Shown here piece after piece: positions 1-64,000 of a stretch of 64,000 bases of DNA. Within the stretch, counting starts at the first letter, position 1. Every line of letters starts with the position of its first letter. The notes beneath the pieces are model-generated. The model had not been told where the DNA came from and did not search any database. It saw only the letters and a list, made by a program, of their open reading frames with translations. The stretch comes from Collinsella aerofaciens (GTDB taxonomy: Bacteria > Actinomycetota > Coriobacteriia > Coriobacteriales > Coriobacteriaceae). A program made the translations under genes and the position numbers. The DNA is taken from positions 62,001 through 126,000 of the forward strand of contig NZ_OY725712.1 of the NCBI RefSeq assembly GCF_963360655.1, given 5' to 3'.

Positions 1-41
1 GCGAAGATGCGCAGCGCCGACGCGGATGCGGGGGCCGTCAC
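1..41 (-). CDS. start of next cobalamin operon gene, possibly cbiJ (partial)
   Basis: A GTG codon at 41 overlaps the cbiC stop as GTGA, the same four-base coupling used between many genes of this operon. Only about 13 codons are visible before the window edge; they read VTAPASASALRIF. The LRIF stretch would fit the start of the first Rossmann strand of a precorrin-6A reductase (CbiJ), a step otherwise missing from the cluster. The identity is inference from context only. Confidence 0.3.
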   Translation of the reverse strand, partial: MTAPASASALRIF

Positions 42-679
42 TTCGGGCCGCCCGTGCGCGTGATCTGGTAGAGCAGCGCGTTCATAATGGCGGCCGCCAC
101 GGTCGAGCCGCCCTTGCGACCCCTCGCGACGATGGCCGGCACGCGTCGCGCGAGTAGCTCCTCTTTCGCCTCGACCACGTTCACAAACCCGACCGGCACC
201 CCAACGACGAGCGCGGGCGCGATCTTCCCCGCGTCCATGAGCTCGGCGAGGCGCAGAAGTGCTGTGGGAGCGTTGCCGACGGCCACGATAAGCGGACCCT
301 CGATGCCGCAAGCTTTGTCCATGCTCGCAACGGCGCGAGTCGTGCCCGCAGCGCGCGCGGCCGCGGCGACATCAGGGTCGGCCATGTAGCACACGGCCTT
401 GCAGCCGAGCTTCGCGAGCGCGGGCTTGCTTATGCCTGCGAGCGCCATGTTCGTATCGGTAAGCACCGTAGCCCCTGCGCGCAGTGCGTCGAGCGCACAG
501 TGCGCGGCGTCATGGGTGAACACGAGGGAATCGGCGTACGAGAAGTCGGCAGTGGTGTGGATGACGCGCTTCACGACGGGCTCTTCGAGCGGCGGGAACG
601 TGCGGCCGCCGAGCTCTTCGGTGATGATCTCGAAGCTGCGCCGCTCGATGTCGCCGGGCGCCATCTCCTTGGAATCCAT
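38..679 (-). CDS. cbiC: cobalt-precorrin-8 methylmutase CbiC (CobH family)
   Basis: Moves the C11 methyl group to C12 of cobalt-precorrin-8, giving cobyrinic acid, the last step of corrin-ring formation in the anaerobic pathway. The 213-residue product has the usual family length. It carries the N-terminal ERRSFEII segment and VIHTTADFSYADSL near residues 39-52, which holds the conserved histidine of this family. The central glycine-rich region includes VAVGNAPTALLRL, and the C-terminus has ARGRKGGSTVAAAIMNALLY. The start codon directly follows the cobO stop (TAG at 680-682), so it belongs to the same leftward operon. The stop overlaps a downstream GTG. I see no lesion. Confidence 0.95.
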   Translation of the reverse strand: MDSKEMAPGDIERRSFEIITEELGGRTFPPLEEPVVKRVIHTTADFSYADSLVFTHDAAHCALDALRAGATVLTDTNMALAGISKPALAKLGCKAVCYMADPDVAAAARAAGTTRAVASMDKACGIEGPLIVAVGNAPTALLRLAELMDAGKIAPALVVGVPVGFVNVVEAKEELLARRVPAIVARGRKGGSTVAAAIMNALLYQITRTGGPK

Positions 680-1195
680 CTAGTACTCCACTCCTTCCCT
701 TGCACATATCCCCTGCTTGTAGGGGTGTTTTTCGCACCGCATCTCGGTTATGTAGTCGGCCTTCTCCACGATCTTGCGGGAAGGCGCGCGCCCGGTGAGC
801 GCTACTTCGACGCCGCGCGCGGACATCTCGAGGGCGCGGTCCACGAGCGCCTCGTCGACAAGACCCTTCGAAAGCGCGTCGAGCGCCTCGTCGAGCACGA
901 GCAGCCCCTCCTGCGCGCCCTCGAGCTCGGCGAGCGCGGAAGCGAGGTTCCCATCGTGCAGCTCGCGCGTCGCGGCAAGTTCTTCCGACGTCATCGACCA
1001 GGTAAACTTGTCCGACGCCTTCCCCGCGAACACGGGCACGCCGAAATGCTCGGCGAGCAGGCGCGCCTCCCCGCTTTCGCCGTCTTTAAGGAACTGCACG
1101 ACGACGACGCGGCGGCCTGCGGCGAGCATGCGAAGGTCGAGGCCCATCGCCGCCGTGGTCTTGCCTTTGCCGTCGCCATGATACACGTGGATCAT
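680..1195 (-). CDS. cobO: ATP:cob(I)alamin adenosyltransferase CobO/BtuR
   Basis: Transfers the adenosyl group of ATP to the cobalt of cob(I)yrinic acid diamide or cobinamide. The protein is 171 residues and opens with MIHVYHGDGKGKTTAAMG, the P-loop that defines the CobO/CobA family. Later it has VVVQFLKDGESGE, LLVLDEALDAL and LTGRAPSRKIVEKADYITEM, all normal for the family. I chose the ATG at 1195 because it overlaps the cobQ stop as ATGA and puts the P-loop at the N-terminus; the open frame further upstream is antisense noise inside cobQ. A second, interrupted homologue lies at 63,658. Family members are soluble cytoplasmic enzymes. Confidence 0.95.
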   Translation of the reverse strand: MIHVYHGDGKGKTTAAMGLDLRMLAAGRRVVVVQFLKDGESGEARLLAEHFGVPVFAGKASDKFTWSMTSEELAATRELHDGNLASALAELEGAQEGLLVLDEALDALSKGLVDEALVDRALEMSARGVEVALTGRAPSRKIVEKADYITEMRCEKHPYKQGICAREGVEY

Positions 1196-2691
1196 ACGCC
1201 CTCCTCGATAATGCGGTAGACATACTCCATGTCGAGCGCCTCGCGCACGACGTCGGCCAGGCGGTCGAACTCGCGCGCACGGTGATCGGCCGCGGACGCC
1301 GCGCCCGCAGCACCCACGACGCTCTCGGGCAGGCCGCGCATGCGCGCGAGCGAGCGTGCGAGGGCGAGCGCCACCCCCGGTTCGTCGAACAGGCCGTGGA
1401 GATAGGTTCCGAACACGTTTCCGCAGGCCGCGCCTTCTGGTTTGCCGCCAATCGTGCCCGCAGGGGCGCAAGAGACGGTCGTTTCGCCGTCGTGAATCTC
1501 GTACCCGCGCGCCGTCATGCCGTTCCACACCGAGAACGCGCCTTGGGCGCCCGTGATGCGCAGCTCCGACTGGGCGAGGCGCTTTTCCTCCTTGAACACC
1601 GTACTTGCAGGGATGAGCCCGAGCCCGCGCGCGGTGCCAGCGCCTTCCCTGCCGTGCGGATCGGAAAGCTCGTCTCCCAAAAGCTGGTAGCCTCCGCATA
1701 TGCCGAGCACCGGCGTGCCCGCGCCCGAAAGCGCGCGTACACAGGCTCCGATGCCGCTAGCCGCAAGCCAGCGCGCGTCGTCGAGCGTGGTCTTCGAGCC
1801 GGGGAGCACCACCAGGTCGGGTCGGCCCAGATCGGTCGTCGAGGAAACGTAGCGCACGCCCACGCCGGGCACGCGCGAAAGCGGGTCGAAGTCGGTGAAG
1901 TTCGACAGATGCGGAAGGCGCACGACGGCGACGTCGATGACGCCGCGCGCCTCGCGGGCAGATAGGCGCGGCGCGAGCGAGTCCTCGTCGTCCAGGTCGA
2001 GCGTATGATACGGCACGACCCCCACGACGGGAACCCCGCACATCTTCTCGAGCGGGGCCAAACCCGGGCGCAGGATTTCCACATCGCCGCGGAACTTGTT
2101 CACCACAAGCCCCCGCAAAAGAGCGCGATCCTCGGGCGCAAAGAGCGCGACCGTGCCGTAGAGCTGAGCAAACACCCCGCCTGGGTCGATGTCGCCCGCG
2201 AGCAGCACGGGGGAGGACACGGCGCGCGCGAGCCCCATGTTGACGATGTCGTTTTCGGAAAGGTTGATTTCGGCGGGGCTGCCGGCGCCCTCGATGACGA
2301 TGACGTCGTTTTCCTCCGCGAGCGAATCGAACGCCTCCAAAATCTGCGGCATGAGCGCCTTCTTTCGCGCGAAGTAGTCCCTCGCAGCGAAGGCCCCCTG
2401 CGCCTTGCCGGCCACGATGAGCTGGCTTCGGTGGTCGCTTTCGGGCTTGAGCAGGATGGGGTTCATGCGCACGTCGGGCGCGATGCCGCACGCCTCGGCC
2501 TGCATGATCTGGGCGCGCCCCATCTCGAGCCCATCGGCCGTGACACCGCTGTTGAGCGCCATGTTCTGGCTCTTGAAGGGAGCCACGCGCAGGCCGTCCT
2601 GCGAAAGCACACGGCACAGCCCGGCCGCAAGCAGGCTCTTCCCCGCGTTCGACATGGTGCCCTGGATCATGATGGGCTTCGCCCTACCCAC
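1192..2691 (-). CDS. cobQ: cobyric acid synthase CobQ
   Basis: Glutamine-dependent amidation of four carboxylates of adenosylcobyrinic acid diamide to give adenosylcobyric acid. The 499-residue product begins with a dethiobiotin-synthetase-like ATPase domain (IMIQGTMSNAGKSLLAAG, residues 7-24). It ends with a class I glutamine amidotransferase domain, with the nucleophilic cysteine in VLGICGGYQLLG and a catalytic histidine in TYLHGLFDEPG. The start is taken as GTG at 2691. A strong AAGGAGGT sequence lies 9 bases upstream, and the codon overlaps the cobD stop by 8 bases. ATG codons at 2724 or 2670 are less well placed. Length and domain order are typical of the family. Confidence 0.94.
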   Translation of the reverse strand: MGRAKPIMIQGTMSNAGKSLLAAGLCRVLSQDGLRVAPFKSQNMALNSGVTADGLEMGRAQIMQAEACGIAPDVRMNPILLKPESDHRSQLIVAGKAQGAFAARDYFARKKALMPQILEAFDSLAEENDVIVIEGAGSPAEINLSENDIVNMGLARAVSSPVLLAGDIDPGGVFAQLYGTVALFAPEDRALLRGLVVNKFRGDVEILRPGLAPLEKMCGVPVVGVVPYHTLDLDDEDSLAPRLSAREARGVIDVAVVRLPHLSNFTDFDPLSRVPGVGVRYVSSTTDLGRPDLVVLPGSKTTLDDARWLAASGIGACVRALSGAGTPVLGICGGYQLLGDELSDPHGREGAGTARGLGLIPASTVFKEEKRLAQSELRITGAQGAFSVWNGMTARGYEIHDGETTVSCAPAGTIGGKPEGAACGNVFGTYLHGLFDEPGVALALARSLARMRGLPESVVGAAGAASAADHRAREFDRLADVVREALDMEYVYRIIEEGV

Positions 2692-3907
2692 GGGTATCGA
2701 CCTCCTTCGCCGAGCCTCGGCCATCCGCGCCCGCCATAGCGCCGCTGCAAGAAGCGCCGCCCCGTTCGTCGGGTTCGCCTTCGCCCGATGCGCCTTCCGC
2801 CCGAAGCGCGCGGCTGAACGCCATCGCAAGCCGGGCGTTCTCCTTGCGCGTGCGCACCGCGACGCGGCACCAGAAACGGGACAGTACCGAAAACGAGTCG
2901 CACGTGCGGACCAAAACCCCCTGTTTATACAGGCGCTCGGGGATGTCTTTCGCCGGCGTGCGGACTAAAAGGAAGTTCGCATCCGACGGCACGACGGAAA
3001 GCCCGAGCGAGGAGAGCTCGTGGGAAAGCCACGCTCGCTCGCCCGCCAATACATCGCGCGTGCGCGAAACGTATTCGACGTCTTCCAGGGCGGCGATGCC
3101 CGCGGCCTCGGCGACCGAGGAGACGGGCCACGCCTGCCCCGCCCGGCGAATCCCCTCGATGAGTTGGGCGTTTCCGCTGATCAGATACCCCAACCGCAAC
3201 CCTGCCATTCCGTAGAGCTTGGTAAACGCGGAGAGCACGGCCACATGGTGCGAACACGCGGCGCGTGCGGCCACGCTCCTTTCGCGGGCGTCGGGCGCAA
3301 ATCCGAGGAAGCACTCGTCCACGACGAGCAGCGCGCCCACCTGCTCGCAGCGGCAAGCCGCGGCATCGATCACGCTGGGGTCGACGAGGCGCCCCGTCGG
3401 GTTGTTCGGATTGCAGAGGTACGCCACGTCTCCCGGCCCCTCGATCGCGCGGGCGAAGGAGGCGGGCACGTCGAAGTCGTCCGCTTCGGAGAGCGGGAAC
3501 TCCTGCACGCATGCGCCAAAGTACGATGCCGCCTCCGCATATTCAGAGAACGTCGGCGCGCACACGACGATGCGTTTCGGGCGCACCGCCGCGGCGAGCC
3601 GCCAGATGATGTCGGACGCGCCCGCGCCGCAGACGATAGTATCTTCGGGAATGCCCTGGGCGCGCGCTAGGACGCGAACGAGGGCGAGACTTTCCCTATC
3701 GGGGTAGGCGTCGATTCGAGAAAGCGCCTTGCAAGCTGCGGCGACGGCGCGCGGCGAGGGGCCTGCCGGATTCACGTTCACCGAGAAGTCAATGAGGTCG
3801 GAGGCGCCCCCTTCGCAAGCGATGCCGAGCGATTGCGTGCTACCCCCATGCGCACGGGCGCGTAGGATTCCCCCGGCAGCCCGGGACGCGGCGTGGTCTT
3901 CCCTCAT
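2684..3907 (-). CDS. cobD: threonine-phosphate decarboxylase CobD (PLP aminotransferase fold)
   Basis: Predicted to make (R)-1-amino-2-propanol phosphate from L-threonine phosphate for the aminopropanol arm of the nucleotide loop. The 407-residue protein has a class I/II aminotransferase fold: NVNPAGP near residue 44, the CNPNNPTGR motif near 165-173, DECFLGFA near 198-205, and SAFTKLYGMAGLRLGY with the Schiff-base lysine at K230. The last 40 or so residues form a Gly/Ser/Ala-rich tail that is probably disordered. It starts at 3907, overlapping the cbiB stop as ATGA. Histidinol-phosphate aminotransferase is the closest alternative by fold, but the setting between cbiB and cobQ favours CobD. 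Confidence 0.9.
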   Translation of the reverse strand: MREDHAASRAAGGILRARAHGGSTQSLGIACEGGASDLIDFSVNVNPAGPSPRAVAAACKALSRIDAYPDRESLALVRVLARAQGIPEDTIVCGAGASDIIWRLAAAVRPKRIVVCAPTFSEYAEAASYFGACVQEFPLSEADDFDVPASFARAIEGPGDVAYLCNPNNPTGRLVDPSVIDAAACRCEQVGALLVVDECFLGFAPDARERSVAARAACSHHVAVLSAFTKLYGMAGLRLGYLISGNAQLIEGIRRAGQAWPVSSVAEAAGIAALEDVEYVSRTRDVLAGERAWLSHELSSLGLSVVPSDANFLLVRTPAKDIPERLYKQGVLVRTCDSFSVLSRFWCRVAVRTRKENARLAMAFSRALRAEGASGEGEPDERGGASCSGAMAGADGRGSAKEVDTRG

Positions 3908-4878
3908 GACATCGCCCCCACGGCGAGCACGACCGCTGCACGTGCGGCACCGAAGACGACGAGCGCGCATACGGACGCGGCGAGCATGAGCCTAGTCGCC
4001 CGGGCGATGTCTCCCCACTCGATTTCGCGGGACGCGTCGCCTATCGTCGGTTTCTCAACGAGCTTGCCGAAATACACCGCGGGTCCTGCCAGGCGCAGCC
4101 CGAGCGCGCCCGCGCACGCCGACTCGGTCTGCGCCGAGTTGGGGCTCGCATGGCGACGCCTGTCGCGGCGCCAGATGCGCGCCGCCCCGCGCGCGTCGAG
4201 CCCGACGATCGGGCACACGACGATCATGAGCAGGGCCGATAAGCGCGAGGGAATCCAGTTCACCGCATCGTCGAGGCGCGCCGAGGCGCAGCCGAAGTCG
4301 ATGTAGAGCGCGTTTTTGTAGCCCACCATGCTGTCGAGCGTGTTCACCGCCTTGTACGCCATGCCCAAGGGCGCACCCCCGATCATAAGGTAGAACAACG
4401 GCGCGATGACGCCGTCGCTCGCGTTCTCCGCCACCGTTTCCACAGCGGCGCGCGCGACGCCCTGCTCGTCGAGAACAGACGTGTCGCGTCCCACGATGAG
4501 CCCGACGGCTTCGCGCGCCGCGACAAGGCCGCCCTTCGAGAACGCGCGGGCCACGGCCAGGCTCTGGCGGCGCAGCTCGCATGCCGCGAGAATCTGATAG
4601 CTCGCCCATGCCTCGGCCACGAAGCGCAAGCCGGAGTGAACCATGCCGCAAAGATGCAGGATTCCCCAGGTCAAAAGTCCACACGCAAGCGGAAGCGCCA
4701 CGGCGAGCACAAGCCCTGCGGCGCGCGTGCCCGCGGGCGTTTGCGGGAATGCGCCCCGCAGGCGGCCTTCGGCCCACGTGATCGCGCGCCCCATGGCGAC
4801 GACGGGATGGGGAAGCCAGCGCGGGTCGCCGAAGGCAAGGTCGGCCGCGAACCCGGCGGCGACGGCAAGAATGGTCAT
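3904..4878 (-). CDS. cbiB: adenosylcobinamide-phosphate synthase CbiB
   Basis: Integral membrane enzyme that attaches aminopropanol (or its phosphate) to adenosylcobyric acid. The 324-residue product opens with a hydrophobic segment followed by FGDPRWLPHPVVAMGRAI, the family signature. It has several further membrane segments, ASDGVIAPLFYLMIGGAPLG in the middle (residue 170 onwards) and DDAVNWIPSRLSALLMI. The ATG at 4878 overlaps the stop of the gene before it as TGATG, which fixes the start and excludes a long upstream open extension. It lies between cobC and cobD, consistent with using the CobD product. No lesion seen. Confidence 0.94.
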   Translation of the reverse strand: MTILAVAAGFAADLAFGDPRWLPHPVVAMGRAITWAEGRLRGAFPQTPAGTRAAGLVLAVALPLACGLLTWGILHLCGMVHSGLRFVAEAWASYQILAACELRRQSLAVARAFSKGGLVAAREAVGLIVGRDTSVLDEQGVARAAVETVAENASDGVIAPLFYLMIGGAPLGMAYKAVNTLDSMVGYKNALYIDFGCASARLDDAVNWIPSRLSALLMIVVCPIVGLDARGAARIWRRDRRRHASPNSAQTESACAGALGLRLAGPAVYFGKLVEKPTIGDASREIEWGDIARATRLMLAASVCALVVFGAARAAVVLAVGAMS

Positions 4879-5879
4879 CACCGGACATCGCCCCCCGAAG
4901 CGGGGCGAACGTCGAGAAGGCAGCGCCCATCCCAGGTGGCGGCCCATGCGCCGCCCGGCTCGGTATGCACGTCGAAGTATCCCATTTTCGGGACAGCTAG
5001 CTCGGAGAGCAGCGCTTTCACGGTACCCGCGTGAACGACGAAGACGGCGCGCCCACTCCCCTGGGCACACCCCGATTCGCACGCCTCCTTAAACGCCGCG
5101 ACGACGCGGCGGGTGAAATCGCTCTTGCCCTCGCCATGCGGGCAGCGCGTCTCGCACCAGGAGTCTACCCAGGCGCGGTAGCGCGCATCCTCTTTAAGCT
5201 CAGCGGCGCTTCGCCCCTCGAAGTCGCCGAAATCCATCTCGCGCAGACCGGGGCACGCCATAAGCTCCGCGTTCGGGAAGAGGATGCGCGCCGTCTGGTC
5301 GGCGCGAGCCATGCCGCTCGTGATAACACGGTACACGTCACGATCGCACGCGAGGTCGCGCAAAGCGCGCTCGCCCGCGCTCGACAGGGGCTCGTCAGTG
5401 CCCGCCCCGCTGTAGCGATGGTCTTCCGTGCCCGCTGTGGCACCATGGCGCACGAAGACGACTTCCAAAGGCGCGACCGCGCCCTGCGTCCCTCGAGGCG
5501 CATCGGCAAGGTTTCCTTTGATGACCTGGGGAATCCCGCACGTCATGCGCACGACGACGTCGGCGCGCGCAGCGAGCGCGCATCCCAGGCGCCCCGCGCG
5601 CTCGCGCCATTGGGCGTCTTCCGCACGCATGGGGACGACCCCCGAGCCCACCAAGGACAGAATCACTGCGTCGAAGCCGATCAGCCGCTCGAGCGCCCGG
5701 TCAGCGTCGAGCGCGCGTACGAGTTCCTCAGCACGGTACGCGACGCGGCCGGCAAAAGCCGCGGGCACGCCGCCCTCCGCAAGCTGCGCCGCGTCGACGA
5801 AATCGTCCGCCGCGAACCCGAGCCTTTCGCACACGAAGGTCCTCTTCCCCGAACGCGCGCCACCTACCACGAGCATCAT
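4878..5879 (-). CDS. cobC: CobU-like NTPase domain fused to alpha-ribazole phosphatase (CobC)
   Basis: A two-domain protein of 333 residues. Residues 1-135 resemble CobU: P-loop VVGGARSGKRT at 4-14, then VGSGVVPMRAEDAQWRERAG and CGIPQVIKG. They lack the RIxxHR segment that holds the guanylylated histidine in true CobU, which is present separately at 6640-7188. Residues 139-330 are a histidine phosphatase: VVFVRHGATAG with the catalytic RHG at 143-145, SGMARADQTARILF, LREMDFGDFEGRS, and VFVVHAGTVKALL with the second histidine near 283. The phosphatase part probably removes the 5'-phosphate from alpha-ribazole phosphate or from adenosylcobalamin phosphate. The role of the degenerate CobU half is unknown. 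The start overlaps the cobS stop; ATG at 5876 is an alternative. Confidence 0.85.
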   Translation of the reverse strand: MMLVVGGARSGKRTFVCERLGFAADDFVDAAQLAEGGVPAAFAGRVAYRAEELVRALDADRALERLIGFDAVILSLVGSGVVPMRAEDAQWRERAGRLGCALAARADVVVRMTCGIPQVIKGNLADAPRGTQGAVAPLEVVFVRHGATAGTEDHRYSGAGTDEPLSSAGERALRDLACDRDVYRVITSGMARADQTARILFPNAELMACPGLREMDFGDFEGRSAAELKEDARYRAWVDSWCETRCPHGEGKSDFTRRVVAAFKEACESGCAQGSGRAVFVVHAGTVKALLSELAVPKMGYFDVHTEPGGAWAATWDGRCLLDVRPASGGDVR

Positions 5880-6643
5880 AGGAGCATGCCCCCCGCCACC
5901 AGCATGGCAAGCATCGCGAGCTCGGCCCATTGCAGAAACCATCCAGCCAAATCCCCCGTCACCCCGCCGAAGCGGGACAGGGCAACATGGCGGTACCACG
6001 CGAGCGCCAAAAGCCCCGCCACCGCCATAAGGGCGCCGACGGCCTGAGCGCACGCGACCATCCCTGCAGCCGAAGCCGCAGCAAAAGCGCAAAGCGGCAC
6101 GACGATCGCCGCGCGCTTCTTCGCAGGCGAAAGCCCCGCGGCCATGCCGTCCGCCCGCGCGGCAGGCCAGCATTCTACGGCGAGCCCCGAAAGCGCGCGG
6201 GAGAACACGAGCGAGCACAGAAGCGCGAGGAACGCCCCCGCCGTAAGCGGCAGCGCGGTGAACAGGGAAAACTGCAGAATAAGGTACATGACAACACCAA
6301 TGACCCCGAAGGCGCCCGCCCGCGGGTCGTGCATGATCTCGAGCTTTCGCTCGCGCGGGGCCCAACTTGCAAGCGCATCGGAGGTGTCGCAGAGCCCGTC
6401 TAGGTGGATGCCTCCCGTCACCGCCACAGGCAGCGCCACGAGCACGGCCGCGACGATGGTCGCAGGCACACCGAGCAGGTTCGCCACGTGCCCCCACACC
6501 GTCATGAGGAAGCCTTCCGCAAGGCCCACCAGGGGAAACGCGGCAAGCGCATGGGTTGACCCGAAATCGGTCCAGGCCGATTTCGGGACGGGGATGCGCG
6601 AGAACGTTCCGAACGCCGCGCCGATTGCCTCTGCTATCTTCAC
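5876..6643 (-). CDS. cobS: adenosylcobinamide-GDP ribazoletransferase CobS
   Basis: Membrane enzyme that joins adenosylcobinamide-GDP to alpha-ribazole (phosphate), the final assembly step. The 255-residue protein begins GTFSRIPVP near residue 12, contains the family motif GGIHLDGLCDTSDALAS near residues 77-93, and then AGAFGVIGVVMYLILQF and several more hydrophobic helices. GTG at 6643 overlaps the cobU stop as GTGA; a GAAGGA sequence lies about 10 bases upstream. A longer open reading into cobU is rejected because it adds an Arg-rich, non-homologous leader. Its partners cobU and cobT sit immediately upstream in the operon. Confidence 0.94.
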   Translation of the reverse strand: MKIAEAIGAAFGTFSRIPVPKSAWTDFGSTHALAAFPLVGLAEGFLMTVWGHVANLLGVPATIVAAVLVALPVAVTGGIHLDGLCDTSDALASWAPRERKLEIMHDPRAGAFGVIGVVMYLILQFSLFTALPLTAGAFLALLCSLVFSRALSGLAVECWPAARADGMAAGLSPAKKRAAIVVPLCAFAAASAAGMVACAQAVGALMAVAGLLALAWYRHVALSRFGGVTGDLAGWFLQWAELAMLAMLVAGGMLL

Positions 6644-7188
6644 CTTGTAGGTCCTTCGCCTTTCATCCACACGGGAATCCCGCATACCACTTCGACAGCG
6701 CAGTCGGCCAGCGCCGACACGCCCGCGTTCACGCGCGCGAGCGCGCGCCTCCATACCTCGGTCCCCTCATCGTAGCGCATCCCATCGGCGAACACGTCGA
6801 CGGTGACAACCACCGTATACGCAGCGGCCTGAGCGAGCCGTTCGATGCCTCCGAGCACCTCGCGCGCCACAGCGTCGGGGTCACGTGGGGACAAGCCGGC
6901 TTCCGCGAAAAGCTCGTTTGCAACCAGGTTGCCCACGTCCTCCAAAAGAAGCGTGCAGCCGCGCGGAAGCCCGGGCACTGCGGCGCCCACGTCACGCGTG
7001 CGCTCGAGGGTGGAAAACCCCTTGCCCTCGCGCAGCGCCCGATGGCGCGCGATGCGGCGGGCGCCCTCTTCCCCGAAGGGCTCCATCGTTGCCAGGTACA
7101 CGCGAGGGCCGTCGTGCCCGAGGCACAGGGACTCGGCGTAGGCGCTCTTACCGCTCGCGGCGGCGCCGATAACGAACGTCACCGCCAT
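6640..7188 (-). CDS. cobU: adenosylcobinamide kinase / guanylyltransferase CobU
   Basis: Bifunctional enzyme that phosphorylates adenosylcobinamide and then transfers GMP to it. The 182-residue protein has the P-loop VIGAAASGKSAYAES (6-20), YLATMEPFGEE (31-41), and RRIARHRALREG (44-55) holding the histidine expected to be guanylylated. LLLEDVGNLVANELF follows at about 80-94, then VVTVDVFADGM, and CGIPVWMKG ends the fold. This is the intact CobU of the locus, in contrast to the degenerate CobU half fused to CobC downstream. ATG at 7188 overlaps the cobT stop by 10 bases behind a GAGG-containing ribosome site. Confidence 0.94.
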   Translation of the reverse strand: MAVTFVIGAAASGKSAYAESLCLGHDGPRVYLATMEPFGEEGARRIARHRALREGKGFSTLERTRDVGAAVPGLPRGCTLLLEDVGNLVANELFAEAGLSPRDPDAVAREVLGGIERLAQAAAYTVVVTVDVFADGMRYDEGTEVWRRALARVNAGVSALADCAVEVVCGIPVWMKGEGPTR

Positions 7189-8327
7189 TTCCCGGCCTCG
7201 AAATGCTCGTAAGCAGCCATGCCAGTCGCCGTGAACGTCTTCCCATCCCGGTACACGCACAGCGCCGAATCCAGAAGGGGCAGATACGCCATGGCGCCCG
7301 CGCCCTCGCCCAAGTGCATGCCTGCGTCGAGGGGTGCCTTTATGCCGAGCTCGCGAAGGAGCTCCTGGCTTGCGGGTTCGCTTGATGCGTGGGTGCCCAC
7401 GAGGTAGCCCAAGGCGTTGGGGCACAGGCGCGCCGCGCACAGAGCCGCCGTGCAGGATATGACCCCGTCGAGGAGTGCCGGCGCCTTCGAGGCCGCGGCC
7501 CCCAGGTAGAAGCCGCACATCGCCGCAATGTCGAAGCCGCCCACCTTCGAGAGCACGTCGATCGGGTCGGCGGGATCGGGCGAGTTCGCGTCGATAGCGC
7601 GCTCGACCACGTCGCGCTTGCGCGCGAGCGAGGCGTCCGAGAGCCCCGCGCCGCGCCCGACGAGGCTCCGCGCGTCCGCCCGGATGAGCACTGCGGCCAC
7701 CGCCGCCGAGGTGGTCGTGTTGCCGATGCCCATCTCGCCCGCGGCGAGAAGGCGCACGCCGGCGCGGGCAAGCCCGCACGCGACGGCGATTCCGACCTCG
7801 ATCGCGCGCACGGCCCCATCGCGAGACATAGCGGAGCCGTGCGCGATGTTGCCGCTCCCCCGCCGCACGTTCGCGCGCACCATGCGCGCGTCTTCTATGC
7901 CCCGGGCCATACCCACGTCGACGGGCACGACCTCGGCACCCGCGAACGCCGCCATGCGGCAAGCGCTTGTGGCCCCCTCGCACATGTTGCGCGCGACGGC
8001 TCGCGTCACGTCTTGCCCGCTTTGCGACACGCCTTCGGCAACGACCCCGTTGTCGGAGAAGAATACCGCGAGCGCACGGGGGAACTCGGCCACCTCGGCG
8101 CTCCCCTGAGCTGCGGCGATACACGCGACGGCGTCTTCAAAGTCGCCCAATCCCCCCAAGGGGTGCGCGATGGAGTCCCACGCGGCGTACGCGGCGGCGC
8201 GGGCGCACTCGTCTGCGGGCGCGATCCGGGAGAGCGCGGCTTCGAGCACGGCGCCCGGCGCCGACGAGAACGCGCGCTCGACTTCCTCGCGGATGCAGGC
8301 AAGCGCGGTTTCGGTTGCCTCAGCCAT
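7179..8327 (-). CDS. cobT: nicotinate-nucleotide:benzimidazole phosphoribosyltransferase CobT
   Basis: Makes the alpha-ribazole phosphate (lower ligand nucleotide) from nicotinate mononucleotide and a base. The 382-residue protein has VFFSDNGVVAEGVSQSG (about 89-105), GEMGIGNTTTSAAVAAVL in the centre, and MHLGEGAGAMAYLPLLD near the C-terminus. The glutamate in that last motif corresponds to the catalytic base of the family. ATG at 8327 follows GAGAGGAG and overlaps the cbiA stop by 8 bases. No gene for making dimethylbenzimidazole (bluB or bza) is visible in the window, so the lower base is unknown and may be scavenged or made elsewhere. Confidence 0.95.
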   Translation of the reverse strand: MAEATETALACIREEVERAFSSAPGAVLEAALSRIAPADECARAAAYAAWDSIAHPLGGLGDFEDAVACIAAAQGSAEVAEFPRALAVFFSDNGVVAEGVSQSGQDVTRAVARNMCEGATSACRMAAFAGAEVVPVDVGMARGIEDARMVRANVRRGSGNIAHGSAMSRDGAVRAIEVGIAVACGLARAGVRLLAAGEMGIGNTTTSAAVAAVLIRADARSLVGRGAGLSDASLARKRDVVERAIDANSPDPADPIDVLSKVGGFDIAAMCGFYLGAAASKAPALLDGVISCTAALCAARLCPNALGYLVGTHASSEPASQELLRELGIKAPLDAGMHLGEGAGAMAYLPLLDSALCVYRDGKTFTATGMAAYEHFEAGKWR

Positions 8328-9702
8328 GCCGTCTCCTCTCTGCGAACGACGCTGCGGCAGACGCGAACGCGCGCGCAACGTCGGGGTTCGCAGGATAGTA
8401 CACATGCGGGAAGCCCGCAACCAGGGACGGGGTAGTCGTCATGCACGGCCAGCCCTTGTCGCGCCGGGGCTTTTGCGCCCAAAAGTCGCCGCCCGGGCAG
8501 GTGGACTGCCAGTAGTGGAACTCGTGCGCGCGGATGCGTGTGCCGCGCGGCCCGTAGAGCCCGTCGCGTTGGGAAGTGAGCTCCACGTACCCGAAATGGG
8601 ACAGCCTTCCCCCGTTCTCGCTTGCGCCCTCAAGGGCGCCCACAACAGGCCAGCGCCGCCCCTCGCTATCGGAGATTTCGCGCTGCAGGTACAGAAACCC
8701 ACCGCATTCGGCAACCGTCGGCATGCCGGATTCCACCGCACGCCGCACCGCCTCGCGCATCGGCGCGTTCTCGGAGAGCTGCCGCACATGGAGCTCCGGG
8801 TAGCCGCCTCCCAGATAGAGGGCGCTTGCCCCCCGCGGCAACTCGCTATCACACAGGGGGCTGAAAAAGGCCAGCTCGCAACCCAGGTCCTCGAGCGCGC
8901 GCAGGTTCTCCTCGTAGTAGAACGAGAACGCCTCGTCACGCGCGACGGCGACGATGGGCCGCGCTCCCGCGATCGGCTCCAACCGGTAAGGATCCTCGCG
9001 GATATCGGGTGCCGTCGCCGCTATTTCGAGCAAGCAGTCGACGTCGACGCTCTTTTCCACCAGCTCGGCCATCTTGTCGATGCGCGCGGAGAGCTGCTCG
9101 ACCTCGTCGGCGGTCACAAGCCCCAAATGCCGGCTTTCGAGCGAGAACGCATCGTCGGCGGGGATATTCCCCAAAACCGCGACACCCGTGTGCTTCTCGA
9201 TCGCAGGCTTCGCGTAGGCGCAGGCAGCGGCGCTCGTCTTGTTCAGCACGACGCCGCGCACGTTCGCACAAGGCAGGAACTCGGCGATGCCGCGGATTAC
9301 GGCGGCGAGCGATAAAGACGCCCCGCGCCCGTTCACCACTAAAACGACCGGCGTTTCCGTGTCGCACGCAACCTGGTAGCTGCTCGCGTCGGCCACGCCG
9401 GGCGCCATGCCGTCGTAGAAGCCCATGGCCCCCTCGAGCACCGCGACATCCGCGCCCGCGGCGCCGCGTGCGAGCAGGGCGCGCAGCGTCGGGGCGTCGG
9501 TGAAGAAGCCGTCTAAGTTGCCCGAGCGCGCACCCACGACGCGGCGATGAAAGAGCGGGTCAATGTAGTCGGGGCCGCATTTGAAGGCCGCGCATGCGAG
9601 GCCGCGGCGCGCAAGCGCGCGCAGGAGCGCGCACGTAACGACCGTCTTGCCGCTCCCGCTCGAGGGCGCAGCGACCATGAAGCGCGGGATGGTCGTGCTC
9701 AC
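8320..9702 (-). CDS. cbiA: cobyrinic acid a,c-diamide synthase CbiA (CobB)
   Basis: ATP- and glutamine-dependent amidation of the a and c side chains of cobyrinic acid. The 460-residue protein has an N-terminal P-loop ATPase domain (VAAPSSGSGKTVVTCALL, residues 9-26), then FKCGPDYIDPLFH and VLEGAMGFYDGM. The C-terminal glutamine amidotransferase domain has its cysteine in TVAECGGFLYLQ and a distal histidine near RAHEFHYW. GTG at 9702 overlaps the cbiET stop as GTGA, giving a start close to the P-loop as in other CbiA proteins. Domain order distinguishes it from CobQ, which is encoded separately at 1192-2691. Confidence 0.94.
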   Translation of the reverse strand: MSTTIPRFMVAAPSSGSGKTVVTCALLRALARRGLACAAFKCGPDYIDPLFHRRVVGARSGNLDGFFTDAPTLRALLARGAAGADVAVLEGAMGFYDGMAPGVADASSYQVACDTETPVVLVVNGRGASLSLAAVIRGIAEFLPCANVRGVVLNKTSAAACAYAKPAIEKHTGVAVLGNIPADDAFSLESRHLGLVTADEVEQLSARIDKMAELVEKSVDVDCLLEIAATAPDIREDPYRLEPIAGARPIVAVARDEAFSFYYEENLRALEDLGCELAFFSPLCDSELPRGASALYLGGGYPELHVRQLSENAPMREAVRRAVESGMPTVAECGGFLYLQREISDSEGRRWPVVGALEGASENGGRLSHFGYVELTSQRDGLYGPRGTRIRAHEFHYWQSTCPGGDFWAQKPRRDKGWPCMTTTPSLVAGFPHVYYPANPDVARAFASAAASFAERRRHG

Positions 9703-11048
9703 CGGGCGCCGCCTTCCCCACCTGCACCACGCGCGCTGACGAGGAACACGGGGTTTTGCGCCTTCATAAGATGGTGCGAGCCTACAGCCTCGGCGCGGGC
9801 GGCCGAAACCTGGCAAGCCTCGAACCCCTTAAAGCGCGAACTCGAGAGGAGCGCGCACGCCTCGGTGAGCGTCTCAACGGTGACGCATGGCACGCACAGG
9901 CGAACCTGCGAGTTCTTCTCGAGCGCCACCTCCACGATGGAGGGAAGCTCGCCCGCGCTCCCGCCGACGAACACGGCGTCGGGGACGGGCAGTATCGCGA
10001 GCGCTTCGGGGGCGACACCGGGGACCGCATGCACGTTGCCGCACCCGAATGCATCCGCGTTCTCTCGGATGAGCCGCACGCCGGCCGCGTTGCGCTCGAC
10101 CGCCCATACCGACCCCGCTCGCGCGACGAGCGCCGCCTCGATCGACACGCTCCCCGTGCCGGCGCCGACGTCCCACACGGTGTCGGTCGCGGTAAGGCGC
10201 AGCTTCGCGAGCGCGACGGCGCGCACCTCCTGCTTGGTCATGGGAACGTCGCCGCGGATGAAGAGCTCGTCGGGAATGCCCGAGGAAGCGTACGGCCAGC
10301 GGGAACTCGCGGCGCGGGATGCGCCCGCAGAGTCCGCCGCGGAAGAAGCCGCCGCGGGCGCAGACACGCCGGCCGGCACCTCGGAGGCTGCGCTAGAGCC
10401 CGCAGGCGACCCGGCGCCGCCTGCGAAATCGATAAGCATCACGTTCAAGTCGTCGAACGTCTGACCTGTGATTTCACTTGCGGTCGCGCAGGTGATGCGC
10501 TCGTCGGGGTACGACAGGCGCTCGGCCACCGTCACGCACGCGTCCCCGAAGCCCGCCTGCACAAGCTCGCCCGAAAGCCGCGAGGGATCTTCCCCGCCCG
10601 ACGTGACGAGGAAGAGCTCACCTGCGCGCTCGGCCTCGGCCACGATGTCGCACGCCACGCCGTGAGCGCTCGCGAAGCGCCAATCCTGCCATGGACGCGC
10701 GAGGCGCGCGGCGAGATACGACGCTGAGCTTATGCCGGGAATGACGCGCACGTCCACCTGCGCGTCGCCGGAGAGCGCCTCCACCAGGCGGCGCGCGCCG
10801 CTGAACAGCCCCACATCGCCCGTCATCACGACCACGGCGCGCTGCCACGACGCCGCATCGGTGAGCGCGGCGACGATGTCCGCCGTCTTCACGAGCTCGC
10901 ATCTCACCACGTCGGGCGGCACGTCGATGCCGGCAAGCGCGCGATGAGCGCCGATGACCACGTCGGCGATGTCGATCGCGTCGAGCGCCGCGCGCGAGAG
11001 CAAGTCGGGGTTTCCGGGCCCCGCCCCGATGATCGTTACCTTTCGCAT
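9699..11048 (-). CDS. cbiET: fused cobalt-precorrin-7 methyltransferase/decarboxylase CbiE-CbiT
   Basis: Fusion that methylates C5 and C15 and decarboxylates the C12 acetate side chain, like CobL of the aerobic pathway. The 449-residue product has CbiE first: VTIIGAGPGNPDLLSRAALD at 4-23, VMTGDVGLFSGARRLVEAL, and VIPGISSASYLAARL. An Ala/Ser/Gly-rich linker follows (about residues 203-246). CbiT comes last: GIPDELFIRGDVPMTKQEVR, SAM site VWDVGAGTGSVSIEAALVA, and VFVGGSAGELPSIVEVAL. ATG at 11048 overlaps the cbiH stop by 13 bases. The linker is longer and more repetitive than such fusions need, but both catalytic halves look intact. Confidence 0.94.
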   Translation of the reverse strand: MRKVTIIGAGPGNPDLLSRAALDAIDIADVVIGAHRALAGIDVPPDVVRCELVKTADIVAALTDAASWQRAVVVMTGDVGLFSGARRLVEALSGDAQVDVRVIPGISSASYLAARLARPWQDWRFASAHGVACDIVAEAERAGELFLVTSGGEDPSRLSGELVQAGFGDACVTVAERLSYPDERITCATASEITGQTFDDLNVMLIDFAGGAGSPAGSSAASEVPAGVSAPAAASSAADSAGASRAASSRWPYASSGIPDELFIRGDVPMTKQEVRAVALAKLRLTATDTVWDVGAGTGSVSIEAALVARAGSVWAVERNAAGVRLIRENADAFGCGNVHAVPGVAPEALAILPVPDAVFVGGSAGELPSIVEVALEKNSQVRLCVPCVTVETLTEACALLSSSRFKGFEACQVSAARAEAVGSHHLMKAQNPVFLVSARGAGGEGGAR

Positions 11049-11779
11049 GGAATCTCCCGATACCCGCGCGGCGTGACCATACGGCCGCCTACGAGCTTCG
11101 TGTCCGCGTTGCCGACGAACACGGTGGTGAACATGTCGGCGTCGATCTCCCCCAGCTCGGAGAGCCTGCACATGCCCGACTGCTGCCCCTCGCGCCCGAT
11201 GTTGCGTACCCAGCCGCAGAGCGTGTCGGGGGCCTTCCATTCAAGCATAATCTTCACCGCGCGCGAGAGCCTGTCGGCGCGCTTTCTGCTGCGCGGGTTG
11301 TACAAACAGATGCAGAAGTCGGCGCTCGCGACGGCGGCGAGCCTGCGCTCGATGATCTCCCACGGCGTGAGCAGGTCAGAGAGCGACACGACCGCAAAGT
11401 CGTGGGCAAGCGGGGCGCCGAGCACCGCCGACCCGCTCTGAGCCGCGGTGGCCCCGGCGATAACTTCCACGTCTACATCGGGGTAGTCCTCCGCAAGATC
11501 CAACACGGGGCTCGCCATGCCGTACACGCCCGCGTCACCGCTGCACACGAGCGCCACGGCTTCTCCGCTCTGCGCGCGCGAAAGCGCCAGGCGGCACCGT
11601 TCGACCTCGTGCATCATCGGCGTCGCGAGATGCGCCGCGTCGGGCACGGCGGCGAGCGCGAGCTCCACGTATTTCGTGTACCCCACAACGATGTCGGCCG
11701 CCTCGAGCGCGCGCCGAGCCGCAATCGTCATGCCGTCGGGGCCGCCTGGGCCGATCCCCACCACGAAGAGCTTTCCCAT
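11036..11779 (-). CDS. cbiH: cobalt-precorrin-3B C17-methyltransferase CbiH
   Basis: SAM-dependent methylation at C17 with ring contraction. The 247-residue protein has the tetrapyrrole methylase pattern: LFVVGIGPGGPDGMT (4-18), ADIVVGYTKYVEL (29-41), VALVCSGDAGVYGMASPVLD (about 75-94), VIAGATAAQSGSAVLGAPL, and FCICLYNPRSRKRADRL. These last elements are typical of CbiH/CobJ rather than other ring methylases. The ATG at 11779 has AAGGAG five bases upstream and overlaps the cbiG stop as TGATG. A GTG one codon earlier sits too close to the ribosome site. Confidence 0.95.
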   Translation of the reverse strand: MGKLFVVGIGPGGPDGMTIAARRALEAADIVVGYTKYVELALAAVPDAAHLATPMMHEVERCRLALSRAQSGEAVALVCSGDAGVYGMASPVLDLAEDYPDVDVEVIAGATAAQSGSAVLGAPLAHDFAVVSLSDLLTPWEIIERRLAAVASADFCICLYNPRSRKRADRLSRAVKIMLEWKAPDTLCGWVRNIGREGQQSGMCRLSELGEIDADMFTTVFVGNADTKLVGGRMVTPRGYREIPCER

Positions 11780-12912
11780 CACCGCTCCTTAAACGAAAGT
11801 TTGATAGTTACCTTGGAAAACGCGACGGTCACGCCGCCGTGAGCGAGCTTCGGGAAGATAAGCTTGCCCCCGTCCGCGAGCGCCGTGCGCTCGCACACGT
11901 TGTCGACTCCCACCGTCGCGCGCACGAAATCAGATGGCGAAACGCTGCCTTCGACCTGCGACAACTCCTCTGCGGAATACGTCGCAAGCGGGATATTGCG
12001 CGCGCGGCAGAAGGCGAGCAGACCCTCCTCGTGCGCCTTCACGTCGATCGTCGCCGCCTCGCGCACGGCCGAAGGCGAGATGCCCGCCTGCCCGCACGCG
12101 AGAAGAAACGCCTCCCCGATCGCTTCGGCGCACGCACCGCGACGGCACCCTATGCCCGCAACGATGCAGGGCACGACAAGGCGAAGCGGCTCGGGGGCCG
12201 GCGCCTGCGCCCGCACGCCCGCCGGCTTCCCCGTCTCACCGGCGGGCACGACCTCGCCCGTTGTCTCCGCCGCGCGAACGGACGCACCTGCATTCGCGCC
12301 AGCAAACGGCGACACGACGATATCGGCACGAGCGCGGTCGGACGCAATGTCAACCCCCTCAGGCGGCTGTCCCGAAATCGGTATGTCGGAATAGAGCGCC
12401 ACGCGCCCGCCCGAAAGCAGCCGCGCCGACACTCGCTTGATGGCCTCGGGATTCGAAACGGCGAGCCCCGCACAGCGCGCCCACGTATCCACCGCCCACA
12501 CGCCGCGGACGTCGGTCGCCGTAGTGATGACGGGGATGGCCCCTGCCGCGCGTGCCACAGTTTGCGCAAGCTCGTTCGCACCGCCCAAATGCCCCGACAA
12601 AAGCGGGACGGCAAAGCGCCCCGCCTCGTCGATCACCACAACCGCGGAATCGGTTGCCTTCGAGGCGACATGCGGCGCGATCGCCCGCACGGCGATGCCC
12701 GCCGCGCCCACGAACAGAAGCGCGTCCGACGCTTCCCACGCGAGCGCCGTCCATGCGCGCAGGTCGGCCTTCCCCTCGCCGAACCCGCGCGAAACGGAAA
12801 CGTCCCAGCCAGGGTCATCTTCACCTGTCTGCGCGCAATCGGAAAGCGCGCGTGCGGTGCGCTCCGCCAACGCATACCCCCTCTCAGTGAACGCTATGCA
12901 GGAAACCCTCAT
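11779..12912 (-). CDS. cbiG: cobalt-precorrin-5A hydrolase CbiG
   Basis: Opens the delta-lactone of cobalt-precorrin-5A and releases the C20 fragment as acetaldehyde, a step specific to the anaerobic pathway. The 377-residue protein has the N-terminal and central CbiG region (LLFVGAAGIAVRAIAPHVAS near 65-84, VPLLSGHLGGANELAQ near 103-118, VITTATDVRGVWAVDTWA) and a C-terminal CbiG_C domain (CIVAGIGCRRGACAEAIGEA, LATYSAEELSQVEGS, and a final GGKLIFPK). An Ala/Pro-rich linker of roughly 45 residues joins the halves. The start lies immediately next to the stop of the truncated cbiL upstream, with no spacing. Confidence 0.94.
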   Translation of the reverse strand: MRVSCIAFTERGYALAERTARALSDCAQTGEDDPGWDVSVSRGFGEGKADLRAWTALAWEASDALLFVGAAGIAVRAIAPHVASKATDSAVVVIDEAGRFAVPLLSGHLGGANELAQTVARAAGAIPVITTATDVRGVWAVDTWARCAGLAVSNPEAIKRVSARLLSGGRVALYSDIPISGQPPEGVDIASDRARADIVVSPFAGANAGASVRAAETTGEVVPAGETGKPAGVRAQAPAPEPLRLVVPCIVAGIGCRRGACAEAIGEAFLLACGQAGISPSAVREAATIDVKAHEEGLLAFCRARNIPLATYSAEELSQVEGSVSPSDFVRATVGVDNVCERTALADGGKLIFPKLAHGGVTVAFSKVTIKLSFKER

Positions 12913-13146
12913 CTAGCGCACCACCATCGTCGAGAAGTAGCTGCCCCGATCGGGCACATCATCGAGCGAGCGGTACACGCGCTCGCCCGGAAGCCCACAG
13001 TCCTCTACGAGCTCGGCACCGTCGAAGGCGCCCTCCTCGCGAAGGATGCGCTTCGTGTCCGCAAGCGAGCGGCGCGCCTTCATGACCACTTTCGTCCCCG
13101 GCCAGCCGATTGCGCGGCGCACGCCGTACAGCACGCCTTTACTCAT
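12913..13146 (-). pseudogene. cbiL: internally deleted remnant of cbiL (cobalt-precorrin-2 C20-methyltransferase)
   Basis: A 77-residue frame that begins MSKGVLYGV, the usual opening of CbiL/CobI just before its GVGPGDP motif. It then passes directly into PGTKVVMKARRSL, a CbiL-type region near the C-terminus, and ends DRGSYFSTMVVR, the usual CbiL tail. The SAM-binding and catalytic core, about 150 residues of a normal 230 or so, is missing. The frame stays open, the ATG at 13,146 has a GGGGGCG ribosome site and overlaps cbiD by 8 bases, and cbiG follows without a gap. This indicates a clean in-frame internal deletion. Such a product could not bind SAM. A separate small protein is possible but unlikely given both matching ends. 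Confidence 0.75.
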
Positions 13147-14323
13147 ACGTCGCCCCCAATTCCCCGATGACTGCATCGGCGCCCGACGTGCGGAAAAGCT
13201 CGCGGCGCTCGGCGTCGAACACGACCGCGGCGATGTCGCATGCGCCCGCCGCGCGGCGGCGCAACCTGTCCTCGATTGCCGCAGCGAGCGAGGCGCGCGC
13301 AGCGTCCCCCACGCCGGCGGCCTCGATTACCTCGAGCGCCGCCGTGGTCGTGACCGACGACATGATCTCGCGCACGGTCTTCGCGCCCGCGCCGGCCAAG
13401 GCCGCGTGAGCGGCCAGAATCTCCGCGCGGCAGTCGGCGGTACGCGAATGGGTGTCCATGATGCCGCCAGCGACCTTCACCAGCTTGCCGATGTGTCCCA
13501 CAAGAAGGACATTGGTGAATCCCTCGCGAACGCAGCAATCAATCGCATCGCCCACAAAGTTGGAGATGAAGACCACCGGCGCACCGTTTAGGTGGAAATG
13601 CCCCGAGATGAACTGCCCGCCGTAGTTGCCGGGCGTGAGCACGACTCCGCGCCGCCCCATAGCCGCATGCTGCCGGATCTCGAGCTCGATGCTGTCGCGC
13701 AAGGCAGCGAGGCTGCGCGGCTCGACGATGCCCGTCGTGCCCAGGATGGAGATGCCGCCCTCTATCCCCAGGTGCGGGTTGAAGGTCTTTTCGGCAAGGG
13801 CCACACCCTCGGGTACCGAAATCGTCACAGCAATATTTCCAGAAAAGCCGTGCGCGGCGCACACCTCACGCACCGCCGAAGTAATCATCGCGCGCGGCGT
13901 CGCGTTGATGGCGGCCGCCCCCACCGGCTGCTCGAGCCCGGGCAACGTCACGCGCCCCACGCCCACGCCGCCATCGACAGAAACTTCCGATTCGTGCGCG
14001 GGCACGTCCTTGCTGCCCGCAGTACCCGTGCCCGACCCCACATGTTCCACGCGCGCGTACACGAGCACGCCGTCGGTCACATCGGCATCGTCGCCTGCGT
14101 CCTTTCGCACGGCGCACTGGGCGCACCCCTCGCCGATGCATGCGTCGACCACGTTCGCCTCGACGGGCAGCCCGCCGGGGGTGACGATCGACACGCGGCC
14201 GACGGGCTTTCGTGACAAGAGCATCTCGCAGGCCGCCTTCGCCGCGAGCGCGGCACAGCTCCCCGTGGTGTAGCCACAGCGCAGGCGGGTCGTCCCGGTA
14301 TATATGTAGTGCTCGAAGGCCAC
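13139..14323 (-). CDS. cbiD: cobalt-precorrin-5B C1-methyltransferase CbiD
   Basis: SAM-dependent C1 methylation in the anaerobic corrin pathway. The 394-residue protein starts near LRCGYTTGSCAALAAKAA (residues 13-30), the CbiD hallmark. It continues with VSIVTPGGLPVE, GVGRVTLPGLEQPVGAAAIN, ISVPEGVALAEKTFNPHLGI, and GGISILGTTGIVEPRSLAAL; LLVGHIGKLVKVAGGIMDTH lies near the C-terminal third. GTG at 14,323 lies one base after the cbiF stop. Frames reaching further upstream run through cbiF antisense and have no homology. Its stop overlaps the cbiL remnant start. Confidence 0.95.
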   Translation of the reverse strand: MAFEHYIYTGTTRLRCGYTTGSCAALAAKAACEMLLSRKPVGRVSIVTPGGLPVEANVVDACIGEGCAQCAVRKDAGDDADVTDGVLVYARVEHVGSGTGTAGSKDVPAHESEVSVDGGVGVGRVTLPGLEQPVGAAAINATPRAMITSAVREVCAAHGFSGNIAVTISVPEGVALAEKTFNPHLGIEGGISILGTTGIVEPRSLAALRDSIELEIRQHAAMGRRGVVLTPGNYGGQFISGHFHLNGAPVVFISNFVGDAIDCCVREGFTNVLLVGHIGKLVKVAGGIMDTHSRTADCRAEILAAHAALAGAGAKTVREIMSSVTTTAALEVIEAAGVGDAARASLAAAIEDRLRRRAAGACDIAAVVFDAERRELFRTSGADAVIGELGATYE

Positions 14324-14324
14324 G

Positions 14325-15116
14325 CTAGCTGCTCGCCTTCCGATACCCCGTGGCAAACGAAGGGTCGTAAAGCTTGCTACGCTCGTACGACTCCGCTTGC
14401 GCGCCGTCGTGCGCAAGTCCGCCGCGAGCTCCGAGCACGCGGCCCACCACCACGAGCGCCGTGCGGTCGATGCCCTCTCGCGCGCCCGCATCGGCGAGCG
14501 TGCCCACTGTGCAGCGCACCACGCGCTCCTCAGGCCAGGTCGCCTTGTACACGAGCGCCGCCGGCTCATCGGAGCTGCGGCCCGCGGCCAAAAGCTCGGC
14601 GGAAAGCTCGGCGAGCATACCCGAGCTCAGGAAGATGACCATAGTCGAGCCGCTTTCCGCCATGGCGCGCATGCCCTCGCCCGCGGGCATGGGGGTGCGT
14701 CCGGAAAGCCGCGTGATCACGACCGACTGGCTGATTCCCGGCAGCGTGTATTCCTGGCGAAGCGCCGCCGCGGCACCGCAAAAGCTCGACACGCCGGGCA
14801 CCACCTCGTAGTCCACGCCGCGCGCGTCGAGCGCGTCCATCTGCTCCTGGATGGCGCCGTACAGGCACGGGTCGCCCGTGTGCAGGCGCACCACTTCCTC
14901 GCCCCGCGCATCTGCCGCGCACATCACGTCGAGCACTTCCTCCAAGGTCATGTGCGCGCTGTCGTAGACGACGCAGGATTCCTTGCACTCGGCGAGCAGC
15001 TCGGGGTTCACAAGGCTCCCCGCCCAAACGACCACGTCGGCCGCGCGCAGAAGGCGCGCCCCGCGCAGCGTGATAAGGTCGGCGGCGCCCGAGCCAGCGC
15101 CAACGATATGAATCAT
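14325..15116 (-). CDS. cbiF: cobalt-precorrin-4 C11-methyltransferase CbiF
   Basis: SAM-dependent methylation at C11. The 263-residue protein has IHIVGAGSGAADLITLRG (2-19), ADVVVWAGSLVNPELL (26-41), VVRLHTGDPCLYGAIQEQMD (about 75-94), VVPGVSSFCGAAAALRQEYT, and STMVIFLSSGMLAELSAELL, all features of CbiF/CobM. This is the first gene of the leftward operon. ATG at 15,116 is preceded by GGGAAGGGAAGG. The 3' half overlaps nothing, and cbiD follows after one base. The tail DPSFATGYRKAS is also typical. Confidence 0.95.
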   Translation of the reverse strand: MIHIVGAGSGAADLITLRGARLLRAADVVVWAGSLVNPELLAECKESCVVYDSAHMTLEEVLDVMCAADARGEEVVRLHTGDPCLYGAIQEQMDALDARGVDYEVVPGVSSFCGAAAALRQEYTLPGISQSVVITRLSGRTPMPAGEGMRAMAESGSTMVIFLSSGMLAELSAELLAAGRSSDEPAALVYKATWPEERVVRCTVGTLADAGAREGIDRTALVVVGRVLGARGGLAHDGAQAESYERSKLYDPSFATGYRKASS

Positions 15117-15247
15117 CCGAGCCTTCCCTTCCCGTTTCTCATCGCAACCGTTGACGCCGCCATTCGCGCAGCGGACAAAACACGGCGCCTGCGGCGGCAA
15201 TCGGCGCAAATACGCAGGCAGGAGGCGCAATGCCGCCCGCCCTGGCT
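15117..15247 (-). other. leader of the leftward cobalamin operon, no riboswitch recognised
   Basis: This G+C-rich stretch lies between cbiF and the divergent promoter. Read on the minus strand it does not show the conserved cobalamin-riboswitch core (GGGAA, GGTG, CCACTG-like or AAGCCAG) that is clear on the other strand. A minus-strand TATGAT lies at 15,272-15,277, overlapping the plus-strand -10 box, but I find no convincing -35 for it. Confidence 0.3.
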
Positions 15248-15276
15248 TTGACACGTTCACAAGTGCCCACTATCAT
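15248..15276 (+). promoter_or_regulatory. sigma-70 type promoter of the cbiK-btu transcript
   Basis: TTGACA at 15,248-15,253 and TATCAT at 15,271-15,276 are separated by exactly 17 bases, close to the consensus. Transcription would start near 15,283 and read through the riboswitch about 70 bases further on into cbiK. Confidence 0.75.
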
Positions 15277-15350
15277 AGTAAAAGTTTCGGCAACGAGCAT
15301 ATGACAATCGGATAAAAGGAAATGACCGGCGCGGCGCCCGCACAGCCCGC

Positions 15351-15455
15351 GCTGGCTTGCGGAGGGAACCAGGTGGGAATCCTGGGCAAGGGACATTACT
15401 GTGTAGGACGCGCAGGCGAACCGCCTCGCGCCCCAAGCCAGACTGCTTCGCCTTT
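15351..15455 (+). promoter_or_regulatory. cobalamin riboswitch, short (class II-like) form
   Basis: The core GGAGGGAACCAGGTGGGAAT at 15,361-15,380 continues through CCTGGGCAAGGGAC and ATTACTGTG, matching the conserved GGGAA, GGTG, CC and ACTGT positions of cobalamin riboswitches. A B12-box-like CAAGCCAG (15,434-15,441) pairs with CTGGCTTG (15,352-15,359), eight base pairs closing the element. The peripheral helices between ACTGT and the B12 box are very short, as in class II variants. A CACGGC-GCCGTG hairpin at about 15,460-15,474 follows without a U-run. Control of translation is therefore more likely than termination, but the expression platform is unproven. It precedes cbiK by about 120 bases. 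Confidence 0.8.
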
Positions 15456-15574
15456 TCCTCACGGCATCGCCGTGGCGTTAGCTCCTTGTGAACCCCGAGG
15501 GGCGCGCTTTTCTTTCGCTTGTGCCGACAAGCAACTGTCGCCGGGGGACCGGCAAACCGAGGAAAGGAAAAACC

Positions 15575-16501
15575 ATGTCCGACCAGATGTCACGCCGCGG
15601 CTTCATGGGCGCCGCAGCAACCGGAGCATTCGCGCTCGCCGGAGTCGCGCTCGCGGGCTGCTCCAGCACCTCCGGGAGTTCCGAGAAATCGAGTGAAAAG
15701 GAGAAGGCCGTGAAGCCGGTCATCCTCGTCACGAGCTTCGGCACGAGCTACAACGACTCGCGCCACATCACCATCGGCGCCATCGAAGACGCTATCCGCG
15801 AGAAGTACTGGCAGGACTACGACATCCGCCGCGCCTTCACCGCGCAGATCATCATCGACAAGCTGAAGAAGCGCGACGGCATCACGATCGACAATATGAC
15901 CGAGGCGCTCGACCGCTGCGTGGAAGACGGCGTGAAGGAAATTGTCGTGCAGCCGACGCATCTCATGGCTGGCCTGGAATACGCCGACGTGAAAGACGAG
16001 CTCGACAAGTACGCCGACAAGTTCGACAAGATCTCGCTCGGCGACCCGCTGCTCACCTCCGACGACGACTACAAGAAGGTGGCCGCAGCCATTAATGAGA
16101 ACATGGCGTCCTTCGACGACGGCAAGACGGCGCTGTGCCTCATGGGCCACGGCACCGAAGCCGATTCCAACGCCGACTATGCCAAGATGCAGGAAGTGTT
16201 CAAGAACGAGGGCTTGACGCAGTTCTTCGTCGGCACCGTCGAGGCTGAGCCGACCTGCGAGGATGTTATCGCCGCCGCGAGCGCCGCAGGGTACAAGAAG
16301 GCCGTGCTCGCGCCGTTCATGGTGGTCGCGGGCGACCACGCGAACAACGACATGGCAGACGAGACCGACCCCGACAGCTGGGCTGCGAAGTTCGTGGCCG
16401 CTGGCTTCGAAGTGACGTGCCTGCTCCAGGGTCTGGGACAGAACGCCGCGGTCGACGACATCTACGTCTCGCACGTGGACGACGCCATCGCCAAGCTGTA
16501 A
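15575..16501 (+). CDS. cbiK: CbiK-type cobaltochelatase with Tat/lipoprotein signal (predicted surface-anchored)
   Basis: Belongs to the anaerobic sirohydrochlorin cobaltochelatase family: VILVTSFGTSYNDSR, IVVQPTHLMAGLEY, CLMGHGTEADSNADY and FMVVAGDHANNDMA supply the conserved histidines. The 308-residue protein begins MSDQMSRRGFMGAAATGAFA, a twin-arginine (SRRGFMG) leader. It ends in the lipobox LAGC at about residues 29-32, followed by a Ser-rich spacer. It should therefore be a lipoprotein on the outer face of the membrane. An exported CbiK is known in Desulfovibrio (CbiK-P), where a role in metal or haem handling was proposed. No cytoplasmic copy is seen here. ATG at 15,575 follows GAGGAAAGG. 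It is the first gene after the riboswitch. Confidence 0.88.
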   Translation: MSDQMSRRGFMGAAATGAFALAGVALAGCSSTSGSSEKSSEKEKAVKPVILVTSFGTSYNDSRHITIGAIEDAIREKYWQDYDIRRAFTAQIIIDKLKKRDGITIDNMTEALDRCVEDGVKEIVVQPTHLMAGLEYADVKDELDKYADKFDKISLGDPLLTSDDDYKKVAAAINENMASFDDGKTALCLMGHGTEADSNADYAKMQEVFKNEGLTQFFVGTVEAEPTCEDVIAAASAAGYKKAVLAPFMVVAGDHANNDMADETDPDSWAAKFVAAGFEVTCLLQGLGQNAAVDDIYVSHVDDAIAKL

Positions 16502-16510
16502 ACTCGCCGC

Positions 16511-16619
16511 GCACGGGGGCGCCGGTCGCGTCCCCGTGCAACGGGCATGCGCCTTCCCCGACCGACGGCGCATGCCCGTTGCATTCGCATCCCGCCCGCC
16601 CACCGCACGGGGCGGGCGG
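16511..16619 (+). repeat. three consecutive G+C-rich hairpins between cbiK and the next gene
   Basis: GCACGGGG (16,511) pairs with CCCCGTGC (to 16,539). GCAACGGGCATGCGCC (16,538-16,553) pairs perfectly with 16,567-16,582. CCGCCCGCCC pairs with GGGCGGGCGG up to 16,619. None has a T-run, so they are not standard terminators. They may block RNA decay or lower read-through from cbiK to the transporter genes. Confidence 0.6.
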
Positions 16620-16646
16620 TCGAAGCGATTGAAAGGAACCCCCTCC

Positions 16647-17180
16647 ATGTTGAAGAAAACCCTCGCCTTCGCCCTGTCAGCGGCGCTTTTTGCGTTCTCG
16701 CTCGCCGGCTGCGGCGGAAATTCAATCGACAGCGCAAAGGCAAGCGATGCCGATTCCCAGGAAAAGACCGAACAGGCGGCCGATGCGCCCGAGGGCGCAA
16801 GCGCTGCCCCCATCACCGCCGACAAGGTGGCCGACGGCACCTATCCGATCACCGTAGATTCCAGCTCGAACATGTTCAGGATTGTGGACGCCCAGCTCAT
16901 CGTGGAAAACGGCTCCATGCACTGCGTGATGACACTTTCCGGCACGGGCTACGGCAAGCTCTTCATGGGCACGGGTGACGAGGCTGCCACCGCGAGCGAG
17001 GCCGACTTCATCCCCTATGTGGAAAACGCGGAAGGCAAGTACACCTACGACGTGCCCGTTGAAGCGCTCGACGAGGACACCGCCTGCGCCGCGTGGAGTA
17101 TTAGAAAAGAGCAGTGGTACGACCGCACGCTCGTGTTCGAATCCGCCGGCGTCGATCTGCGCGCCGACGCACTGAAGTAA
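16647..17180 (+). CDS. lipoprotein with NEAT-like beta module, unknown ligand
   Basis: A 177-residue protein with a signal peptide (MLKKTLAFALSAALFAFSLA) and lipobox LAGC. An acidic Ala/Glu/Asp spacer (about 30-55) precedes one globular domain of about 110 residues. That domain, with DGTYPITVDSS, LIVENGSMHCVMTLSG and YDVPVEALDEDTA, resembles the N-terminal module of the next gene product: both share IV-[EK]-[ND]-G, a T-[LW]-S-x-x-x-Y-x-K pattern and P-V-x-L-D-E-D. The pattern recalls NEAT haem-binding domains, but that is inference. It lies between the chelatase and the importer, so a tetrapyrrole-binding role is plausible. ATG at 16,647 follows GAAAGGA. Confidence 0.7.
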   Translation: MLKKTLAFALSAALFAFSLAGCGGNSIDSAKASDADSQEKTEQAADAPEGASAAPITADKVADGTYPITVDSSSNMFRIVDAQLIVENGSMHCVMTLSGTGYGKLFMGTGDEAATASEADFIPYVENAEGKYTYDVPVEALDEDTACAAWSIRKEQWYDRTLVFESAGVDLRADALK

Positions 17181-17184
17181 CGCC

Positions 17185-18756
17185 ATGCGGTCGATTCTTC
17201 CCAAGGGGGAAAACAGGAAGCGCCACAGCATCGCGGCGCGCGCGATTGTCTGCGTTCTCGTCGCCCTGCTCGCGCTTCCTTTCGCGGGGTGCAGTGCGAG
17301 CCCGAACGCGACCGGTGGCACGGCGGGCTCTCAGGAATACACTGTGAGCGTCTCGCTTTCCGGTGGGTCAGGGCGTGCAAGCATCGCCTCGCCCACCACA
17401 ATTGTGAAGGATGGCGACACCTACACCGCGACCATCACCTGGTCGAGTTCGAACTACGACAAGATGACCGTCGACGGCGTGGACTACGCGCCCGTAAACG
17501 ACGGCGGCAACTCCACGTTCGAGATACCCGTCACGCTCGACGAGGACATCGCCGTGTCGGCCGAGACCGTCGCCATGTCGACGCCGCACACCATCGACTA
17601 CACGCTCTACTTCGACTCATCCACCATGAAGGAGAAATCGGGCGACGAAGCAAGCGGCGGCTCCCCTGCGAGAACGGCTTCAAGCGCCGCGGCCGACTTC
17701 CACAACGCCGATTTGGGCTGCGGCTGGAAGCCGACGGGGACGCTTCAGCTTGAATACGCCGAGCACTTCACTGTCGACGAGTTCGAAGGCGGCTTGCGGC
17801 TTATCTGCGTTTCGAACGGTGAGCGCTTCCTCGTGGTACCGCAAGATGCGAAGGTACCTGATGGGTTGAGCTCTGACATCGCGGTCATAAGACGCCCCGC
17901 CGACAAGGTGTACCTCGTGTCGTCGGCAACGATGTGCTTGGTCGACGCGCTCGATGCGAACGACAATATCTTCATGTCGGGCACGAAGGCCGACGATTGC
18001 TCGGTCGCGGGCTTCAAAAGCGCACTCGAAAGTGGGGCGATCGCCTACGGCGGCAAGTACAGCGCGCCCGACTACGAGCGAATATCGGCCTCGGGCTGCA
18101 CGCTCGCCATCGAGAACACCATGATCAACCACACGCCCGATGTGAAGGAAAAGCTGCAGAAACTCGGGCTCGTCGTGCTCACCGAACAGTCGTCGAGCGA
18201 GCCCGAAGCACTCGGGCGCCTCGAGTGGATTAAGCTTTTCGGCGTCCTGTTCGACAAGGAAGACGAGGCCGCGCACCTGTTCAACGAGCAAAAGGCCCGC
18301 GTCGAGCAAACGTCGAGGCTCGCGTCGTCAGGTAAAACCGTGGCGTATTTCTACATTAACTCGAACGGGGCCGCCGTCACGCGGCGGGCGGGCGACTACG
18401 TGGCGCAGATGATCGAGCTTGCAGGCGGCAACTACGCGCTCGATGACGCGCAGACGGCGTCGACGTCAGGTTCGTCAGTAACGCTCGAAATGGAGCGCTT
18501 CTACGCGACGGCGAAGGATGCCGACATCATCGTCTACAACGGCACCATCGACGAATCGGTTGCCACCTTAAACGACTTCGTAAGCAAAAACGCGCTATTG
18601 TCGCAGTTCAAAGCCGTGAAGAACGGCAACGTCTGGGTCACAAGCGCCGACATGTACCAGCAGATGACTTCTACCGCCGACATTATCGACGAGCTGCACG
18701 GGGCGTTCACCGGCGATGACGCGAGCGACTTCCATTATCTGAGGAAGCTCGGCTAG
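17185..18756 (+). CDS. substrate-binding lipoprotein of a BtuF/FecB-type importer with N-terminal NEAT-like module
   Basis: A 523-residue lipoprotein. Basic N-region MRSILPKGENRKRHS, hydrophobic core, and lipobox FAGC near residue 36. Residues about 50-150 form a beta module related to the preceding lipoprotein (TIVKDGDTYTATITWSSSNY, FEIPVTLDEDIAV). Residues about 210-520 have the class III solute-binding fold used for B12, haem and siderophores (ISASGCTLAIENTMINH, LGRLEWIKLFGVLFDKEDEA, VAYFYINSNGAAVTRRAGDY, FKAVKNGNVWVTSADMY). It starts 4 bases after the preceding stop and is followed 4 bases later by the permease, so it is the binding protein of that ABC system. Fold-level evidence does not fix the ligand; the riboswitch points to a corrinoid or related tetrapyrrole. 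Confidence 0.8.
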   Translation: MRSILPKGENRKRHSIAARAIVCVLVALLALPFAGCSASPNATGGTAGSQEYTVSVSLSGGSGRASIASPTTIVKDGDTYTATITWSSSNYDKMTVDGVDYAPVNDGGNSTFEIPVTLDEDIAVSAETVAMSTPHTIDYTLYFDSSTMKEKSGDEASGGSPARTASSAAADFHNADLGCGWKPTGTLQLEYAEHFTVDEFEGGLRLICVSNGERFLVVPQDAKVPDGLSSDIAVIRRPADKVYLVSSATMCLVDALDANDNIFMSGTKADDCSVAGFKSALESGAIAYGGKYSAPDYERISASGCTLAIENTMINHTPDVKEKLQKLGLVVLTEQSSSEPEALGRLEWIKLFGVLFDKEDEAAHLFNEQKARVEQTSRLASSGKTVAYFYINSNGAAVTRRAGDYVAQMIELAGGNYALDDAQTASTSGSSVTLEMERFYATAKDADIIVYNGTIDESVATLNDFVSKNALLSQFKAVKNGNVWVTSADMYQQMTSTADIIDELHGAFTGDDASDFHYLRKLG

Positions 18757-18760
18757 CACC

Positions 18761-19801
18761 ATGAGAAGCCGACTTTCCATGGCATACGACGAATCGGGGC
18801 GCGTCGCACGGTGTCGCGTCGTGACGGCGCTGCTCGCTGTTGTCCTCATCGTGCTCGTCGGGGCCAACCTGTGCATCGGGAGCGTGCTCGTGCCCGCAGA
18901 CCACATCCCCGGCATCCTTTCGGGCGGCGCGGCCAATTCCATGGAAAGCCAAGTCATCTGGGAGATTCGCCTGCCGCGCGTGCTTTCAGCCGTGCTTCTC
19001 GGCGGGGCACTTTCGCTCTCCGGGTTCCTGCTGCAGACGTTTTTCAACAACCCCATCGCCGACCCGTTCATCTTGGGCGTCTCCTCGGGCGCAAAGTTCG
19101 TCGTCGCGCTTACGATGATCGTGCTTCTGGGCGCGAACCAGGCCATGTCCTCGCCGGCCATGGTGGCCGCAGCGTTTCTGGGATCGCTTATCACCATCGG
19201 CTTCGTGCTCCTCATCGCACGGCGCATAAGTTCCATGGCCATGCTCATCGTGGCGGGCGTCATGGTGGGATACATCTGCTCGGCGGCGACGAACTTTCTC
19301 ATCGCCTTCGCCGACGACCAGTCCATCGTGAACCTGCACAACTGGTCTTTGGGTAGCTTCTCGGGTTCGAGCTGGGACGACATCGCGGTCATCGCGGTCG
19401 TGGTGATCACCGTGAGCGCATGCGTATTCGCGATATCGAAGCCCCTTTCCGCCTTCCAGCTGGGAGAAGCCTACGCGAAAAGCGTCGGCGTGAACGTCGC
19501 ACGCTTCCGCGTGGTGCTCGTCCTTCTAGCGAGCATGCTCTCCGCCTGCGTGACCGCGTTCGCTGGTCCGGTGTCGTTCGTAGGCATCGCGGTTCCGCAT
19601 CTCGTTAAGTCGGCGCTGAAGTCGTCGAAGCCCATCCGCGTGATTCCTGCGTGCTTCTTGGGAGGCGCCATCTTCTGCGCGGGCTGCGATTTGATCGCGC
19701 GCACGCTGTTCTCCCCCGTCGAGCTTTCCATCAGCGCCGTCACCGCCATCTTCGGCGCGCCGGTGGTTATCGCACTCATGTTGAAGAAGCGGGTGAGGTA
19801 G
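18761..19801 (+). CDS. btuC: FecCD/BtuC-type ABC permease
   Basis: Integral membrane permease of 346 residues with about nine to ten hydrophobic helices. Family features are WEIRLPRVLSAVLLGGALSL near residue 67-86, FFNNPIADPFILGVSSGAKF near 95-114, and PVSFVGIAVPHLVKSALKSS near 270-289, the last being the coupling region that contacts the ATPase. The BtuC family imports cobalamin, haem and iron siderophores. The start at 18,761 is 4 bases after the binding-protein stop; ATG at 18,779 is an alternative. Its stop touches the ATPase start directly. The ligand is inferred from the riboswitch and island context. Confidence 0.88.
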   Translation: MRSRLSMAYDESGRVARCRVVTALLAVVLIVLVGANLCIGSVLVPADHIPGILSGGAANSMESQVIWEIRLPRVLSAVLLGGALSLSGFLLQTFFNNPIADPFILGVSSGAKFVVALTMIVLLGANQAMSSPAMVAAAFLGSLITIGFVLLIARRISSMAMLIVAGVMVGYICSAATNFLIAFADDQSIVNLHNWSLGSFSGSSWDDIAVIAVVVITVSACVFAISKPLSAFQLGEAYAKSVGVNVARFRVVLVLLASMLSACVTAFAGPVSFVGIAVPHLVKSALKSSKPIRVIPACFLGGAIFCAGCDLIARTLFSPVELSISAVTAIFGAPVVIALMLKKRVR

Positions 19802-21118
19802 ATGGGGAAATTCGTGCCGCAGCCCAAAACGCTCGGAAGGGACATTCCGTGCTTAGACAGTCCTAAGCTCGCACGAAAGCGCCAGAAGGCACTTTCGGCT
19901 CGTGCGGAACTGCACGCGGAACGACTCCTCCGAGCGGAGTCGAACCTCGAAACCCCGGTCGAAACGCAGGCTGACGGAGCGCCGCTTTTCCGCATAAGCG
20001 ACCTGTCGGCGGGCTACGACAAGAAGGTCGTAGTCGAAGGCGTCGATCTGGAGGTTCGCGCGGGCGACGTCGTGGCGCTCATCGGGCCGAACGGCTCGGG
20101 CAAGTCGACCATCTTGAAAACCATCACGCGCCATCTGGCACCGCTTGCCGGCGCGGTCGAGCTCGACGGGCGGGAGATTTCCCGATGGAAGACGGCGGAA
20201 TTCGCAAGGAACCTTGCCGTTATGCTGACAGATCGACCCCGGACCGAGCTCCTCACCTGCCGCGATATCGTAGAGGCGGGAAGGCATCCCTACACCGGGC
20301 GAATGGGAACACTTTCGCCTGACGACCATAGTCGGGTCGACGAGGCCATGAAAACCGCACATGTGGAAGAGCTCGCCGAGCGCGACTTCATGCAGATAAG
20401 CGACGGGCAACGCCAGCGCGTCATGCTCGCACGCGCCATCGCGCAGGATCCGCGTGTGCTCGTGCTCGACGAGCCCACATCGTATCTCGATATCCGCTAC
20501 CAGATCGACCTGCTGCGAATACTTCGCCACCTTACGAAATCGCGGAATGTGGCTGTCATCATGTCCATCCACGAACTCGAGCTCGCGCAGAAAAGCGCCG
20601 ACAAGGTGATTTGCGTGAAGGACGGTCGGGTCTTCCGCGCCGGCGCACCCGAGGACATATTCACGCGCGAGACGATTGGCGAGCTCTACGGCCTTCAACA
20701 TGGCACCTTCAACGAGCACTTCGGCAGCGTGGAAATTGGGCGCCCACACGGCGATGCGCACACGTTCGTCATCGCCGGCGCAGGTACGGGGTCAGCTGTG
20801 TTTCGCCAGCTCATCCGGCAGGGCAAGGCGTTCTACGCGGGCATTCTGCACGAAGGGGACATCGACTGCGAGCTCGCGCGCGACCTGGCGACGGAATGCG
20901 TGGCCGAGCGCGCCTTCGAGCCGATCAGGGATAAAACCATAGCCCGCGCCAAAGAGCTCCTCGTCCACTGCGCGCGCCTTATCGTGTGCCCCGCTGCCTT
21001 CGGCACCATAAACGCCCGCAACGCAGAGCTCGTCGAGTTCGCACGATCGCATGGTATCGAGGTCATGCAAGCGTGCGAAGGCGCATCGGAGGATTCCCAT
21101 TTGGAGTGGGAAGGATAA
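19802..21118 (+). CDS. btuD: BtuD/FecE-type ABC ATPase with extra C-terminal domain
   Basis: A 438-residue ATPase. An N-terminal extension of about 60 basic and acidic residues precedes the nucleotide-binding domain. That domain has Walker A IGPNGSGKSTIL, signature MQISDGQRQRVMLARAIAQD (SDGQ in place of SGGQ) and Walker B VLVLDEPTSYLD. After the usual end near residue 305, a further 130 residues follow, including FVIAGAGTGSAVFRQLIRQG, FYAGILHEGDIDCELARDL and a hydrophobic strand at LIVCPAAFGTINARN. As I recall, comparable C-terminal domains occur on some archaeal and anaerobe B12-type ATPases; their function is not known to me. It is the last gene of the riboswitch transcript and of the island. 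Confidence 0.88.
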   Translation: MGKFVPQPKTLGRDIPCLDSPKLARKRQKALSARAELHAERLLRAESNLETPVETQADGAPLFRISDLSAGYDKKVVVEGVDLEVRAGDVVALIGPNGSGKSTILKTITRHLAPLAGAVELDGREISRWKTAEFARNLAVMLTDRPRTELLTCRDIVEAGRHPYTGRMGTLSPDDHSRVDEAMKTAHVEELAERDFMQISDGQRQRVMLARAIAQDPRVLVLDEPTSYLDIRYQIDLLRILRHLTKSRNVAVIMSIHELELAQKSADKVICVKDGRVFRAGAPEDIFTRETIGELYGLQHGTFNEHFGSVEIGRPHGDAHTFVIAGAGTGSAVFRQLIRQGKAFYAGILHEGDIDCELARDLATECVAERAFEPIRDKTIARAKELLVHCARLIVCPAAFGTINARNAELVEFARSHGIEVMQACEGASEDSHLEWEG

Positions 21119-21135
21119 ACTGAACTTTCTTTTAA

Positions 21136-21228
21136 GGATCCTCAGGCTACAGCTCCTGCGCCGGCGAGGTCTACAAGGCGCCGGAGAACCTCGTGAACAG
21201 GAATTTCCACGCCGACGAGCCCAACTAG
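21136..21228 (+). mobile_element. remnant of an IS3-family transposase (OrfB)
   Basis: In the frame from 21,136 the sequence reads YSSCAGEVYKAPENL followed by VNRNFHADEPN and then TAG at 21,226. This matches the segment of IS3/IS150-type OrfB transposases just before the first catalytic aspartate block (normally followed by KWVTD or similar). There is an in-frame TAA just upstream at 21,133, and nothing of the catalytic DDE core remains. The scrap lies between the last island gene and the stop codon of the core TetR gene, 3 bases away. The length is small, so the call rests on this one conserved block. Confidence 0.65.
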
Positions 21229-21230
21229 GC

Positions 21231-21842
21231 CTAATCCAAGCGAGATTCCAGACTCGACAGACCATTGAGAGTCAGATCGTTGGCGACCTCAGAGACGCGC
21301 TCGATAGGAACCGAGCCGTCAGACAGCGCCCACGTGCGATAGATACCGATAATACCCGACAGCAAAAACGCCAGATAGTAGTCGAACATTTCGTCCTTGA
21401 GACCTTGGGGCAGCAGATCTCGCTCGGCAATCTCGTGCTCGAGCGGCGCACGAAGACGAGCCATGAAATCATCGAGCGGAATATTCTCGATCAGCTGACG
21501 ATTGAGCACCAAGTTGTTGCACAGTGCCTCGTTAACGGTTTTAAAGAAGGTCGCCGCCGCGCTCAGGGCGCGCTCGTTGGTGTCGCCGTCCATGGAAGCA
21601 AGCGTTTTCTCGACTGAGTCGACAATCATCTCCACCACATCGACGGCAATGGCATCGAGCAGGCCGTCAACCGTACCAAAGTGTACGTAAAAGGTCTTGC
21701 GGTCGACATTGGCCTCGCGCGCGATGGCACTCACCGTAATGTCTGCCAGCGGCTTTTCCATGAGCAGGCGCTCGAAAGCCGAAAGGATGGCATTACGGCT
21801 GCGAACGATGCGACGATCAAGACGCGGTTTGCTGGTTGCCAT
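21231..21842 (-). CDS. TetR/AcrR-family transcriptional regulator
   Basis: A 203-residue protein with an N-terminal helix-turn-helix: RRIVRSRNAILSAFERLLME, then ITVSAIAREANVDRKTFYVH (about 35-54), which is the usual TetR recognition region. The remaining 140 residues form an all-helical ligand domain with LLSGIIGIYRTWAL near the end, resembling the TetR_C_33 group. The start at 21,842 is preceded by GAAGGGA. The base composition is like the core genome, not the island. Its stop lies 3 bases from the transposase scrap, so it marks the first core gene. Target and ligand are unknown; the flippase-like gene upstream on the same strand is a candidate partner. Confidence 0.9.
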   Translation of the reverse strand: MATSKPRLDRRIVRSRNAILSAFERLLMEKPLADITVSAIAREANVDRKTFYVHFGTVDGLLDAIAVDVVEMIVDSVEKTLASMDGDTNERALSAAATFFKTVNEALCNNLVLNRQLIENIPLDDFMARLRAPLEHEIAERDLLPQGLKDEMFDYYLAFLLSGIIGIYRTWALSDGSVPIERVSEVANDLTLNGLSSLESRLD

Positions 21843-21958
21843 GGACGTGTCCCTTCGATATGCGAGCATTCATCAACAGATGAGAGATAATCTACGTAAG
21901 AGGATTATCCCCCATACGGCACAAATATGCCCCGCATCATGAAGAACGCACGACTGCC

Positions 21959-23266
21959 CTACTGCGACTTAGGGTGCTTCTTCTTATTGAGTGCCGACGG
22001 AGATACGCGAATACCATCGCCTGTCTGGCGCACATAGGCTTTATGAGCAGGCTTAGCGGTCCCAGAAGCCTTCTGAGCGTGCTTCTTGGGATCAACGGTA
22101 ACAGCATTCATGGGGTGCGGCTTAGTGGGCGCAGAGGGCGTCTGAGGCGTGCGGCCGAGCTTGCGCATCACGCGATCCCAGCGTGCATGGATGCTCTCGT
22201 TGTGGGCGCTCTTAAGTCCCAGCAGGGGCGCAGCCAAAATGGTAGGCGCAATAAACGTAATGAGACGCCACAGCAGATAGCCGGCGGTCGAAGCCGACCC
22301 AAAGAAATGACCCAAGAACAATGCAAAGCCGCCCTCAGCGCCACCAGTTCCACCGGGCAAGGGAACCGCAGAGCTTAACAGCTGGACAAAGGCGCTCGCG
22401 GCCATGACCGAGAAAAAGTCGACCTCGTGGTGGCCAAAGGCAAGCATCAGGAAATACGGAACCAGATAGAAAAACGCGAGCTGCAGCATGGTGATAAACA
22501 CGGTGAGCAGCATGGAAGAAAAATGTCCGGCCGAAAGCTTGAACTTCTCGGAGAAGGAGTAGATCTCGCCATCGACAAACGTGCGCCAACTCTCGATCTT
22601 AGTGGCCGAGACACCAATGCGCTCGAGCCAATTGATGATGCAATGGGCGACGCGCGTGACGGTCTTAGGCATGAGCGCGACGGCGAAGATGCCAAGCAAG
22701 ATGCAGCAGTGTCCACCAAAGCTAAAGACGCACAGCAGCGTCATGTCGCCGTAGCGTTCGGCAAAAAACGGCATACGGGCGAGCAGCAGGATAGCGCCCC
22801 AGGCGACCAGGCCAAACTGGTACACGATAAAACGCGTGAATTGCGTGGCGCCGGCCTCGCCCACGTTTTGGCCGGCCTTGGTCAGGCGATAGATCTGAGC
22901 CGGGGTGGAGCCCATCATCATGGGCGTCAGGTTGCCAAAGAAGATGCCACTCGCCTCGACCGAGATCAGGTCGCGGATGCCGACGGGCGAATTGGGATCG
23001 AGCCAGACGGCGATCGCATAGGCCACAATGCCAAAGAACAGGTACATGAACATGCAAAGACACGCGACAACGAGCCATGACGCCTGGACGCTCGACATAG
23101 CGGCCCAGAACTGCCCCATCTGCCCGGTTACCACCAGATAGACGATATAACCCACCAGCACGACGCCGATAAAGATGGCGCCGCGGCGTGCGCTCTTATT
23201 GTCATCTCCGCCCGAGGCCTCAACCTCGACCTGGGGCTTAGACGTATGCTGAGAGGACTCCGTCAT
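21959..23266 (-). CDS. flippase-like integral membrane protein (UPF0104 / LPG-synthase TM family)
   Basis: A 435-residue protein. A polar N-terminus (MTESSQHTSKPQVEVEASGG) precedes about eight membrane segments beginning near residue 30 (GAIFIGVVLVGYIVYLVVTG). It has the family elements SVEASGIFFGNLTPMMMGST, GEAGATQFTRFIVYQFGLV and SAVPLPGGTGGAEGGFALFL. The tail (about 360-435) is Lys/Pro-rich and probably cytoplasmic. The family resembles the membrane part of MprF and is thought to move lipids or lipid-linked sugars, but this member has no synthase domain. The ATG at 23,266 has AGAAGGAGT upstream. The substrate cannot be read from the sequence. Confidence 0.85.
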   Translation of the reverse strand: MTESSQHTSKPQVEVEASGGDDNKSARRGAIFIGVVLVGYIVYLVVTGQMGQFWAAMSSVQASWLVVACLCMFMYLFFGIVAYAIAVWLDPNSPVGIRDLISVEASGIFFGNLTPMMMGSTPAQIYRLTKAGQNVGEAGATQFTRFIVYQFGLVAWGAILLLARMPFFAERYGDMTLLCVFSFGGHCCILLGIFAVALMPKTVTRVAHCIINWLERIGVSATKIESWRTFVDGEIYSFSEKFKLSAGHFSSMLLTVFITMLQLAFFYLVPYFLMLAFGHHEVDFFSVMAASAFVQLLSSAVPLPGGTGGAEGGFALFLGHFFGSASTAGYLLWRLITFIAPTILAAPLLGLKSAHNESIHARWDRVMRKLGRTPQTPSAPTKPHPMNAVTVDPKKHAQKASGTAKPAHKAYVRQTGDGIRVSPSALNKKKHPKSQ

Positions 23267-23372
23267 GAGACTCCTTCTAACAGTCAAAATATCTTGGATA
23301 TTGTACCCGTAAGGGCCATAGGCAGAACGCAAAGCTCTGGTTCAAACGGGAATTGCAGACGGTTGTTTGATA

Positions 23373-23406
23373 ATAGAAAACCCGGCCTTCCATAGGAAGT
23401 CCGGGT
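23373..23406 (-). terminator. rho-independent terminator after the tRNA-Glu pair
   Basis: On the minus strand ACCCGG-CTTCC pairs with GGAAG-CCGGGT around a TAT loop and is followed by TTTTCTATT. It lies about 10 bases beyond the 3' end of the second tRNA in transcription order. Confidence 0.85.
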
Positions 23407-23416
23407 ATCAGATGCG

Positions 23417-23493
23417 TGGTAGCCCGTACCAGATTCGAACTGGTGATCTCCGCCTTGAGAGGGCGGCGTCCTAAACCGCTAGACGAACGGGCC
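23417..23493 (-). tRNA. tRNA-Glu (anticodon CTC), promoter-distal copy
   Basis: The minus-strand sequence folds as a full tRNA: acceptor GGCCCGT with ACGGGCT, D-arm, anticodon stem CCGCC/GGCGG around loop CTCTCAA (anticodon CTC, reading GAG), T-arm with GTTCGAATC, and an encoded CCA. It is 77 nucleotides, identical to the copy 22 bases upstream. Confidence 0.95.
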
Positions 23494-23515
23494 ATAAGCC
23501 TCAGCAGAAAAGAAG

Positions 23516-23592
23516 TGGTAGCCCGTACCAGATTCGAACTGGTGATCTCCGCCTTGAGAGGGCGGCGTCCTAAACCGCTAGACGAACGGGCC
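23516..23592 (-). tRNA. tRNA-Glu (anticodon CTC), promoter-proximal copy
   Basis: Same 77-nucleotide sequence, cloverleaf and CTC anticodon as the neighbouring copy, with encoded CCA. It is transcribed first from the promoter at 23,627-23,655; the two form a small tRNA operon closed by the terminator at 23,373. Confidence 0.95.
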
Positions 23593-23626
23593 ACATGACA
23601 TCTGCACTGCCGTGCTGCAAGGAAAT

Positions 23627-23655
23627 ATATTACGGGACAAAAAACGTCAGCGCAA
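23627..23655 (-). promoter_or_regulatory. promoter of the tRNA-Glu pair
   Basis: On the minus strand TTGCGC (23,655-23,650) and TAATAT (23,632-23,627) are 17 bases apart, about 35 bases upstream of the first tRNA. Confidence 0.7.
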
Positions 23656-23719
23656 GAAGAAATTCCAAATTGCCGAAAAATTGTCGGCAGGTTATGGAAC
23701 ACGCAGGTAAACTAGGTAG

Positions 23720-25114
23720 CTAATTCAAGTTGAGATGGACCAAAAGAGCTTCGCGATCGTTGGGAATGTTGTCTTCGATCACGGCGTCGAGGGCGGAGTT
23801 GAGAAGCTGCCCCAGTTCCGGCCCGGGCTTGACTCCAGCACGGATCAAGTCGCCGCCGTTGATGGCGAGCATCTTGAGCGTATAGGGCTCCCCCGCCCTC
23901 AGCAGCTCGTGCGCCATCGCGCGCATCTCCTCAATCGTCTCAACGTAATAGAAGCACGACGGGGCCTTGCCAAGTGTGTCGGCACGCTTAAGGTCCATGA
24001 GCTCGTCAATCAGGCGGGCCGTGTCGACGCCCTCACCCGAAAGCGCGCGCATCATATTGAGCAGACAGGAGCGCTCGGGGCGCAGCGGCTTGTCATGGTA
24101 TTTGATGAGCAGGCACACGTCGCGCACCAAGTCGTGCGAGAGCGCCAGGCGATCCATAATGACGCGCGCCTTCTTGGCGCCGAGCTCGGGATGACCGTAG
24201 AAGTGTCCGCTACCGGCATGGTCGACCGTGAAGCACTCGGGCTTGGACACATCGTGCAAAAACGCCGCCCACATAAGGCTCGACGAGGGCGCGACGCCGT
24301 CACACAGCGCGAGCTCCCCCGCCACCGTCAGCACACGGGCGATATGCACGTAGACGTTAAACGCATGATAGACACTGCGCTGATCAAACCCGCGACCCGC
24401 TGCCAACTCGGGCACAGCGGCACAGATGAGCTCGGGATAGCGAAGCATCGCGTCTCCCCCATGACCGGTCGAAAGAATGCCCTCGAGCTCAATACCCACA
24501 CGCTCACGCGCCACGGCATCGAGCAGCGGCGCGCACTCGGCAAGCGCACGCTTGGTCTCGGGCTCAATCATAAAGTCCAGACGGCAGGCAAAGCGCACCG
24601 CACGCAGCATGCGCAGGGCGTCCTCGTTAAAGCGACGCTTGGGATCGCCGACAGCGCGAATCAGCTTGCGCTCCAAGTCACCCTGGCCGTCGTAGCGGTC
24701 GACAAGCCCGCGCTCGGGATGCCAGGCCATGGCATTGACGGTAAAGTCGCGGCGCGCCAGATCGTCCTCGAGCGAGGCGGCACGCTCCACACTCTGGGGA
24801 TGACGACCATCGGTGTAAAAGCCATCCAGACGGTACGTGGTGACCTCGATACGCTCGCCATCGGAAATAGCCGTGATTCCGCCAAATTTAATGCCCGACT
24901 CCACAACCGCGATGCCGGCGGCCTCGAGCGCCGCTTTGGACTCCTGCCACAGGCCGCTACAGCACATATCAACATCGTGGCTGGGGTACCCCATCAGGGC
25001 GTCGCGCACCCAACCGCCCACGTACCAAGCCTCAAGACCAGCCGCCTCAAGCGCGCGCAGGACGCGCAGGGACGCATCGGACGGTTGCGTACCGTTGAGC
25101 GAAACATTGCACAT
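23720..25114 (-). CDS. cca: CCA-adding tRNA nucleotidyltransferase
   Basis: Adds or repairs the 3' CCA of tRNAs. The 464-residue protein has the class II polymerase head: AWYVGGWVRDALMGYPSHDV at 29-48 with the DVD metal site, ARRDFTVNAMAWHPE near 119-133, and the RFNEDALRMLRAVRFACRLD element near 160-180. An HD domain follows (MWAAFLHDVSKPECFTVDH near 270-290), giving the head-plus-HD layout common in Gram-positive bacteria. The start at 25,114 has AGGAGG upstream. It is upstream of a tRNA operon, although both tRNAs shown already encode their CCA. Confidence 0.93.
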   Translation of the reverse strand: MCNVSLNGTQPSDASLRVLRALEAAGLEAWYVGGWVRDALMGYPSHDVDMCCSGLWQESKAALEAAGIAVVESGIKFGGITAISDGERIEVTTYRLDGFYTDGRHPQSVERAASLEDDLARRDFTVNAMAWHPERGLVDRYDGQGDLERKLIRAVGDPKRRFNEDALRMLRAVRFACRLDFMIEPETKRALAECAPLLDAVARERVGIELEGILSTGHGGDAMLRYPELICAAVPELAAGRGFDQRSVYHAFNVYVHIARVLTVAGELALCDGVAPSSSLMWAAFLHDVSKPECFTVDHAGSGHFYGHPELGAKKARVIMDRLALSHDLVRDVCLLIKYHDKPLRPERSCLLNMMRALSGEGVDTARLIDELMDLKRADTLGKAPSCFYYVETIEEMRAMAHELLRAGEPYTLKMLAINGGDLIRAGVKPGPELGQLLNSALDAVIEDNIPNDREALLVHLNLN

Positions 25115-25210
25115 GCCTATGGCCTCCTGCGACTATCAAATTGGCTATCGATTGCGTCTGCAAGAAGTCTAGCAAGAAACAGCCTCCACTGCACACGCAA
25201 GTCCGATAAA

Positions 25211-25244
25211 CAAAAACGCATCCGTCCTAGTCTAAGACGGATGC
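25211..25244 (-). terminator. terminator after the first PfkB kinase gene
   Basis: GCATCCGTC (25,218-25,226) pairs perfectly with GACGGATGC (25,236-25,244). On the minus strand it is followed by GTTTTTGTTT. It lies 35 bases past the kinase stop. Confidence 0.85.
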
Positions 25245-25278
25245 GAAATAATCAAACTATTCAGACAAGGTGCCGGAA

Positions 25279-26211
25279 CTAGCAGACCTGGCGAACCTCG
25301 ATGTGCTTCTTATATTCGTCCACCTTGGCAAAATCACCCAGACCGGGGCACTCGACCACGTTGGCGCCAGTGGCCATCGAAAGGCGCAGGGCGTCCTCGA
25401 CGCGCTCGGGAGCGTCGTGCCACACGGACAGGAAGGCGGCCAGCGAGGAATCGCCGGCGCAGACGGTCGACAGCAGCTTGACCTCAAAGGTGCGGTTGGC
25501 AAACCAGATATGCTCGCCGTTGGAGAAGTACGCACCGGCGCCACCAAGGGTCAGCAGCACGTTCTTGGCGCCCTTGGCATGAAGCTCAGCCATTGCGCCC
25601 TTAACAGACTCATCGTCGCCACCGCTCACCTTAATGCCAAAGATGTCAAGCAGCTCGTCGTCATTGGGCTTGATCAGCAGTGGCTCCATGGCAATGAGGT
25701 CTGCCAGCTGATGGCTCGAGATGTCGAGGACGAACTCGGCCCCCTTGGCCTTGACACGGCGCAGGACCTCGGCCAAGAAGCCCTCGGAAGTGTTGGGGGG
25801 CAGCGAGCCACTGATGACCAGGCAGGTCATGTCATCGAGCGAATCGATAAGATCAAACATCTCCTGTTCGTTGGCAGCATTGATGGCGGCGCCTGCGTTG
25901 ACCATGTTGTACTCGGTGTCGGGACCGGCGTTGAGGAATACGTTGACGCGCGTGATGCCGTCAGTCCACACAGGCTTGACAGGCACGCCCAGGGCCTCGG
26001 CGCCCTTGACGATAAACTCGCCCGAGAAACCGGCAAAAAAGCCCAGGATCGTGGTGTCGACACCGTAGTGATCGAGGGTGAACGAGACGTTGAGACCCTT
26101 GCCGTTGGGCGTATAGACCGCGTTGCGCGTACGGGTGACGGTGTTGGCGGAAAGACCGTCGCAGGCAATGTTGTAGTCAATGGCAGGATTTGCAGTGAGC
26201 GTGTAAATCAT
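25279..26211 (-). CDS. PfkB-family sugar-phosphate kinase (1-phosphofructokinase type)
   Basis: A 310-residue kinase of the 1-phosphofructokinase / tagatose-6-phosphate kinase group. It has MIYTLTANPAIDYN, the glycine pair motif PNGKGLNVSFTLDHYGVDT near 35-53, TDGITRVNVFL, and the catalytic aspartate in VCAGDSSLAAFLS near residue 250. ATG at 26,211 has AAGGAAC upstream. It is related to the neighbour at 26,439-27,371 and probably arose by duplication. Because the operon next door already has a kinase with PTS genes, this copy may phosphorylate fructose-1-phosphate or a related ketose phosphate. It has its own terminator and upstream region. Confidence 0.88.
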   Translation of the reverse strand: MIYTLTANPAIDYNIACDGLSANTVTRTRNAVYTPNGKGLNVSFTLDHYGVDTTILGFFAGFSGEFIVKGAEALGVPVKPVWTDGITRVNVFLNAGPDTEYNMVNAGAAINAANEQEMFDLIDSLDDMTCLVISGSLPPNTSEGFLAEVLRRVKAKGAEFVLDISSHQLADLIAMEPLLIKPNDDELLDIFGIKVSGGDDESVKGAMAELHAKGAKNVLLTLGGAGAYFSNGEHIWFANRTFEVKLLSTVCAGDSSLAAFLSVWHDAPERVEDALRLSMATGANVVECPGLGDFAKVDEYKKHIEVRQVC

Positions 26212-26236
26212 GTAAGTTCCTTTCACAAGGCAACGT

Positions 26237-26248
26237 GTTAATGAAAGT
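26237..26248 (-). promoter_or_regulatory. candidate half-operator shared with the fructose PTS promoter
   Basis: ACTTTCATTAAC on the minus strand, just downstream of a TATACT -10-like box. It matches 11 of 12 bases with ACTTTCATTGAC upstream of the EIIBCA gene (32,227-32,238). The suggestion of a common regulator, possibly the RpiR protein at 32,346, is inference. Confidence 0.35.
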
Positions 26249-26375
26249 ATATTCCACGCTTCGAGAAAAGGCTATAGCAACTCGGCAAACGGTGTAGAAC
26301 GCGTGCGGGGCGGCAGCAAAGCGGCAAGGCGCGGCACAAATACAGGAGCGCTTGCACTGACGCTCATTTGCAATT

Positions 26376-26412
26376 AACAAAAATGGCGCCCCGGCCAAAA
26401 TCGGGACGCCAT
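26376..26412 (-). terminator. terminator after the PTS-linked PfkB gene
   Basis: On the minus strand ATGGCG-CCCG pairs with CGGG-CGCCAT and is followed by TTTTTGTT. It lies about 30 bases beyond the kinase stop at 26,439. Confidence 0.8.
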
Positions 26413-26438
26413 AGAACCACGAATATGTCGTGTATCGC

Positions 26439-27371
26439 TTACTTGCGATCGAGCTTGCGGACAGCAACGCGCTTGCTGTACTCGTCGACGTGACCGAAGT
26501 CACCAATGCCGACGGACTCGGCAACGTTGGCGCCGGTGGCCATAGCGAGCTTCATGGCCTCCTCGACGTTGTCGCGATCCCTGTACCACTTGTGCAGGAA
26601 CGCAGCGAGGGTGCAGTCGCCGGCGCAGACGGAAGAGACCAGCTTGATGTTGAACTCACGCTTGGCGTACCAGATGTCCTCGCCGTTGGAGAAGTAAGCG
26701 TCGCCGCGGCTACCACGGGTGAGCAGCACGTTCTGAACGCCAGCGTCGTGAGCCATCTTCATGGCGACACGAACCTCGTCGTCGGTGTCGACCGGCACGC
26801 CGAAGATGGCCTTCATCTCGTGATGGTTCGGCTTGATGAGCAGCGGCTTCTTGTGAGCGAGCTCCTTGAGCTTGTCGGAGGACAGGTCCAGGACGACGTC
26901 AGCGCCACGAGCCTGAGCGTGCTCCATGACCTGAGCCAGGAAGTCGGGCGTAGCTTTGGGAGGCACGGAGCCGGAGACGATCAGGCACTCGAGATCGCCC
27001 GCGGTGTCCAGGATGTTGTAGAGCTCCTCCTGGTGCTGCGGCGTAATCGGGGCGCCGGGGTTCAGGATGCCGTACTCGTGCTGGCCATCGTTGACGTAGG
27101 TGTTAATGCGCGTGATACCGTCGGTCCAGACCGGGCGGCAGAGGCAACCCAGGTTCATGACCTCCTCGACGATGAACTTGCCCGTGAAGCCGGCGAAGAA
27201 GCCGAGCGCGACGGTGTCGACGCCCATCTTCTTAAAGGCGAAGGACACGTCGAGGCCCTTGCCGTTAGCCGTGTAGCTGGCCGAGCCGGTGCGGACGTTC
27301 TCGTCGGGCTCGAGCGGAGAGCTCGAAACCGTCATGTCGACAGCCGGGTTAGCGGTTAGCGTGTAGAACAT
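26439..27371 (-). CDS. fruK: 1-phosphofructokinase FruK (PfkB family)
   Basis: A 310-residue kinase with MFYTLTANPAVDMTVSSSPL, ANGKGLDVSFAFKKMGVDT near 34-52, TDGITRINTYVN, LLIKPNHHEMKAIFG, and the catalytic region VCAGDCTLAAFLHKWY near 248-263. Its partner genes on the same strand are ptsI and ptsH upstream and the fructose EIIBCA gene beyond, so phosphorylation of fructose-1-phosphate to fructose-1,6-bisphosphate is the likely role. ATG at 27,371 follows GGGGGTACTGTAA. The spacing to ptsI is 74 bases and contains a CCGCGTGG hairpin. It has about the same length and layout as the paralogue at 25,279. Confidence 0.88.
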   Translation of the reverse strand: MFYTLTANPAVDMTVSSSPLEPDENVRTGSASYTANGKGLDVSFAFKKMGVDTVALGFFAGFTGKFIVEEVMNLGCLCRPVWTDGITRINTYVNDGQHEYGILNPGAPITPQHQEELYNILDTAGDLECLIVSGSVPPKATPDFLAQVMEHAQARGADVVLDLSSDKLKELAHKKPLLIKPNHHEMKAIFGVPVDTDDEVRVAMKMAHDAGVQNVLLTRGSRGDAYFSNGEDIWYAKREFNIKLVSSVCAGDCTLAAFLHKWYRDRDNVEEAMKLAMATGANVAESVGIGDFGHVDEYSKRVAVRKLDRK

Positions 27372-27445
27372 TTACAGTACCCCCTGTATATGTGAGGGCC
27401 GCGTGGCCGGCCCATTCCAACCACGCGGTTACCTCTGATACCAAA

Positions 27446-29149
27446 TTAGCGAGCTGCGGACTCGAGCAGTGCCTTGACCTCGGCGGCGGTGTTGCAGGCG
27501 AGTGCCTTCTCGGCGAGCTCGTCGCACTCGGCCTTGGTCCACTGGCTGATGGTCTTGCGGGCGCGCAGGATCGACGGAGCGCTCATCGAGAACTCCTCCA
27601 GGCCCCAGCTGATCAGCAGCGGCTCGAGCAGCGGATCGGCAGCGGCCTCGCCGCACATACCGACCATGATGCCGGCCTTCACGCCGCTCTCGATGATGTT
27701 CTTGAGCGAGCGGAGCACGGCGGGATAGTAAACCTGGTACAGGTTGGAGATGGTGTCGTTACCACGGTCGGCGCACATGGTGTAGCCGATCAGGTCGTTG
27801 GTGCCGATGGAGAAGAAGTCGGCAACCTCGGCCAGACGGTCTGCGAGCAGCGAAGCGGCGGGCGTCTCGACCATGATGCCGACCTCGATGTTCTCGTTGA
27901 ACTTGCGACCCTCTTCGGTAAGCTCGGCCTTGCACTGCTCGACGAGCTCCTTGACAGCCAAGACCTCCTCGACGCAGGTGACGAGCGGGATCATGATCTT
28001 GACGTCACCGAAGGCGCTAGCGCGCAGCAGAGCGCGGAGCTGGACCTTGTACTGGTCGGGATTGGCCAGGCAGTAACGCACGGCGCGGAAGCCCATGAAG
28101 GGGTTGTCTTCCTTGACCATATGCAGATACGGAATCTCCTTGTCGCCACCCACATCGAGCGTGCGGATGATGACCGGAGCGCCCTTGAGCGCGCTGGCGA
28201 CCTTGCGGTAGGCGTTGAACTGCTCCTCCTCGGAAGGAAGCTCGGCAGAGTCCATGAACAGGAACTCGGAGCGGAACAGACCGATGGCCTCGGCGTCGTG
28301 ATCGAGCGCGTTGGGCACGTCATCGGGGTTACCGATGTTGCAGGCGATGATCTTCTTGATGCCATCGGCAGTCACGGACGGCTTGCCACGGAAGGCCTCG
28401 AGGGCTGCCTTCTCGGCAGCAAAGGCCTCAGCCTTGGCGGTATAGGCGGCGAGCGTCTCCTCGTCGGGATCGGCCTCGACAACACCCTTGCCACCGTCGA
28501 CGACAACGGTCATACCGTTGCGAAGCGCGGTGCAGCTGTTAGAGACCGAAAGGACGGCCGGGATCTCGAGGGCACGCGCGATGATCGCGGAGTGCGACGT
28601 GCGGCCACCGGTCTCGGTGACGATACCGGCAACGTGGGCCTTATCGATCGTGGCGGTCATGGACGGCGTAAGGTCGTGCACGACAACGACGGTGTTCTCG
28701 GGCAGGACGGAAAGGTCGACGACCTCCTTGCCCAGCAGCTCGGCCAGAATACCGGTGCGGATGTCGGCGATGTCGGCCGCGCGCAGACGGAACATCTCGT
28801 CGTCCATGGACAGGAACATGTTCTCGAACATGGTCGAGGTGTCCATGAGCGCCTGCTCGGCGCAGGTACCGCCGTCAATGGCGGCGTTGATGGCGTCGGT
28901 CATACCCGGGTCCTGAGCCAGGACAATGTGTCCGCTCATGATCTCGGCCTCGGCCTCGCCCACCGTCTCCTTCATGTGGTCGGCCTGAGCCTGGGTCTTC
29001 TCGCAGAAGACCGAAAGAGCGGACTGATAGCGCTCCTTCTCTGCTGCCGAATCAGCAACCTCATGCGGCTCAAACGTCAAGTCGGGATCGACGGCAACCA
29101 TGACGGTGCCGATACCGATGCCCTCGGAAGCGTTGACTCCCTGATACAT
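27446..29149 (-). CDS. ptsI: PTS enzyme I (phosphoenolpyruvate-protein phosphotransferase)
   Basis: Takes phosphate from PEP and passes it to HPr. The 567-residue protein has the full domain set: GVNASEGIGIGTVMV at the N-terminus; the phosphorylated histidine in TETGGRTSHSAIIARALEIP near 180-199; and PEP-binding elements FLFMDSAELPSEEEQFNAYR, MVKEDNPFMGFRAVRYC and FFSIGTNDLIGYTMCADRGN. The C-terminal cysteine is in VGMCGEAAADP. ATG at 29,149 is preferred over the ATG two codons earlier because GAGAGG lies six to seven bases upstream. It follows ptsH after 133 bases. Confidence 0.95.
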   Translation of the reverse strand: MYQGVNASEGIGIGTVMVAVDPDLTFEPHEVADSAAEKERYQSALSVFCEKTQAQADHMKETVGEAEAEIMSGHIVLAQDPGMTDAINAAIDGGTCAEQALMDTSTMFENMFLSMDDEMFRLRAADIADIRTGILAELLGKEVVDLSVLPENTVVVVHDLTPSMTATIDKAHVAGIVTETGGRTSHSAIIARALEIPAVLSVSNSCTALRNGMTVVVDGGKGVVEADPDEETLAAYTAKAEAFAAEKAALEAFRGKPSVTADGIKKIIACNIGNPDDVPNALDHDAEAIGLFRSEFLFMDSAELPSEEEQFNAYRKVASALKGAPVIIRTLDVGGDKEIPYLHMVKEDNPFMGFRAVRYCLANPDQYKVQLRALLRASAFGDVKIMIPLVTCVEEVLAVKELVEQCKAELTEEGRKFNENIEVGIMVETPAASLLADRLAEVADFFSIGTNDLIGYTMCADRGNDTISNLYQVYYPAVLRSLKNIIESGVKAGIMVGMCGEAAADPLLEPLLISWGLEEFSMSAPSILRARKTISQWTKAECDELAEKALACNTAAEVKALLESAAR

Positions 29150-29282
29150 TCCCATTCCTCTCTCCGTGTCATGTGATAAAGCGTTTTGCCATATCCATGA
29201 CAAAAGAGCGCAGCTACCTTATAACAGGTCACTGCGCCCCCAAATATGAACTTAGTTGTTCAACATGCGACCCGTTTGAGTT

Positions 29283-29546
29283 CTACTCGCCAAGACCGCT
29301 CTTGATGAGCTCGATGGCAGCAGCCAGAGCCTCGGCCTCGTCAGCGCCGTCGCACTTGACCTCGACCTCGGTGCCGCAAGGGATACCAGCAGCCATGAGG
29401 GCCATCGGGGACTTGCCGTTGACCTCCTTCTCGGGGGTGACGACCGTCACGTCGCAGGCGTACTTGCCCATGGTGGAGGCGAAGAGACCAGCCGGACGCA
29501 TGTGAAGACCCTGAGGATTAACGAGGGTAGCCTTCTCAGAAACCAT
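29283..29546 (-). CDS. ptsH: phosphocarrier protein HPr
   Basis: An 87-residue carrier of PTS phosphate. His15 lies in GLHMRPAGLFA, the EI phosphorylation site. Ser46 is present in VNGKSPMALMAAG, the position phosphorylated by HPr kinase in many Gram-positive bacteria, here followed by Pro. No hprK is seen in the window. The ATG at 29,546 has AAAAAGGAG upstream. It is the first gene of the ptsH-ptsI-fruK series on this strand. Confidence 0.96.
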   Translation of the reverse strand: MVSEKATLVNPQGLHMRPAGLFASTMGKYACDVTVVTPEKEVNGKSPMALMAAGIPCGTEVEVKCDGADEAEALAAAIELIKSGLGE

Positions 29547-29684
29547 AATTGACTCCTTTTTTGTGTTTAACCCCTGTCGACCATGCGACAGGAGCCATAT
29601 TCACGACGTTGTTTATATTAACTCACATCAAACTGTTTTTCATTGTGTTTCACACGAATTATTGGACGGATGTCGTTGCAGCAC

Positions 29685-29813
29685 GCTCGCCTGCCGGGCG
29701 GGGCGGTTAAGTTTGCTGCTCTACAGTCCTGCGCAAGACGGAAAGCACATTAAGTGCTTTCCTTTGCGTGCGGAACTCGCGACAAACTTAACCGCCCCGC
29801 CCGACAGGCGAGC
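29685..29813. repeat. 129-bp nested palindromic element
   Basis: Arms of 31 bases (29,685-29,715 and 29,783-29,813, beginning GCTCGCCTG and ending in TTAAGTTTG) are inverted copies with one mismatch. Inside is a second palindrome, GGAAAGCAC (29,740) to GTGCTTTCC (29,762), flanked by CGCAA/TTGCG. It has no open frame and no T-run for a terminator. It lies in the ptsH to EIIBCA gap. It could be a small MITE-like repeat or a structured RNA. Confidence 0.7.
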
Positions 29814-29917
29814 TGCAGAAACTCGGTCGGTCCAGAGCAATATCGTGCGAACGGAATTCTGGCTAATGATCTGTTCGCGACAAAGACTCGATAGGTAGCC
29901 CCCTCTATGCCCTTTTG

Positions 29918-29988
29918 TAAGTTGCGGTGAAATAGGGACTGAATTTGGGGTTGAATCGTTTAAGCAGTCCCTATTTCACCGCAACTTA
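29918..29988. repeat. 24-bp perfect inverted repeat with 23-base loop
   Basis: TAAGTTGCGGTGAAATAGGG-ACTG (29,918-29,941) is exactly inverted at 29,965-29,988. Outer CCCTC and GAGGG extend it weakly. It is too long and lacks a T-run for an ordinary terminator. It is 105 bases from the previous palindrome; the remainder of this 525-base gap (29,547-30,071) holds no gene that I can see. Confidence 0.75.
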
Positions 29989-29998
29989 TGAGAGGGAT

Positions 29999-30035
29999 AG
30001 AAAAAGGCGGGGACTCCTGGTGGAGTCTCCGCCTT
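29999..30035 (-). terminator. terminator of the fructose EIIBCA gene
   Basis: On the minus strand AAGGCGG-GACTCC pairs with GGAGTC-CCGCCTT around ACCA, followed by TTTCTATCC. It lies about 40 bases after the stop at 30,072. Confidence 0.85.
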
Positions 30036-30071
30036 ATATACAAGGGGCGATGTTATTCGCGAACTGCGGGA

Positions 30072-32072
30072 TTAGACCAGGCGGGCGTTGATCGTCTTGG
30101 CGATCTCGGCGGCGTCGGTGGAACCCTTGACGGTGGCACGGAAGCCCTCGTCCATAAGCGCCTCGGCGACCTTGGACAAGATCTTGAGGTGCGTGGTGCC
30201 GGCCTGGGCACCGGGGATGAGCAGGGCGATAGCCACGTTGACGGGAGCGCCGTCCATGGTGTCCCAACCGGTCACGCCAGAGTCGTCCTTGACGACAATG
30301 ACGGCGGCCTCGGTAATGGCATCGGACTTGGCATGCGGAATGGCGAAGCCCTCCATCATGCCCGTGGTGCCCTCGGCCTCGCGGGCCAGGAAGGCGTTCA
30401 TCACGGCGTCGGCGTCGTCAGCGAGACCGGCCTTGACGGCCTGGTTGGAGACAAAGCTCAGGGCCTCGTCACGAGAAGCGAAGTTCTCGGCGACAAAAAC
30501 GTTCTCGACCTTCACGAAGTCGGCAGCCTCGGCCTTGGGGGCCTCGACGGCAGCGGCCTTGGGAGCCTCGACAGGCTTAGCGGGAGCGGCCTTCTGGTTC
30601 TTCTCGAAGTCATACTTTTTGAAAGCGACGAACAGGATGCCACCGACCACGGCGCCGATGAGGATCGCGAGGACCCACTGCGGGCCGTTCTCGACAACGG
30701 GCAGGACCAGGAAGCCGCCGTGAGGCGCCGGATCGTGAACGTTGAAGAAAATGGTCAAGATGGAAGCGATGGAAGAGCCGAGCATCATGATGGGCATGAC
30801 GGGCCAGATGTTCTTGGTCATGAACGGAATGGCGCCCTCGGTGATGTGGGTGCAACCAAGGATGAGGTTGACGATACCGGCGTCATGATCCTCCTGGCTG
30901 AAGTACTTCTTGCCGACGATGACGGCGAAGGTGGTGATCAGCGGCGGAACGATGCAAGCGGCGGAGACGGCAGCCATGAAGTTGGTGCCGAAGTTGTAGG
31001 TCTCGGTGCCGACGCCAGCTTCGAGAGCGGTACCGAGCAGGAAGGTGCCAGTAGCGTAAGCAGCCTTGTTGACCGGGCCGCCCATATCAAAGGCGCACAT
31101 GCAGCCGATGGCCAGGCCAAGGATCACCGGACCGGAGTTACCGAGGCTCTGCAGGAAATCCATCATGCCCTGGTTAATGGCAGCCATGGGGCCGGAAATA
31201 CCGAGCATGACCAGGCCGACGATGGCGGTAGAGCACAGCGGATACAGAAAGATTGCCTTCAGGCCATTAAGGCTCGCGGGAATTTTAGAGAAAACCTTCT
31301 CGAGCAGCAGGATGACATAGCCAGCGAGGAAGCCGCCGACGATGCCGCCCAGGAAGCCAAAGCCCACACCTGCGCCACCGGCGTCGATCATGCCGGTGGC
31401 GGCGTTAACAGGCAAGCCCTGGATGGCAATCATACCGGCGACGAAACCGGGGACGAGCGCCGGGCGCTTGCCGATGGACTCGGCGATGTAGGCGGAAAGC
31501 ACGGGAACCATGAGGTTCATGGCAATGCCGCCGATGATCTTGAGCATAGCGGCGAAGCTGTTGTAGTCGGCAGCCGTCGAATCAAAGGACGTGATGCCCC
31601 ACAGGAACGAAATGGCGGTCAGAACACCACCGGCAACGACGAAGACCAGCATGTGGCTGACGCCGTTCATGAGGTGCTTGTAGATGACGTGACCGATGGA
31701 CTCCTTCTCCTCGACCTCGTCCTCGACATCGGCGGCAGCGGCAACCGTGTCGTCGCCCTTGGCGGCGAGCGCGCGGTCGATCAGCTTACCGGCAGCCTCG
31801 ACAGACAGGGCCTTGGAAACACCAACGGAAACCATGGGCTTACCGGCGAAACGCTCAGCCTGGACATCCTTGTCGGCTGCGACGACGACGGCCTTGGCAC
31901 CAGCGATCTCGCTCTTGGTGAGCTCGTTCTCGACACCGACCTGGCCATGGGTCTCGACCTTAATGGTCAGCCCGCGCTCGGCAGCAGCCTTCTCCAGCGC
32001 CTCCTTCGCCATGAAGGTGTGCGCGATGCCGGTCGGGCAACCGGTGGCGGCGATGATGTCAAACTTAGCCAT
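30072..32072 (-). CDS. fruA: fructose-family PTS enzyme IIBCA
   Basis: Membrane permease of 666 residues that imports and phosphorylates a ketose, most likely fructose. The order is IIB-IIC-IIA. IIB has the phosphocysteine in ATGCPTGIAHTFMAKEAL (residues 9-26). IIC starts near residue 125 (LMNGVSHMLVFVVAGGVLTA) and includes CMCAFDMGGPVNKAAYATGT and ILGCTHITEGAIPFMT. A linker rich in Ala/Pro/Lys follows near 490-525. IIA runs from about 530 with its histidine in GFAIPHAKSDA. All phosphorylation sites are present. ATG at 32,072 follows GAAGGAGGG. A divergent RpiR regulator and a palindrome lie upstream. Confidence 0.94.
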   Translation of the reverse strand: MAKFDIIAATGCPTGIAHTFMAKEALEKAAAERGLTIKVETHGQVGVENELTKSEIAGAKAVVVAADKDVQAERFAGKPMVSVGVSKALSVEAAGKLIDRALAAKGDDTVAAAADVEDEVEEKESIGHVIYKHLMNGVSHMLVFVVAGGVLTAISFLWGITSFDSTAADYNSFAAMLKIIGGIAMNLMVPVLSAYIAESIGKRPALVPGFVAGMIAIQGLPVNAATGMIDAGGAGVGFGFLGGIVGGFLAGYVILLLEKVFSKIPASLNGLKAIFLYPLCSTAIVGLVMLGISGPMAAINQGMMDFLQSLGNSGPVILGLAIGCMCAFDMGGPVNKAAYATGTFLLGTALEAGVGTETYNFGTNFMAAVSAACIVPPLITTFAVIVGKKYFSQEDHDAGIVNLILGCTHITEGAIPFMTKNIWPVMPIMMLGSSIASILTIFFNVHDPAPHGGFLVLPVVENGPQWVLAILIGAVVGGILFVAFKKYDFEKNQKAAPAKPVEAPKAAAVEAPKAEAADFVKVENVFVAENFASRDEALSFVSNQAVKAGLADDADAVMNAFLAREAEGTTGMMEGFAIPHAKSDAITEAAVIVVKDDSGVTGWDTMDGAPVNVAIALLIPGAQAGTTHLKILSKVAEALMDEGFRATVKGSTDAAEIAKTINARLV

Positions 32073-32207
32073 GTGTCCCTCCTTCTTGAGTACTGCGCCC
32101 GCGGGCGCTCCCCTACACGCGCTTCGATGCGCGTTTTTCCACACTTGAAAGATACCAACCCACCGCTTATATGAGAAGTAATACAGCTCATTTCTCAGGT
32201 GAAAGGT

Positions 32208-32238
32208 TCTTTCATAACCGTAAACGGTCAATGAAAGT
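32208..32238. promoter_or_regulatory. imperfect palindrome between EIIBCA and rpiR, candidate operator
   Basis: CTTTCATAACCGT and ACGGTCAATGAAAG face each other around two bases, broken by a single inserted base. It lies in the divergent gap, and a half-site recurs upstream of the PfkB gene at 26,237. RpiR proteins act as dimers on such palindromes, so RpiR control is plausible but untested. Confidence 0.45.
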
Positions 32239-32345
32239 TTACCATCAACCATTGAAACGGCAAGGTGTATCTTGTAGTTGAAAATGCCCGTATACTACGA
32301 CATAACAAAACAAGTCCGATTTTTATGCCAGCCAGGAGCAGTCCC

Positions 32346-33203
32346 ATGTCCGATAGCAGCAAGAGCGCACTCTCCCTTATTAGCACACACAGGGGGTACA
32401 GCGAGTCCGAGCAGCGCATTGTCGACTATATCCTAGAGCACCAGTCCGAGGCACCGCGTCTGACAGCCGCCCAGCTCTCGCGCGCCGCCGCAACCTCCGA
32501 GGCAACCGTCTCGCGCTTCTGCCGCAAACTGGGTTTTGGCAGTTTTCGCAGTTTCCAGTTTTCACTAGCGCGCGATCTGGAGAGCCAGCGCAACGAAGGC
32601 CTCACCGACGAGGTCTCGCTCGACAATATGGAGCAGAGCCTCAAGAATATTCTCGCTGCCAAGGTAAGCGAACTCAATGCGACTATCGATGGTATTGACC
32701 ACGACACACTGGCAGCCGTCGTGCACGCGTTTAAGAACGCAGGGGCTATCGAGTTTGCTGCCGTAGGCAACACCAACGCCGTCGCGCTCGACGCGACGTT
32801 TAAGTTTTCGCAGCTGGGCCTTCGCTGCATGGCAAGCACCATCAGCGAGACTTCGATTGGGTTTGCGCTTACGCTGCGCCCCGGCGACGTCATCGTTCTG
32901 ATCTCGAACTCCGGCAAGTCGCGCCGACTGAATCGCATGGCAAAAGCGGCTCGCGACTGCGGCGCAACCGTAGTCGTCATCAGCAGCGACAGCAAATCCC
33001 CGCTCGCGCGCCTGGCAGACTACACCTTTAATACCGTCAACCACGAAGCACTACTGACAACGGGCGACTTCGCGTTCTCCAAGATGAGCGCCACGATGAT
33101 CATCGAGGTCATCTACAACTTCCTGCTGCCCGAAATCGAAGACGCCCGCGAGCATATCAGCTACTACGAAGAGCTCATCCAGCCGGATAAGGTTGTGGAG
33201 TAA
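32346..33203 (+). CDS. RpiR-family sugar-responsive transcriptional regulator
   Basis: A 285-residue regulator. The N-terminal HTH_6 domain spans about residues 1-77, with AAQLSRAAATSEATVSRFCR as the recognition region and LGFGSFRSFQFSLARDL after it. A SIS phosphosugar-binding domain covers about 110-260, with LTLRPGDVIVLISNSGKSRR and VVVISSDSKSPLARLADYTF. It is divergent from the fructose EIIBCA gene and shares its intergenic palindrome, so it probably controls that gene in response to a sugar phosphate. ATG at 32,346 follows AGGAGC; an ATG at 32,325 is possible. Confidence 0.9.
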   Translation: MSDSSKSALSLISTHRGYSESEQRIVDYILEHQSEAPRLTAAQLSRAAATSEATVSRFCRKLGFGSFRSFQFSLARDLESQRNEGLTDEVSLDNMEQSLKNILAAKVSELNATIDGIDHDTLAAVVHAFKNAGAIEFAAVGNTNAVALDATFKFSQLGLRCMASTISETSIGFALTLRPGDVIVLISNSGKSRRLNRMAKAARDCGATVVVISSDSKSPLARLADYTFNTVNHEALLTTGDFAFSKMSATMIIEVIYNFLLPEIEDAREHISYYEELIQPDKVVE

Positions 33204-33211
33204 AATGCGTA

Positions 33212-33244
33212 GTGGGACAAAAATTTCAGTCTATTTTGTCCCAC
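33212..33244. repeat. hairpin between convergent rpiR and recN
   Basis: GTGGGACAAAA pairs with TTTTGTCCCAC around an 11-base loop. The T-run is inside the stem, so classical termination is uncertain in either direction. A single copy of the same GTGGGACAAAATT-TCAG motif recurs near 50,140. Confidence 0.5.
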
Positions 33245-33262
33245 CAACACCGCTGATACGAC

Positions 33263-34891
33263 CTAACCTCGAGCTTCTTCGAGCATCTGCTTTGCGTGCG
33301 CCAGGCTAGCCTCGGACTGATCGCCGCTCAACATGCGGGCGATCTCGGCGGTACGCGCTTCGCCGGTTACCTCGTCCAAATGCGTCTGGGGAACATCGCC
33401 TGGTTCCTTGCTGACAACATAATGCTTGTCGGCCATGACGGCGACCTGCGCCAAGTGGGTTACGACAATCACCTGATGCGTAGAGGCGAGATCTGCCAGC
33501 ACGCCCGCGAGTGCACGCGCCGTGGAGCCACCGACACCGGCATCGACCTCGTCAAACACCAGCGTATCGACACCGTCCGCGTTACCGAGGACAACCTTGC
33601 TTGCAAGCATGACGCGGCTGAGCTCGCCGCCCGACGCAATGCGGCGCAGGGGACGTGGCGTCAAGCCGGCACCGCTGCGGTATAGCAGCTCGTAGCTCGA
33701 AGGACCAACGGGCGTCCACTCAGCACGGGGAAGATCGCGCGACTCCCAGACGAGCTCGGCACTACCCATCTCCAAGCGCGCCATCTGGCGGCCAACCTCG
33801 TGGCAGAAGCGCGGGGCCGCCGTATTGCGTGCGCGCTTAAGTGCCTTGGCAGCGGCAAACAACTCGCGCTCGGCGCTCCCGAGTGCCTCACGCGCCTTTT
33901 TGATCTGCTCATCGCCATCATCGACCAGGGACAGCAGCTCTTGCGAGCGATCGCGCATGGCAAAAACATCGTCCATGGTGGGACCCCACTGACGCAACAG
34001 GCCCTTGAGGTCGGAATATCGCTCACGCATGCGTGCGAGCTCGCGCGGGTCGAAGGCGACGCCATCGCGATAGGTACGAAGCTCGTTCGCGCAATCCTCA
34101 AGGGAGATACAGGCATCCGAAAGCGCATCGGCAATGTCGCCCAGTTTGCGATCGACGGTAGCCATTCGGGAAAGTTCTGCCACGGCGCTGTTCACGGCGT
34201 CGAGCGCTCCCCCTTCGGAGGCAAGCGATGCATGGGCATCGTTAGCTGTGGCAACCAGTACCTCGGCATGTTCGGAGCGCGGCAGCAGTTCCTCGAGTTC
34301 CTCATACTCGCCCGGTTTGGGGTCGACCTCGCCGATGCGCTCGAGCGCAAAGCGCGCTTCCTCGACGCGACTCCCCCGCGCACGTGAGGCCTCCTCGACG
34401 CGACGGACCTCCTTGGCAGCCGCGCGCGAGGCTTTAAAGCAAGCACGGTAGTGCTCGAGCGCCTCGAGCGCAGAGCGTCCCGCCCAGGCATCGACCATCG
34501 CAACGTGATGCGCCGGATCGAGCAAGCGCTGGTGCTCGTGCTGGCCGCACAGATCCATCATCACGCCGACGCGCTCCGAAAGCTCGCGCACACTGGCAAT
34601 GCGACCGTCAATCTTCACGCGGCTGCGGCCCTCGGCAGAAAGGCTGCGCTGTACGGTGAACCCCTCCGTGTCGTGCGGTCCGTCGAAGAGTCGCGCCTCG
34701 ACGCTCGCCAGTGCCTCGCCCTCGCGCACCGTCGACGAATCCGCACGCTCGCCCAAAATTAGCTTGAGGGCCGAGAGCAGCGCGGTCTTGCCGGCGCCAG
34801 TCTCGCCAGTCAGGACAGTCAGGCCGGCACTCGGCACCAGCGTCGCCTCGCGAATGAGTGCAATGTTATAAACCTGCAGCTCATCGATCAT
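33263..34891 (-). CDS. recN: DNA repair protein RecN
   Basis: SMC-like ATPase used in double-strand-break repair. The 542-residue protein begins MIDELQVYNIALIREATLVP and has Walker A VLTGETGAGKTALLSAL near 28-44. The central coiled-coil half is rich in Glu/Ala/Arg. The C-terminal half carries the ABC signature IASGGELSRVMLASKVVL and Walker B TLVFDEVDAGVGGSTARALA, then the D-loop/H-loop region HQVIVVTHLAQVAVMAD. The start overlaps the nadK stop by 11 bases. The recN-nadK-tlyA order is common in Gram-positive genomes. Confidence 0.95.
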   Translation of the reverse strand: MIDELQVYNIALIREATLVPSAGLTVLTGETGAGKTALLSALKLILGERADSSTVREGEALASVEARLFDGPHDTEGFTVQRSLSAEGRSRVKIDGRIASVRELSERVGVMMDLCGQHEHQRLLDPAHHVAMVDAWAGRSALEALEHYRACFKASRAAAKEVRRVEEASRARGSRVEEARFALERIGEVDPKPGEYEELEELLPRSEHAEVLVATANDAHASLASEGGALDAVNSAVAELSRMATVDRKLGDIADALSDACISLEDCANELRTYRDGVAFDPRELARMRERYSDLKGLLRQWGPTMDDVFAMRDRSQELLSLVDDGDEQIKKAREALGSAERELFAAAKALKRARNTAAPRFCHEVGRQMARLEMGSAELVWESRDLPRAEWTPVGPSSYELLYRSGAGLTPRPLRRIASGGELSRVMLASKVVLGNADGVDTLVFDEVDAGVGGSTARALAGVLADLASTHQVIVVTHLAQVAVMADKHYVVSKEPGDVPQTHLDEVTGEARTAEIARMLSGDQSEASLAHAKQMLEEARG

Positions 34892-35741
34892 GACGGACTC
34901 CGTAGAATACGCGGCTCACCGAGTTATAGAAGCTCTCGGGGCCGTAATCCAGCAGCAACACATCTCCGGGCCCGCGGCGCACCGCCACGCTCTCAACGGT
35001 GCCATCGCAGGTAATAAACTGTCCATCGATAGCGATCGCCGGAACGCTCGGGCGATCATCGGACATAAAGATTTCGACGACATCACTCGGCGAGGTCAAA
35101 AAGGCACGAGCCTGAATGGTGTGCGGCGCAATGGGTACGCAGACCATGCCCGTATAGTCGGGGCTCACGATGGGGCCACCGGCACTGAGCGCGTAACCCG
35201 TAGAACCAGTCGCCGTGGACACGACCACGCCGTCGCCACGCAGACGGTCGATATGATGGCCGGACACCGTGATGTCGAACTCGACCATATCGGACAGCGG
35301 ACCGCGGGTAAGCGCCATGTCGTTGAGGGCGAAGGTGCGCACGACATCCTTCGTACCGTCTTCGCGCACGGACACGATATCCGCGGCGATGGTGGCGCGA
35401 CGGCTCACGTGCAGCTCACCGGACAGGGCGTCGCTCACGACCTGCAGGATGTCGCGCTCCTCGGGGCTCGCAGCAGTTAGAAAGCCCAGGTGACCATAGG
35501 AAAGACCGAGGATAGGAATCTCACGATGGTTGAGGATGCGGGCAGCGCGCAGCAACGTACCGTCGCCGCCGAGCGTAATGACCAGATCGGAGCCGTCAAT
35601 ATCAGGCGTGCTCTGAATCTTGGATCGCTGGTCGGCAGCCCATGCGACCTCATAGCCCTGGCGAGTCAGCCAAAGCTCGAGCATCAGGCCGCTCTCGACC
35701 GCCTCTTGCTTGTAGTAATTGGGAACCAGAAAGACCTTCAT
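34881..35741 (-). CDS. nadK: NAD kinase
   Basis: Phosphorylates NAD to NADP. The 286-residue protein has the family motifs GSDLVITLGGDGTLLRAARI near 50-69, ILGLSYGHLGFLTAASPEE, FALNDMALTRGPLSDMVEFD, GDGVVVSTATGSTGYALSAG, and PIAPHTIQARAF. The NE/D element is present as NDMA. ATG at 35,741 overlaps the tlyA stop as ATGA. Downstream is recN, overlapping. No lesion. Confidence 0.95.
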   Translation of the reverse strand: MKVFLVPNYYKQEAVESGLMLELWLTRQGYEVAWAADQRSKIQSTPDIDGSDLVITLGGDGTLLRAARILNHREIPILGLSYGHLGFLTAASPEERDILQVVSDALSGELHVSRRATIAADIVSVREDGTKDVVRTFALNDMALTRGPLSDMVEFDITVSGHHIDRLRGDGVVVSTATGSTGYALSAGGPIVSPDYTGMVCVPIAPHTIQARAFLTSPSDVVEIFMSDDRPSVPAIAIDGQFITCDGTVESVAVRRGPGDVLLLDYGPESFYNSVSRVFYGVRHDR

Positions 35742-36541
35742 AGCGTTGCAGCTTTCTCGCTCATAACCGATACCTGGGATTGCAGCTCGTCTTGCGAGCG
35801 ATCGCCGGGGTCAAATCTCGTGCCGTACAGGAAAAACTCAACGTTGCCCTTGGCACCATGAATGGGCGACACGCACACATCGACCGGGAACAGGCCCTTG
35901 GCAGCAAAGAGTTCAACCGCCGCCACGAGTGTATCGCGGCGCACGGCGGGATCGGTCACAATGCCGCCCTCGCCCACCAGCGCCGCCGGAGCCTCAAACT
36001 GCGGCTTTACGAGCGTGCAGAATGCACCCGTAGGCGCCAGGCACGCCAGTACCGCATCGATAATGTTCGCGATGCTGGTAAACGAGACATCACACACAGC
36101 CAGGTCGATAGTGCCGGCATAGCCAAGCTCAGGCAGCTGCGTCACGTTTGTGCGCTCATGCAGCGTCACGCGATCGTCCTGGCGCAACGACCAATCGAAC
36201 TGGGCGCGACCCACGTCCACCGAGACAACGGTCGCAGCTCCGCGCTTGAGCAGACAATCGGTAAAGCCGCCGGTAGAGCAGCCCACATCCAGACAGGCAA
36301 GGCCCGTCGGATTGATGCCAAACGCATCAAGCGCGCCTTCGAGCTTAAGACCGCCGCGGCCAACATAGGGAATGCGCCCCTTCACATGCAGCGGCAGCCC
36401 CGGGATCACCTTAAGGCCCGGCGAAGTCAAGCGCTCACCGCCACTCGAGACCAAGCCGGCCATAAGAGTGCGAAGGGCATCCGCGCGATCGGCGCAGATG
36501 CCCTGTGAAATCAGTTCGTCATCAAGACGCACGCGTTTCAT
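35738..36541 (-). CDS. tlyA: TlyA-family rRNA 2'-O-methyltransferase
   Basis: Two-domain protein of 267 residues. The N-terminal S4 RNA-binding domain has MKRVRLDDELISQGICADRA. The FtsJ-like methyltransferase has YVGRGGLKLEGALDAFGI, SAM motif ACLDVGCSTGGFTDCLLKRG and VDVGRAQFDWSLRQDDRV. In other Actinomycetota TlyA methylates 16S and 23S rRNA, and loss affects capreomycin susceptibility. The ATG at 36,541 gives the usual N-terminus; an ATG at 36,550 is three codons upstream. It overlaps nadK downstream. Confidence 0.92.
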   Translation of the reverse strand: MKRVRLDDELISQGICADRADALRTLMAGLVSSGGERLTSPGLKVIPGLPLHVKGRIPYVGRGGLKLEGALDAFGINPTGLACLDVGCSTGGFTDCLLKRGAATVVSVDVGRAQFDWSLRQDDRVTLHERTNVTQLPELGYAGTIDLAVCDVSFTSIANIIDAVLACLAPTGAFCTLVKPQFEAPAALVGEGGIVTDPAVRRDTLVAAVELFAAKGLFPVDVCVSPIHGAKGNVEFFLYGTRFDPGDRSQDELQSQVSVMSEKAATL

Positions 36542-36576
36542 GAATGCCATCAACCATTCGTATCCGGAGATGCGGC

Positions 36577-36816
36577 CTAGCTATCCTGGGATTCGTTTGC
36601 CGCATCCTCATCGTATTCCTGCTCGAGCTTGTCGGCCTCACGCGGCGTCAACTCAAACTTGTCGACCATATCGACCGCGCGGGAGCCCAGCTCAATCGCT
36701 TCGTCAAACAAATCGAGCGAACGCTCCAAGGAGGTATCCTTGGAGCGAACGGTAGCGATGATCTGATCCAGACGGTCCGAAATCTCATCAAAGTTACGGA
36801 CAGAACCCTCTGGCAT
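36577..36816 (-). CDS. xseB: exodeoxyribonuclease VII small subunit
   Basis: A 79-residue helical protein: FDEISDRLDQIIATVRSKDT followed by SLERSLDLFDEAIELGSRAV matches the XseB helix pair, and an acidic tail ends EQEYDEDAANESQDS. It forms the exonuclease VII complex with XseA, but no xseA is next to it here, which is unusual. ATG at 36,816 lies 2 bases before the nusB stop codon in sequence order, so the two are coupled. Confidence 0.85.
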   Translation of the reverse strand: MPEGSVRNFDEISDRLDQIIATVRSKDTSLERSLDLFDEAIELGSRAVDMVDKFELTPREADKLEQEYDEDAANESQDS

Positions 36817-36818
36817 GG

Positions 36819-37406
36819 CTACTCCTCGACGGAGTCGGCCTCGACGGCCTCAGCAGCGTCCGCATCCTCGGCCAACACACCAGCCTCAGCCTGGGCAACC
36901 GCAACCTTAGCGGCAGCCTCGGCAGCCTGTGCCTCCTCGCGAGCGCGATCCTCGGCCAGCAGCTCCTGGTATAGGTCCTCGCCCGGCAGCTCCTCGCTGC
37001 GAGCGATCTTGCCCAGCACGCCGTTGACGAACGACGCGGACCGGTCGGTGCCATAGGCCTTGGCAAGCTCGACGGCCTCGTTGATCACGATGGCGTCCGA
37101 GACCTCCTCGTCGGTGAGGAAACGCATCTCGTAAACGGCGATACGCAGCAGATTGCGGTCGGCACCGGGCATGCGCATAAGATCCCAGTTCTTGGCAACG
37201 GAGCGCAGAGCGCAGTCGATGCGGTCGATATGCTCGTAGGCACCGCGGCACAGCTCCAGCGCATAGGGGTCGAGGGGACCCTTCGAGATCAGGAAACCAC
37301 CCTCGAGGACGCGCTCGAGCGGGCTGTCCGTGGCCTCGGCCTGGAACAGCAGCTGCAGCGCCTGACTGCGGGCAAGCGTACGCCCGCGATAAACCTTAAG
37401 GCTCAA
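36819..37406 (-). CDS. nusB: transcription antitermination factor NusB
   Basis: RNA-binding helical protein for rRNA antitermination. The 195-residue product has LARSQALQLLFQAEATDSPL near 11-30, AYEHIDRIDCALRSVAKNWD near 56-75, and DRNLLRIAVYEMRFL followed by AIVINEAVELAKAYG, then the family ending VNGVLGKIAR near 127-136. A tail of about 55 residues, rich in Ala and Glu, goes beyond the usual family length and is probably disordered. It sits between asp23 and xseB in a compact operon. Confidence 0.93.
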   Translation of the reverse strand: MSLKVYRGRTLARSQALQLLFQAEATDSPLERVLEGGFLISKGPLDPYALELCRGAYEHIDRIDCALRSVAKNWDLMRMPGADRNLLRIAVYEMRFLTDEEVSDAIVINEAVELAKAYGTDRSASFVNGVLGKIARSEELPGEDLYQELLAEDRAREEAQAAEAAAKVAVAQAEAGVLAEDADAAEAVEADSVEE

Positions 37407-37409
37407 AGG

Positions 37410-37772
37410 TTACTCCTTGGGGAAAACGAGGCCGTCGATGCAAACGTCAACACGCTCAACCTCAACGCCAACCTGGGCATCGATGGCAGCGACCACGGCA
37501 GCGCGAACGGCCTCGGCGAGTTTCTTGAACGGATAGCCAAAGAACACCACGACACGCACGGTGAGTGCGAGCTTGTCGCCAACGACCTCGGCCTCGACAG
37601 CCGGCTCGGAAGCCGGGGCCTTGGACGAGAGCATCATGGAGACAAGGTTGGTGGCAAGGTCCTTGACGCCAACGGAGGCGATGCCCTCGACATCCGACAC
37701 GGCGCGCGAGACGATGGCGGTCAAAACATCGGGCGAAATGCCGATGCCGTCAATCTTGATTTCCTGGGGCAT
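37410..37772 (-). CDS. Asp23/Gls24-family protein
   Basis: A 120-residue small alpha/beta protein. It has IDGIGISPDVLTAIVSRAVS, then EGIASVGVK near 29-37, and after a variable loop AEVVGDKLALTVRVVVFFGY and KKLAEAVRAAVVAAIDA. This is the layout of the Asp23/Gls24 family linked to envelope stress. Members are often found near nusB and efp in Gram-positive bacteria, as here. The precise role is unknown. The start at 37,772 lies behind CTAGGAGG. Confidence 0.88.
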   Translation of the reverse strand: MPQEIKIDGIGISPDVLTAIVSRAVSDVEGIASVGVKDLATNLVSMMLSSKAPASEPAVEAEVVGDKLALTVRVVVFFGYPFKKLAEAVRAAVVAAIDAQVGVEVERVDVCIDGLVFPKE

Positions 37773-37796
37773 GAGTCCTCCTAGAAGAGTTGGTTG

Positions 37797-38360
37797 CTAG
37801 ACGCGGGAGACGAACTTGCCGTCGCGGGTGTCAACCTTGATGACCTCGCCCTCGTTGAGGTACATGGGGACCTGGATGACAGCGCCGGTGTCGATCGTGG
37901 CCGGCTTGGTGGAACCCTGGACGGTATCGCCCTTAAAGCCCGGGTCGGTCTGGACGATGGTGGTCTCGATGAACATCGGCGGGGTCACGCCCATGAGCTC
38001 ATCGTCGGCGAAGAGCAGCTGGCAGATGTCGTTCTCGCGCAGCCACTTGGAGTTCTCGCCCACCATGTCCTCGGGAACGGGAACCTGCTCATAGGACTCG
38101 TTGTCCATGAAGATGTAGTCGGTGCCATCGTTGTAGAGGTACTGGAACTCACGGGTGGTGAGCATGACGCTCTCGAACTTGGTGCCGGCGTTGCAGGTGT
38201 TCTCGACGACGCGGCCGCTCTTGATGTCGCGGGTCTTGTAGCGCACAAACGCGCCGCCCTTGCCCGGCTTGACATGCTGGAACTCGACGATGGTGTAGAC
38301 CTTGTCCTTGATACGGAGACCGAGGCCGTTCTTGAAGTCGGCGGTAGAAATGGTAGGCAT
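37797..38360 (-). CDS. efp: translation elongation factor P
   Basis: Relieves ribosome stalling at polyproline. The 187-residue protein has the three beta-barrel domains: MPTISTADFKNGLGLRIKDK, the tip loop HVKPGKGGAFVRYKTRDIKS with Lys34 as the likely modification site or its equivalent, GVTPPMFIETTIVQTDPGFK, and the C-terminal signature KPATIDTGAVIQVPMYLNEG then IKVDTRDGKFVSRV. ATG at 38,360 follows AGAAAGGTCGCT. No gene for an EF-P-modifying enzyme is visible in the window. A terminator of the upstream peptidase gene ends about 95 bases before it. Confidence 0.95.
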   Translation of the reverse strand: MPTISTADFKNGLGLRIKDKVYTIVEFQHVKPGKGGAFVRYKTRDIKSGRVVENTCNAGTKFESVMLTTREFQYLYNDGTDYIFMDNESYEQVPVPEDMVGENSKWLRENDICQLLFADDELMGVTPPMFIETTIVQTDPGFKGDTVQGSTKPATIDTGAVIQVPMYLNEGEVIKVDTRDGKFVSRV

Positions 38361-38454
38361 AGCGACCTTTCTTGTTATGGGCAGAACGCACAAGCGTCCA
38401 AATTACATACGACAGAAATTATACACTTGCAGACGGCGCCTGCGGCGAGCGCAT

Positions 38455-38496
38455 AAAAAGAGAACGCGGGGCGTCCGAATCGATTCGGACGCCCCG
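38455..38496 (-). terminator. terminator after pepP
   Basis: CGGGGCGTCCGAAT and ATTCGGACGCCCCG (38,467-38,496) pair perfectly around CG. On the minus strand CGTTCTCTTTTTATG follows. It lies about 25 bases past the peptidase stop. Confidence 0.85.
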
Positions 38497-38519
38497 CCCC
38501 AAAAATCTATCGAAATGGG

Positions 38520-39650
38520 CTAGCAATCGATGACGTGCAGGTCGTGCGGGGTCTTGGTGAAAGGCTCGTAGCCGTTCTCGGTGACCACGCCGTAATCCTC
38601 CAGGCGCACGCCGCCCACGCCGGGCAGGTAAACGCCGGGCTCCATGGTGACAACCGAGCCGATCGCGATGGTGTTCTTGCTGCGGTTGAAGTTGGGCAGC
38701 TCGTGGATGTCGATACCGACGCCGTGGCCCAGGCCATGATTGTAGTAATCGCCATAGCCGGCATCGCCGATGATCTTCTTGCAAAGCTTGAAGATGTCGT
38801 TACCCTCAACGCCCGGATGGATGGCGGCGACGCACTCCTCGTGCGTGCGGCGCACGAGCGCGTACAGGTCGAGCTGCTCCTGCGTGGGCTCGCCCATCAC
38901 GACGGTGCGCGTCATGTCGGAGCGGTAATCGCAGTAGCCCGCGCCGTAATCCATGAGAACGAAATCGCCCTTCTCGATCACGCGATCGCTCGGCACGGCA
39001 TGCGGGTTGGCGGTGTTGGGACCGCTCGCCACGATGGAGCCGAAGGCAAGGCTGTCGGCGCCGTTGGCGAACATAAAGTTCTCGAGCTCGTTGCGAACCT
39101 GCTTCTCGGTCATACCGGGCTTAATAAAGCCGAGCATATGCTGGAAAGCGGCATCGGTGATCGACTGCGCATGGCGCATAAGCTCAATCTCCTCGGCATC
39201 CTTGATGGCGCGCATCTTGCGGATGTCGTCGTGCATCAGCGGTAGGATGCAGGCGACGGAACGGTCCTCCAGGCCGCGCTGAATACCCTGGTAGAAGTTA
39301 ATCTGCATATCGTCCTCGACAGCACAGACACGGCACTTGTTAGCCGCAATCTTGCCGGCGACCCAGCCGGGGATGGTACCCTCGTCCATGTCGTAAACCC
39401 AGGGGCTGCCGGCGGGCGTGTTCTCCTCAAAGCTGTTGAGGTAGCGCGAGTCGGTATGGAACAGGCACTGGTCGGCCGTAATAAACGCCGCGTGCGGGAA
39501 TTCAAAGGTGTAATCGAAAACGCCCTTCACGCCCGTAAGCCAACGAAGATTGGCCTCGTCGCGCACCACGATGGCGTCGTAGCCACGCTCGGCCATCAGG
39601 GCACGGACACGCTCGATACGACCGGCAGGACCGGCAGCAAACTCAGACAT
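38520..39650 (-). CDS. pepP: M24-family Xaa-Pro aminopeptidase
   Basis: Removes an N-terminal residue preceding proline. The 376-residue protein has a creatinase-like N-domain (IERVRALMAERGYDAIVVRD, LTGVKGVFDYTFEF) and an M24 catalytic domain from about residue 150. The five metal ligands can be followed: DYGAGYCDYRSDMTRTVVMG (two Asp), HGLGHGVGIDIHELPNF (His), VVTMEPGVYLPG (Glu), and VRLEDYGVVTENGY (Glu). The start at 39,650 has AAGAAAGGAATCTGC upstream. The 132-base gap to the AroB-like gene holds an imperfect hairpin built on ATCGCATGCGAT. Confidence 0.92.
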   Translation of the reverse strand: MSEFAAGPAGRIERVRALMAERGYDAIVVRDEANLRWLTGVKGVFDYTFEFPHAAFITADQCLFHTDSRYLNSFEENTPAGSPWVYDMDEGTIPGWVAGKIAANKCRVCAVEDDMQINFYQGIQRGLEDRSVACILPLMHDDIRKMRAIKDAEEIELMRHAQSITDAAFQHMLGFIKPGMTEKQVRNELENFMFANGADSLAFGSIVASGPNTANPHAVPSDRVIEKGDFVLMDYGAGYCDYRSDMTRTVVMGEPTQEQLDLYALVRRTHEECVAAIHPGVEGNDIFKLCKKIIGDAGYGDYYNHGLGHGVGIDIHELPNFNRSKNTIAIGSVVTMEPGVYLPGVGGVRLEDYGVVTENGYEPFTKTPHDLHVIDC

Positions 39651-39782
39651 GCAGATTCCTTTCTTGTTGTCTCTATATAGACGGGACGGGTCTCAACCGA
39701 ACGACGGAATCGCATGCGATCCGCAACCGATTGGAAACCCGCCCCTCAACATGATACGAAAGAGGATGGAAGTCAATAAATC

Positions 39783-40892
39783 TTAGAGAAGTTCTTTACG
39801 AGAAGCCAAGTAGGCGTGAGCATGGCGCTTAAGAACCTCGTCCTCAACGTTCGTTAGGCGAATGGCGCCGAGTGCCGCGGGCAGCGGCAACATGCTGCGG
39901 TTCGAGCGTGCAAACTGCTGCTTGCGGAACTCCTCGATATATGCGGCAGACTCCAGATCGAAGGCAAGTTCCTCGATACCAAAGTCCTCCAAGCAGTCAT
40001 CGACCTCAAAGACGTAATCGATATCGAAATCGCAGGCATCATGTGCAAGGCGTGCCTCAAAGCGAATGCCCTCGGACAACAGCTGGTAGGCAGGGGCCTG
40101 CGAAGCGGCATCGCCCAAGCAGGCGCGCAGGGTACGCTCCCCCGTCTTGCCAAAATCGAGCGCATGGCGAGCGCTCGGGTTCGTGGCCATCAGTACGTCC
40201 TTGCGGGCAGTCTGAGACCATTGAACGGCATTGACGAGCGCGACCTCCTCGCCCGCGAGAATCTCGGGGACGGTCTCAGTAAACTGATTCCAACGGGACT
40301 TACTGCTCGAAAGCATGGTGCCAACAAGTACCACATAGCCGAGCTTGAGGTCCTCGGGGTCCGCCTCGCGAACAAGGTCGAGGTCACACACGACCAAGCC
40401 CGGTTCGGGACGGAACGCGATAGCGGGAAGCGCATTCGACGACGAGGCAATGAGCGGCTTCATGGTCGTCGCGACCGTGAGCATGGCGTCAAAGGTCGTC
40501 GGCAGCAGCGCGCACTCGGTTCGGCCACACCACTGGTTGGCGCACCAGCTAACAACCGAGCAGGTTGCGGCATCGCCAACGGCGACAACCAGATCGTCGC
40601 AGGTAATGCCGTTGGCAGACAAGGCGCCAAAGATAGCATCGGCATCGGCCAGCGTGGCACCAGCAGGCGAAACCTCAAGGGAGAACTGCGACACGGCAAA
40701 ACCGGCGTCGACCAGCGCATGCTCGACGACCTCATCAAAACGTTCTGACGAGGCGGAGTTCCAAACCACCATCGCGCGCTTAGGCTTGCCCACAGCCGAG
40801 GCAAACATACGCGACAGCTCATCGAACGCGCCCAATCCGACACGGACATCGACGCTGCGGTTTTGGAAATTGATCAGTTGGCGGCGAATCAT
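39783..40892 (-). CDS. degenerate 3-dehydroquinate synthase homologue, probably inactive
   Basis: A 369-residue protein with the AroB layout: LINFQNRSVDVRVGLGAFDE at the start, VVAVGDAATCSVVSWCANQW where AroB has GGGVxGDxxGF, ALLPTTFDAMLTVATT where AroB has VPTTLLAQVDSSVGGKT, and GLVVCDLDLVREADPEDLKL. The zinc ligands of AroB appear lost: the Glu of LAEVIKYG is replaced in LGYVVLVG, the GHTFGH pair is FGKTGERTL, and the HGEAVAIG histidine is absent in SEGIRFEARLA. The SVGGK cofactor element is also gone. It lies in an operon with aroK (ATGA overlap), so it may have regulatory or structural value, or be decaying while still open. Confidence 0.75.
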   Translation of the reverse strand: MIRRQLINFQNRSVDVRVGLGAFDELSRMFASAVGKPKRAMVVWNSASSERFDEVVEHALVDAGFAVSQFSLEVSPAGATLADADAIFGALSANGITCDDLVVAVGDAATCSVVSWCANQWCGRTECALLPTTFDAMLTVATTMKPLIASSSNALPAIAFRPEPGLVVCDLDLVREADPEDLKLGYVVLVGTMLSSSKSRWNQFTETVPEILAGEEVALVNAVQWSQTARKDVLMATNPSARHALDFGKTGERTLRACLGDAASQAPAYQLLSEGIRFEARLAHDACDFDIDYVFEVDDCLEDFGIEELAFDLESAAYIEEFRKQQFARSNRSMLPLPAALGAIRLTNVEDEVLKRHAHAYLASRKELL

Positions 40893-41422
40893 AGCAGTCC
40901 ACGCTCCAAAAGCATCTCGGCACAAAGGTAGGAAACGTCCTCGAAGGACTTGTTGCGAATATCAAGGGTAATATCGGCGGCCTGGCGATACAGCGGACGG
41001 CGATGCTCAAACAAGCGCGCGGCATGCTCGGGCGAGCGGAAATCGGGGCGCGTGTCGGACCGACGAATCTGGCGAATCGAATCCTCAAAGTCGCCCTCGA
41101 GGTACACGCACGTACCCATTTCGTGCATCAGCTCAATATTCACCGGCGTCTCGACGATACCGCCCCCGCACGAAACCAACAGACTGCGCTCGCTTTGGAG
41201 CGAACGGAGCGCCGAGGTCTCGAGCTCGCGAAAACGATCCTCACCCTCGGTCTCAAAAATCTCGGTTACCGACTTGCCGCAACGGCGGACGACTAGGCGG
41301 TCGGTATCGATAAAACGCCGCTTGAACATAGTGCCGACGTTGCGCGCGAGCGTCGATTTGCCCGCGCCCAAAAAGCCGATAAAGAAGATATGGTCGCAGC
41401 CGTGTTTGGTGTGCTGGGACAT
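40889..41422 (-). CDS. aroK: shikimate kinase
   Basis: A 177-residue P-loop kinase: FFIGFLGAGKSTLARNVGTM near 13-32, FIDTDRLVVRRCGKSVTEIF near 37-56 with the shikimate-binding DxD/R, FRELETSALRSL near 63-74, and SCGGGIVETPVNI near 83-95. The lid region is SDTRPDFRSPEHAARLFEHR, then PLYRQAADITLDI. All of this is normal AroK. It overlaps the degenerate AroB-like gene downstream. Whether the whole shikimate route works in this organism is not shown, since the AroB next to it looks inactive. Confidence 0.92.
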   Translation of the reverse strand: MSQHTKHGCDHIFFIGFLGAGKSTLARNVGTMFKRRFIDTDRLVVRRCGKSVTEIFETEGEDRFRELETSALRSLQSERSLLVSCGGGIVETPVNIELMHEMGTCVYLEGDFEDSIRQIRRSDTRPDFRSPEHAARLFEHRRPLYRQAADITLDIRNKSFEDVSYLCAEMLLERGLL

Positions 41423-41430
41423 GACGAGAC

Positions 41431-41928
41431 CTATTCCTCGCAGGGAAGGTCGCGCAGGGCCCGGCGCTCAAAGATACGGAAGATCTGCGTATACCACAGG
41501 TCCTGCGTGGCCTGCGGCTTTACCAGGATGGTATCGACGCCGGCGAAGTTGCCGCTCCACACGTCCGTGTAGAGCTGATCACCGATCAGCACCGCCTCGT
41601 CGGCCGTGGCGCCGAGGCGCTTAAGACCCGCCTTGAGGGCAAACGGCGCCGGCTTCATGGCATGGCTGATGGCCTCGAGTCCCAGCTCGCGTGCTGATGC
41701 CATGACCTGGTCGCGATGCCAGTTGTTGGACACCATGCACAGCTTAAAGCCTTTGGCGCGGGCGGTATCGAGCCAAGCGGAAACCGCAGCGGGAACCTGC
41801 TCGGTGTCACGCGGCACCAGGGTGTTATCGCGATCGAGCAGAATGGCGCGTTTGCCGTCGGCCCAAAGGGTATCAAGGTCGATGCGATCGACCGAGGCAA
41901 CGTAACGTTTGGGGCTAAAAATCCTCAT
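41431..41928 (-). CDS. yqeG: YqeG-family HAD phosphatase
   Basis: A 165-residue HAD IIIA phosphatase. Motif I is AILLDRDNTLVPRDTEQVPA near 29-48, with the nucleophile Asp and DxD as RDN. Motif II is CMVSNNWHRDQVMA near 68-81. The late motifs are KPAPFALKAGLKRLGA and VLIGDQLYTDVWSGN with the Asp needed for Mg. The start at 41,928 is one base after the mltG stop. Such proteins often lie next to aroE/aroK or ruvX-type genes in Gram-positive genomes. Substrate unknown; in other bacteria a phosphatidylglycerophosphatase role has been described for a relative. Confidence 0.88.
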   Translation of the reverse strand: MRIFSPKRYVASVDRIDLDTLWADGKRAILLDRDNTLVPRDTEQVPAAVSAWLDTARAKGFKLCMVSNNWHRDQVMASARELGLEAISHAMKPAPFALKAGLKRLGATADEAVLIGDQLYTDVWSGNFAGVDTILVKPQATQDLWYTQIFRIFERRALRDLPCEE

Positions 41929-41929
41929 G

Positions 41930-43363
41930 CTAATTCCAAGACTGTTGATGCTCTTCGTAGGTTTGCGAGAAGTACTCCTCGTCCTGCGTAATGTAGAAAT
42001 ACAGGTCATCGGAGTCGGTCGGCTCAAGCGTGGCCTTGAGTGCCTCGAGCGACGGAGAGCAGATGGGCGTGGATGGCAGACCCTCATGCTTATAGGTGTT
42101 ATACGGACTATCGCTCTGCAGGTCGTCGGCGGTAACCTCGCCACCGGTGACATACATCATGGTCGCATCGCTGTTGAGATAGCGCAGACCATCGAGCTTG
42201 CCGGCAAGACGGTTGTAGAAGACCGAGGCCACGTGCGCGCGCTGGTCGGCGTTGAGGCCCTCGCGCTCAACGATAGAGGCCAAGTTGACGATGTCGTAGT
42301 CGGACATCTCCACACCGTAGCGTTCCTTGATCTTGGCTTCGCAGCTCGCAAAGTCAAGCGACTTGTACTCGGTCTTAAACTGATCGAGCATAGCGCGAAT
42401 CACGTCATCGACCGTCGGCGAATCGCCCAACGAATAAGTCTTGGGGAACAAGAAACCCTCAAGCGAGTCGTTGGCGGCGCCCTTAAGGAAGCTATAGTCG
42501 TCCACGTAGTTGGAGGCCTTAGCCTGGTTGAGGAAGTCTTCCTTAGAGATGCCATCGTAGGCCTGGGCCACACGATCGGCGACTTGATCGACCGTCAGGC
42601 CCTCAGGGATTGTTAGCGCATTGGAGCCCGCGTTGGGACCTTCCATGAGCTGCTGAACAACCTTGGTCGCGTCCATGAGTGTGGTGAACAAATAGGTACC
42701 AGGCTTGAGCGACATATCGGCGTTGAGCTTTTTCACCGCCGCATAGTAATCCTTGGGATTCTCGACGATATGGTTCTCGGAGAGAATCGAGGCGATCGTA
42801 TCGCCCGAAGCACCGTCGGGAATGGTTACCGTAACCTGCTGACCAGCCGTGACCTTCGTATCCTCACCGGCAAAGAAGCCCTTGACGGCCGGCACGACAA
42901 AGAAAACGATCGCGACAAGCGCAAGCACCGCCACCACAACGCCGATGATCATGGGAACCGGAGAGCTCTTCTTTTGAGCACCGCGACGAGTATGCGTGTT
43001 GTAGCTCGAGCGGGTCGCCGGAGCAAAGCCATGCGAACCGCGGGCGTGATGAGAATGCGATTGGGGGGCCTGCGTTCGCTGGGTAGGTGCCTGCTGCTTA
43101 AAGCGGGTACCGCCTGCAGGCTGGGCCGTACGAGCAGTGGGCTGCTGAGCCGCGTGAGAAGCCGGATGCTGAACCGAACGAGCAGAAGGCTGCTGACCCG
43201 TCCGTTGAACAGGTTGGGCCGAACGAGAGAAGGACTGCACCGGGCGCGCGGCAGGCTGAGCTGCGCGCTGCGTCGGCTGTGCCGGACGCTGGCCAGGCTG
43301 GGCAGGGCGCGACGCCGGCTGACGTGTACGATTCGGCTGGCGCGGATCGGAAGCACTAGGCAT
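41930..43363 (-). CDS. mltG: endolytic transglycosylase MltG (YceG-like)
   Basis: Membrane-anchored lytic transglycosylase that ends nascent glycan strands. The 477-residue protein has a long N-terminal region (about 1-130) rich in Gln, Pro, Arg and Ala, then one transmembrane segment (IIGVVVAVLALVAIVFFVVP). A LysM-like part follows (GQQVTVTIPDGASGDTIASI), then the YceG domain with the catalytic glutamate in VNLASIVEREGLNADQRAHV, and the ending LEALKATLEPTDSDDLYFYI. The N-terminal Q/P/A tract is far longer than in most MltG proteins and is probably disordered in the cytoplasm. ATG at 43,363 overlaps ruvX by 8 bases. Confidence 0.92.
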   Translation of the reverse strand: MPSASDPRQPNRTRQPASRPAQPGQRPAQPTQRAAQPAARPVQSFSRSAQPVQRTGQQPSARSVQHPASHAAQQPTARTAQPAGGTRFKQQAPTQRTQAPQSHSHHARGSHGFAPATRSSYNTHTRRGAQKKSSPVPMIIGVVVAVLALVAIVFFVVPAVKGFFAGEDTKVTAGQQVTVTIPDGASGDTIASILSENHIVENPKDYYAAVKKLNADMSLKPGTYLFTTLMDATKVVQQLMEGPNAGSNALTIPEGLTVDQVADRVAQAYDGISKEDFLNQAKASNYVDDYSFLKGAANDSLEGFLFPKTYSLGDSPTVDDVIRAMLDQFKTEYKSLDFASCEAKIKERYGVEMSDYDIVNLASIVEREGLNADQRAHVASVFYNRLAGKLDGLRYLNSDATMMYVTGGEVTADDLQSDSPYNTYKHEGLPSTPICSPSLEALKATLEPTDSDDLYFYITQDEEYFSQTYEEHQQSWN

Positions 43364-43784
43364 GCGAAACCTCCTCGTTTTTACGATCGAGCCACGTCTG
43401 CAAAAAAAGGCTGGCGGCAATCATGTCGATCTTGCCCCTCATCTGCTTTTCGTTGAGGCCCTGCTCGCGCAGGATACGCTTGGCCTCTTGCGAGGACAGA
43501 CGCTCGTCCTCAAACTCCAGCGGAAGATCGAGCTCGTCGGCAATCTTTTGCGCCACGGCGGCAACGCGCTCGGCTTGGGGGCCGGGCTCACCGCCCATGG
43601 TCAGGGGACGTCCGCTTACCAGGATGTCGGGCTCATAGTCTTCGACCAGGTAGCGGAACGTCTTGGCCATACCGGTGACCTCGGCGGCCGGGAGCACCTT
43701 GACGGGCATCGCCATCTTGCCATCACGGCTCGAGACGGCGATGCCAATCCTGGTCTCCCCTATGTCCAGCGCAAGCGCGACCAC
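43356..43784 (-). CDS. ruvX: Holliday junction resolvase-like protein RuvX (YqgF)
   Basis: A 142-residue RNase H-fold nuclease. It opens MVALALDIGETRIGIAVSSR with the first catalytic Asp, then VSGRPLTMGGEPGPQAERV near 57-75. FEDERLSSQEAKRIL near 90-104 gives the second acidic residue. GKIDMIAASLFLQTWLDR near 117-134 gives the third acidic site. All three acids are present. The family processes 16S rRNA ends or Holliday junctions depending on the species. It is coupled to mltG by overlap, a common arrangement next to alaS in Actinomycetota and Firmicutes. Confidence 0.93.
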   Translation of the reverse strand: MVALALDIGETRIGIAVSSRDGKMAMPVKVLPAAEVTGMAKTFRYLVEDYEPDILVSGRPLTMGGEPGPQAERVAAVAQKIADELDLPLEFEDERLSSQEAKRILREQGLNEKQMRGKIDMIAASLFLQTWLDRKNEEVSHA

Positions 43785-43801
43785 AGTGACTTCTTAGATT
43801 C

Positions 43802-46459
43802 TTAGGCGCCGAGCGCGGTCTTGGCGGCCGCGAGGGCATCGGCGATGCCGGCAGCATTCTTGCCACCGGCCTGGGCCATGTTGGGACGGCCACCACCGCG
43901 ACCGTCGACCAGACCCGCGATCTGCTTGATCACATTACCGGCGTGGAACCCGGCCTTCACGGCGTCATCGGAGCCGGCAGCGAGCAGGGCCGGAGTGCCC
44001 TTCTCAGTCACGCTGGCGACGACACAAGCGACAGGGCCGGCGACCTTCTGGTGCACGGTATCCCATACGTTGCGCAGGTCGGCAGCCTCAAGGCCCTGGA
44101 GCTCAGCAACGACGAGCTTGTAGCCACCGAGCTCGACAGCACCCTCGATGGAGCTGGAAATGGCGTCGGAGGAACCACCGGTCAGAGCCTTTTTGAGCTT
44201 GTTGGACGTCTCGCGCAGCTCGACCTGCAGGTTCTCCACACGGGCGGGAACCTCGTCGACGCGGCACTTGAGCGCAGCAGCGGCGGCGTCAACGAGTGCC
44301 AGGCGGTCGGCCATATAGTCGAGAGCACCCTTAGAGGTCACGGCCTCGATACGGCGGACGTTCGAGCCCGTAGAGGACTCGGAAATAATCTTGAACAGGC
44401 CGATCTCGGCGGTGTTGGCAGCGTGCGTGCCACCGCAGAGCTCGCGAGAGAACGGCTGGTCCTCGGCGCCCACGGAGACGACGCGGACGACATCGCCGTA
44501 CTTCTCTCCAAACAGAGCAACAGCGCCGGCAGCCTTAGCCTCGTCGATGCCCATAACACGGGTCACGACCGGCTTGGAGGCGAAGATCTGCTGGTTGACC
44601 AAGTCCTCGACAGCCTTGAGCTGCTCGGAGGAAAGGGCCTCGAAGTGCGTAAAGTCAAAGCGCAGGTGCTCGGGCGTCACCAGCGAGCCGGCCTGGGAGA
44701 CGTGCTCGCCCAGGACCTGCTTAAGGGCAGCGTCGAGCAGGTGCGTGGCGGTGTGGTTGCGGCGCAGGAAGCCACGGCGCTCGGCGTCGAGAGCGGCGGT
44801 CACAGCGGCACCGACAGTCAGCGTGCCATCGGCAACGTGCGCGACGTGGGCATACAGGCCGTTGTGGTTCTTGGTGTCGGCAACGGTCAGAACAACGCCC
44901 TCGGCGGAAAGCTTGCCGGCATCGCCCTGCTGACCACCCATCTCGGCATAGAACGGGGTGCGGTCGAGCACGACCTCGACATCCTCGCCCGCGGCTGCGG
45001 ACTCGACGGACTCGCCGTTGCGCACGATGGCGACAACCTTGGCGCCCTCGATCACATCGTTGTCATAGCCGTCGAACTCGGTCGCTGCGACCTTGTCGGA
45101 AAGCTCGACCCACACGTCGTTGAAGCTACCCCAGGCGTCGCCCTTGGCGTTAGCGCGGGCGCGGGCCTTCTGGTCCTCCATGCAGGCAGTGAAGCCGTCC
45201 ATGTCGACGTCGTGGCCAGCGGTGCCGGCGATCTCGACGGTCAGATCGATGGGGAAACCAAAGGTGTCGTGCAGCTTAAAGGCGACATCGCCCGGAAGCA
45301 CAGCGCCCTCGGCAAGCGCTGCCAGGGCCTCGTCCAGGTACACGCGGCCGTTGTCGAGCGTCGTGGAGAAGCGCTCCTCCTCGGAGGCAACGATACCCTT
45401 GACGAGCGCGACGTTCTTGAGCAACTCGGGATAGGCCTCGCCCATTTGAGCGTTGACCTCGTCGATGAACTTGGTCAGGAAGGCGCCCTCGATGCCCAGC
45501 AGGCGACCGTGGAACACGGCACGGCGGAGCAGACGGCGAAGGACGTACTCGCGACCCTCGTTGCCGGGAAGGATGCCGTCCGAGATCATAAAGTCGACAG
45601 CACGGGAGTGGTCGGCGATGATGCGCAGGGAGCGGCTGGCGCCGGAGTAGTCATCGGCGTCATAGGTCTTGCCGCTAATCTCCTCACCGAGTTTGATGAG
45701 GTGCTGCATCAGATCGCCGTCGTAATTGGCGGTCTTGTGCTGCATGATGGCAGCCATGCGCTCCAGGCCCATGCCCGTATCGAGGTTGCGGTGCGGCAGC
45801 TCCGGCATGGAGCCGTCCTCCTGGCGGTCGTACTGGGTAAACACGAGGTTCCAGAACTCAAGGAAGCGGTCGCAGTCGCAGCCGGGCTTGCAGTCGGGGC
45901 TGCCGCAACCGACCTCCTCGCCCATGTCAAAGTAGATCTCGGAGCACGGACCGCAGGGGCCGGTGGGGCCAGCGGCCCAGAAGTTGTCGTCCTCGCCCAA
46001 GCGGGAGATGTGGTCCTCGGCAACGCCCAGGGAGCGCCACACGTCATGGGTCTCATCGTCCTCGGTAAAGACGGTAAAGTACAGGCGGTCGAGCGGCAGC
46101 TTGAACTCCTTGGTGATGAGCTCAAAGGCCCAGGCGCAAGCCTGCTCCTTGGAGACGCCGCCAAAAGAGAAATCGCCGAGCATCTCGAAGAACGACAGGT
46201 GACGGCCGTCCTCGCCGATGCAGTCGATGTCGTTGGTGCGGACGCACTTCTGGCAGGAGATCGCGCCAATCTCCTTCATGGTCTTCTTGCCCTGGTAGTA
46301 CTCCTTAAACTGGTTCATGCCGGCGTTGGCAAGCAGCAGTGAAGGATCGTCGGGGACGAGGGACGAAGAAGGATAGAGCTTAAGACCGCGCTCCTCAAAG
46401 AAGTTGAGGAACTTGGAGCGGATCTCGGCCGTAGTCATTGACGGGTAGTCAGCACTCAT
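43802..46459 (-). CDS. alaS: alanyl-tRNA synthetase
   Basis: An 885-residue class II synthetase. Motif 1 is near TTAEIRSKFLNFFEERGLKL. Motif 2 is near VRTNDIDCIGEDGRHLSFFE. The catalytic core is GPTGPCGPCSEIYFDMGEEV. The editing domain has the zinc ligands HTATHLLDAAL near residue 560 and CGGTHAANTAEIG near 665. The DHHA1 domain at the C-terminus includes GGGRPNMAQAGGKNAA. ATG at 46,459 is preceded by CGAGGAGATTC. It has its own promoter (46,506-46,533). The next genes are ruvX and mltG. No lesion found. Confidence 0.95.
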   Translation of the reverse strand: MSADYPSMTTAEIRSKFLNFFEERGLKLYPSSSLVPDDPSLLLANAGMNQFKEYYQGKKTMKEIGAISCQKCVRTNDIDCIGEDGRHLSFFEMLGDFSFGGVSKEQACAWAFELITKEFKLPLDRLYFTVFTEDDETHDVWRSLGVAEDHISRLGEDDNFWAAGPTGPCGPCSEIYFDMGEEVGCGSPDCKPGCDCDRFLEFWNLVFTQYDRQEDGSMPELPHRNLDTGMGLERMAAIMQHKTANYDGDLMQHLIKLGEEISGKTYDADDYSGASRSLRIIADHSRAVDFMISDGILPGNEGREYVLRRLLRRAVFHGRLLGIEGAFLTKFIDEVNAQMGEAYPELLKNVALVKGIVASEEERFSTTLDNGRVYLDEALAALAEGAVLPGDVAFKLHDTFGFPIDLTVEIAGTAGHDVDMDGFTACMEDQKARARANAKGDAWGSFNDVWVELSDKVAATEFDGYDNDVIEGAKVVAIVRNGESVESAAAGEDVEVVLDRTPFYAEMGGQQGDAGKLSAEGVVLTVADTKNHNGLYAHVAHVADGTLTVGAAVTAALDAERRGFLRRNHTATHLLDAALKQVLGEHVSQAGSLVTPEHLRFDFTHFEALSSEQLKAVEDLVNQQIFASKPVVTRVMGIDEAKAAGAVALFGEKYGDVVRVVSVGAEDQPFSRELCGGTHAANTAEIGLFKIISESSTGSNVRRIEAVTSKGALDYMADRLALVDAAAAALKCRVDEVPARVENLQVELRETSNKLKKALTGGSSDAISSSIEGAVELGGYKLVVAELQGLEAADLRNVWDTVHQKVAGPVACVVASVTEKGTPALLAAGSDDAVKAGFHAGNVIKQIAGLVDGRGGGRPNMAQAGGKNAAGIADALAAAKTALGA

Positions 46460-46505
46460 AGAGGGAATCTCCTCGGTTTCACATCGAAACAGTTCAAACG
46501 TAACG

Positions 46506-46533
46506 ATATTACCATCCCGCCGCGCAAGTGCAA
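46506..46533 (-). promoter_or_regulatory. promoter of alaS
   Basis: On the minus strand TTGCAC (46,533-46,528) and TAATAT (46,511-46,506) are 16 bases apart, giving a leader of about 40 bases ahead of alaS. It abuts a terminator on the upstream side. Confidence 0.6.
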
Positions 46534-46561
46534 AAAAGAGGGTCGCCAAACAGCGACCCTC
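46532..46561 (-). terminator. terminator upstream of the alaS promoter
   Basis: On the minus strand GAGGGTCGC pairs with GCGACCCTC around TGTTTG and is followed by six T. It would stop transcripts arriving from the AI-2E gene, after crossing the antisense of the small plus-strand gene. Confidence 0.8.
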
Positions 46562-46653
46562 CAGCGAAAGTGCACGTTATTTAGTACTGCGCGATCCTTT
46601 GAAAAAGGACTGCTGTATAATTGCATATAAGATTCACCCGGAAGGAGCGATCG

Positions 46654-46893
46654 ATGAAAAGCAAACGATTTGTCCTGAATGCACTTCTGGTTGTAGCACT
46701 TTTAGCGCTCTTGGCCTTCTCATGCTGGTACGCAAACCAACCATCATTTGGATACGTATTGTATACAGTAATGTCCGGCGATAAGGCTTATTACACTCTA
46801 CGCGCAATTGACGTTCTCTTTTTCTATGTAGCCGGCCCCTTATCAATCGCTTTGGTCGCGTTTCTTGTCATTTACAACTTCAAGAAACGTTAA
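46654..46893 (+). CDS. small two-helix membrane protein, unknown function
   Basis: A 79-residue protein with two hydrophobic segments: FVLNALLVVALLALLAFSCW near 6-25, and VLFFYVAGPLSIALVAFLVI near 53-72. It ends in basic YNFKKR. The ATG at 46,654 follows CGGAAGGAGCG, a strong ribosome site, so I consider it real. It is the only plus-strand gene in a long minus-strand stretch and is clearly more A+T-rich than its neighbours, which hints at separate origin or faster change. A TATAAT lies at 46,616 without a good -35. I recognise no family. Confidence 0.6.
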   Translation: MKSKRFVLNALLVVALLALLAFSCWYANQPSFGYVLYTVMSGDKAYYTLRAIDVLFFYVAGPLSIALVAFLVIYNFKKR

Positions 46894-46899
46894 TAGAAC

Positions 46900-48312
46900 C
46901 TATTTAGAATCCGAATCGTCCATGGAGCCGTCGATGCCGGTTTTGGTGTCGTCGTTCATATTGAAATCGTCGTCTTTGGCGAAGGGATTCTTGAAAAAGC
47001 CCGTAGCATCGGGCTGAAGGCCCGAGAGCTTCATCCAGGGATTATCGAGCTCGGGTTTGGGCATGGCCTGGGCCTCGGGCGCAGTCTCGTTACCGATGAT
47101 CTCGGACTCATAGATGAAGGTGTCGTCGCCGAGCGCGTCGTAGGCGGCGACCGGGTTGCCATCGGCATCGCGGTACGGCGTGCCCTTAAACACGGCTCCG
47201 TCATAGGCCACAAGCTGACGGCCGGTCTCATTCTCGAAGTAGTACACGAAGATGCCCTTGAGGGCCGCACAAAGCGGGATGGCAATAATCATGCCGATGG
47301 GCCCCATGAGTGCCGAGCCAATAACGAGCGCCGTGAGGCTCATGATGGGATGCACCTGCACTGAGCTCTGCATGACCTTAGGAGAAATCACGTTGTCTGT
47401 GACGTTTTGCGCGACCATCGTCACGATGAGCGTCCATAACGCCAACATGGGGCTGAACATGAAACCGAGCACCGTGGCGATTGCTGCGCTCACCCAAGGA
47501 CCAACGACCGGAACCAAATGCATGATGCCGGTAAAGATAGCCATGAGCGCCGCATACGGATGGCCGATGATCATAAAACCGATAAAGGCGAGGAAACCAC
47601 CGCAGATGGACGTCACGACCATACCGCGCATGTAGCCGCCGACAGAGCGAGAAAGGATGGCGACCATAAAGCGGTACGAGGTCTCCTTCTCCTGACCGAT
47701 GATGGTGCAAATCTCGTGGTGCATGCGAGGGTAGTCGCAGGCCATCCAGTACGCAAGCACCAGACCAAGGAAGATCACGAACAACTGCGAGGCCGTATTG
47801 GTGATGAGCGGGAACACACCGCGGCCAAGCTCGGCAGCGATCTGAGACACGTACTTCGATGCCACGGTAACAAGCGACGAAAGATTATCGTCCAAATACT
47901 CCTTGAGCGGCGTGTTGTTGAGCGTCTTGGCATGCGAGATCATCTCGTTGAGATCGCCACCAGCAACACGAAGCTGCTCGGGCAGGCGGCTCAGGACTTC
48001 CATGATCTGGCCAAAGAGAATCGGCGACAAGATGCAAACGACACCGACGAGCACGGCAACAACAACAATAAGCGCGATAAGCGAACCGATGCCGCGATTC
48101 ACGCCATGGTGCTCGAGCCAGTTGGTGATCGGGGACATCACAAAGGCAATGATGGAACCAACAGCGAGAAACTCGATAACCGGTGCCAGGATGCCCATAA
48201 GGTTAAAGATGACAGCAGCAATAACAATGCAGCCGACAACAGCCCAAATGCGCAGCGTCAGAATGCGGGTGTCGCGCAGCACGCGATCGGTTTGTTGGGG
48301 GTGCTCACTCAT
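46900..48312 (-). CDS. AI-2E / PerM-family membrane transporter
   Basis: A 470-residue protein with about eight membrane helices. It starts ILTLRIWAVVGCIVIAAVIF and has the family region FLAVGSIIAFVMSPITNWLE, GHPYAALMAIFTGIMHLVPV, VGPWVSAAIATVLGF and NVTDNVISPKVMQSSVQVHP. The last 110 residues are an acidic hydrophilic tail (KDDDFNMNDDTKTGIDGSMD). Family members move autoinducer-2, sodium/protons or other solutes; the substrate cannot be read here. It overlaps the sigma-factor gene as ATGA, so it is probably co-expressed with a stress regulon. Confidence 0.85.
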   Translation of the reverse strand: MSEHPQQTDRVLRDTRILTLRIWAVVGCIVIAAVIFNLMGILAPVIEFLAVGSIIAFVMSPITNWLEHHGVNRGIGSLIALIVVVAVLVGVVCILSPILFGQIMEVLSRLPEQLRVAGGDLNEMISHAKTLNNTPLKEYLDDNLSSLVTVASKYVSQIAAELGRGVFPLITNTASQLFVIFLGLVLAYWMACDYPRMHHEICTIIGQEKETSYRFMVAILSRSVGGYMRGMVVTSICGGFLAFIGFMIIGHPYAALMAIFTGIMHLVPVVGPWVSAAIATVLGFMFSPMLALWTLIVTMVAQNVTDNVISPKVMQSSVQVHPIMSLTALVIGSALMGPIGMIIAIPLCAALKGIFVYYFENETGRQLVAYDGAVFKGTPYRDADGNPVAAYDALGDDTFIYESEIIGNETAPEAQAMPKPELDNPWMKLSGLQPDATGFFKNPFAKDDDFNMNDDTKTGIDGSMDDSDSK

Positions 48313-49100
48313 GAACGAATCATCACTCCGTCGGGGTCGATCTTGTCCTGAATCTTCTTAAGCGTGCGGCGCAGCAGACGCGAAACCTGCACCTGAGAAA
48401 TACCAAGCTTCTTGGCGATCTCGATCTGGGTCATGCCCTTCACAAAGCGCAGCTCGATCACCTCGCGCTCGCGCGGCGAGAAATCACGGATGGCTTCCTC
48501 GATCACTAGACGGTCATCGGTAAAGTCGAGCTCGTTGTCGTCGTCGGCGTAACGGTCGAGAATCGAGGGGGCATCGTCGGAATCGGACGCACCAGGAGCC
48601 TCGATGGGCACCGAGGTATAGGCCGAAGACGATTCCATAGCCTCCAGCACCTCATCGACCGTCACGTCCAAGTACTCAGCGATTTCCTCAACCTTAGGCG
48701 AGCGCTGTAGCTCGTTGGTGAGCTTATCGGTAGCCTGGTTGACCTTGGCCGAGAGCTCCTGCAAGCGACGGGGCACGCGCACGCTCCAGCCCTTGTCGCG
48801 GAAGTGACGCTTAATCTCGCCCAAGATGGTAGGCGTGGCAAACGTGGTGAACTCGAGTCCGCGCTCAGGGTCAAAGCGGTCGATAGCCTTGAGCAGGCCC
48901 AAATAACCAACCTGCATCAGGTCATCGAGCGGCTCGCCGCGGTTCTTAAACTTGTTGGCAAGAAACCTTACCAGGTTCATGTGGGACATGACGAGCTGCT
49001 CGCGTGCGTCCGGGTCACCGGTCTCTTTATAGCGACGAAACAGCTCGCGGGTTTTCTCCTTGTCCCAAGCGGTCTTACCGCTCCGGGAACGTTCGGTCAT
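48309..49100 (-). CDS. sigma-B/F/G-type alternative sigma factor
   Basis: A 263-residue sigma factor. Region 2 has MSHMNLVRFLANKFKNRGEP, DLMQVGYLGLLKAIDRFDPE and EFTTFATPTILGEIKRHFRD. Then WSVRVPRRLQELSAKVNQAT starts region 3. Region 4 is FSPREREVIELRFVKGMTQI and LGISQVQVSRLLRRTLKKI near the C-terminus. The length and the RVPRRLQEL motif are those of the stress/sporulation group SigB/SigF. It lies downstream of an anti-sigma-like gene and a DUF948 gene in one operon, the usual pattern of partner switching. Its regulon is unknown. Confidence 0.93.
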   Translation of the reverse strand: MTERSRSGKTAWDKEKTRELFRRYKETGDPDAREQLVMSHMNLVRFLANKFKNRGEPLDDLMQVGYLGLLKAIDRFDPERGLEFTTFATPTILGEIKRHFRDKGWSVRVPRRLQELSAKVNQATDKLTNELQRSPKVEEIAEYLDVTVDEVLEAMESSSAYTSVPIEAPGASDSDDAPSILDRYADDDNELDFTDDRLVIEEAIRDFSPREREVIELRFVKGMTQIEIAKKLGISQVQVSRLLRRTLKKIQDKIDPDGVMIRS

Positions 49101-49101
49101 A

Positions 49102-49479
49102 TTAGATATCCGCCTTGAGGTCGAGGGAAAGCGTCAGGGGCGCCGTAGTCTTTTCGTAGGAGTCGCACACGCTCGCGAGGATGAGCTCGGCATACACCGC
49201 AGCCTGGTCGTCTTCATCGACCGTAGCCTGGTCCCCAAAGGTAATAGTCATGCCAACGTGGGTCTCATCGACATCGAATTTGATGGTGATGTCATCGCAG
49301 TCGACCGCGGTGCAACCAAAGATGAAAGCCTCCTCAGCAGCCATGCGGATGTCCTCGATGCGATCGACAGACATAGAGCACAGGGCACCAACGTTGGCTG
49401 CCGTCATGCGCACAAGGCGAGCGAGACGCGGGTCACCGGCAACGGTCAGCGTGATAGGGCAGTTTGCTTCGCTACTCAT
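49102..49479 (-). CDS. RsbW-like anti-sigma protein lacking the ATP-binding motifs
   Basis: A 125-residue protein with the GHKL fold pattern of RsbW/SpoIIAB: ITLTVAGDPRLARLVRMTAA, then DRIEDIRMAAEEAFIFGCTA, then DDITIKFDVDETHVGMTITF. The N-box asparagine of active family kinases (EAxxNAxxH) is missing; here EAFIFG is found. No DxGxG (G1 box) is seen. It lies immediately upstream of the sigma gene, so it is probably its anti-sigma factor, but binding would have to work without ATP-dependent phosphorylation. The start at 49,479 overlaps the DUF948 gene by 8 bases. Confidence 0.7.
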   Translation of the reverse strand: MSSEANCPITLTVAGDPRLARLVRMTAANVGALCSMSVDRIEDIRMAAEEAFIFGCTAVDCDDITIKFDVDETHVGMTITFGDQATVDEDDQAAVYAELILASVCDSYEKTTAPLTLSLDLKADI

Positions 49480-50059
49480 CGCAGGACTCCTCAGAGGTCT
49501 CGGCGGGCGTATAGGTGTAATACTGAGCCGGCTTGGATACAGACTTCTGACCATCATCGTCGCCCGCGGCGGCCTCGTCCTCGCCAATTAGGACGCGCTC
49601 GGTAGGCTGCTCGGCCTCCGCAGCGGCAGCGGCGAGCTTGCGATCGGCGTCGGCTGCAGGAGCCTTCACCTTATTGAAGAGCTTCTGCACAGCACCGGCG
49701 GCAGAGTCGGTCACGCTCGACACAGCATTGCTGGCCTCGGCCATGCTGCCCGTAACCTCGGAAATGTCGCGAACCACGGCTTCGACCTCTACGAGATTGG
49801 AGGTAAGGGCATCAACTGCCGTCTTGCTCGACTTAAGCAGCGGCTCCATCTGGGCAAGCGTCGGCGTAAGCTCATCGACAGCGCCATCGAGCTTTGCCAC
49901 CACAGGCTGAGCCTCGGCGATGGTGTTGTTGAGGTCGTTCACGGTCTTATCGAGCGAGTCGACAACATTGCGGGTCTTGCGCAGGGTAAGCGCGAGCTCA
50001 GCGATGGCCCACACGCCGGCAACGGCGAGCAGCAGCAGGGCGATTTGAATGGGACTCAT
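49472..50059 (-). CDS. DUF948-family membrane-anchored coiled-coil protein
   Basis: A 195-residue protein. One N-terminal transmembrane segment (IQIALLLLAVAGVWAIAELA) is followed by a long heptad-rich region, about residues 25-130, with VDSLDKTVNDLNNTIAEAQP and VVRDISEVTGSMAEASNAVS. The C-terminal 60 residues are Ala/Glu-rich and acidic. The DUF948 family is of unknown function. It is first in an operon with an anti-sigma and a sigma factor, and may sense envelope state. Confidence 0.8.
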   Translation of the reverse strand: MSPIQIALLLLAVAGVWAIAELALTLRKTRNVVDSLDKTVNDLNNTIAEAQPVVAKLDGAVDELTPTLAQMEPLLKSSKTAVDALTSNLVEVEAVVRDISEVTGSMAEASNAVSSVTDSAAGAVQKLFNKVKAPAADADRKLAAAAAEAEQPTERVLIGEDEAAAGDDDGQKSVSKPAQYYTYTPAETSEESCDE

Positions 50060-50159
50060 ACAAGCCTCCCGGAAGAATCGAAATACAGATGCTTTTCATG
50101 GTACCCCAAAGGGGACCGAACATGCCAAGAGCAGCAACGTGGGACAAAATTATCAGCAG

Positions 50160-51509
50160 CTACTTCGGTGCATTCCCGCTGCGGTCGCGTTCGCTTTGCT
50201 CTACGCGCCATTCTTCCCAACCGCGGCCGGCAGGCTGCCAGAACACGCCGCGCTCCAGTCCCTCGGGCAAATAGCGCTGATCGACCCAGCCTTCGGGATA
50301 ATCATGTGGATACTTATACACACCGTATTCATCGCTGCCCGGGCGATGGCGATCGCGCAGATAACTCGGCACCTCGCGAAGCCCACTAGAATGGATATCG
50401 GCCAGCGCCGCATCGATCGAAGCCTCACACGCGTTGGATTTTGGCGCCAAGCACACATAGAGTGCAGCCTGAGCCAGGTTAATGCGGCACTCGGGATAGC
50501 CAATGACCTCGGCAGACTTAAACGCGGCATGCGCCACCAAAAGCGCCTGCGGGTCGGCGTTGCCAACATCCTCAGAAGCGTGAATCATAATGCGGCGAGC
50601 GATAAACTTAGGATCCTCCCCAGCATCGATCATGCGCGCGAGCCAATAGATCGTGGCATCGGGGTCACTACCGCGCATGGACTTGATGAACGCACTGATG
50701 ATGTCGTAGTGCATGTCGCCGTTTTTGTCATACGTAAAGCCGCGACGCGGGTTGGCAATCTTCACGTCATCCACGGTGATGGGATAGCGCTCCCCCGCCG
50801 CAGGCGCTGGCGTTCCCTCGGTATCGGGACGCGTGACGGCAATCTCGCTCGCAAGCTCGAGCGTCGTGAGCGCCGAGCGAGCGTCACCCGCTGCCAGCGT
50901 GCAAATGGTCTTGACCGTATCCTCATCGGCCGAGAACTTTCCGTTCAAGCCCTGTGGTGCCTCGAGCGCACGCTCAATAAGCGTGGCGATAGCCTCATCC
51001 TTCAGATGTTCAAGCTCCACCACGCGCCCGCGCGACAACAGTGCCGAGTTGACCTCAAAGTACGGGTTCTCTGTCGTAGCGCCAATCATAATGACGGTAC
51101 GGTTCTCAACTGCATGCAGCAGGGCATCCTGCTGCGACTTAGAGAAGCGGTGAATCTCATCGATGAATAGAATGGTGCGGCGGTCGTAGGTATTCAGGCG
51201 CGTCTTGGCCTCGTCAATCACGCGACGCAGGTCCTTCACAGTACCCGTGACGGCGCTGACCTCGACAAACTCGCTCTTGGTATGGTTGGCGATAATGTGG
51301 GCCAGCGTCGTCTTACCCGTACCGGCCGGCCCGTACAGAATCACGCTCGAAAGCACGTCGTGCTCGATCGCGGCACGCAACCATGAGCCCTTACCGACGG
51401 CCTTTTGCTGGCCCACATACTCGTCGAGCGAATTGGGGCGCATGCGCACCGCAAGCGGCGCATTTTTAAAGGAACGCTCGCGCGTCGAGGCAGAAAAAAG
51501 GTCGTCCAT
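50160..51509 (-). CDS. rarA: RarA/MgsA-type replication-associated AAA+ ATPase
   Basis: A 449-residue AAA+ protein related to clamp loaders and Holliday-junction enzymes. It has LAVRMRPNSLDEYVGQQKAV near 20-39, Walker A ILYGPAGTGKTTLAHIIANH near 58-77, Walker B ILFIDEIHRFSKSQQDALLH, sensor 1 MIGATTENPYFEVNSALLSR, and the C-terminal MgsA domain with YDIISAFIKSMRGSDPDATI and YWLARMIDAGEDPKFIARRI. It ends YKYPHDYPEGWVDQRYLPEG, typical for this family. The start at 51,509 is chosen for the usual MDDLF opening; a further ATG is five codons upstream. Confidence 0.93.
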   Translation of the reverse strand: MDDLFSASTRERSFKNAPLAVRMRPNSLDEYVGQQKAVGKGSWLRAAIEHDVLSSVILYGPAGTGKTTLAHIIANHTKSEFVEVSAVTGTVKDLRRVIDEAKTRLNTYDRRTILFIDEIHRFSKSQQDALLHAVENRTVIMIGATTENPYFEVNSALLSRGRVVELEHLKDEAIATLIERALEAPQGLNGKFSADEDTVKTICTLAAGDARSALTTLELASEIAVTRPDTEGTPAPAAGERYPITVDDVKIANPRRGFTYDKNGDMHYDIISAFIKSMRGSDPDATIYWLARMIDAGEDPKFIARRIMIHASEDVGNADPQALLVAHAAFKSAEVIGYPECRINLAQAALYVCLAPKSNACEASIDAALADIHSSGLREVPSYLRDRHRPGSDEYGVYKYPHDYPEGWVDQRYLPEGLERGVFWQPAGRGWEEWRVEQSERDRSGNAPK

Positions 51510-51569
51510 AGCTATCCCGTGCATCCATCAAAATCGTTGTTCCTCAACAGTATACCGAAAATATACGAA

Positions 51570-52817
51570 CTACCGTTCGTTAATATAGGTACGATGCGGA
51601 AACTTCAGCCCCGGGAACAGCTTGCTCGTCAGCTCACAGAAATAGCCGTCCGTCATGCTCGAAATGTAATCCACTACGGTCTGATCTTTATCATCCTGCC
51701 ATGCATAGGTGCGATTGTAGTAGGAAAGCTGCCGCTCAATGCGCGAAATGTGATGCTTAAAGATATACGAAGACTCGTCGCCTTCGTTTATATCCTGCAG
51801 GCAACGGTCATAGAGCTTTTCGAACGCCTCGCGCAGCTCCGTTTCGGAGTCGCCCTCGATGCCGCCCTTGCTATAGATCTTCTCGTAGTTCTCGCGCTTA
51901 GCGCGGCGGATTTCCTCGAACAGGTCCTCGCCCATCTCGATGCGCGGCTTGCCATAGCTGTGCTCGACGATATCGATAGAGGCATGCGTGAGAATCCAGC
52001 TGTTGTATGCTCCGCCAAGCCCATCGTCAAAAGCGTCGGGTGACAGCAGGCCCGCCGCAATGGCGTCTTGGCGATCACGCCCCGCATAGGCAAGAATATC
52101 CGAGATGCGAACGACACAGCCCTCAAGCGTCATGGGGCGCAAGTGCTCAATTGCGCTATAGCCTGTGGCAATGCAATCCTCGACGGTTCGATCGAACTGG
52201 TCAAAGGAACCCATGTCCGAGAGCTCGAACACACGCTGCTCGTACTCGCCGTTGTGGCAGAGCACGCCATCGAGCGTCTGAAGCGACACGTTGCGACCGT
52301 ACAGCGCATCGAGCACGCGGACCGACTGCACGTTATGGAAAAAATAACGACCCGTGCGCTCGTGATAGATATCGTTGAGGAATCGCTCGCCGGCATGGCC
52401 GAAAGGCGTGTGCCCCAAGTCGTGACCCAGACCGATCGCTTCAATCAGATCGCAGTTGAGCCCGAGGGCGCGACCGATATCGCGCGCAATGCGCGAGACG
52501 AGCTGCACGTGTAGACCACGACGCGACAAGTCGTCGTTGCTTCGAAAGCTAAAAACCTGCGTTTTGCCTGCATAACGGGTGTACGCCGGTAGATGGAGGA
52601 TTTTTTCGGTATCGCGCATAAACGCCGGACGCATAAGCGTGCCTTTGTCCGCATCGCGATCGACACGACGAATGACCTGGTCGTCGTTGCAACGATACGG
52701 ATTGACAGTGCCCGAAGCACGATTGGCGGCAATGCGCTCGACGAGCTCGGGCGACAACGCCGAAGGAATACGGTCCATACGCGCCTTGATGGCGGCCGTT
52801 TCTTGATTAGTTGCCAT
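51570..52817 (-). CDS. HD-domain deoxynucleoside triphosphohydrolase (dGTPase-like)
   Basis: A 415-residue protein. It has LHLPAYTRYAGKTQVFSFRS near 74-93, then RRGLHVQLVSRIARDIGRAL with the first HD-type histidine, and the HD signature EAIGLGHDLGHTPFGHAGER near 124-143. DGVLCHNGEYEQRVFELS follows, and GCVVRISDILAYAGRDRQDA gives the distal metal site. The layout is that of the dGTP triphosphohydrolase family. It lacks the large insertion of E. coli Dgt, so the exact nucleotide is uncertain. ATG at 52,817 has AAGGAG 6 bases upstream. Confidence 0.85.
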   Translation of the reverse strand: MATNQETAAIKARMDRIPSALSPELVERIAANRASGTVNPYRCNDDQVIRRVDRDADKGTLMRPAFMRDTEKILHLPAYTRYAGKTQVFSFRSNDDLSRRGLHVQLVSRIARDIGRALGLNCDLIEAIGLGHDLGHTPFGHAGERFLNDIYHERTGRYFFHNVQSVRVLDALYGRNVSLQTLDGVLCHNGEYEQRVFELSDMGSFDQFDRTVEDCIATGYSAIEHLRPMTLEGCVVRISDILAYAGRDRQDAIAAGLLSPDAFDDGLGGAYNSWILTHASIDIVEHSYGKPRIEMGEDLFEEIRRAKRENYEKIYSKGGIEGDSETELREAFEKLYDRCLQDINEGDESSYIFKHHISRIERQLSYYNRTYAWQDDKDQTVVDYISSMTDGYFCELTSKLFPGLKFPHRTYINER

Positions 52818-52848
52818 GGCATGCTCCTTAAGAACGATGCGCAATCGG

Positions 52849-53271
52849 TTACAGAGTGCAGCCCACGACCTCGATTATGGCAAAAATCGGCACTAAAAAC
52901 GGGAGCAATGGCAGGGAGCGCGATTTTGTGAAGAGGCAGGAGAGGGCCAGGGCCAGGAGTGCGACGGCAAATGCCACGATGCCACCCATAGGGTCGAGCG
53001 TGCAAAGCGCGAAGAGTGCTTTGGCGTCCCCCATGCCAATCCCCGGGGCTTGACGAAGGCGCCGCCAGAGCGACTCAGTAAGCATAAGGGCAAGGTAGAC
53101 GATGACCGCAAGACCGGCATGATCAAGTGCAGTGTTAACGCCCCTGTCGAGCCAAACGCCTGCTAACGCCGCCACGGCACATGCGCCGGCAAGCTCATTG
53201 GGAAACCGCCGCTCACGGGCATCAATCCACGCGCCGGCAAAGATGCAAATCCAAAACGGGATATAGATCAT
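52849..53271 (-). CDS. short A24-family prepilin peptidase
   Basis: A 140-residue membrane protein with about four helices. The two catalytic aspartates are seen in WIDARERRFPN near 16-26 and in GIGMGDAKALFALC near 76-89 (the GxGD motif). It has no N-terminal methyltransferase domain and resembles CpaA/TadV-type leader peptidases. No pilin genes are close by. ATG at 53,271 follows CAAGGAGG. A terminator of the glycosyltransferase gene lies in the short upstream gap on this strand. Confidence 0.85.
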   Translation of the reverse strand: MIYIPFWICIFAGAWIDARERRFPNELAGACAVAALAGVWLDRGVNTALDHAGLAVIVYLALMLTESLWRRLRQAPGIGMGDAKALFALCTLDPMGGIVAFAVALLALALSCLFTKSRSLPLLPFLVPIFAIIEVVGCTL

Positions 53272-53302
53272 CGAAAACCTCCTTGAGCAGCTGCTCAAAA
53301 GC

Positions 53303-53344
53303 AAAAACCACCACAAAGGTGCCTGTCCCCTTTGCGGTGGTTTT
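53303..53344 (-). terminator. terminator after the glycosyltransferase gene (repeat family)
   Basis: On the minus strand AAAACCACCGCAAAGG pairs with CCTTTGTGGTGGTTTT and is followed by TGCTTTT. The plus-strand sequence AACCACCACAAAGGTGC is repeated in the minus strand at the 61,097 hairpin, so both may come from one repeat family. Confidence 0.75.
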
Positions 53345-53352
53345 GGTGGTGG

Positions 53353-54648
53353 TTATTTGGCGCCTTGCATGACCTCGTCAAGGGTAACGCTGACGGCGTG
53401 CTGCGTCGGGACCCAGTCGACCTTCAGGAACAGCGCGGCCACCGTGATGGGGATATAGCTGAACATAAAGATCGGGAAGGTAAACAGGTTAGTCACCAGA
53501 CGCCACTTTTGCGGGCAGTGAATGTGCTTGTACTCAAAGATAGTCGTGAGCAGCGCCAGGATAAAGAAAGTCAGATACATCATGGCGAAGGTCATAATGA
53601 GCGAAGCGGCACAGGCCTGCATCTCGACTTCGGTAGCCAAAAAGCCGTGCGAGAGTCCACCCACGATCAGGAACGTCGCATTGGCGAGCATCAAGATGAG
53701 CGACAGCAGCATACCCGGGGCGATCGTCATGAACATGTCGTAGGCGGCAAAGCGATGATAGCGGAACGTCGACTTGACCAGATGCTTACCGTAGGTAAAG
53801 AACACCTGGTAAAAGCCCTTGGTCCAGCGCATACGCTGCTTCCAGGATGCCTTGAACGTCACGGGTTGCTCGTCAAAGAACTCCGCCGGCGCATAGCCAA
53901 TGCGAATACCGTGAATAGCGCAGAACGTAGTGAACTGAATGTCCTCGGTCAGCGTGTGGAACTGCCAACCGTGCATGCCCTCGATAACGCTTGACGAGAT
54001 AAGGTAACCCGAACCCGAAACAGCGCAGGACGTCTTGCAGATATTACGCGCGTTGTTGAGGAAGCGCGCCTCGCGTAGATACCACGTGGCATTAGCTGCC
54101 GAGATCCACGAGCTGCCGAAGTTCTTGGAATTGCGATAGCTCGTGACCACATGGAAGCCCTGGTCAAAGGCATCATTCATCTTGGAAACGTAATCGCGGG
54201 AGATAACGTTATCGGCATCGAAGATAAAGTAGCCCTCAAACGTGTCGGGATACTCGTTGAGAATGCGGTCGAAGCCAAAGTCCATGACCCAGCTCTTGCC
54301 CTTGCGGGCCAGGTCATTGCGCTCGTAAACAATGGCACCGGCCTCGCGCGCGAGCTGCGCCGTGTTGTCGGTGCAGGCATCGGCGACCACGAAAACCTCG
54401 ATGAGCTCGGACGGATAATCCTGGTCCTTGATGGAGCGAACGAGGTTGGCGATCACGGCCTCCTCATTATGCGCCGCAATAAAAAAGGCATAGCGATGGA
54501 GTTTTTTGGCCTTGGGAGGCGCGACCTCGCCACGAAGAGCACCAATGACAAAGAAGACCACCTGGTACAGAAAGCAGACCGTGAGCAGCGTGACGACAAT
54601 CTGGTTGAAGATCACGATGGGTGTGTTGGTTTGTAAAAAGGCGAGCAT
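53353..54648 (-). CDS. family 2 glycosyltransferase (membrane)
   Basis: A 431-residue processive-type GT2 protein. One N-terminal membrane segment (IVVTLLTVCFLYQVVFFVIG) is followed by the catalytic domain: FFIAAHNEEAVIANLVRSIK near 54-73, VFVVADACTDNTAQLAREAG, FIFDADNVISRDYVSKMNDA (metal site DAD), HTLTEDIQFTTFCAIHG (ED) and KQRMRWTKGFYQ (QxxRW). Three or four C-terminal helices come after it. This is the fold of hyaluronan, cellulose and poly-GlcNAc synthases; the product is unknown. The start at 54,648 follows GGGAG. Confidence 0.88.
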   Translation of the reverse strand: MLAFLQTNTPIVIFNQIVVTLLTVCFLYQVVFFVIGALRGEVAPPKAKKLHRYAFFIAAHNEEAVIANLVRSIKDQDYPSELIEVFVVADACTDNTAQLAREAGAIVYERNDLARKGKSWVMDFGFDRILNEYPDTFEGYFIFDADNVISRDYVSKMNDAFDQGFHVVTSYRNSKNFGSSWISAANATWYLREARFLNNARNICKTSCAVSGSGYLISSSVIEGMHGWQFHTLTEDIQFTTFCAIHGIRIGYAPAEFFDEQPVTFKASWKQRMRWTKGFYQVFFTYGKHLVKSTFRYHRFAAYDMFMTIAPGMLLSLILMLANATFLIVGGLSHGFLATEVEMQACAASLIMTFAMMYLTFFILALLTTIFEYKHIHCPQKWRLVTNLFTFPIFMFSYIPITVAALFLKVDWVPTQHAVSVTLDEVMQGAK

Positions 54649-54730
54649 GCAGGCTCCCAGCAACGCGTAACGTAAACAATCGTATATCTTACCGCAGGCT
54701 TACCGAGTTCAAGAAACCACCTAATACTGG

Positions 54731-55744
54731 CTAGGCTTCGAGAAGACCGAGCTGCGGAACGATTTCATCTCCAACGGCCGTGCGACCGAGCGAGCGCGGA
54801 GCCAGATCGTCGAGAACCGCAGCGAGATCCCACGGCAACTCGTCGCGGCACTCAATGCGCTCCCCCGTCACGGGATGGTCGAACGCCACGCGCCAGGAAT
54901 GAAGGAACTGCCTGGTCAGGCCCTGGTCGGCGCGCGCATCGCACTTGCCGTAGAGTGGATCGCCCACGCAGGCGTGGTTGATATGACGCATATGCACGCG
55001 AATCTGGTGCGTGCGACCGGTAAACAGATGGCACTCAACGAGCGTATAGCCGTCGTCAAAACGCATGGAATCGAAGCGCTCGAGGACCTTAAAGGTCGTA
55101 ATGGCCTGGCGGGCGAAAGGATCGTCAGAAACCGCCATCTTGACACGGTCGCGCGTCGATCGGGCAATACCGGTATTGATGGTGCCCTCGTCCATGGCGA
55201 TGTGCCCGTGGACAAGCGTGATATAGCGGCGGTCGAGCGTACGCGTGCGAATGAGATTTTGAAGCGCGCGCTGGGTGTCGTCGTCTTTTGCCGCGAGCAT
55301 AAGGCCCGAGGTATCGCGATCCAGGCGATGCACGATGCCGGGGCGGTCCTCACCCTGCACGGTACCAAGATGATCGATACCGCAGTGGTAGACCAAGGCG
55401 TTCGCAAGCGTGCCGCTCTCGTGGCCGTGGGCGGGATGGCACACCAGCCCGCGCTGCTTGGAGAGCACAATGAGATAGTCGTCCTCATAGCGAATGTCGA
55501 GCGGGATGGCCTCGGGAATCACATCGGTGGGATCGTGCGGCTCGGGCAGGTCGACCGAGATGCGGTCACCGGCGCGTACGGCATACTTTTTTGACAGACA
55601 GGTCTCGCCGTTCACGATTACGGCGCCGCCCTCGATCAAATGCGCGCAGGCAGAGCGCGTGGGGCAGCCGTCGTTGGCACCCAGAAAGCCGTCGAGACGC
55701 TGGCCAGAGCAATCGTCGGCAACAAGAATATGGATGTCGGCCAT
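54731..55744 (-). CDS. rluD: 23S rRNA pseudouridine synthase (RluD family)
   Basis: A 337-residue enzyme with an N-terminal S4 domain (SGQRLDGFLGANDGCPTRSA) and the RluA/RluD catalytic domain. The catalytic aspartate is in PGIVHRLDRDTSGLMLAAKD near residue 135-154. YITLVHGHIAMDEGTINTGI and CHLFTGRTHQIRVHMRHINH are the usual later motifs. It overlaps lspA (TAATG), the common lspA-rluD pair of Gram-positive bacteria. The exact rRNA position is inferred from the family only. Confidence 0.93.
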   Translation of the reverse strand: MADIHILVADDCSGQRLDGFLGANDGCPTRSACAHLIEGGAVIVNGETCLSKKYAVRAGDRISVDLPEPHDPTDVIPEAIPLDIRYEDDYLIVLSKQRGLVCHPAHGHESGTLANALVYHCGIDHLGTVQGEDRPGIVHRLDRDTSGLMLAAKDDDTQRALQNLIRTRTLDRRYITLVHGHIAMDEGTINTGIARSTRDRVKMAVSDDPFARQAITTFKVLERFDSMRFDDGYTLVECHLFTGRTHQIRVHMRHINHACVGDPLYGKCDARADQGLTRQFLHSWRVAFDHPVTGERIECRDELPWDLAAVLDDLAPRSLGRTAVGDEIVPQLGLLEA

Positions 55745-56343
55745 TAACGCTCATTCCTTTCGCGAATCTTGCGGGCACGCTCCCCACGCTGCTTGGCTTT
55801 GCGCTTAGCGCGGGCCTCATCACGGGCATTGAGCTCAGCAGTCGCATCGACCTCGCGAGCGGCGGGACTCAAGAAAATGTAACCGATAAGCGCCAGCACA
55901 ACACCGACCGTAATGCCGATATCGGCCACATTGAAGACGGGGAAGTCGATGAAGGTGGTGGCAATAAAATCGGTCACGAAGCCAAAGGCCAAACGATCGA
56001 TAGCGTTGCCGATAGCACCGCCCGCAACCATCGCCATGCCCACAACCTCAAGATGGGCGAGCTGGGGTGCACGAATGAGGTACGCGGCAATAGCGACAAT
56101 GACCGCCAGCGCCAGCACGGCAAACGCGATGCCATGCCCCTCGCCCATGCTAAAGGCAGCGCCGATATTGCGGACAAACAGGAAGTCGATCACGCCGGGG
56201 ATAACAGTCACATGCAAAGCGTCGCCCACGGCACGAACCGCAAGCTTGGTCAACTGGTCAACAAGCAGCACAACGAGCGCCACCCCACCAGCAACACCCA
56301 ACCGCCAACGCAAAGGCGGCGTCATATCCCCAGCACGACCCAA
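55744..56343 (-). CDS. lspA: lipoprotein signal peptidase LspA
   Basis: A 199-residue aspartyl peptidase of the membrane that matures lipoproteins such as those in the island. Membrane segments start at VAGGVALVVLLVDQLTKLAV. Conserved elements are VRNIGAAFSMGEG near 57-69, GGAIGNAIDRLAFGFVTDFI near 108-127 (first Asp) and VFNVADIGITVGVVL near 135-149 (second Asp). The last 40 residues are basic and extend beyond the family average. TTG at 56,343 has AGGGGA at a good distance; ATG at 56,325 is the alternative. Confidence 0.93.
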   Translation of the reverse strand: MGRAGDMTPPLRWRLGVAGGVALVVLLVDQLTKLAVRAVGDALHVTVIPGVIDFLFVRNIGAAFSMGEGHGIAFAVLALAVIVAIAAYLIRAPQLAHLEVVGMAMVAGGAIGNAIDRLAFGFVTDFIATTFIDFPVFNVADIGITVGVVLALIGYIFLSPAAREVDATAELNARDEARAKRKAKQRGERARKIRERNER

Positions 56344-56454
56344 ATCAATCCCCTACCCTCAAGAACATCGAATTACGTTTAATACAAAGAACTATCTTAT
56401 ATTGCCATACGCAGAACGCACGACATATCCACCAACGCAAGCGAAATAACCAGC

Positions 56455-56494
56455 TAAAAACGAAAGCGACATTCCGAATAACGGAATGTCGCTT
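56455..56494 (-). terminator. strong hairpin terminator upstream of lspA
   Basis: AAGCGACATTCCG and CGGAATGTCGCTT pair perfectly around five bases. On the minus strand TCGTTTTTAGC follows. A second weaker stem (GACTT/AAGTC flanked by CTTTCG) lies on its upstream side. Confidence 0.8.
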
Positions 56495-56574
56495 AATAGC
56501 TTTCGACTAAAAACGCAAGTCGAAAGAAAGCCTCTAGCTCCAGCAATGGAAATGCCGCGTTATCGTCACCAACA

Positions 56575-56676
56575 GCGAAAACGTCCCTAAGCGAGCAAGG
56601 TGACGTGAAAGAGGAGGGAAGCGTACTTTGGTACGCGACCGACGATTGAACGTCAGATTGCCGCTTAGGGGCGTTT
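56575..56676. ncRNA. three-tier palindromic element, candidate structured RNA
   Basis: The outer stem joins ACGTCCCTAAGCG (56,581-56,593) with CGCTTAGGGGCGT (56,662-56,674), with one mismatch or wobble. The middle stem joins GCAA-GG-TGACGT (56,595-56,606) with ACGTCA-GA-TTGC (56,650-56,661), two perfect blocks around a 2x2 loop. The apical stem is GCGTAC-TTTG-GTACGC (56,621-56,636). It has no open frame and no T-run. It lies in the 373-base gap between ileS and lspA. The strand of expression is unknown. Confidence 0.55.
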
Positions 56677-56689
56677 GCAGCGTCGGTAG

Positions 56690-56716
56690 GTTACGGCGTT
56701 CTACGAACGCCGTAAC
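56690..56716 (-). terminator. 12-bp hairpin directly after the ileS stop codon
   Basis: GTTACGGCGTTC (56,690-56,701) pairs with GAACGCCGTAAC (56,705-56,716) around TAC, next to the TAA of ileS. It lacks a T-run, so it may protect the transcript end rather than end transcription. Confidence 0.5.
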
Positions 56717-59518
56717 TTACAGCGCGTCAGCGCAGCGCTTGCAGATATGCGCGTGGCCGTTGTACTCGCCGACGGTGGTGCGGTAGTTCCAGCAACGATC
56801 GCAGCACTCGCCCTCGGCAGCCTCGATAGCGACGGAAAGCTCCTCGCCCTGGTTCAGCTCAACATCGGAGACGATGTAGAACTCGGCCAGGTCGACGGCC
56901 TTGTCGCCGGTCAGCAGCGCGTACATCTCGGCAGGAACGACCGCCTTAACGCGGACCTGCTGGCTCTTGGTGAAGGTGCCGGCGGAGCGGGCATCCTCGA
57001 GGGCCTTGGTCACGGCGCTACGAAGCTCGAGCGAAGCCTCGAGCACGCCCTCGAACTCATTGGCCTCGTCGATTGTGATGGGCGACTTGTACCAATCGAG
57101 CAGCGCGGCGTACTTCTGGTGATCGACGCAGCCGGCGGGCGCATAGGCCATGGCCTCGTCGACCGTGTAGGACAGGATCGGCTGCAGGTCGCGCATGAGC
57201 ATCGAGAAGAGCTCGGCAAGCACGGTCTGGGCGCTGCGGCGCTCGAGCGAGCCGGGCTTGTCGCAGTACAGGCGGTCCTTCAGGGCGTCGAGATACACGT
57301 TGGAAAGCTCGGTAACCACGAAGTCATAAAGCGCACGGTAAGCGCGCGGGAACTCGTAGCAAGAGTAAGCGTCGTCGACCTCGGCCTGAACCTGGGTCAG
57401 ACGGGCAACCATGAGCTTGTCGAGCGGCAGCAGGTCGGTAAAGGCGACACCGTCGGTCTCAGGCTCAAACTGGCCCTCGAGCTCGGAAAGCAGGAAGCGC
57501 AGCGTGTTGCGGAAACGACGGTAGGCATCGGACGTACGGGCAAGAATCTCGTGGTCGATGGACACGTCGGAGCTGGTGTCAACGGAAGCAACCCACAGGC
57601 GGATGATGTCGGCGCCCATCTCGTCACAGACCTTATTGGGGTCGATGACGTTGCCGAGCGACTTGGACATCTTGCGGCCCTGGCCGTCGAGCGTGAAGCC
57701 CTGCGAGACGACCGCCTTGTAGGGAGCATGGCCGTTGGCGCCCACCGAAGTGAGCAGCGAGCTCTGGAACCAACCGCGATGCTGGTCGGAGCCCTCGAGA
57801 TACACGTCAGCCGGGTACTCAAGCTCGGGGCGATACTCGCAGACGGCCTTCCAGGACACGCCGGAATCCCACCACACGTCGAGGATGTCCTTATCGGCCT
57901 TGAGGTGATGGCCGCCACACTTGGGGCAGACGCAGGCCTCACCCAGGTAGCTCTCGGGAGCGTCGGTGAACCAGGCGTCGGAGCCCTTCTCGTGGAAGAG
58001 CTTGATGACGGCGTCGAGCGTGGCGTCGTTCATGACCTTCTCGCCGCAGTCGGCGCAGGTGTAGCTGGGGATAGGCACGCCCCAGTTGCGCTGACGGCTG
58101 ATGCACCAGTCGGGACGCTGCTCGACCATGGCGCCAATGCGGTTGGCGGCGTGAGCCGGATACCACTTGACGTTCTCGCGAACCTCCTTGCCAGCCTGCT
58201 CACGCAAACCGGTCTTGTCCATAGAGACAAACCACTGGTCGGTAGCACGGAAGAGCACCGGGTGCTTGCAGCGCCAGCAGTGCGGATAGCTGTGCGTGAT
58301 CTTCTTCTCGAGGACCAGGGTGCCGCGCTCGCGCAGGAACTCGATGATGTGCGGGTTGGCCTCATCGGTATCCATACCGCTGAAGGGGCCACCGGTGCCA
58401 AACTCCTCGCCGGTGTAGAACTTGCCGTCGTCATCGACCGGCATGCAGATGTCGGTAATGCCCTCCTTGAGGCAGGCAAAGTAGTCGTCGACGCCGTGGC
58501 CGGGCGAGTTGTGGACGATACCGGTACCGTCATCGACACCGACGTAATCGGCCAGCAGCGCCACGCCCTCAACACCATCAAAGATCGGCTGCTTGTAGTG
58601 GATGTGGTGGAAGGTCTCGGCGGGAACCACATAGGGCTTACCGTCGACCATAACCGGGGTGTACTCCCAACCAAACTCCTCGCAGCACTTGGGAGCCAGG
58701 TCCTCGAGCATGACCTCGGCACGACCCTCGTGCTCAACGGCGACATAGGCGGCGCCGGGCTTGAGAGAAACTGCCTGGTCGGAGGGGATGGTCCACGGCG
58801 TGGTCGTCCAGATGATAAAGTCGACCGGGCCGTCGAAGTTCTCGAGGCCTGCGGGCTTGGAGGTCATCTCAAAGCGCACGAAGATGGACGGGCTCGTCTC
58901 GTCGGAGTACTCAATCTCGGCCTCAGCGAGTGCGGTGTGGCAGTGCTTGCACCAATGGACGGGCTTGTGACCGCGATAGATCATACCCTTATCGAACATG
59001 GCCTTGAAGACCTCGATGTCGGCAGCGTCATGCTGGTGATAGAGCGTCAGGTAGGGGTTATCCCAGTCGCCGAGCACGCCCAGGCGACGGAAGCCGGCCT
59101 TCTGCAGCTCGATGTTCTCGACGGCGAACTTGTTGCAAAGCTCGCGGATCTTAGCCGTGGAGGTCTGGTTGAACTTCTCGGTGCCGAGCTTCTCCTCGAC
59201 CTTATGCTCGATCGGCTGGCCATGGCAGTCCCAACCGGGGACATAGGGAACCTCATAGCCCTGCATCATCCAGTAACGGTTGATCATGTCCTTGGAGATC
59301 TTGTTCATGGCGTGGCCGATGTGAATCGGGCCGTTGGCGTACGGAGGGCCGTCGTGCAGCACGAACTTCTTGTGACCCTCGTTCTTCTTCAGAACCTGCT
59401 CGTAGACCTTGTTGTCCTGCCAGTCCTTGAGTCGCTTGGGCTCGGACTTGGAAAGACCGGCACGCATGGGAAAACCGGTCTTGGGCAGATTCATCGTCTG
59501 CTTGTACTCGTTTGCCAC
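56717..59518 (-). CDS. ileS: isoleucyl-tRNA synthetase
   Basis: A 933-residue class I synthetase. The HIGH motif is in GPPYANGPIHIGHAMNK near 57-73, and KMSKS in GQGRKMSKSLGNVIDPNKVC near 590-610. The editing domain has DDGTGIVHNSPGHGVDDYFA. The C-terminal zinc ribbon is CDRCWNYRT followed by CKRCADAL. This layout is the bacterial, eubacterial-type IleRS that is sensitive to mupirocin in most species. GTG at 59,518 follows GAAAGGGGTACC, so it is preferred over a more distant frame start. Expression is under a T-box leader (59,562-59,862). Confidence 0.95.
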   Translation of the reverse strand: MANEYKQTMNLPKTGFPMRAGLSKSEPKRLKDWQDNKVYEQVLKKNEGHKKFVLHDGPPYANGPIHIGHAMNKISKDMINRYWMMQGYEVPYVPGWDCHGQPIEHKVEEKLGTEKFNQTSTAKIRELCNKFAVENIELQKAGFRRLGVLGDWDNPYLTLYHQHDAADIEVFKAMFDKGMIYRGHKPVHWCKHCHTALAEAEIEYSDETSPSIFVRFEMTSKPAGLENFDGPVDFIIWTTTPWTIPSDQAVSLKPGAAYVAVEHEGRAEVMLEDLAPKCCEEFGWEYTPVMVDGKPYVVPAETFHHIHYKQPIFDGVEGVALLADYVGVDDGTGIVHNSPGHGVDDYFACLKEGITDICMPVDDDGKFYTGEEFGTGGPFSGMDTDEANPHIIEFLRERGTLVLEKKITHSYPHCWRCKHPVLFRATDQWFVSMDKTGLREQAGKEVRENVKWYPAHAANRIGAMVEQRPDWCISRQRNWGVPIPSYTCADCGEKVMNDATLDAVIKLFHEKGSDAWFTDAPESYLGEACVCPKCGGHHLKADKDILDVWWDSGVSWKAVCEYRPELEYPADVYLEGSDQHRGWFQSSLLTSVGANGHAPYKAVVSQGFTLDGQGRKMSKSLGNVIDPNKVCDEMGADIIRLWVASVDTSSDVSIDHEILARTSDAYRRFRNTLRFLLSELEGQFEPETDGVAFTDLLPLDKLMVARLTQVQAEVDDAYSCYEFPRAYRALYDFVVTELSNVYLDALKDRLYCDKPGSLERRSAQTVLAELFSMLMRDLQPILSYTVDEAMAYAPAGCVDHQKYAALLDWYKSPITIDEANEFEGVLEASLELRSAVTKALEDARSAGTFTKSQQVRVKAVVPAEMYALLTGDKAVDLAEFYIVSDVELNQGEELSVAIEAAEGECCDRCWNYRTTVGEYNGHAHICKRCADAL

Positions 59519-59561
59519 GGTACCCCTTTCATGTCGTGGGCGCGCACGCCCGTTGGGCACC

Positions 59562-59862
59562 AAAAAAGCGCCCGTCCCTACAAGCTGGGACGAAGCGCCA
59601 CAAAACGGGCTATACGCCCGTAAAAGCTCTTCGTTTAACCACCCAGCTTAGATGCCCTCGCCCGCGTATTCGCGCGCTCGCATCCGTTACTCGGCTGGCC
59701 TGTATCGACGACCATCTCGGCGATATCTACTAAGACGTGCCTGCGCGGCACGTCCGTTGGGACCGCAGCTCCGGGGTGATTTTCATCGGTCGCATGCACG
59801 GGTTCTCAGCGCTCCCCGCTCTCTGTGGCATGCGGACGGCCGACTACTCGTCCCCATCAACG
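59562..59862 (-). promoter_or_regulatory. T-box leader of ileS (tRNA-Ile sensing)
   Basis: Read on the minus strand, the leader opens GATGGGGACGAGTAG, and a Stem I tip is seen in AGAGAGCGGGGAGCGCTGAG followed by AACCCGT. An ATC triplet occurs in TAGATATCGCC, a candidate Ile specifier. The antiterminator is GCTGGG-TGGTTAA-ACGAAG (59,647-59,629) pairing with CTTCGT-CCCAGC (59,595-59,584); TGGT in the bulge can pair with the ACCA end of tRNA. The competing terminator is GCGCTTCGTCCC with GGGACGGGCGC, then six T (59,567-59,562). An extended -10 (TGCTAGCAT, 59,883-59,875) lies just upstream. Positions 59,863-60,004 hold no other feature I recognise. Confidence 0.82.
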
Positions 59863-60004
59863 CTTATGCGAAGTATGCTAGCACGTTCCGCGCCGGCGAA
59901 AAACCCTCAACACTGGTTTCATACGTAAGAAATTTCTCGTGGTCGTTAGCCTTCTCTAGGAGCAAAATACCTGAAAGCACTTTAACTAACGAAAGAAGGC
60001 TGCC

Positions 60005-61087
60005 ATGCGCACAATCGGAATGAGCGACTACACCGTCGGCGAGGATTGCTTTACCGAGCTGCCCGCCGCACTGGCGGAGTACGGCGCGAAGAAAGTCGCC
60101 ATCATTGGTGGCAAGCGAGCCCTAGCTGCGGCGCTGCCGGGCATCGAGGCGGCGCTTGAAGGTACCGACGTCGAGATTCTGGAGACGCGCGTCTACGGCA
60201 CCAACAGTACGCGCGCCAATATCGCCAAGGTCGTGAACTCCCCCGCTTGCCAGCAGGCAGACGTGCTTATCGCCTGTGGCGGCGGCAAGGCACTCGACAC
60301 CGTCAAGACAGCGGCAATCGAGCTCAAGAAGATTGTCTTTACGGTGCCGACGATTTGCTCTAACTGTTCCGCCGCGACCGCCATTGCCGTCGTCTACAAC
60401 GACGATGGATCGCTCGAGGGCTATTCGTACCCCAACCGACCGGCGCACATCTTCATCAATCCCAAGATCATCGCCGAGGCTCCGGCGGAGTACTTCTGGG
60501 CCGGCGTGGGCGACGCCCTGTCCAAGCAGCCCGAAGTCGAGTACGCCACGAGCGCCGGCGACCTGGAGCACACCGCCGGCCTTGGCCTGGCTCTTGCCCA
60601 CACCTGTTCCGAGCCGCTGTTTACCTACGGTGTTCAGGGTCTTGAGGACGTTCGTCAGAATCTGTCGAGCGAGGCCGTCAAGCAGATCGCGCTCGACATC
60701 GTGGTCAACACGGGCTATGTCTCGAACCTGACCAACCAGAACGATTACTACTACAACTCGAGCGTGGCGCACGCGTTCTACAACGCCGCCTGCAGCATTC
60801 CGCGTGAGGGCACCTACCTGCACGGCGAAGTCGTAAGCCTGGGCGTGCTGGTGTTGTTCGCCTACACGGGCGACACCGAGAACCTTAAGCGCTATGCTGA
60901 CTTCAACAAGCAGATGGGGCTGCCCGTAACGCTTGAGCAGGTCGGGCTTTCCGAGACCGATATCCCTGCCCTGTGCGAGCACGCGCACGCCACCAACGAG
61001 TGGAAGCAAGGCAACCCGGAGCCCTTCACCGACGAAAAATTCGCCGCCGCCATCAAGGCCGCCAACGCCTACGGCCACACGCTCTAG
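60005..61087 (+). CDS. GldA-like iron-type alcohol/glycerol dehydrogenase
   Basis: A 360-residue NAD-dependent dehydrogenase of the GldA group. The nucleotide part has YGAKKVAIIGGKRALAAALP near 26-45 and VLIACGGGKALDTVKTAAIE near 87-106, the usual GGG motif. TVPTICSNCSAATAIAVVYN lies near 118-137. Metal ligands are in AGVGDALSKQPEVEY (Asp), NSSVAHAFYNAA (His) and GTYLHGEVVSLG (His). The substrate may be glycerol or another polyol; the sequence alone does not decide. ATG at 60,005 follows AAAGAAGG. It is the only plus-strand gene in this area and ends in its own terminator. Confidence 0.88.
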   Translation: MRTIGMSDYTVGEDCFTELPAALAEYGAKKVAIIGGKRALAAALPGIEAALEGTDVEILETRVYGTNSTRANIAKVVNSPACQQADVLIACGGGKALDTVKTAAIELKKIVFTVPTICSNCSAATAIAVVYNDDGSLEGYSYPNRPAHIFINPKIIAEAPAEYFWAGVGDALSKQPEVEYATSAGDLEHTAGLGLALAHTCSEPLFTYGVQGLEDVRQNLSSEAVKQIALDIVVNTGYVSNLTNQNDYYYNSSVAHAFYNAACSIPREGTYLHGEVVSLGVLVLFAYTGDTENLKRYADFNKQMGLPVTLEQVGLSETDIPALCEHAHATNEWKQGNPEPFTDEKFAAAIKAANAYGHTL

Positions 61088-61096
61088 ACCCAGGCC

Positions 61097-61138
61097 AAAA
61101 CCACCACAAGGGAGCAGCACCTTTGTGGTGGTTTTTTA
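61097..61138 (+). terminator. bidirectional terminator between gldA-like gene and DUF523 gene
   Basis: AAAACCACCACAA pairs with TTTGTGGTGGTTTT, followed on the plus strand by TTATT. On the minus strand it reads AACCACCACAAAGGTGC, matching the hairpin at 53,303. It overlaps the last codon of the DUF523 gene by three bases. Confidence 0.8.
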
Positions 61139-61591
61139 TTGCTCCAGCATGCTGGGGTCGAACTCGCTAGCCGGGATCACGCGATAACCGTGGCGGAGCA
61201 GTAAATCAACGAAGACGCCGTTGCCCGCCGTAAGGGTGCCGCTGAATGTTCCGTCGTAGATGCGACCCGCGCCGCACGAGGGACTACGGTCCTGCAGGAT
61301 GCACGCGGCGATCTCTTCCGGCCCGCCCGCCTGCTCGCACATATCGAGCGCTCGTTGGGCACCCAGGCGAAATTCGCGATCGACCGATATGCCCTCGCAG
61401 GTACGAACCTCTCCGTTCACAATCTCGGACGGCTTGCGCGGCGTGGGCAGGCCCCCAAAGACCTCAGGGCACACCAAGAGGACCTCGGTCCCTGTACGCT
61501 CGCAGGCCTCGACCAACTCGCGATGGTAGTTGTCGAGCCCGTTATACTTGCAGCTCTCGCCCATCAAGCAGGCGCTCACCACGATCTTCAT
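61136..61591 (-). CDS. DUF523 protein
   Basis: A 151-residue protein of the DUF523 family. It opens MKIVVSACLMGESCKYNG with the conserved Cys pair, continues VLLVCPEVFGGLPTPRKPSE near 37-56, and has ACILQDRSPSCGAGRIYDGT near 97-116, the CxxxxxxPSCG motif. The three cysteine clusters suggest a metal or redox centre, but no function is established. ATG at 61,591 follows GAGAGGGA. Its stop lies in the terminator of the convergent dehydrogenase gene. Confidence 0.88.
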   Translation of the reverse strand: MKIVVSACLMGESCKYNGLDNYHRELVEACERTGTEVLLVCPEVFGGLPTPRKPSEIVNGEVRTCEGISVDREFRLGAQRALDMCEQAGGPEEIAACILQDRSPSCGAGRIYDGTFSGTLTAGNGVFVDLLLRHGYRVIPASEFDPSMLEQ

Positions 61592-61607
61592 TTCCATCCC
61601 TCTCAAG

Positions 61608-61646
61608 CAAAACGCCCCATTTGAGAAAGCTGCTCAAATGGGGCGT
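61608..61646 (-). terminator. terminator after ftsH
   Basis: ACGCCCCATTTGAG pairs with CTCAAATGGGGCGT around a short loop. On the minus strand TTTGCTT follows. It lies about 27 bases past the ftsH stop. Confidence 0.85.
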
Positions 61647-61672
61647 CGGCGTTTACTGGCTCGGCCGCGGCT

Positions 61673-63565
61673 TTACTGCTGCTTGGGCATCAGCGGATTC
61701 TCGCGCGTGAGGAGGTTCATGAACTCCTCGCCCGTGATGGTCTCCTTCTTATACAGATAACGAGCCAGCTCGTGGAGCTTAAACTTGTTCTCCTTCAGAA
61801 TCTGCAAAGCGCGGTCGTGCGCATCCTCGATCAGCTTGGCGACAATCGCGTCCACGCGCTCGGCCGTACCGGGGGCGCAGGTGAGCGACGTGTCCTGATT
61901 GAGATACGCGTTCTGCACGGTACCGAGCGCCATCATGCCAAACTCGTCGGACATACCAAAGCGCGTCACCATATTACGGGCGAGCTTGGTGGCCTGCTCG
62001 ATGTCGTTGGCGGCGCCGGTCGTCATCTCTCCAAAGATGAGCTCCTCGGCTGCGCGGCCACCGCAATAGACAGCGAGCTTGTCCAAGACCTCCTGGCGCG
62101 TCGTCAGGAAGCGCTCGTCCTCCTCGACCTGCATGGTATAACCAAGAGCACCGCTCGTGCGCGGCACGATGGTGATCTTCGTGACCGGCGCAGAGCCCTT
62201 CTGGCGAGCGGCAACGATGGCATGGCCGATCTCGTGATAAGAAACGACCTGCTTCTCGTGGTCGGACAGCACCGTGGACTTACGCTGTTGGCCGGCAATG
62301 ACGACCTCCACCGACTCCTCGAAGTCGTCCTGGGTTGCACGCTTGCGACCCTCGCGAACGGCGCGCAGGGCGCCCTCGTTGATGATATTGGCCAGGTCGG
62401 CGCCCGAGGCACCGGGCGTGGCGCGGGCAATCGCGGTCAGGTCGATCGGCGGCTCGGTCTTCACGCTCTTGGCATGCAGCTCGAGGATGTTCTTGCGGCC
62501 GGTCAGATCGGGCAGCTCGACGGGGATGCGGCGGTCAAAACGACCGGGGCGCAGTAGAGCGGGATCGAGACTGTCGGGGCGGTTGGTTGCGGCAAGGACA
62601 ACGATACCCTTATGGTTATCGAAGCCATCCATCTCGGTCAGCAACTGATTGAGCGTCTGCTCGCGCTCGTCGTTGCCGCTAAAGCCGCCGCCATCGCGCT
62701 TCTTACCGATGGTATCGATCTCATCGATAAAGACGATACACGGTGCCTTTTCCTTGGCCTGCTTAAACAGGTCACGAACCTTAGCAGCGCCGCGACCGAC
62801 AAACATCTCAACGAACTCAGAGCCCGAAATGCTAAAGAACGGAACACCGGCCTCGCCGGCAACAGCCTTGGCAAGCAGGGTCTTACCGGTACCCGGAGGG
62901 CCAACAAGGAGAGCACCACGCGGCAGCTTGGCGCCGATCTCCTCGTAGCGCTGCGGCTTCTCCAGAAAGTCGACGACCTCCTTGAGAGACTCCTTGGCCT
63001 CTTCCTGACCGGCGACGTCCTTAAAGGTCACGCCCACGTCCTTGGAGGCGATCACGCGCGCGCCGGACTTACCCAGTCCGCCGCCGCCAAAACCGCCGCC
63101 GCCAAAGTTCATCGACGGGCCGTCATCGCCCATAGCCTTCTTCATGCGGCGGTTGAGCCACCAACCGATGAGGAAGATAATCGCCATGGGAAGAATGAGT
63201 GTGAGCAGGTAGTAGGTCATCAAACCCGAGTTTTTATCGGGAACGACCGACTCCAGCGAAGCGCCAGACTCAAGCACGCGATCGGTAAAGCCCGCGTCAT
63301 TCGGCACACCGGTCGTCTTGTAGGCGATGTTCTCGTCCTCGCCCTTCTTGGTGTAATAAATCGAGTAATCGTCCGTGTTGTACTCGACCTTGTCGACGCT
63401 CTTCTTATCGAGCGCTTTGACAAACGTCGAGTAATCGGTCTTCGTAATCTGCTGCGTGTGACCGATGTTGGGGAACAGAACGGTCGAGAGCACGAGGTAG
63501 ACGACGAAGGCGATGAGCACGTAGAGAATCATATTCCGTCTACGTTTGTTGTCATCCATCTCCAT
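61673..63565 (-). CDS. ftsH: ATP-dependent zinc metalloprotease FtsH
   Basis: Membrane-anchored AAA+ protease of about 630 residues. Two N-terminal membrane segments ([20 protein letters not shown] and [20 protein letters not shown]) flank an external region. A glycine-rich linker ([15 protein letters not shown]) follows. The AAA domain has [39 protein letters not shown], the SRH region [19 protein letters not shown], and the protease zinc site [19 protein letters not shown] at 63,565 has GGAG nine bases upstream; an ATG at 63,580 is also possible but has no clear ribosome site. Downstream is a hairpin terminator. Confidence 0.94.
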
Positions 63566-63657
63566 CTGCTTGAACTCCATCTACTGGGGTTGATAATGCT
63601 TTCTAGAATACCCAACCCGGACGGCGATAAACCGACGCCGGGCACGAAAGGACAGAG

Positions 63658-64000
63658 ATGGCATCACTGTAAGTCGGCAAGGTTCAAATCTATACAGGCG
63701 ACGGCAAGGGCAAGACGACGGCTGCGCTGGGGCTCGCGCTGCGCGCGACGGGCTACGGGCTCGACGTTCTTAGGCTGCAGTTTGCCAAGAAACTGCACTG
63801 CGCCGAACACGATGCCGCGCCGCGCCTGGGGCTGCGCATCGTACAAGCTGACCGCGACACGCCCGAGGCTTGCGCCGCACAGATCATGGAGCTCGCATGC
63901 GAGCAGATATCACAGGTCGACGTTCTGATTTTGGACGAACTCGGCGAGGCCATGCGCCGCGGCTTCGTGACACGCGAGGATGTCGAAGCGCTGATCGCGA
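63658..64000 (+). pseudogene. CobO/BtuR-type corrinoid adenosyltransferase, interrupted by a stop at codon 5 (partial)
   Basis: ATG at 63,658 follows GGACAGAG. It reads ATG GCA TCA CTG TAA, with TAA at 63,670-63,672. The same frame then continues unbroken as VGKVQIYTGDGKGKTTAALG, LALRATGYGLDVLRLQF and VDVLILDELGEAMRRGF to the window edge, a clear second member of the CobO family. No ATG, GTG or TTG lies between the TAA and the P-loop. Either the gene is silenced by a nonsense change or it uses a rare start. It is on the core side, whereas an intact cobO lies in the island at 680-1195. Confidence 0.7.

Follow-up and report, generated by a model that had tools for sequence, protein, structure and literature searches.

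A predicted surface-anchored CbiK chelatase, encoded with NEAT-like modules and an ABC importer next to cobalamin genes, as a candidate uptake route for a B12 precursor

Introduction

The Desulfovibrio chelatase CbiKP is periplasmic, and we know of no NEAT modules or importer that belong to it. FetB, known from structure 9b86, is presumably the same protein as IhtB of Porphyromonas gingivalis. The leader in the 9b86 FetB sequence matches the IhtB leader printed in PMC10913741, where IhtB is called a haem protein, is hardly characterised and is not regulated by Fur.

Corrin genes occur in several gut and oral bacteria that lack the steps to the starting molecule of the ring (Roper 2000, cited in PMC6593275; Shelton et al., PMC6461909). 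Shelton et al. define tetrapyrrole precursor salvagers as organisms with corrin genes and without early tetrapyrrole genes, and describe P. gingivalis as lacking the steps to precorrin-2. Collinsella aerofaciens and four Bacteroidales require B12 despite complete-looking sets of B12 genes, for which precorrin-2 auxotrophy has been suggested (Rodionov et al., PMC6593275). A literature search covering few subscription journals returned no paper joining NEAT domains, CbiK and B12, and no description of the system reported here.

A five-gene operon next to a cobalamin cluster

The window analysed here is a stretch of 64,000 nucleotides (contig 1, 62001-126000) from a C. aerofaciens genome of 2.3 Mb that is 99.94% complete. 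Five plus-strand genes at 15575-21118 encode an exported-type CbiK, a lipoprotein, a substrate-binding protein, a FecCD permease and an ATPase (Table 1). Translations and Pfam matches place all five where an earlier note on this DNA had put them, while its labels BtuC and BtuD hold in part: a FecCD permease and an ABC ATPase are present, but both fall under the NCBIfam cut-offs for those names (210 versus 334 and 249 versus 537 bits). The binding protein is weakly similar to IsdE, and the window operon includes no gene for a TonB-dependent receptor.

Table 1. Features of the operon and of the divergent cobalamin cluster, in window positions
Feature	Position	Strand	Basis
cbiET, cobT, cobS, cobD-like	within 38..12912	-	read from translations
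cbiG, cbiH, cbiA, cbiB, cbiP, cbiC	within 38..12912	-	profile matches
cbiL remnant, shortened from 229 to 77 aa by an internal in-frame deletion	12913..13146	-	intact in relatives
cbiD (ORF limits; gene start uncertain)	13139..14569	-	TIGR00312 1.2e-116
cbiF, at the head of the divergent cobalamin cluster	14325..15119	-	TIGR01465 1.7e-92
Compact B12-riboswitch-like leader of the operon	15310..15450	+	Rfam, model from relatives, conserved core
cbiK, exported type: Tat-type leader SRRGFMG, lipobox LAGC, CbiK domain	15575..16501	+	Pfam 4.9e-79
Lipoprotein with predicted NEAT module 1	about 16647..17180	+	lipobox in sequence
Predicted NEAT module 1, KxxWY motif	16821..17141	+	AF2 and fold matches
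Substrate-binding lipoprotein, predicted NEAT module 2 fused to Peripla_BP_2	17185..18756	+	Pfam 6e-33, C-terminal part
Predicted NEAT module 2, HxxxY motif	17335..17628	+	AF2 and fold matches
FecCD/BtuC-type permease	18761..19801	+	Pfam FecCD 5e-81
ABC ATPase with C-terminal extension	19802..21118	+	nearest PRK09536 (corrinoid ABC ATPase), under its cut-off

The operon and the divergent cobalamin cluster start from a common region of about 450 bases. Within the cluster, 152 of the 229 residues of CbiL have been lost in frame, in the window strain and in eight other genomes from the species complex; the gene is intact at the corresponding place in loci L037, L041, L043 and L044. Genomes G006, G015, G042 and G063 have an intact cbiL. 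The dN/dS ratios of cbiK and the tested cbi genes lie at 0.11-0.38, whereas the adjacent tetR has 0.04. The deletion means that the window strain's own corrin pathway may be broken at C20 methylation, and the deletion and the raised dN/dS together suggest that this pathway may be decaying.

CbiK carries export signals

The CbiK domain scores 265.8 bits against Pfam (cut-off 26.2) and 226 bits against the NCBIfam CbiK equivalog, below its cut-off of 400. Its sequence matches in the PDB are the cytoplasmic CbiK 1qgo (1e-43), FetB 9b86 (4.7e-38) and CbiKP 2xvx (8e-33), and all sequences that extend over the catalytic positions retain Glu89, His145 and His207 (Salmonella numbering). No second CbiK or CbiX is encoded in the window genome, where CbiX matches fall solely inside the single CbiK, so that what the earlier note had said of the chelatase, that it is the only one of the CbiK type here, is true genome-wide.

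Both the Tat leader and the lipobox reported in that note are present in the window sequence. Among 66 related CbiK frames long enough to include a leader, a signal is found in 62 by a crude test and in two more by eye; in the remaining two the gene start lies outside the DNA examined. A cytoplasmic location is thus contradicted by export signals in the window and in nearly all relatives, and the window CbiK is predicted to be anchored at the cell surface. At loci L124 and L173, CbiK is preceded by S-layer homology (SLH) repeats. The CbiK tree consists of two large clades, with Collinsella separate and the reference sequences in between; since it does not resolve a single clade of exported CbiK, we make no claim on the number of origins of export.

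The two beta modules are predicted to have a NEAT fold

Alignment of modules 1 and 2 shows that they are homologues (hhalign 97.7%). AlphaFold models, for which alignments of 19 sequences served as input, have a mean pLDDT of 95.2 (module 1) and 92.4 (module 2), and in a Foldseek comparison with the PDB the first 29 matches of module 1 and the first 26 of module 2 are all NEAT domains. VIA-align superposes the modules on IsdX2-NEAT5 with Z of 10.7 and 12.4, respectively, clearly above unrelated entries. Structure prediction thus bears out the resemblance to NEAT domains first seen by the earlier note, and both modules are assigned the NEAT fold on these models. At the sequence level, the Pfam NEAT family is touched by 12/20 and 13/20 members of the modules (best E 1.5e-5). 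Window module 1 reaches 15.7 bits against PF05031, under the gathering score of 32.8, and window module 2 does not appear among the matches listed for that family. A sequence search of the PDB with module 2 gave chance matches only, and its assignment therefore rests on the fold and on the Pfam matches in relatives.

The haem-ligand motif YxxxY of the last strand is found in 0/89 modules 1 and 2/90 modules 2; KxxWY is found instead in 84 of the 89 modules 1 and HxxxY in 89 of the 90 modules 2. These replacements make a carboxylate-rich or non-haem ligand likelier than haem, which would give NEAT domains a candidate non-haem ligand. The correspondence of His85 of module 2 to the haem tyrosine position is uncertain, as the register may not be the same in sequence and in structure.

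B12 riboswitches precede most of the operons

The earlier note had placed the genes under one B12 riboswitch. A B12-riboswitch-like leader does lie before cbiK and the operons of relatives have riboswitches, but the window element is divergent and stays below the Rfam cut-off: it scores 15.4 bits against Cobalamin RF00174 (cut-off 31.5), with an E of 0.076 when a stretch of 361 nt is scanned, and a window-wide Rfam scan at the gathering score finds no riboswitch. Model R2, built from relatives without the window, recovers the window leader with an E of 0.045, and the elements of the more distant relatives L043 and L044, at the same place just before cbiK, with 2.4e-4 and 3.5e-4. The core GGGAA..GGTG..CC..ACTGT is invariant in comparison with bona fide riboswitches and conserved across genera, and the Collinsella element is shorter than those in the operons of other groups.

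Rfam Cobalamin is found directly upstream in 8/8 of the loci sampled first (90-116 bits), with scores of 78-116 bits over the homologous operons scored (Roseburia 100 bits), and it also occurs ahead of the Eubacterium eligens and Parabacteroides loci. A model built from the riboswitches of relatives places one ahead of 65 of the 73 operons with enough upstream DNA. Two of the eight misses, L107 and L130, have a riboswitch ahead of their cbiK, and in 6/8 the binding protein has no CbiK directly beside it.

The gene set is conserved and rearranged across phyla

Searched with the binding protein, 84,980 species genomes yielded 463 relatives, the best 80 of which were examined; these come from Lachnospiraceae, Oscillospiraceae, other Clostridia and Treponema. 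In nearly all 80 loci CbiK and both modules are grouped with the binding protein, permease and ATPase. Of the best 80 of 463, 75 have module 1, 77 have module 2 and 67 have CbiK, which leaves 13 operons without CbiK. The co-occurrence check proposed earlier therefore contradicts a set peculiar to this strain, with 80 loci across phyla.

Gene boundaries differ between groups. Collinsella has module 2 and the binding protein in one polypeptide, and elsewhere the modules are encoded by separate genes or within a CbiK-module 1-module 2 fusion; in Roseburia sp. 831b the latter is a single lipoprotein of 642 aa, a Rosetta-stone fusion. Permease and ATPase do not follow at L044. The importer of E. 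eligens adjoins a cytoplasmic CbiK-CbiL fusion, which suggests import of a metal-free ligand there. The CbiK of Parabacteroides has a Sec-type leader and occurs with a TonB receptor, under a B12 riboswitch and beside cob genes.

Early tetrapyrrole steps are missing and the system follows corrin-ring synthesis

Genome-wide searches found neither HemC (control positive in 11/14) nor Met8/SirC (PF13241) in the window genome; two weak PF13241 matches fall in pyridine-nucleotide oxidoreductases. Its TP-methylases, assigned by place and length, are CbiF, CbiH, CbiE and RsmI only, and hence it encodes no uroporphyrinogen methyltransferase (SUMT) and no CbiL. With HemC, SUMT, Met8/SirC and any other CbiK or CbiX missing, sirohydrochlorin cannot arise inside the cell by known routes, and the sole chelatase must therefore meet its substrate elsewhere. 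The genome thus fits the gene pattern of a tetrapyrrole precursor salvager, with CbiD, CbiF, CbiG and CbiH present and HemC and SUMT absent. Exported-type CbiK (E below 1e-75) occurs in 18 of 65 genomes of the window's family, CbiD in exactly those 18 and HemC in none of them; as the 18 genomes are related and the genes adjoin, this represents a few events rather than 18. On this gene content, Collinsella genomes with the system are predicted to be unable to make the macrocycle.

The association with corrin-ring synthesis extends to other families. Among 150 genomes of the Blautia massiliensis family CbiD is encoded in 90 and module 2 in 55, all of them among the 90 (hypergeometric P 2.6e-17, kinship ignored), and in 18 of 48 strong cases the two lie within 20 kb. 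CbiD is likewise present in 48/50 genomes with the operon. An importer of haem or of finished corrinoids would not be expected to track corrin-ring synthesis so closely. HemC is absent from 21 of these 50 genomes, and it is missing more often from genomes with cbi genes linked to the operon (13/16) than from those without such linkage (8/34; P 2e-4). Its presence in the other 29 indicates that the system has uses besides providing a precursor that the cell lacks, and HemC-positive bearers need another reason for it, either as a supplement or in a cobaltophore cycle, considered below. Genome G059 encodes no CbiD, HemC or SUMT; a binding protein and a permease related to those of the operon lie next to a predicted sirohaem-dependent reductase there, and the contig that carries them also encodes a divergent CbiK. 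We take this case, like the operon genomes without HemC, as pointing toward external supply.

A proposed mechanism and its alternatives

We regard it as fairly probable that these genes encode a surface module which binds an external tetrapyrrole of the sirohydrochlorin class, inserts cobalt into it outside the cell and imports the product for corrin synthesis. Low B12 would switch the operon on through the riboswitch, the two NEAT modules would capture the macrocycle outside the membrane, and the anchored CbiK would insert cobalt there before import. The Peripla_BP_2 protein, the permease and the ATPase would then import cobalt-sirohydrochlorin (cobalt-factor II), which the divergent cbi/cob cluster would turn into cobamide. 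The substrate and the activity, as well as cobalt insertion before import and the direction of flow, are what we infer from gene anatomy, export signals, NEAT folds, catalytic residues, riboswitches, the association with corrin genes and the missing early genes. Against the proposal stand HemC in 29/50 operon genomes, the 13/80 loci without CbiK, the cytoplasmic CbiK-CbiL of E. eligens, the absence of following importer genes at L044, and the cbiL deletion in the window strain and eight others; moreover, FetB/IhtB, the nearest exported relative of known structure, is described as haem-binding. The earlier note had already proposed a surface unit for an external tetrapyrrole, a suggestion that gains from the predicted export and folds and from a set conserved under B12 riboswitches, and that the comparative data sharpen, in that the product would feed corrin-ring synthesis (CbiD in 55/55 module 2 genomes versus 90/150 overall).

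Haem or iron uptake of the Isd or Iht type would account for the NEAT fold, the similarity of CbiK to FetB and that of the binding protein to IsdE; we nevertheless consider it highly improbable, because the control is by B12 riboswitches, the association with CbiD is strict, YxxxY is absent from 89/89 and 88/90 modules, and IhtB itself lies outside Fur regulation (PMC10913741). IhtB is also thought to strip iron from haem (PMC10913741), and an external CbiK-like protein might in the same way remove or exchange the iron of sirohaem before import; in favour of this stands the predicted sirohaem-dependent reductase next to the G059 genes. Class II chelatases such as CbiK are, however, known for metal insertion (PMC7689651) and the control is by B12 rather than iron, which makes sirohaem scavenging very unlikely.

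The transporter is also what a salvage system for cobinamide or B12 of the BtuFCD kind would use, with CbiK and the NEAT modules merely helping to bind or remodel corrinoids: permease and ATPase are nearest to BtuC and corrinoid ATPase models, and the control is by B12 riboswitches. That the system is confined to builders of the corrin ring (55/55 versus 90/150; 48/50), when the greatest need for a corrinoid importer would lie with B12 auxotrophs, argues against such salvage, which would leave unexplained why a chelatase with an intact active site is fused to binding modules; we hold it to be rather unlikely. Alternatively, HemC-positive cells might export sirohydrochlorin as a cobaltophore, which surface CbiK would load with cobalt and the importer retrieve. 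The 29/50 operon genomes with HemC are consistent with this, as are L135, L143 and L146, where importer genes are joined to cbiL, a further ABC ATPase, a membrane-anchored module 2 and HemC-CobA-HemD, and L135, where an ABC-2-type exporter was read directly; a free tetrapyrrole would also bind cobalt outside. The same three loci lack CbiK, however, and the cycle is inapplicable to the window genome and to other bearers without HemC, and we think it unlikely. It is equally doubtful that HemC-positive bearers run such a cycle while HemC-less neighbours such as Collinsella use the shared pool, in which case B12 synthesis would start outside the cell.

If extracellular cobalt insertion followed by import is correct, it would explain the B12 requirement of gut bacteria that bear corrin genes, and these genes offer a concrete candidate for the route, so far missing, by which the precursor is taken up. 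The key metal step of B12 synthesis, cobalt insertion, would then take place outside the cell, and the macrocyclic precursor would be a shared nutrient in the gut. The mechanism further predicts that IhtB/FetB of P. gingivalis serves B12 rather than haem.

Comparison with known systems

The closest described arrangement, IhtABCDE of P. gingivalis, likewise combines a CbiK-like surface lipoprotein with a binding protein, a permease and an ATPase (PMC10913741), but it belongs to a Gram-negative organism, includes a TonB receptor, has no NEAT modules among its described parts and is described as haem/iron uptake; B12 control of Iht is not reported in the literature examined. With the cytoplasmic sirohydrochlorin cobaltochelatase CbiK (1qgo) the window protein shares the fold family and the catalytic residues, and differs in being predicted to be exported and surface-anchored and in scoring below the equivalog cut-off. 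Its likely location outside the cytoplasm is a feature in common with Desulfovibrio CbiKP (2xvx).

The salvagers tested by Shelton et al. (PMC6461909) take up 5-aminolevulinic acid, unlike the macrocycle import proposed here, and the portions of that work used here name no importer of a macrocyclic precursor. The NEAT haem relays (Isd, IsdX1/X2, Hbp2) share with the window modules the fold, the surface location and the feeding of an ABC importer, whereas the window modules lack the YxxxY ligands, are coupled to a chelatase and stand under B12 instead of iron control. BtuFCD, finally, belongs to the same class of transporter, but the system described here is found with makers of the corrin ring, and together with a chelatase and NEAT modules.

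Features of the window

The cbiL deletion in the window cobalamin cluster is also found in eight related genomes, and other related genomes have cbiL intact. The ATPase extension is common to relatives.

Features of the window and of compared loci (L) from other genomes or plasmids
Feature	Position	Strand	Remark
cbiL, internal in-frame deletion	window 12913-13146	-	229 to 77 aa
ATPase C-terminal extension	window 20700-21118
Two tRNA-Glu (ctc) genes	window 23417-23592	-	tandem, identical-looking
CbiK-Met8/SirC-like fusion	L049:6011-7456		example
CbiK-CbiL fusion	L097:5994-7526		E. eligens plasmid, leaderless
TonB receptor and CbiK	L099:7887-11334		Parabacteroides
CbiK	L098:7998-8780		Methanosphaera plasmid
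Putative export locus	L135:13401-18781

Variants of CbiK and module 2 in other genomes

Cytoplasmic CbiK is fused to a Met8/SirC-like domain in L045-L052, L054 and L055, where a predicted sirohaem-dependent reductase adjoins the fusion, and these genomes mostly lack HemC. In E. eligens, a window-type importer adjoins the CbiK-CbiL fusion, from which a B12 riboswitch separates it; in Parabacteroides the receptor and a CbiK with a Sec-type leader stand under such a riboswitch. CbiK carries N-terminal S-layer homology repeats in L124 and L173. The Methanosphaera CbiK, 50% identical to that of the window, groups with L167. In Lachnospiraceae-type genomes (G199, G133, G215, G221, G235 and G180) some reading frames are very long, at about 900-1800 aa, and contain weaker module-2-like NEAT domains.

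In L135, L143 and L146 the importer genes have as neighbours cbiL, a fusion of HemC, CobA and HemD, a module 2 anchored in the membrane, and another ABC transporter, which in L135 is an exporter of the ABC-2 type; these gene sets may export a tetrapyrrole.
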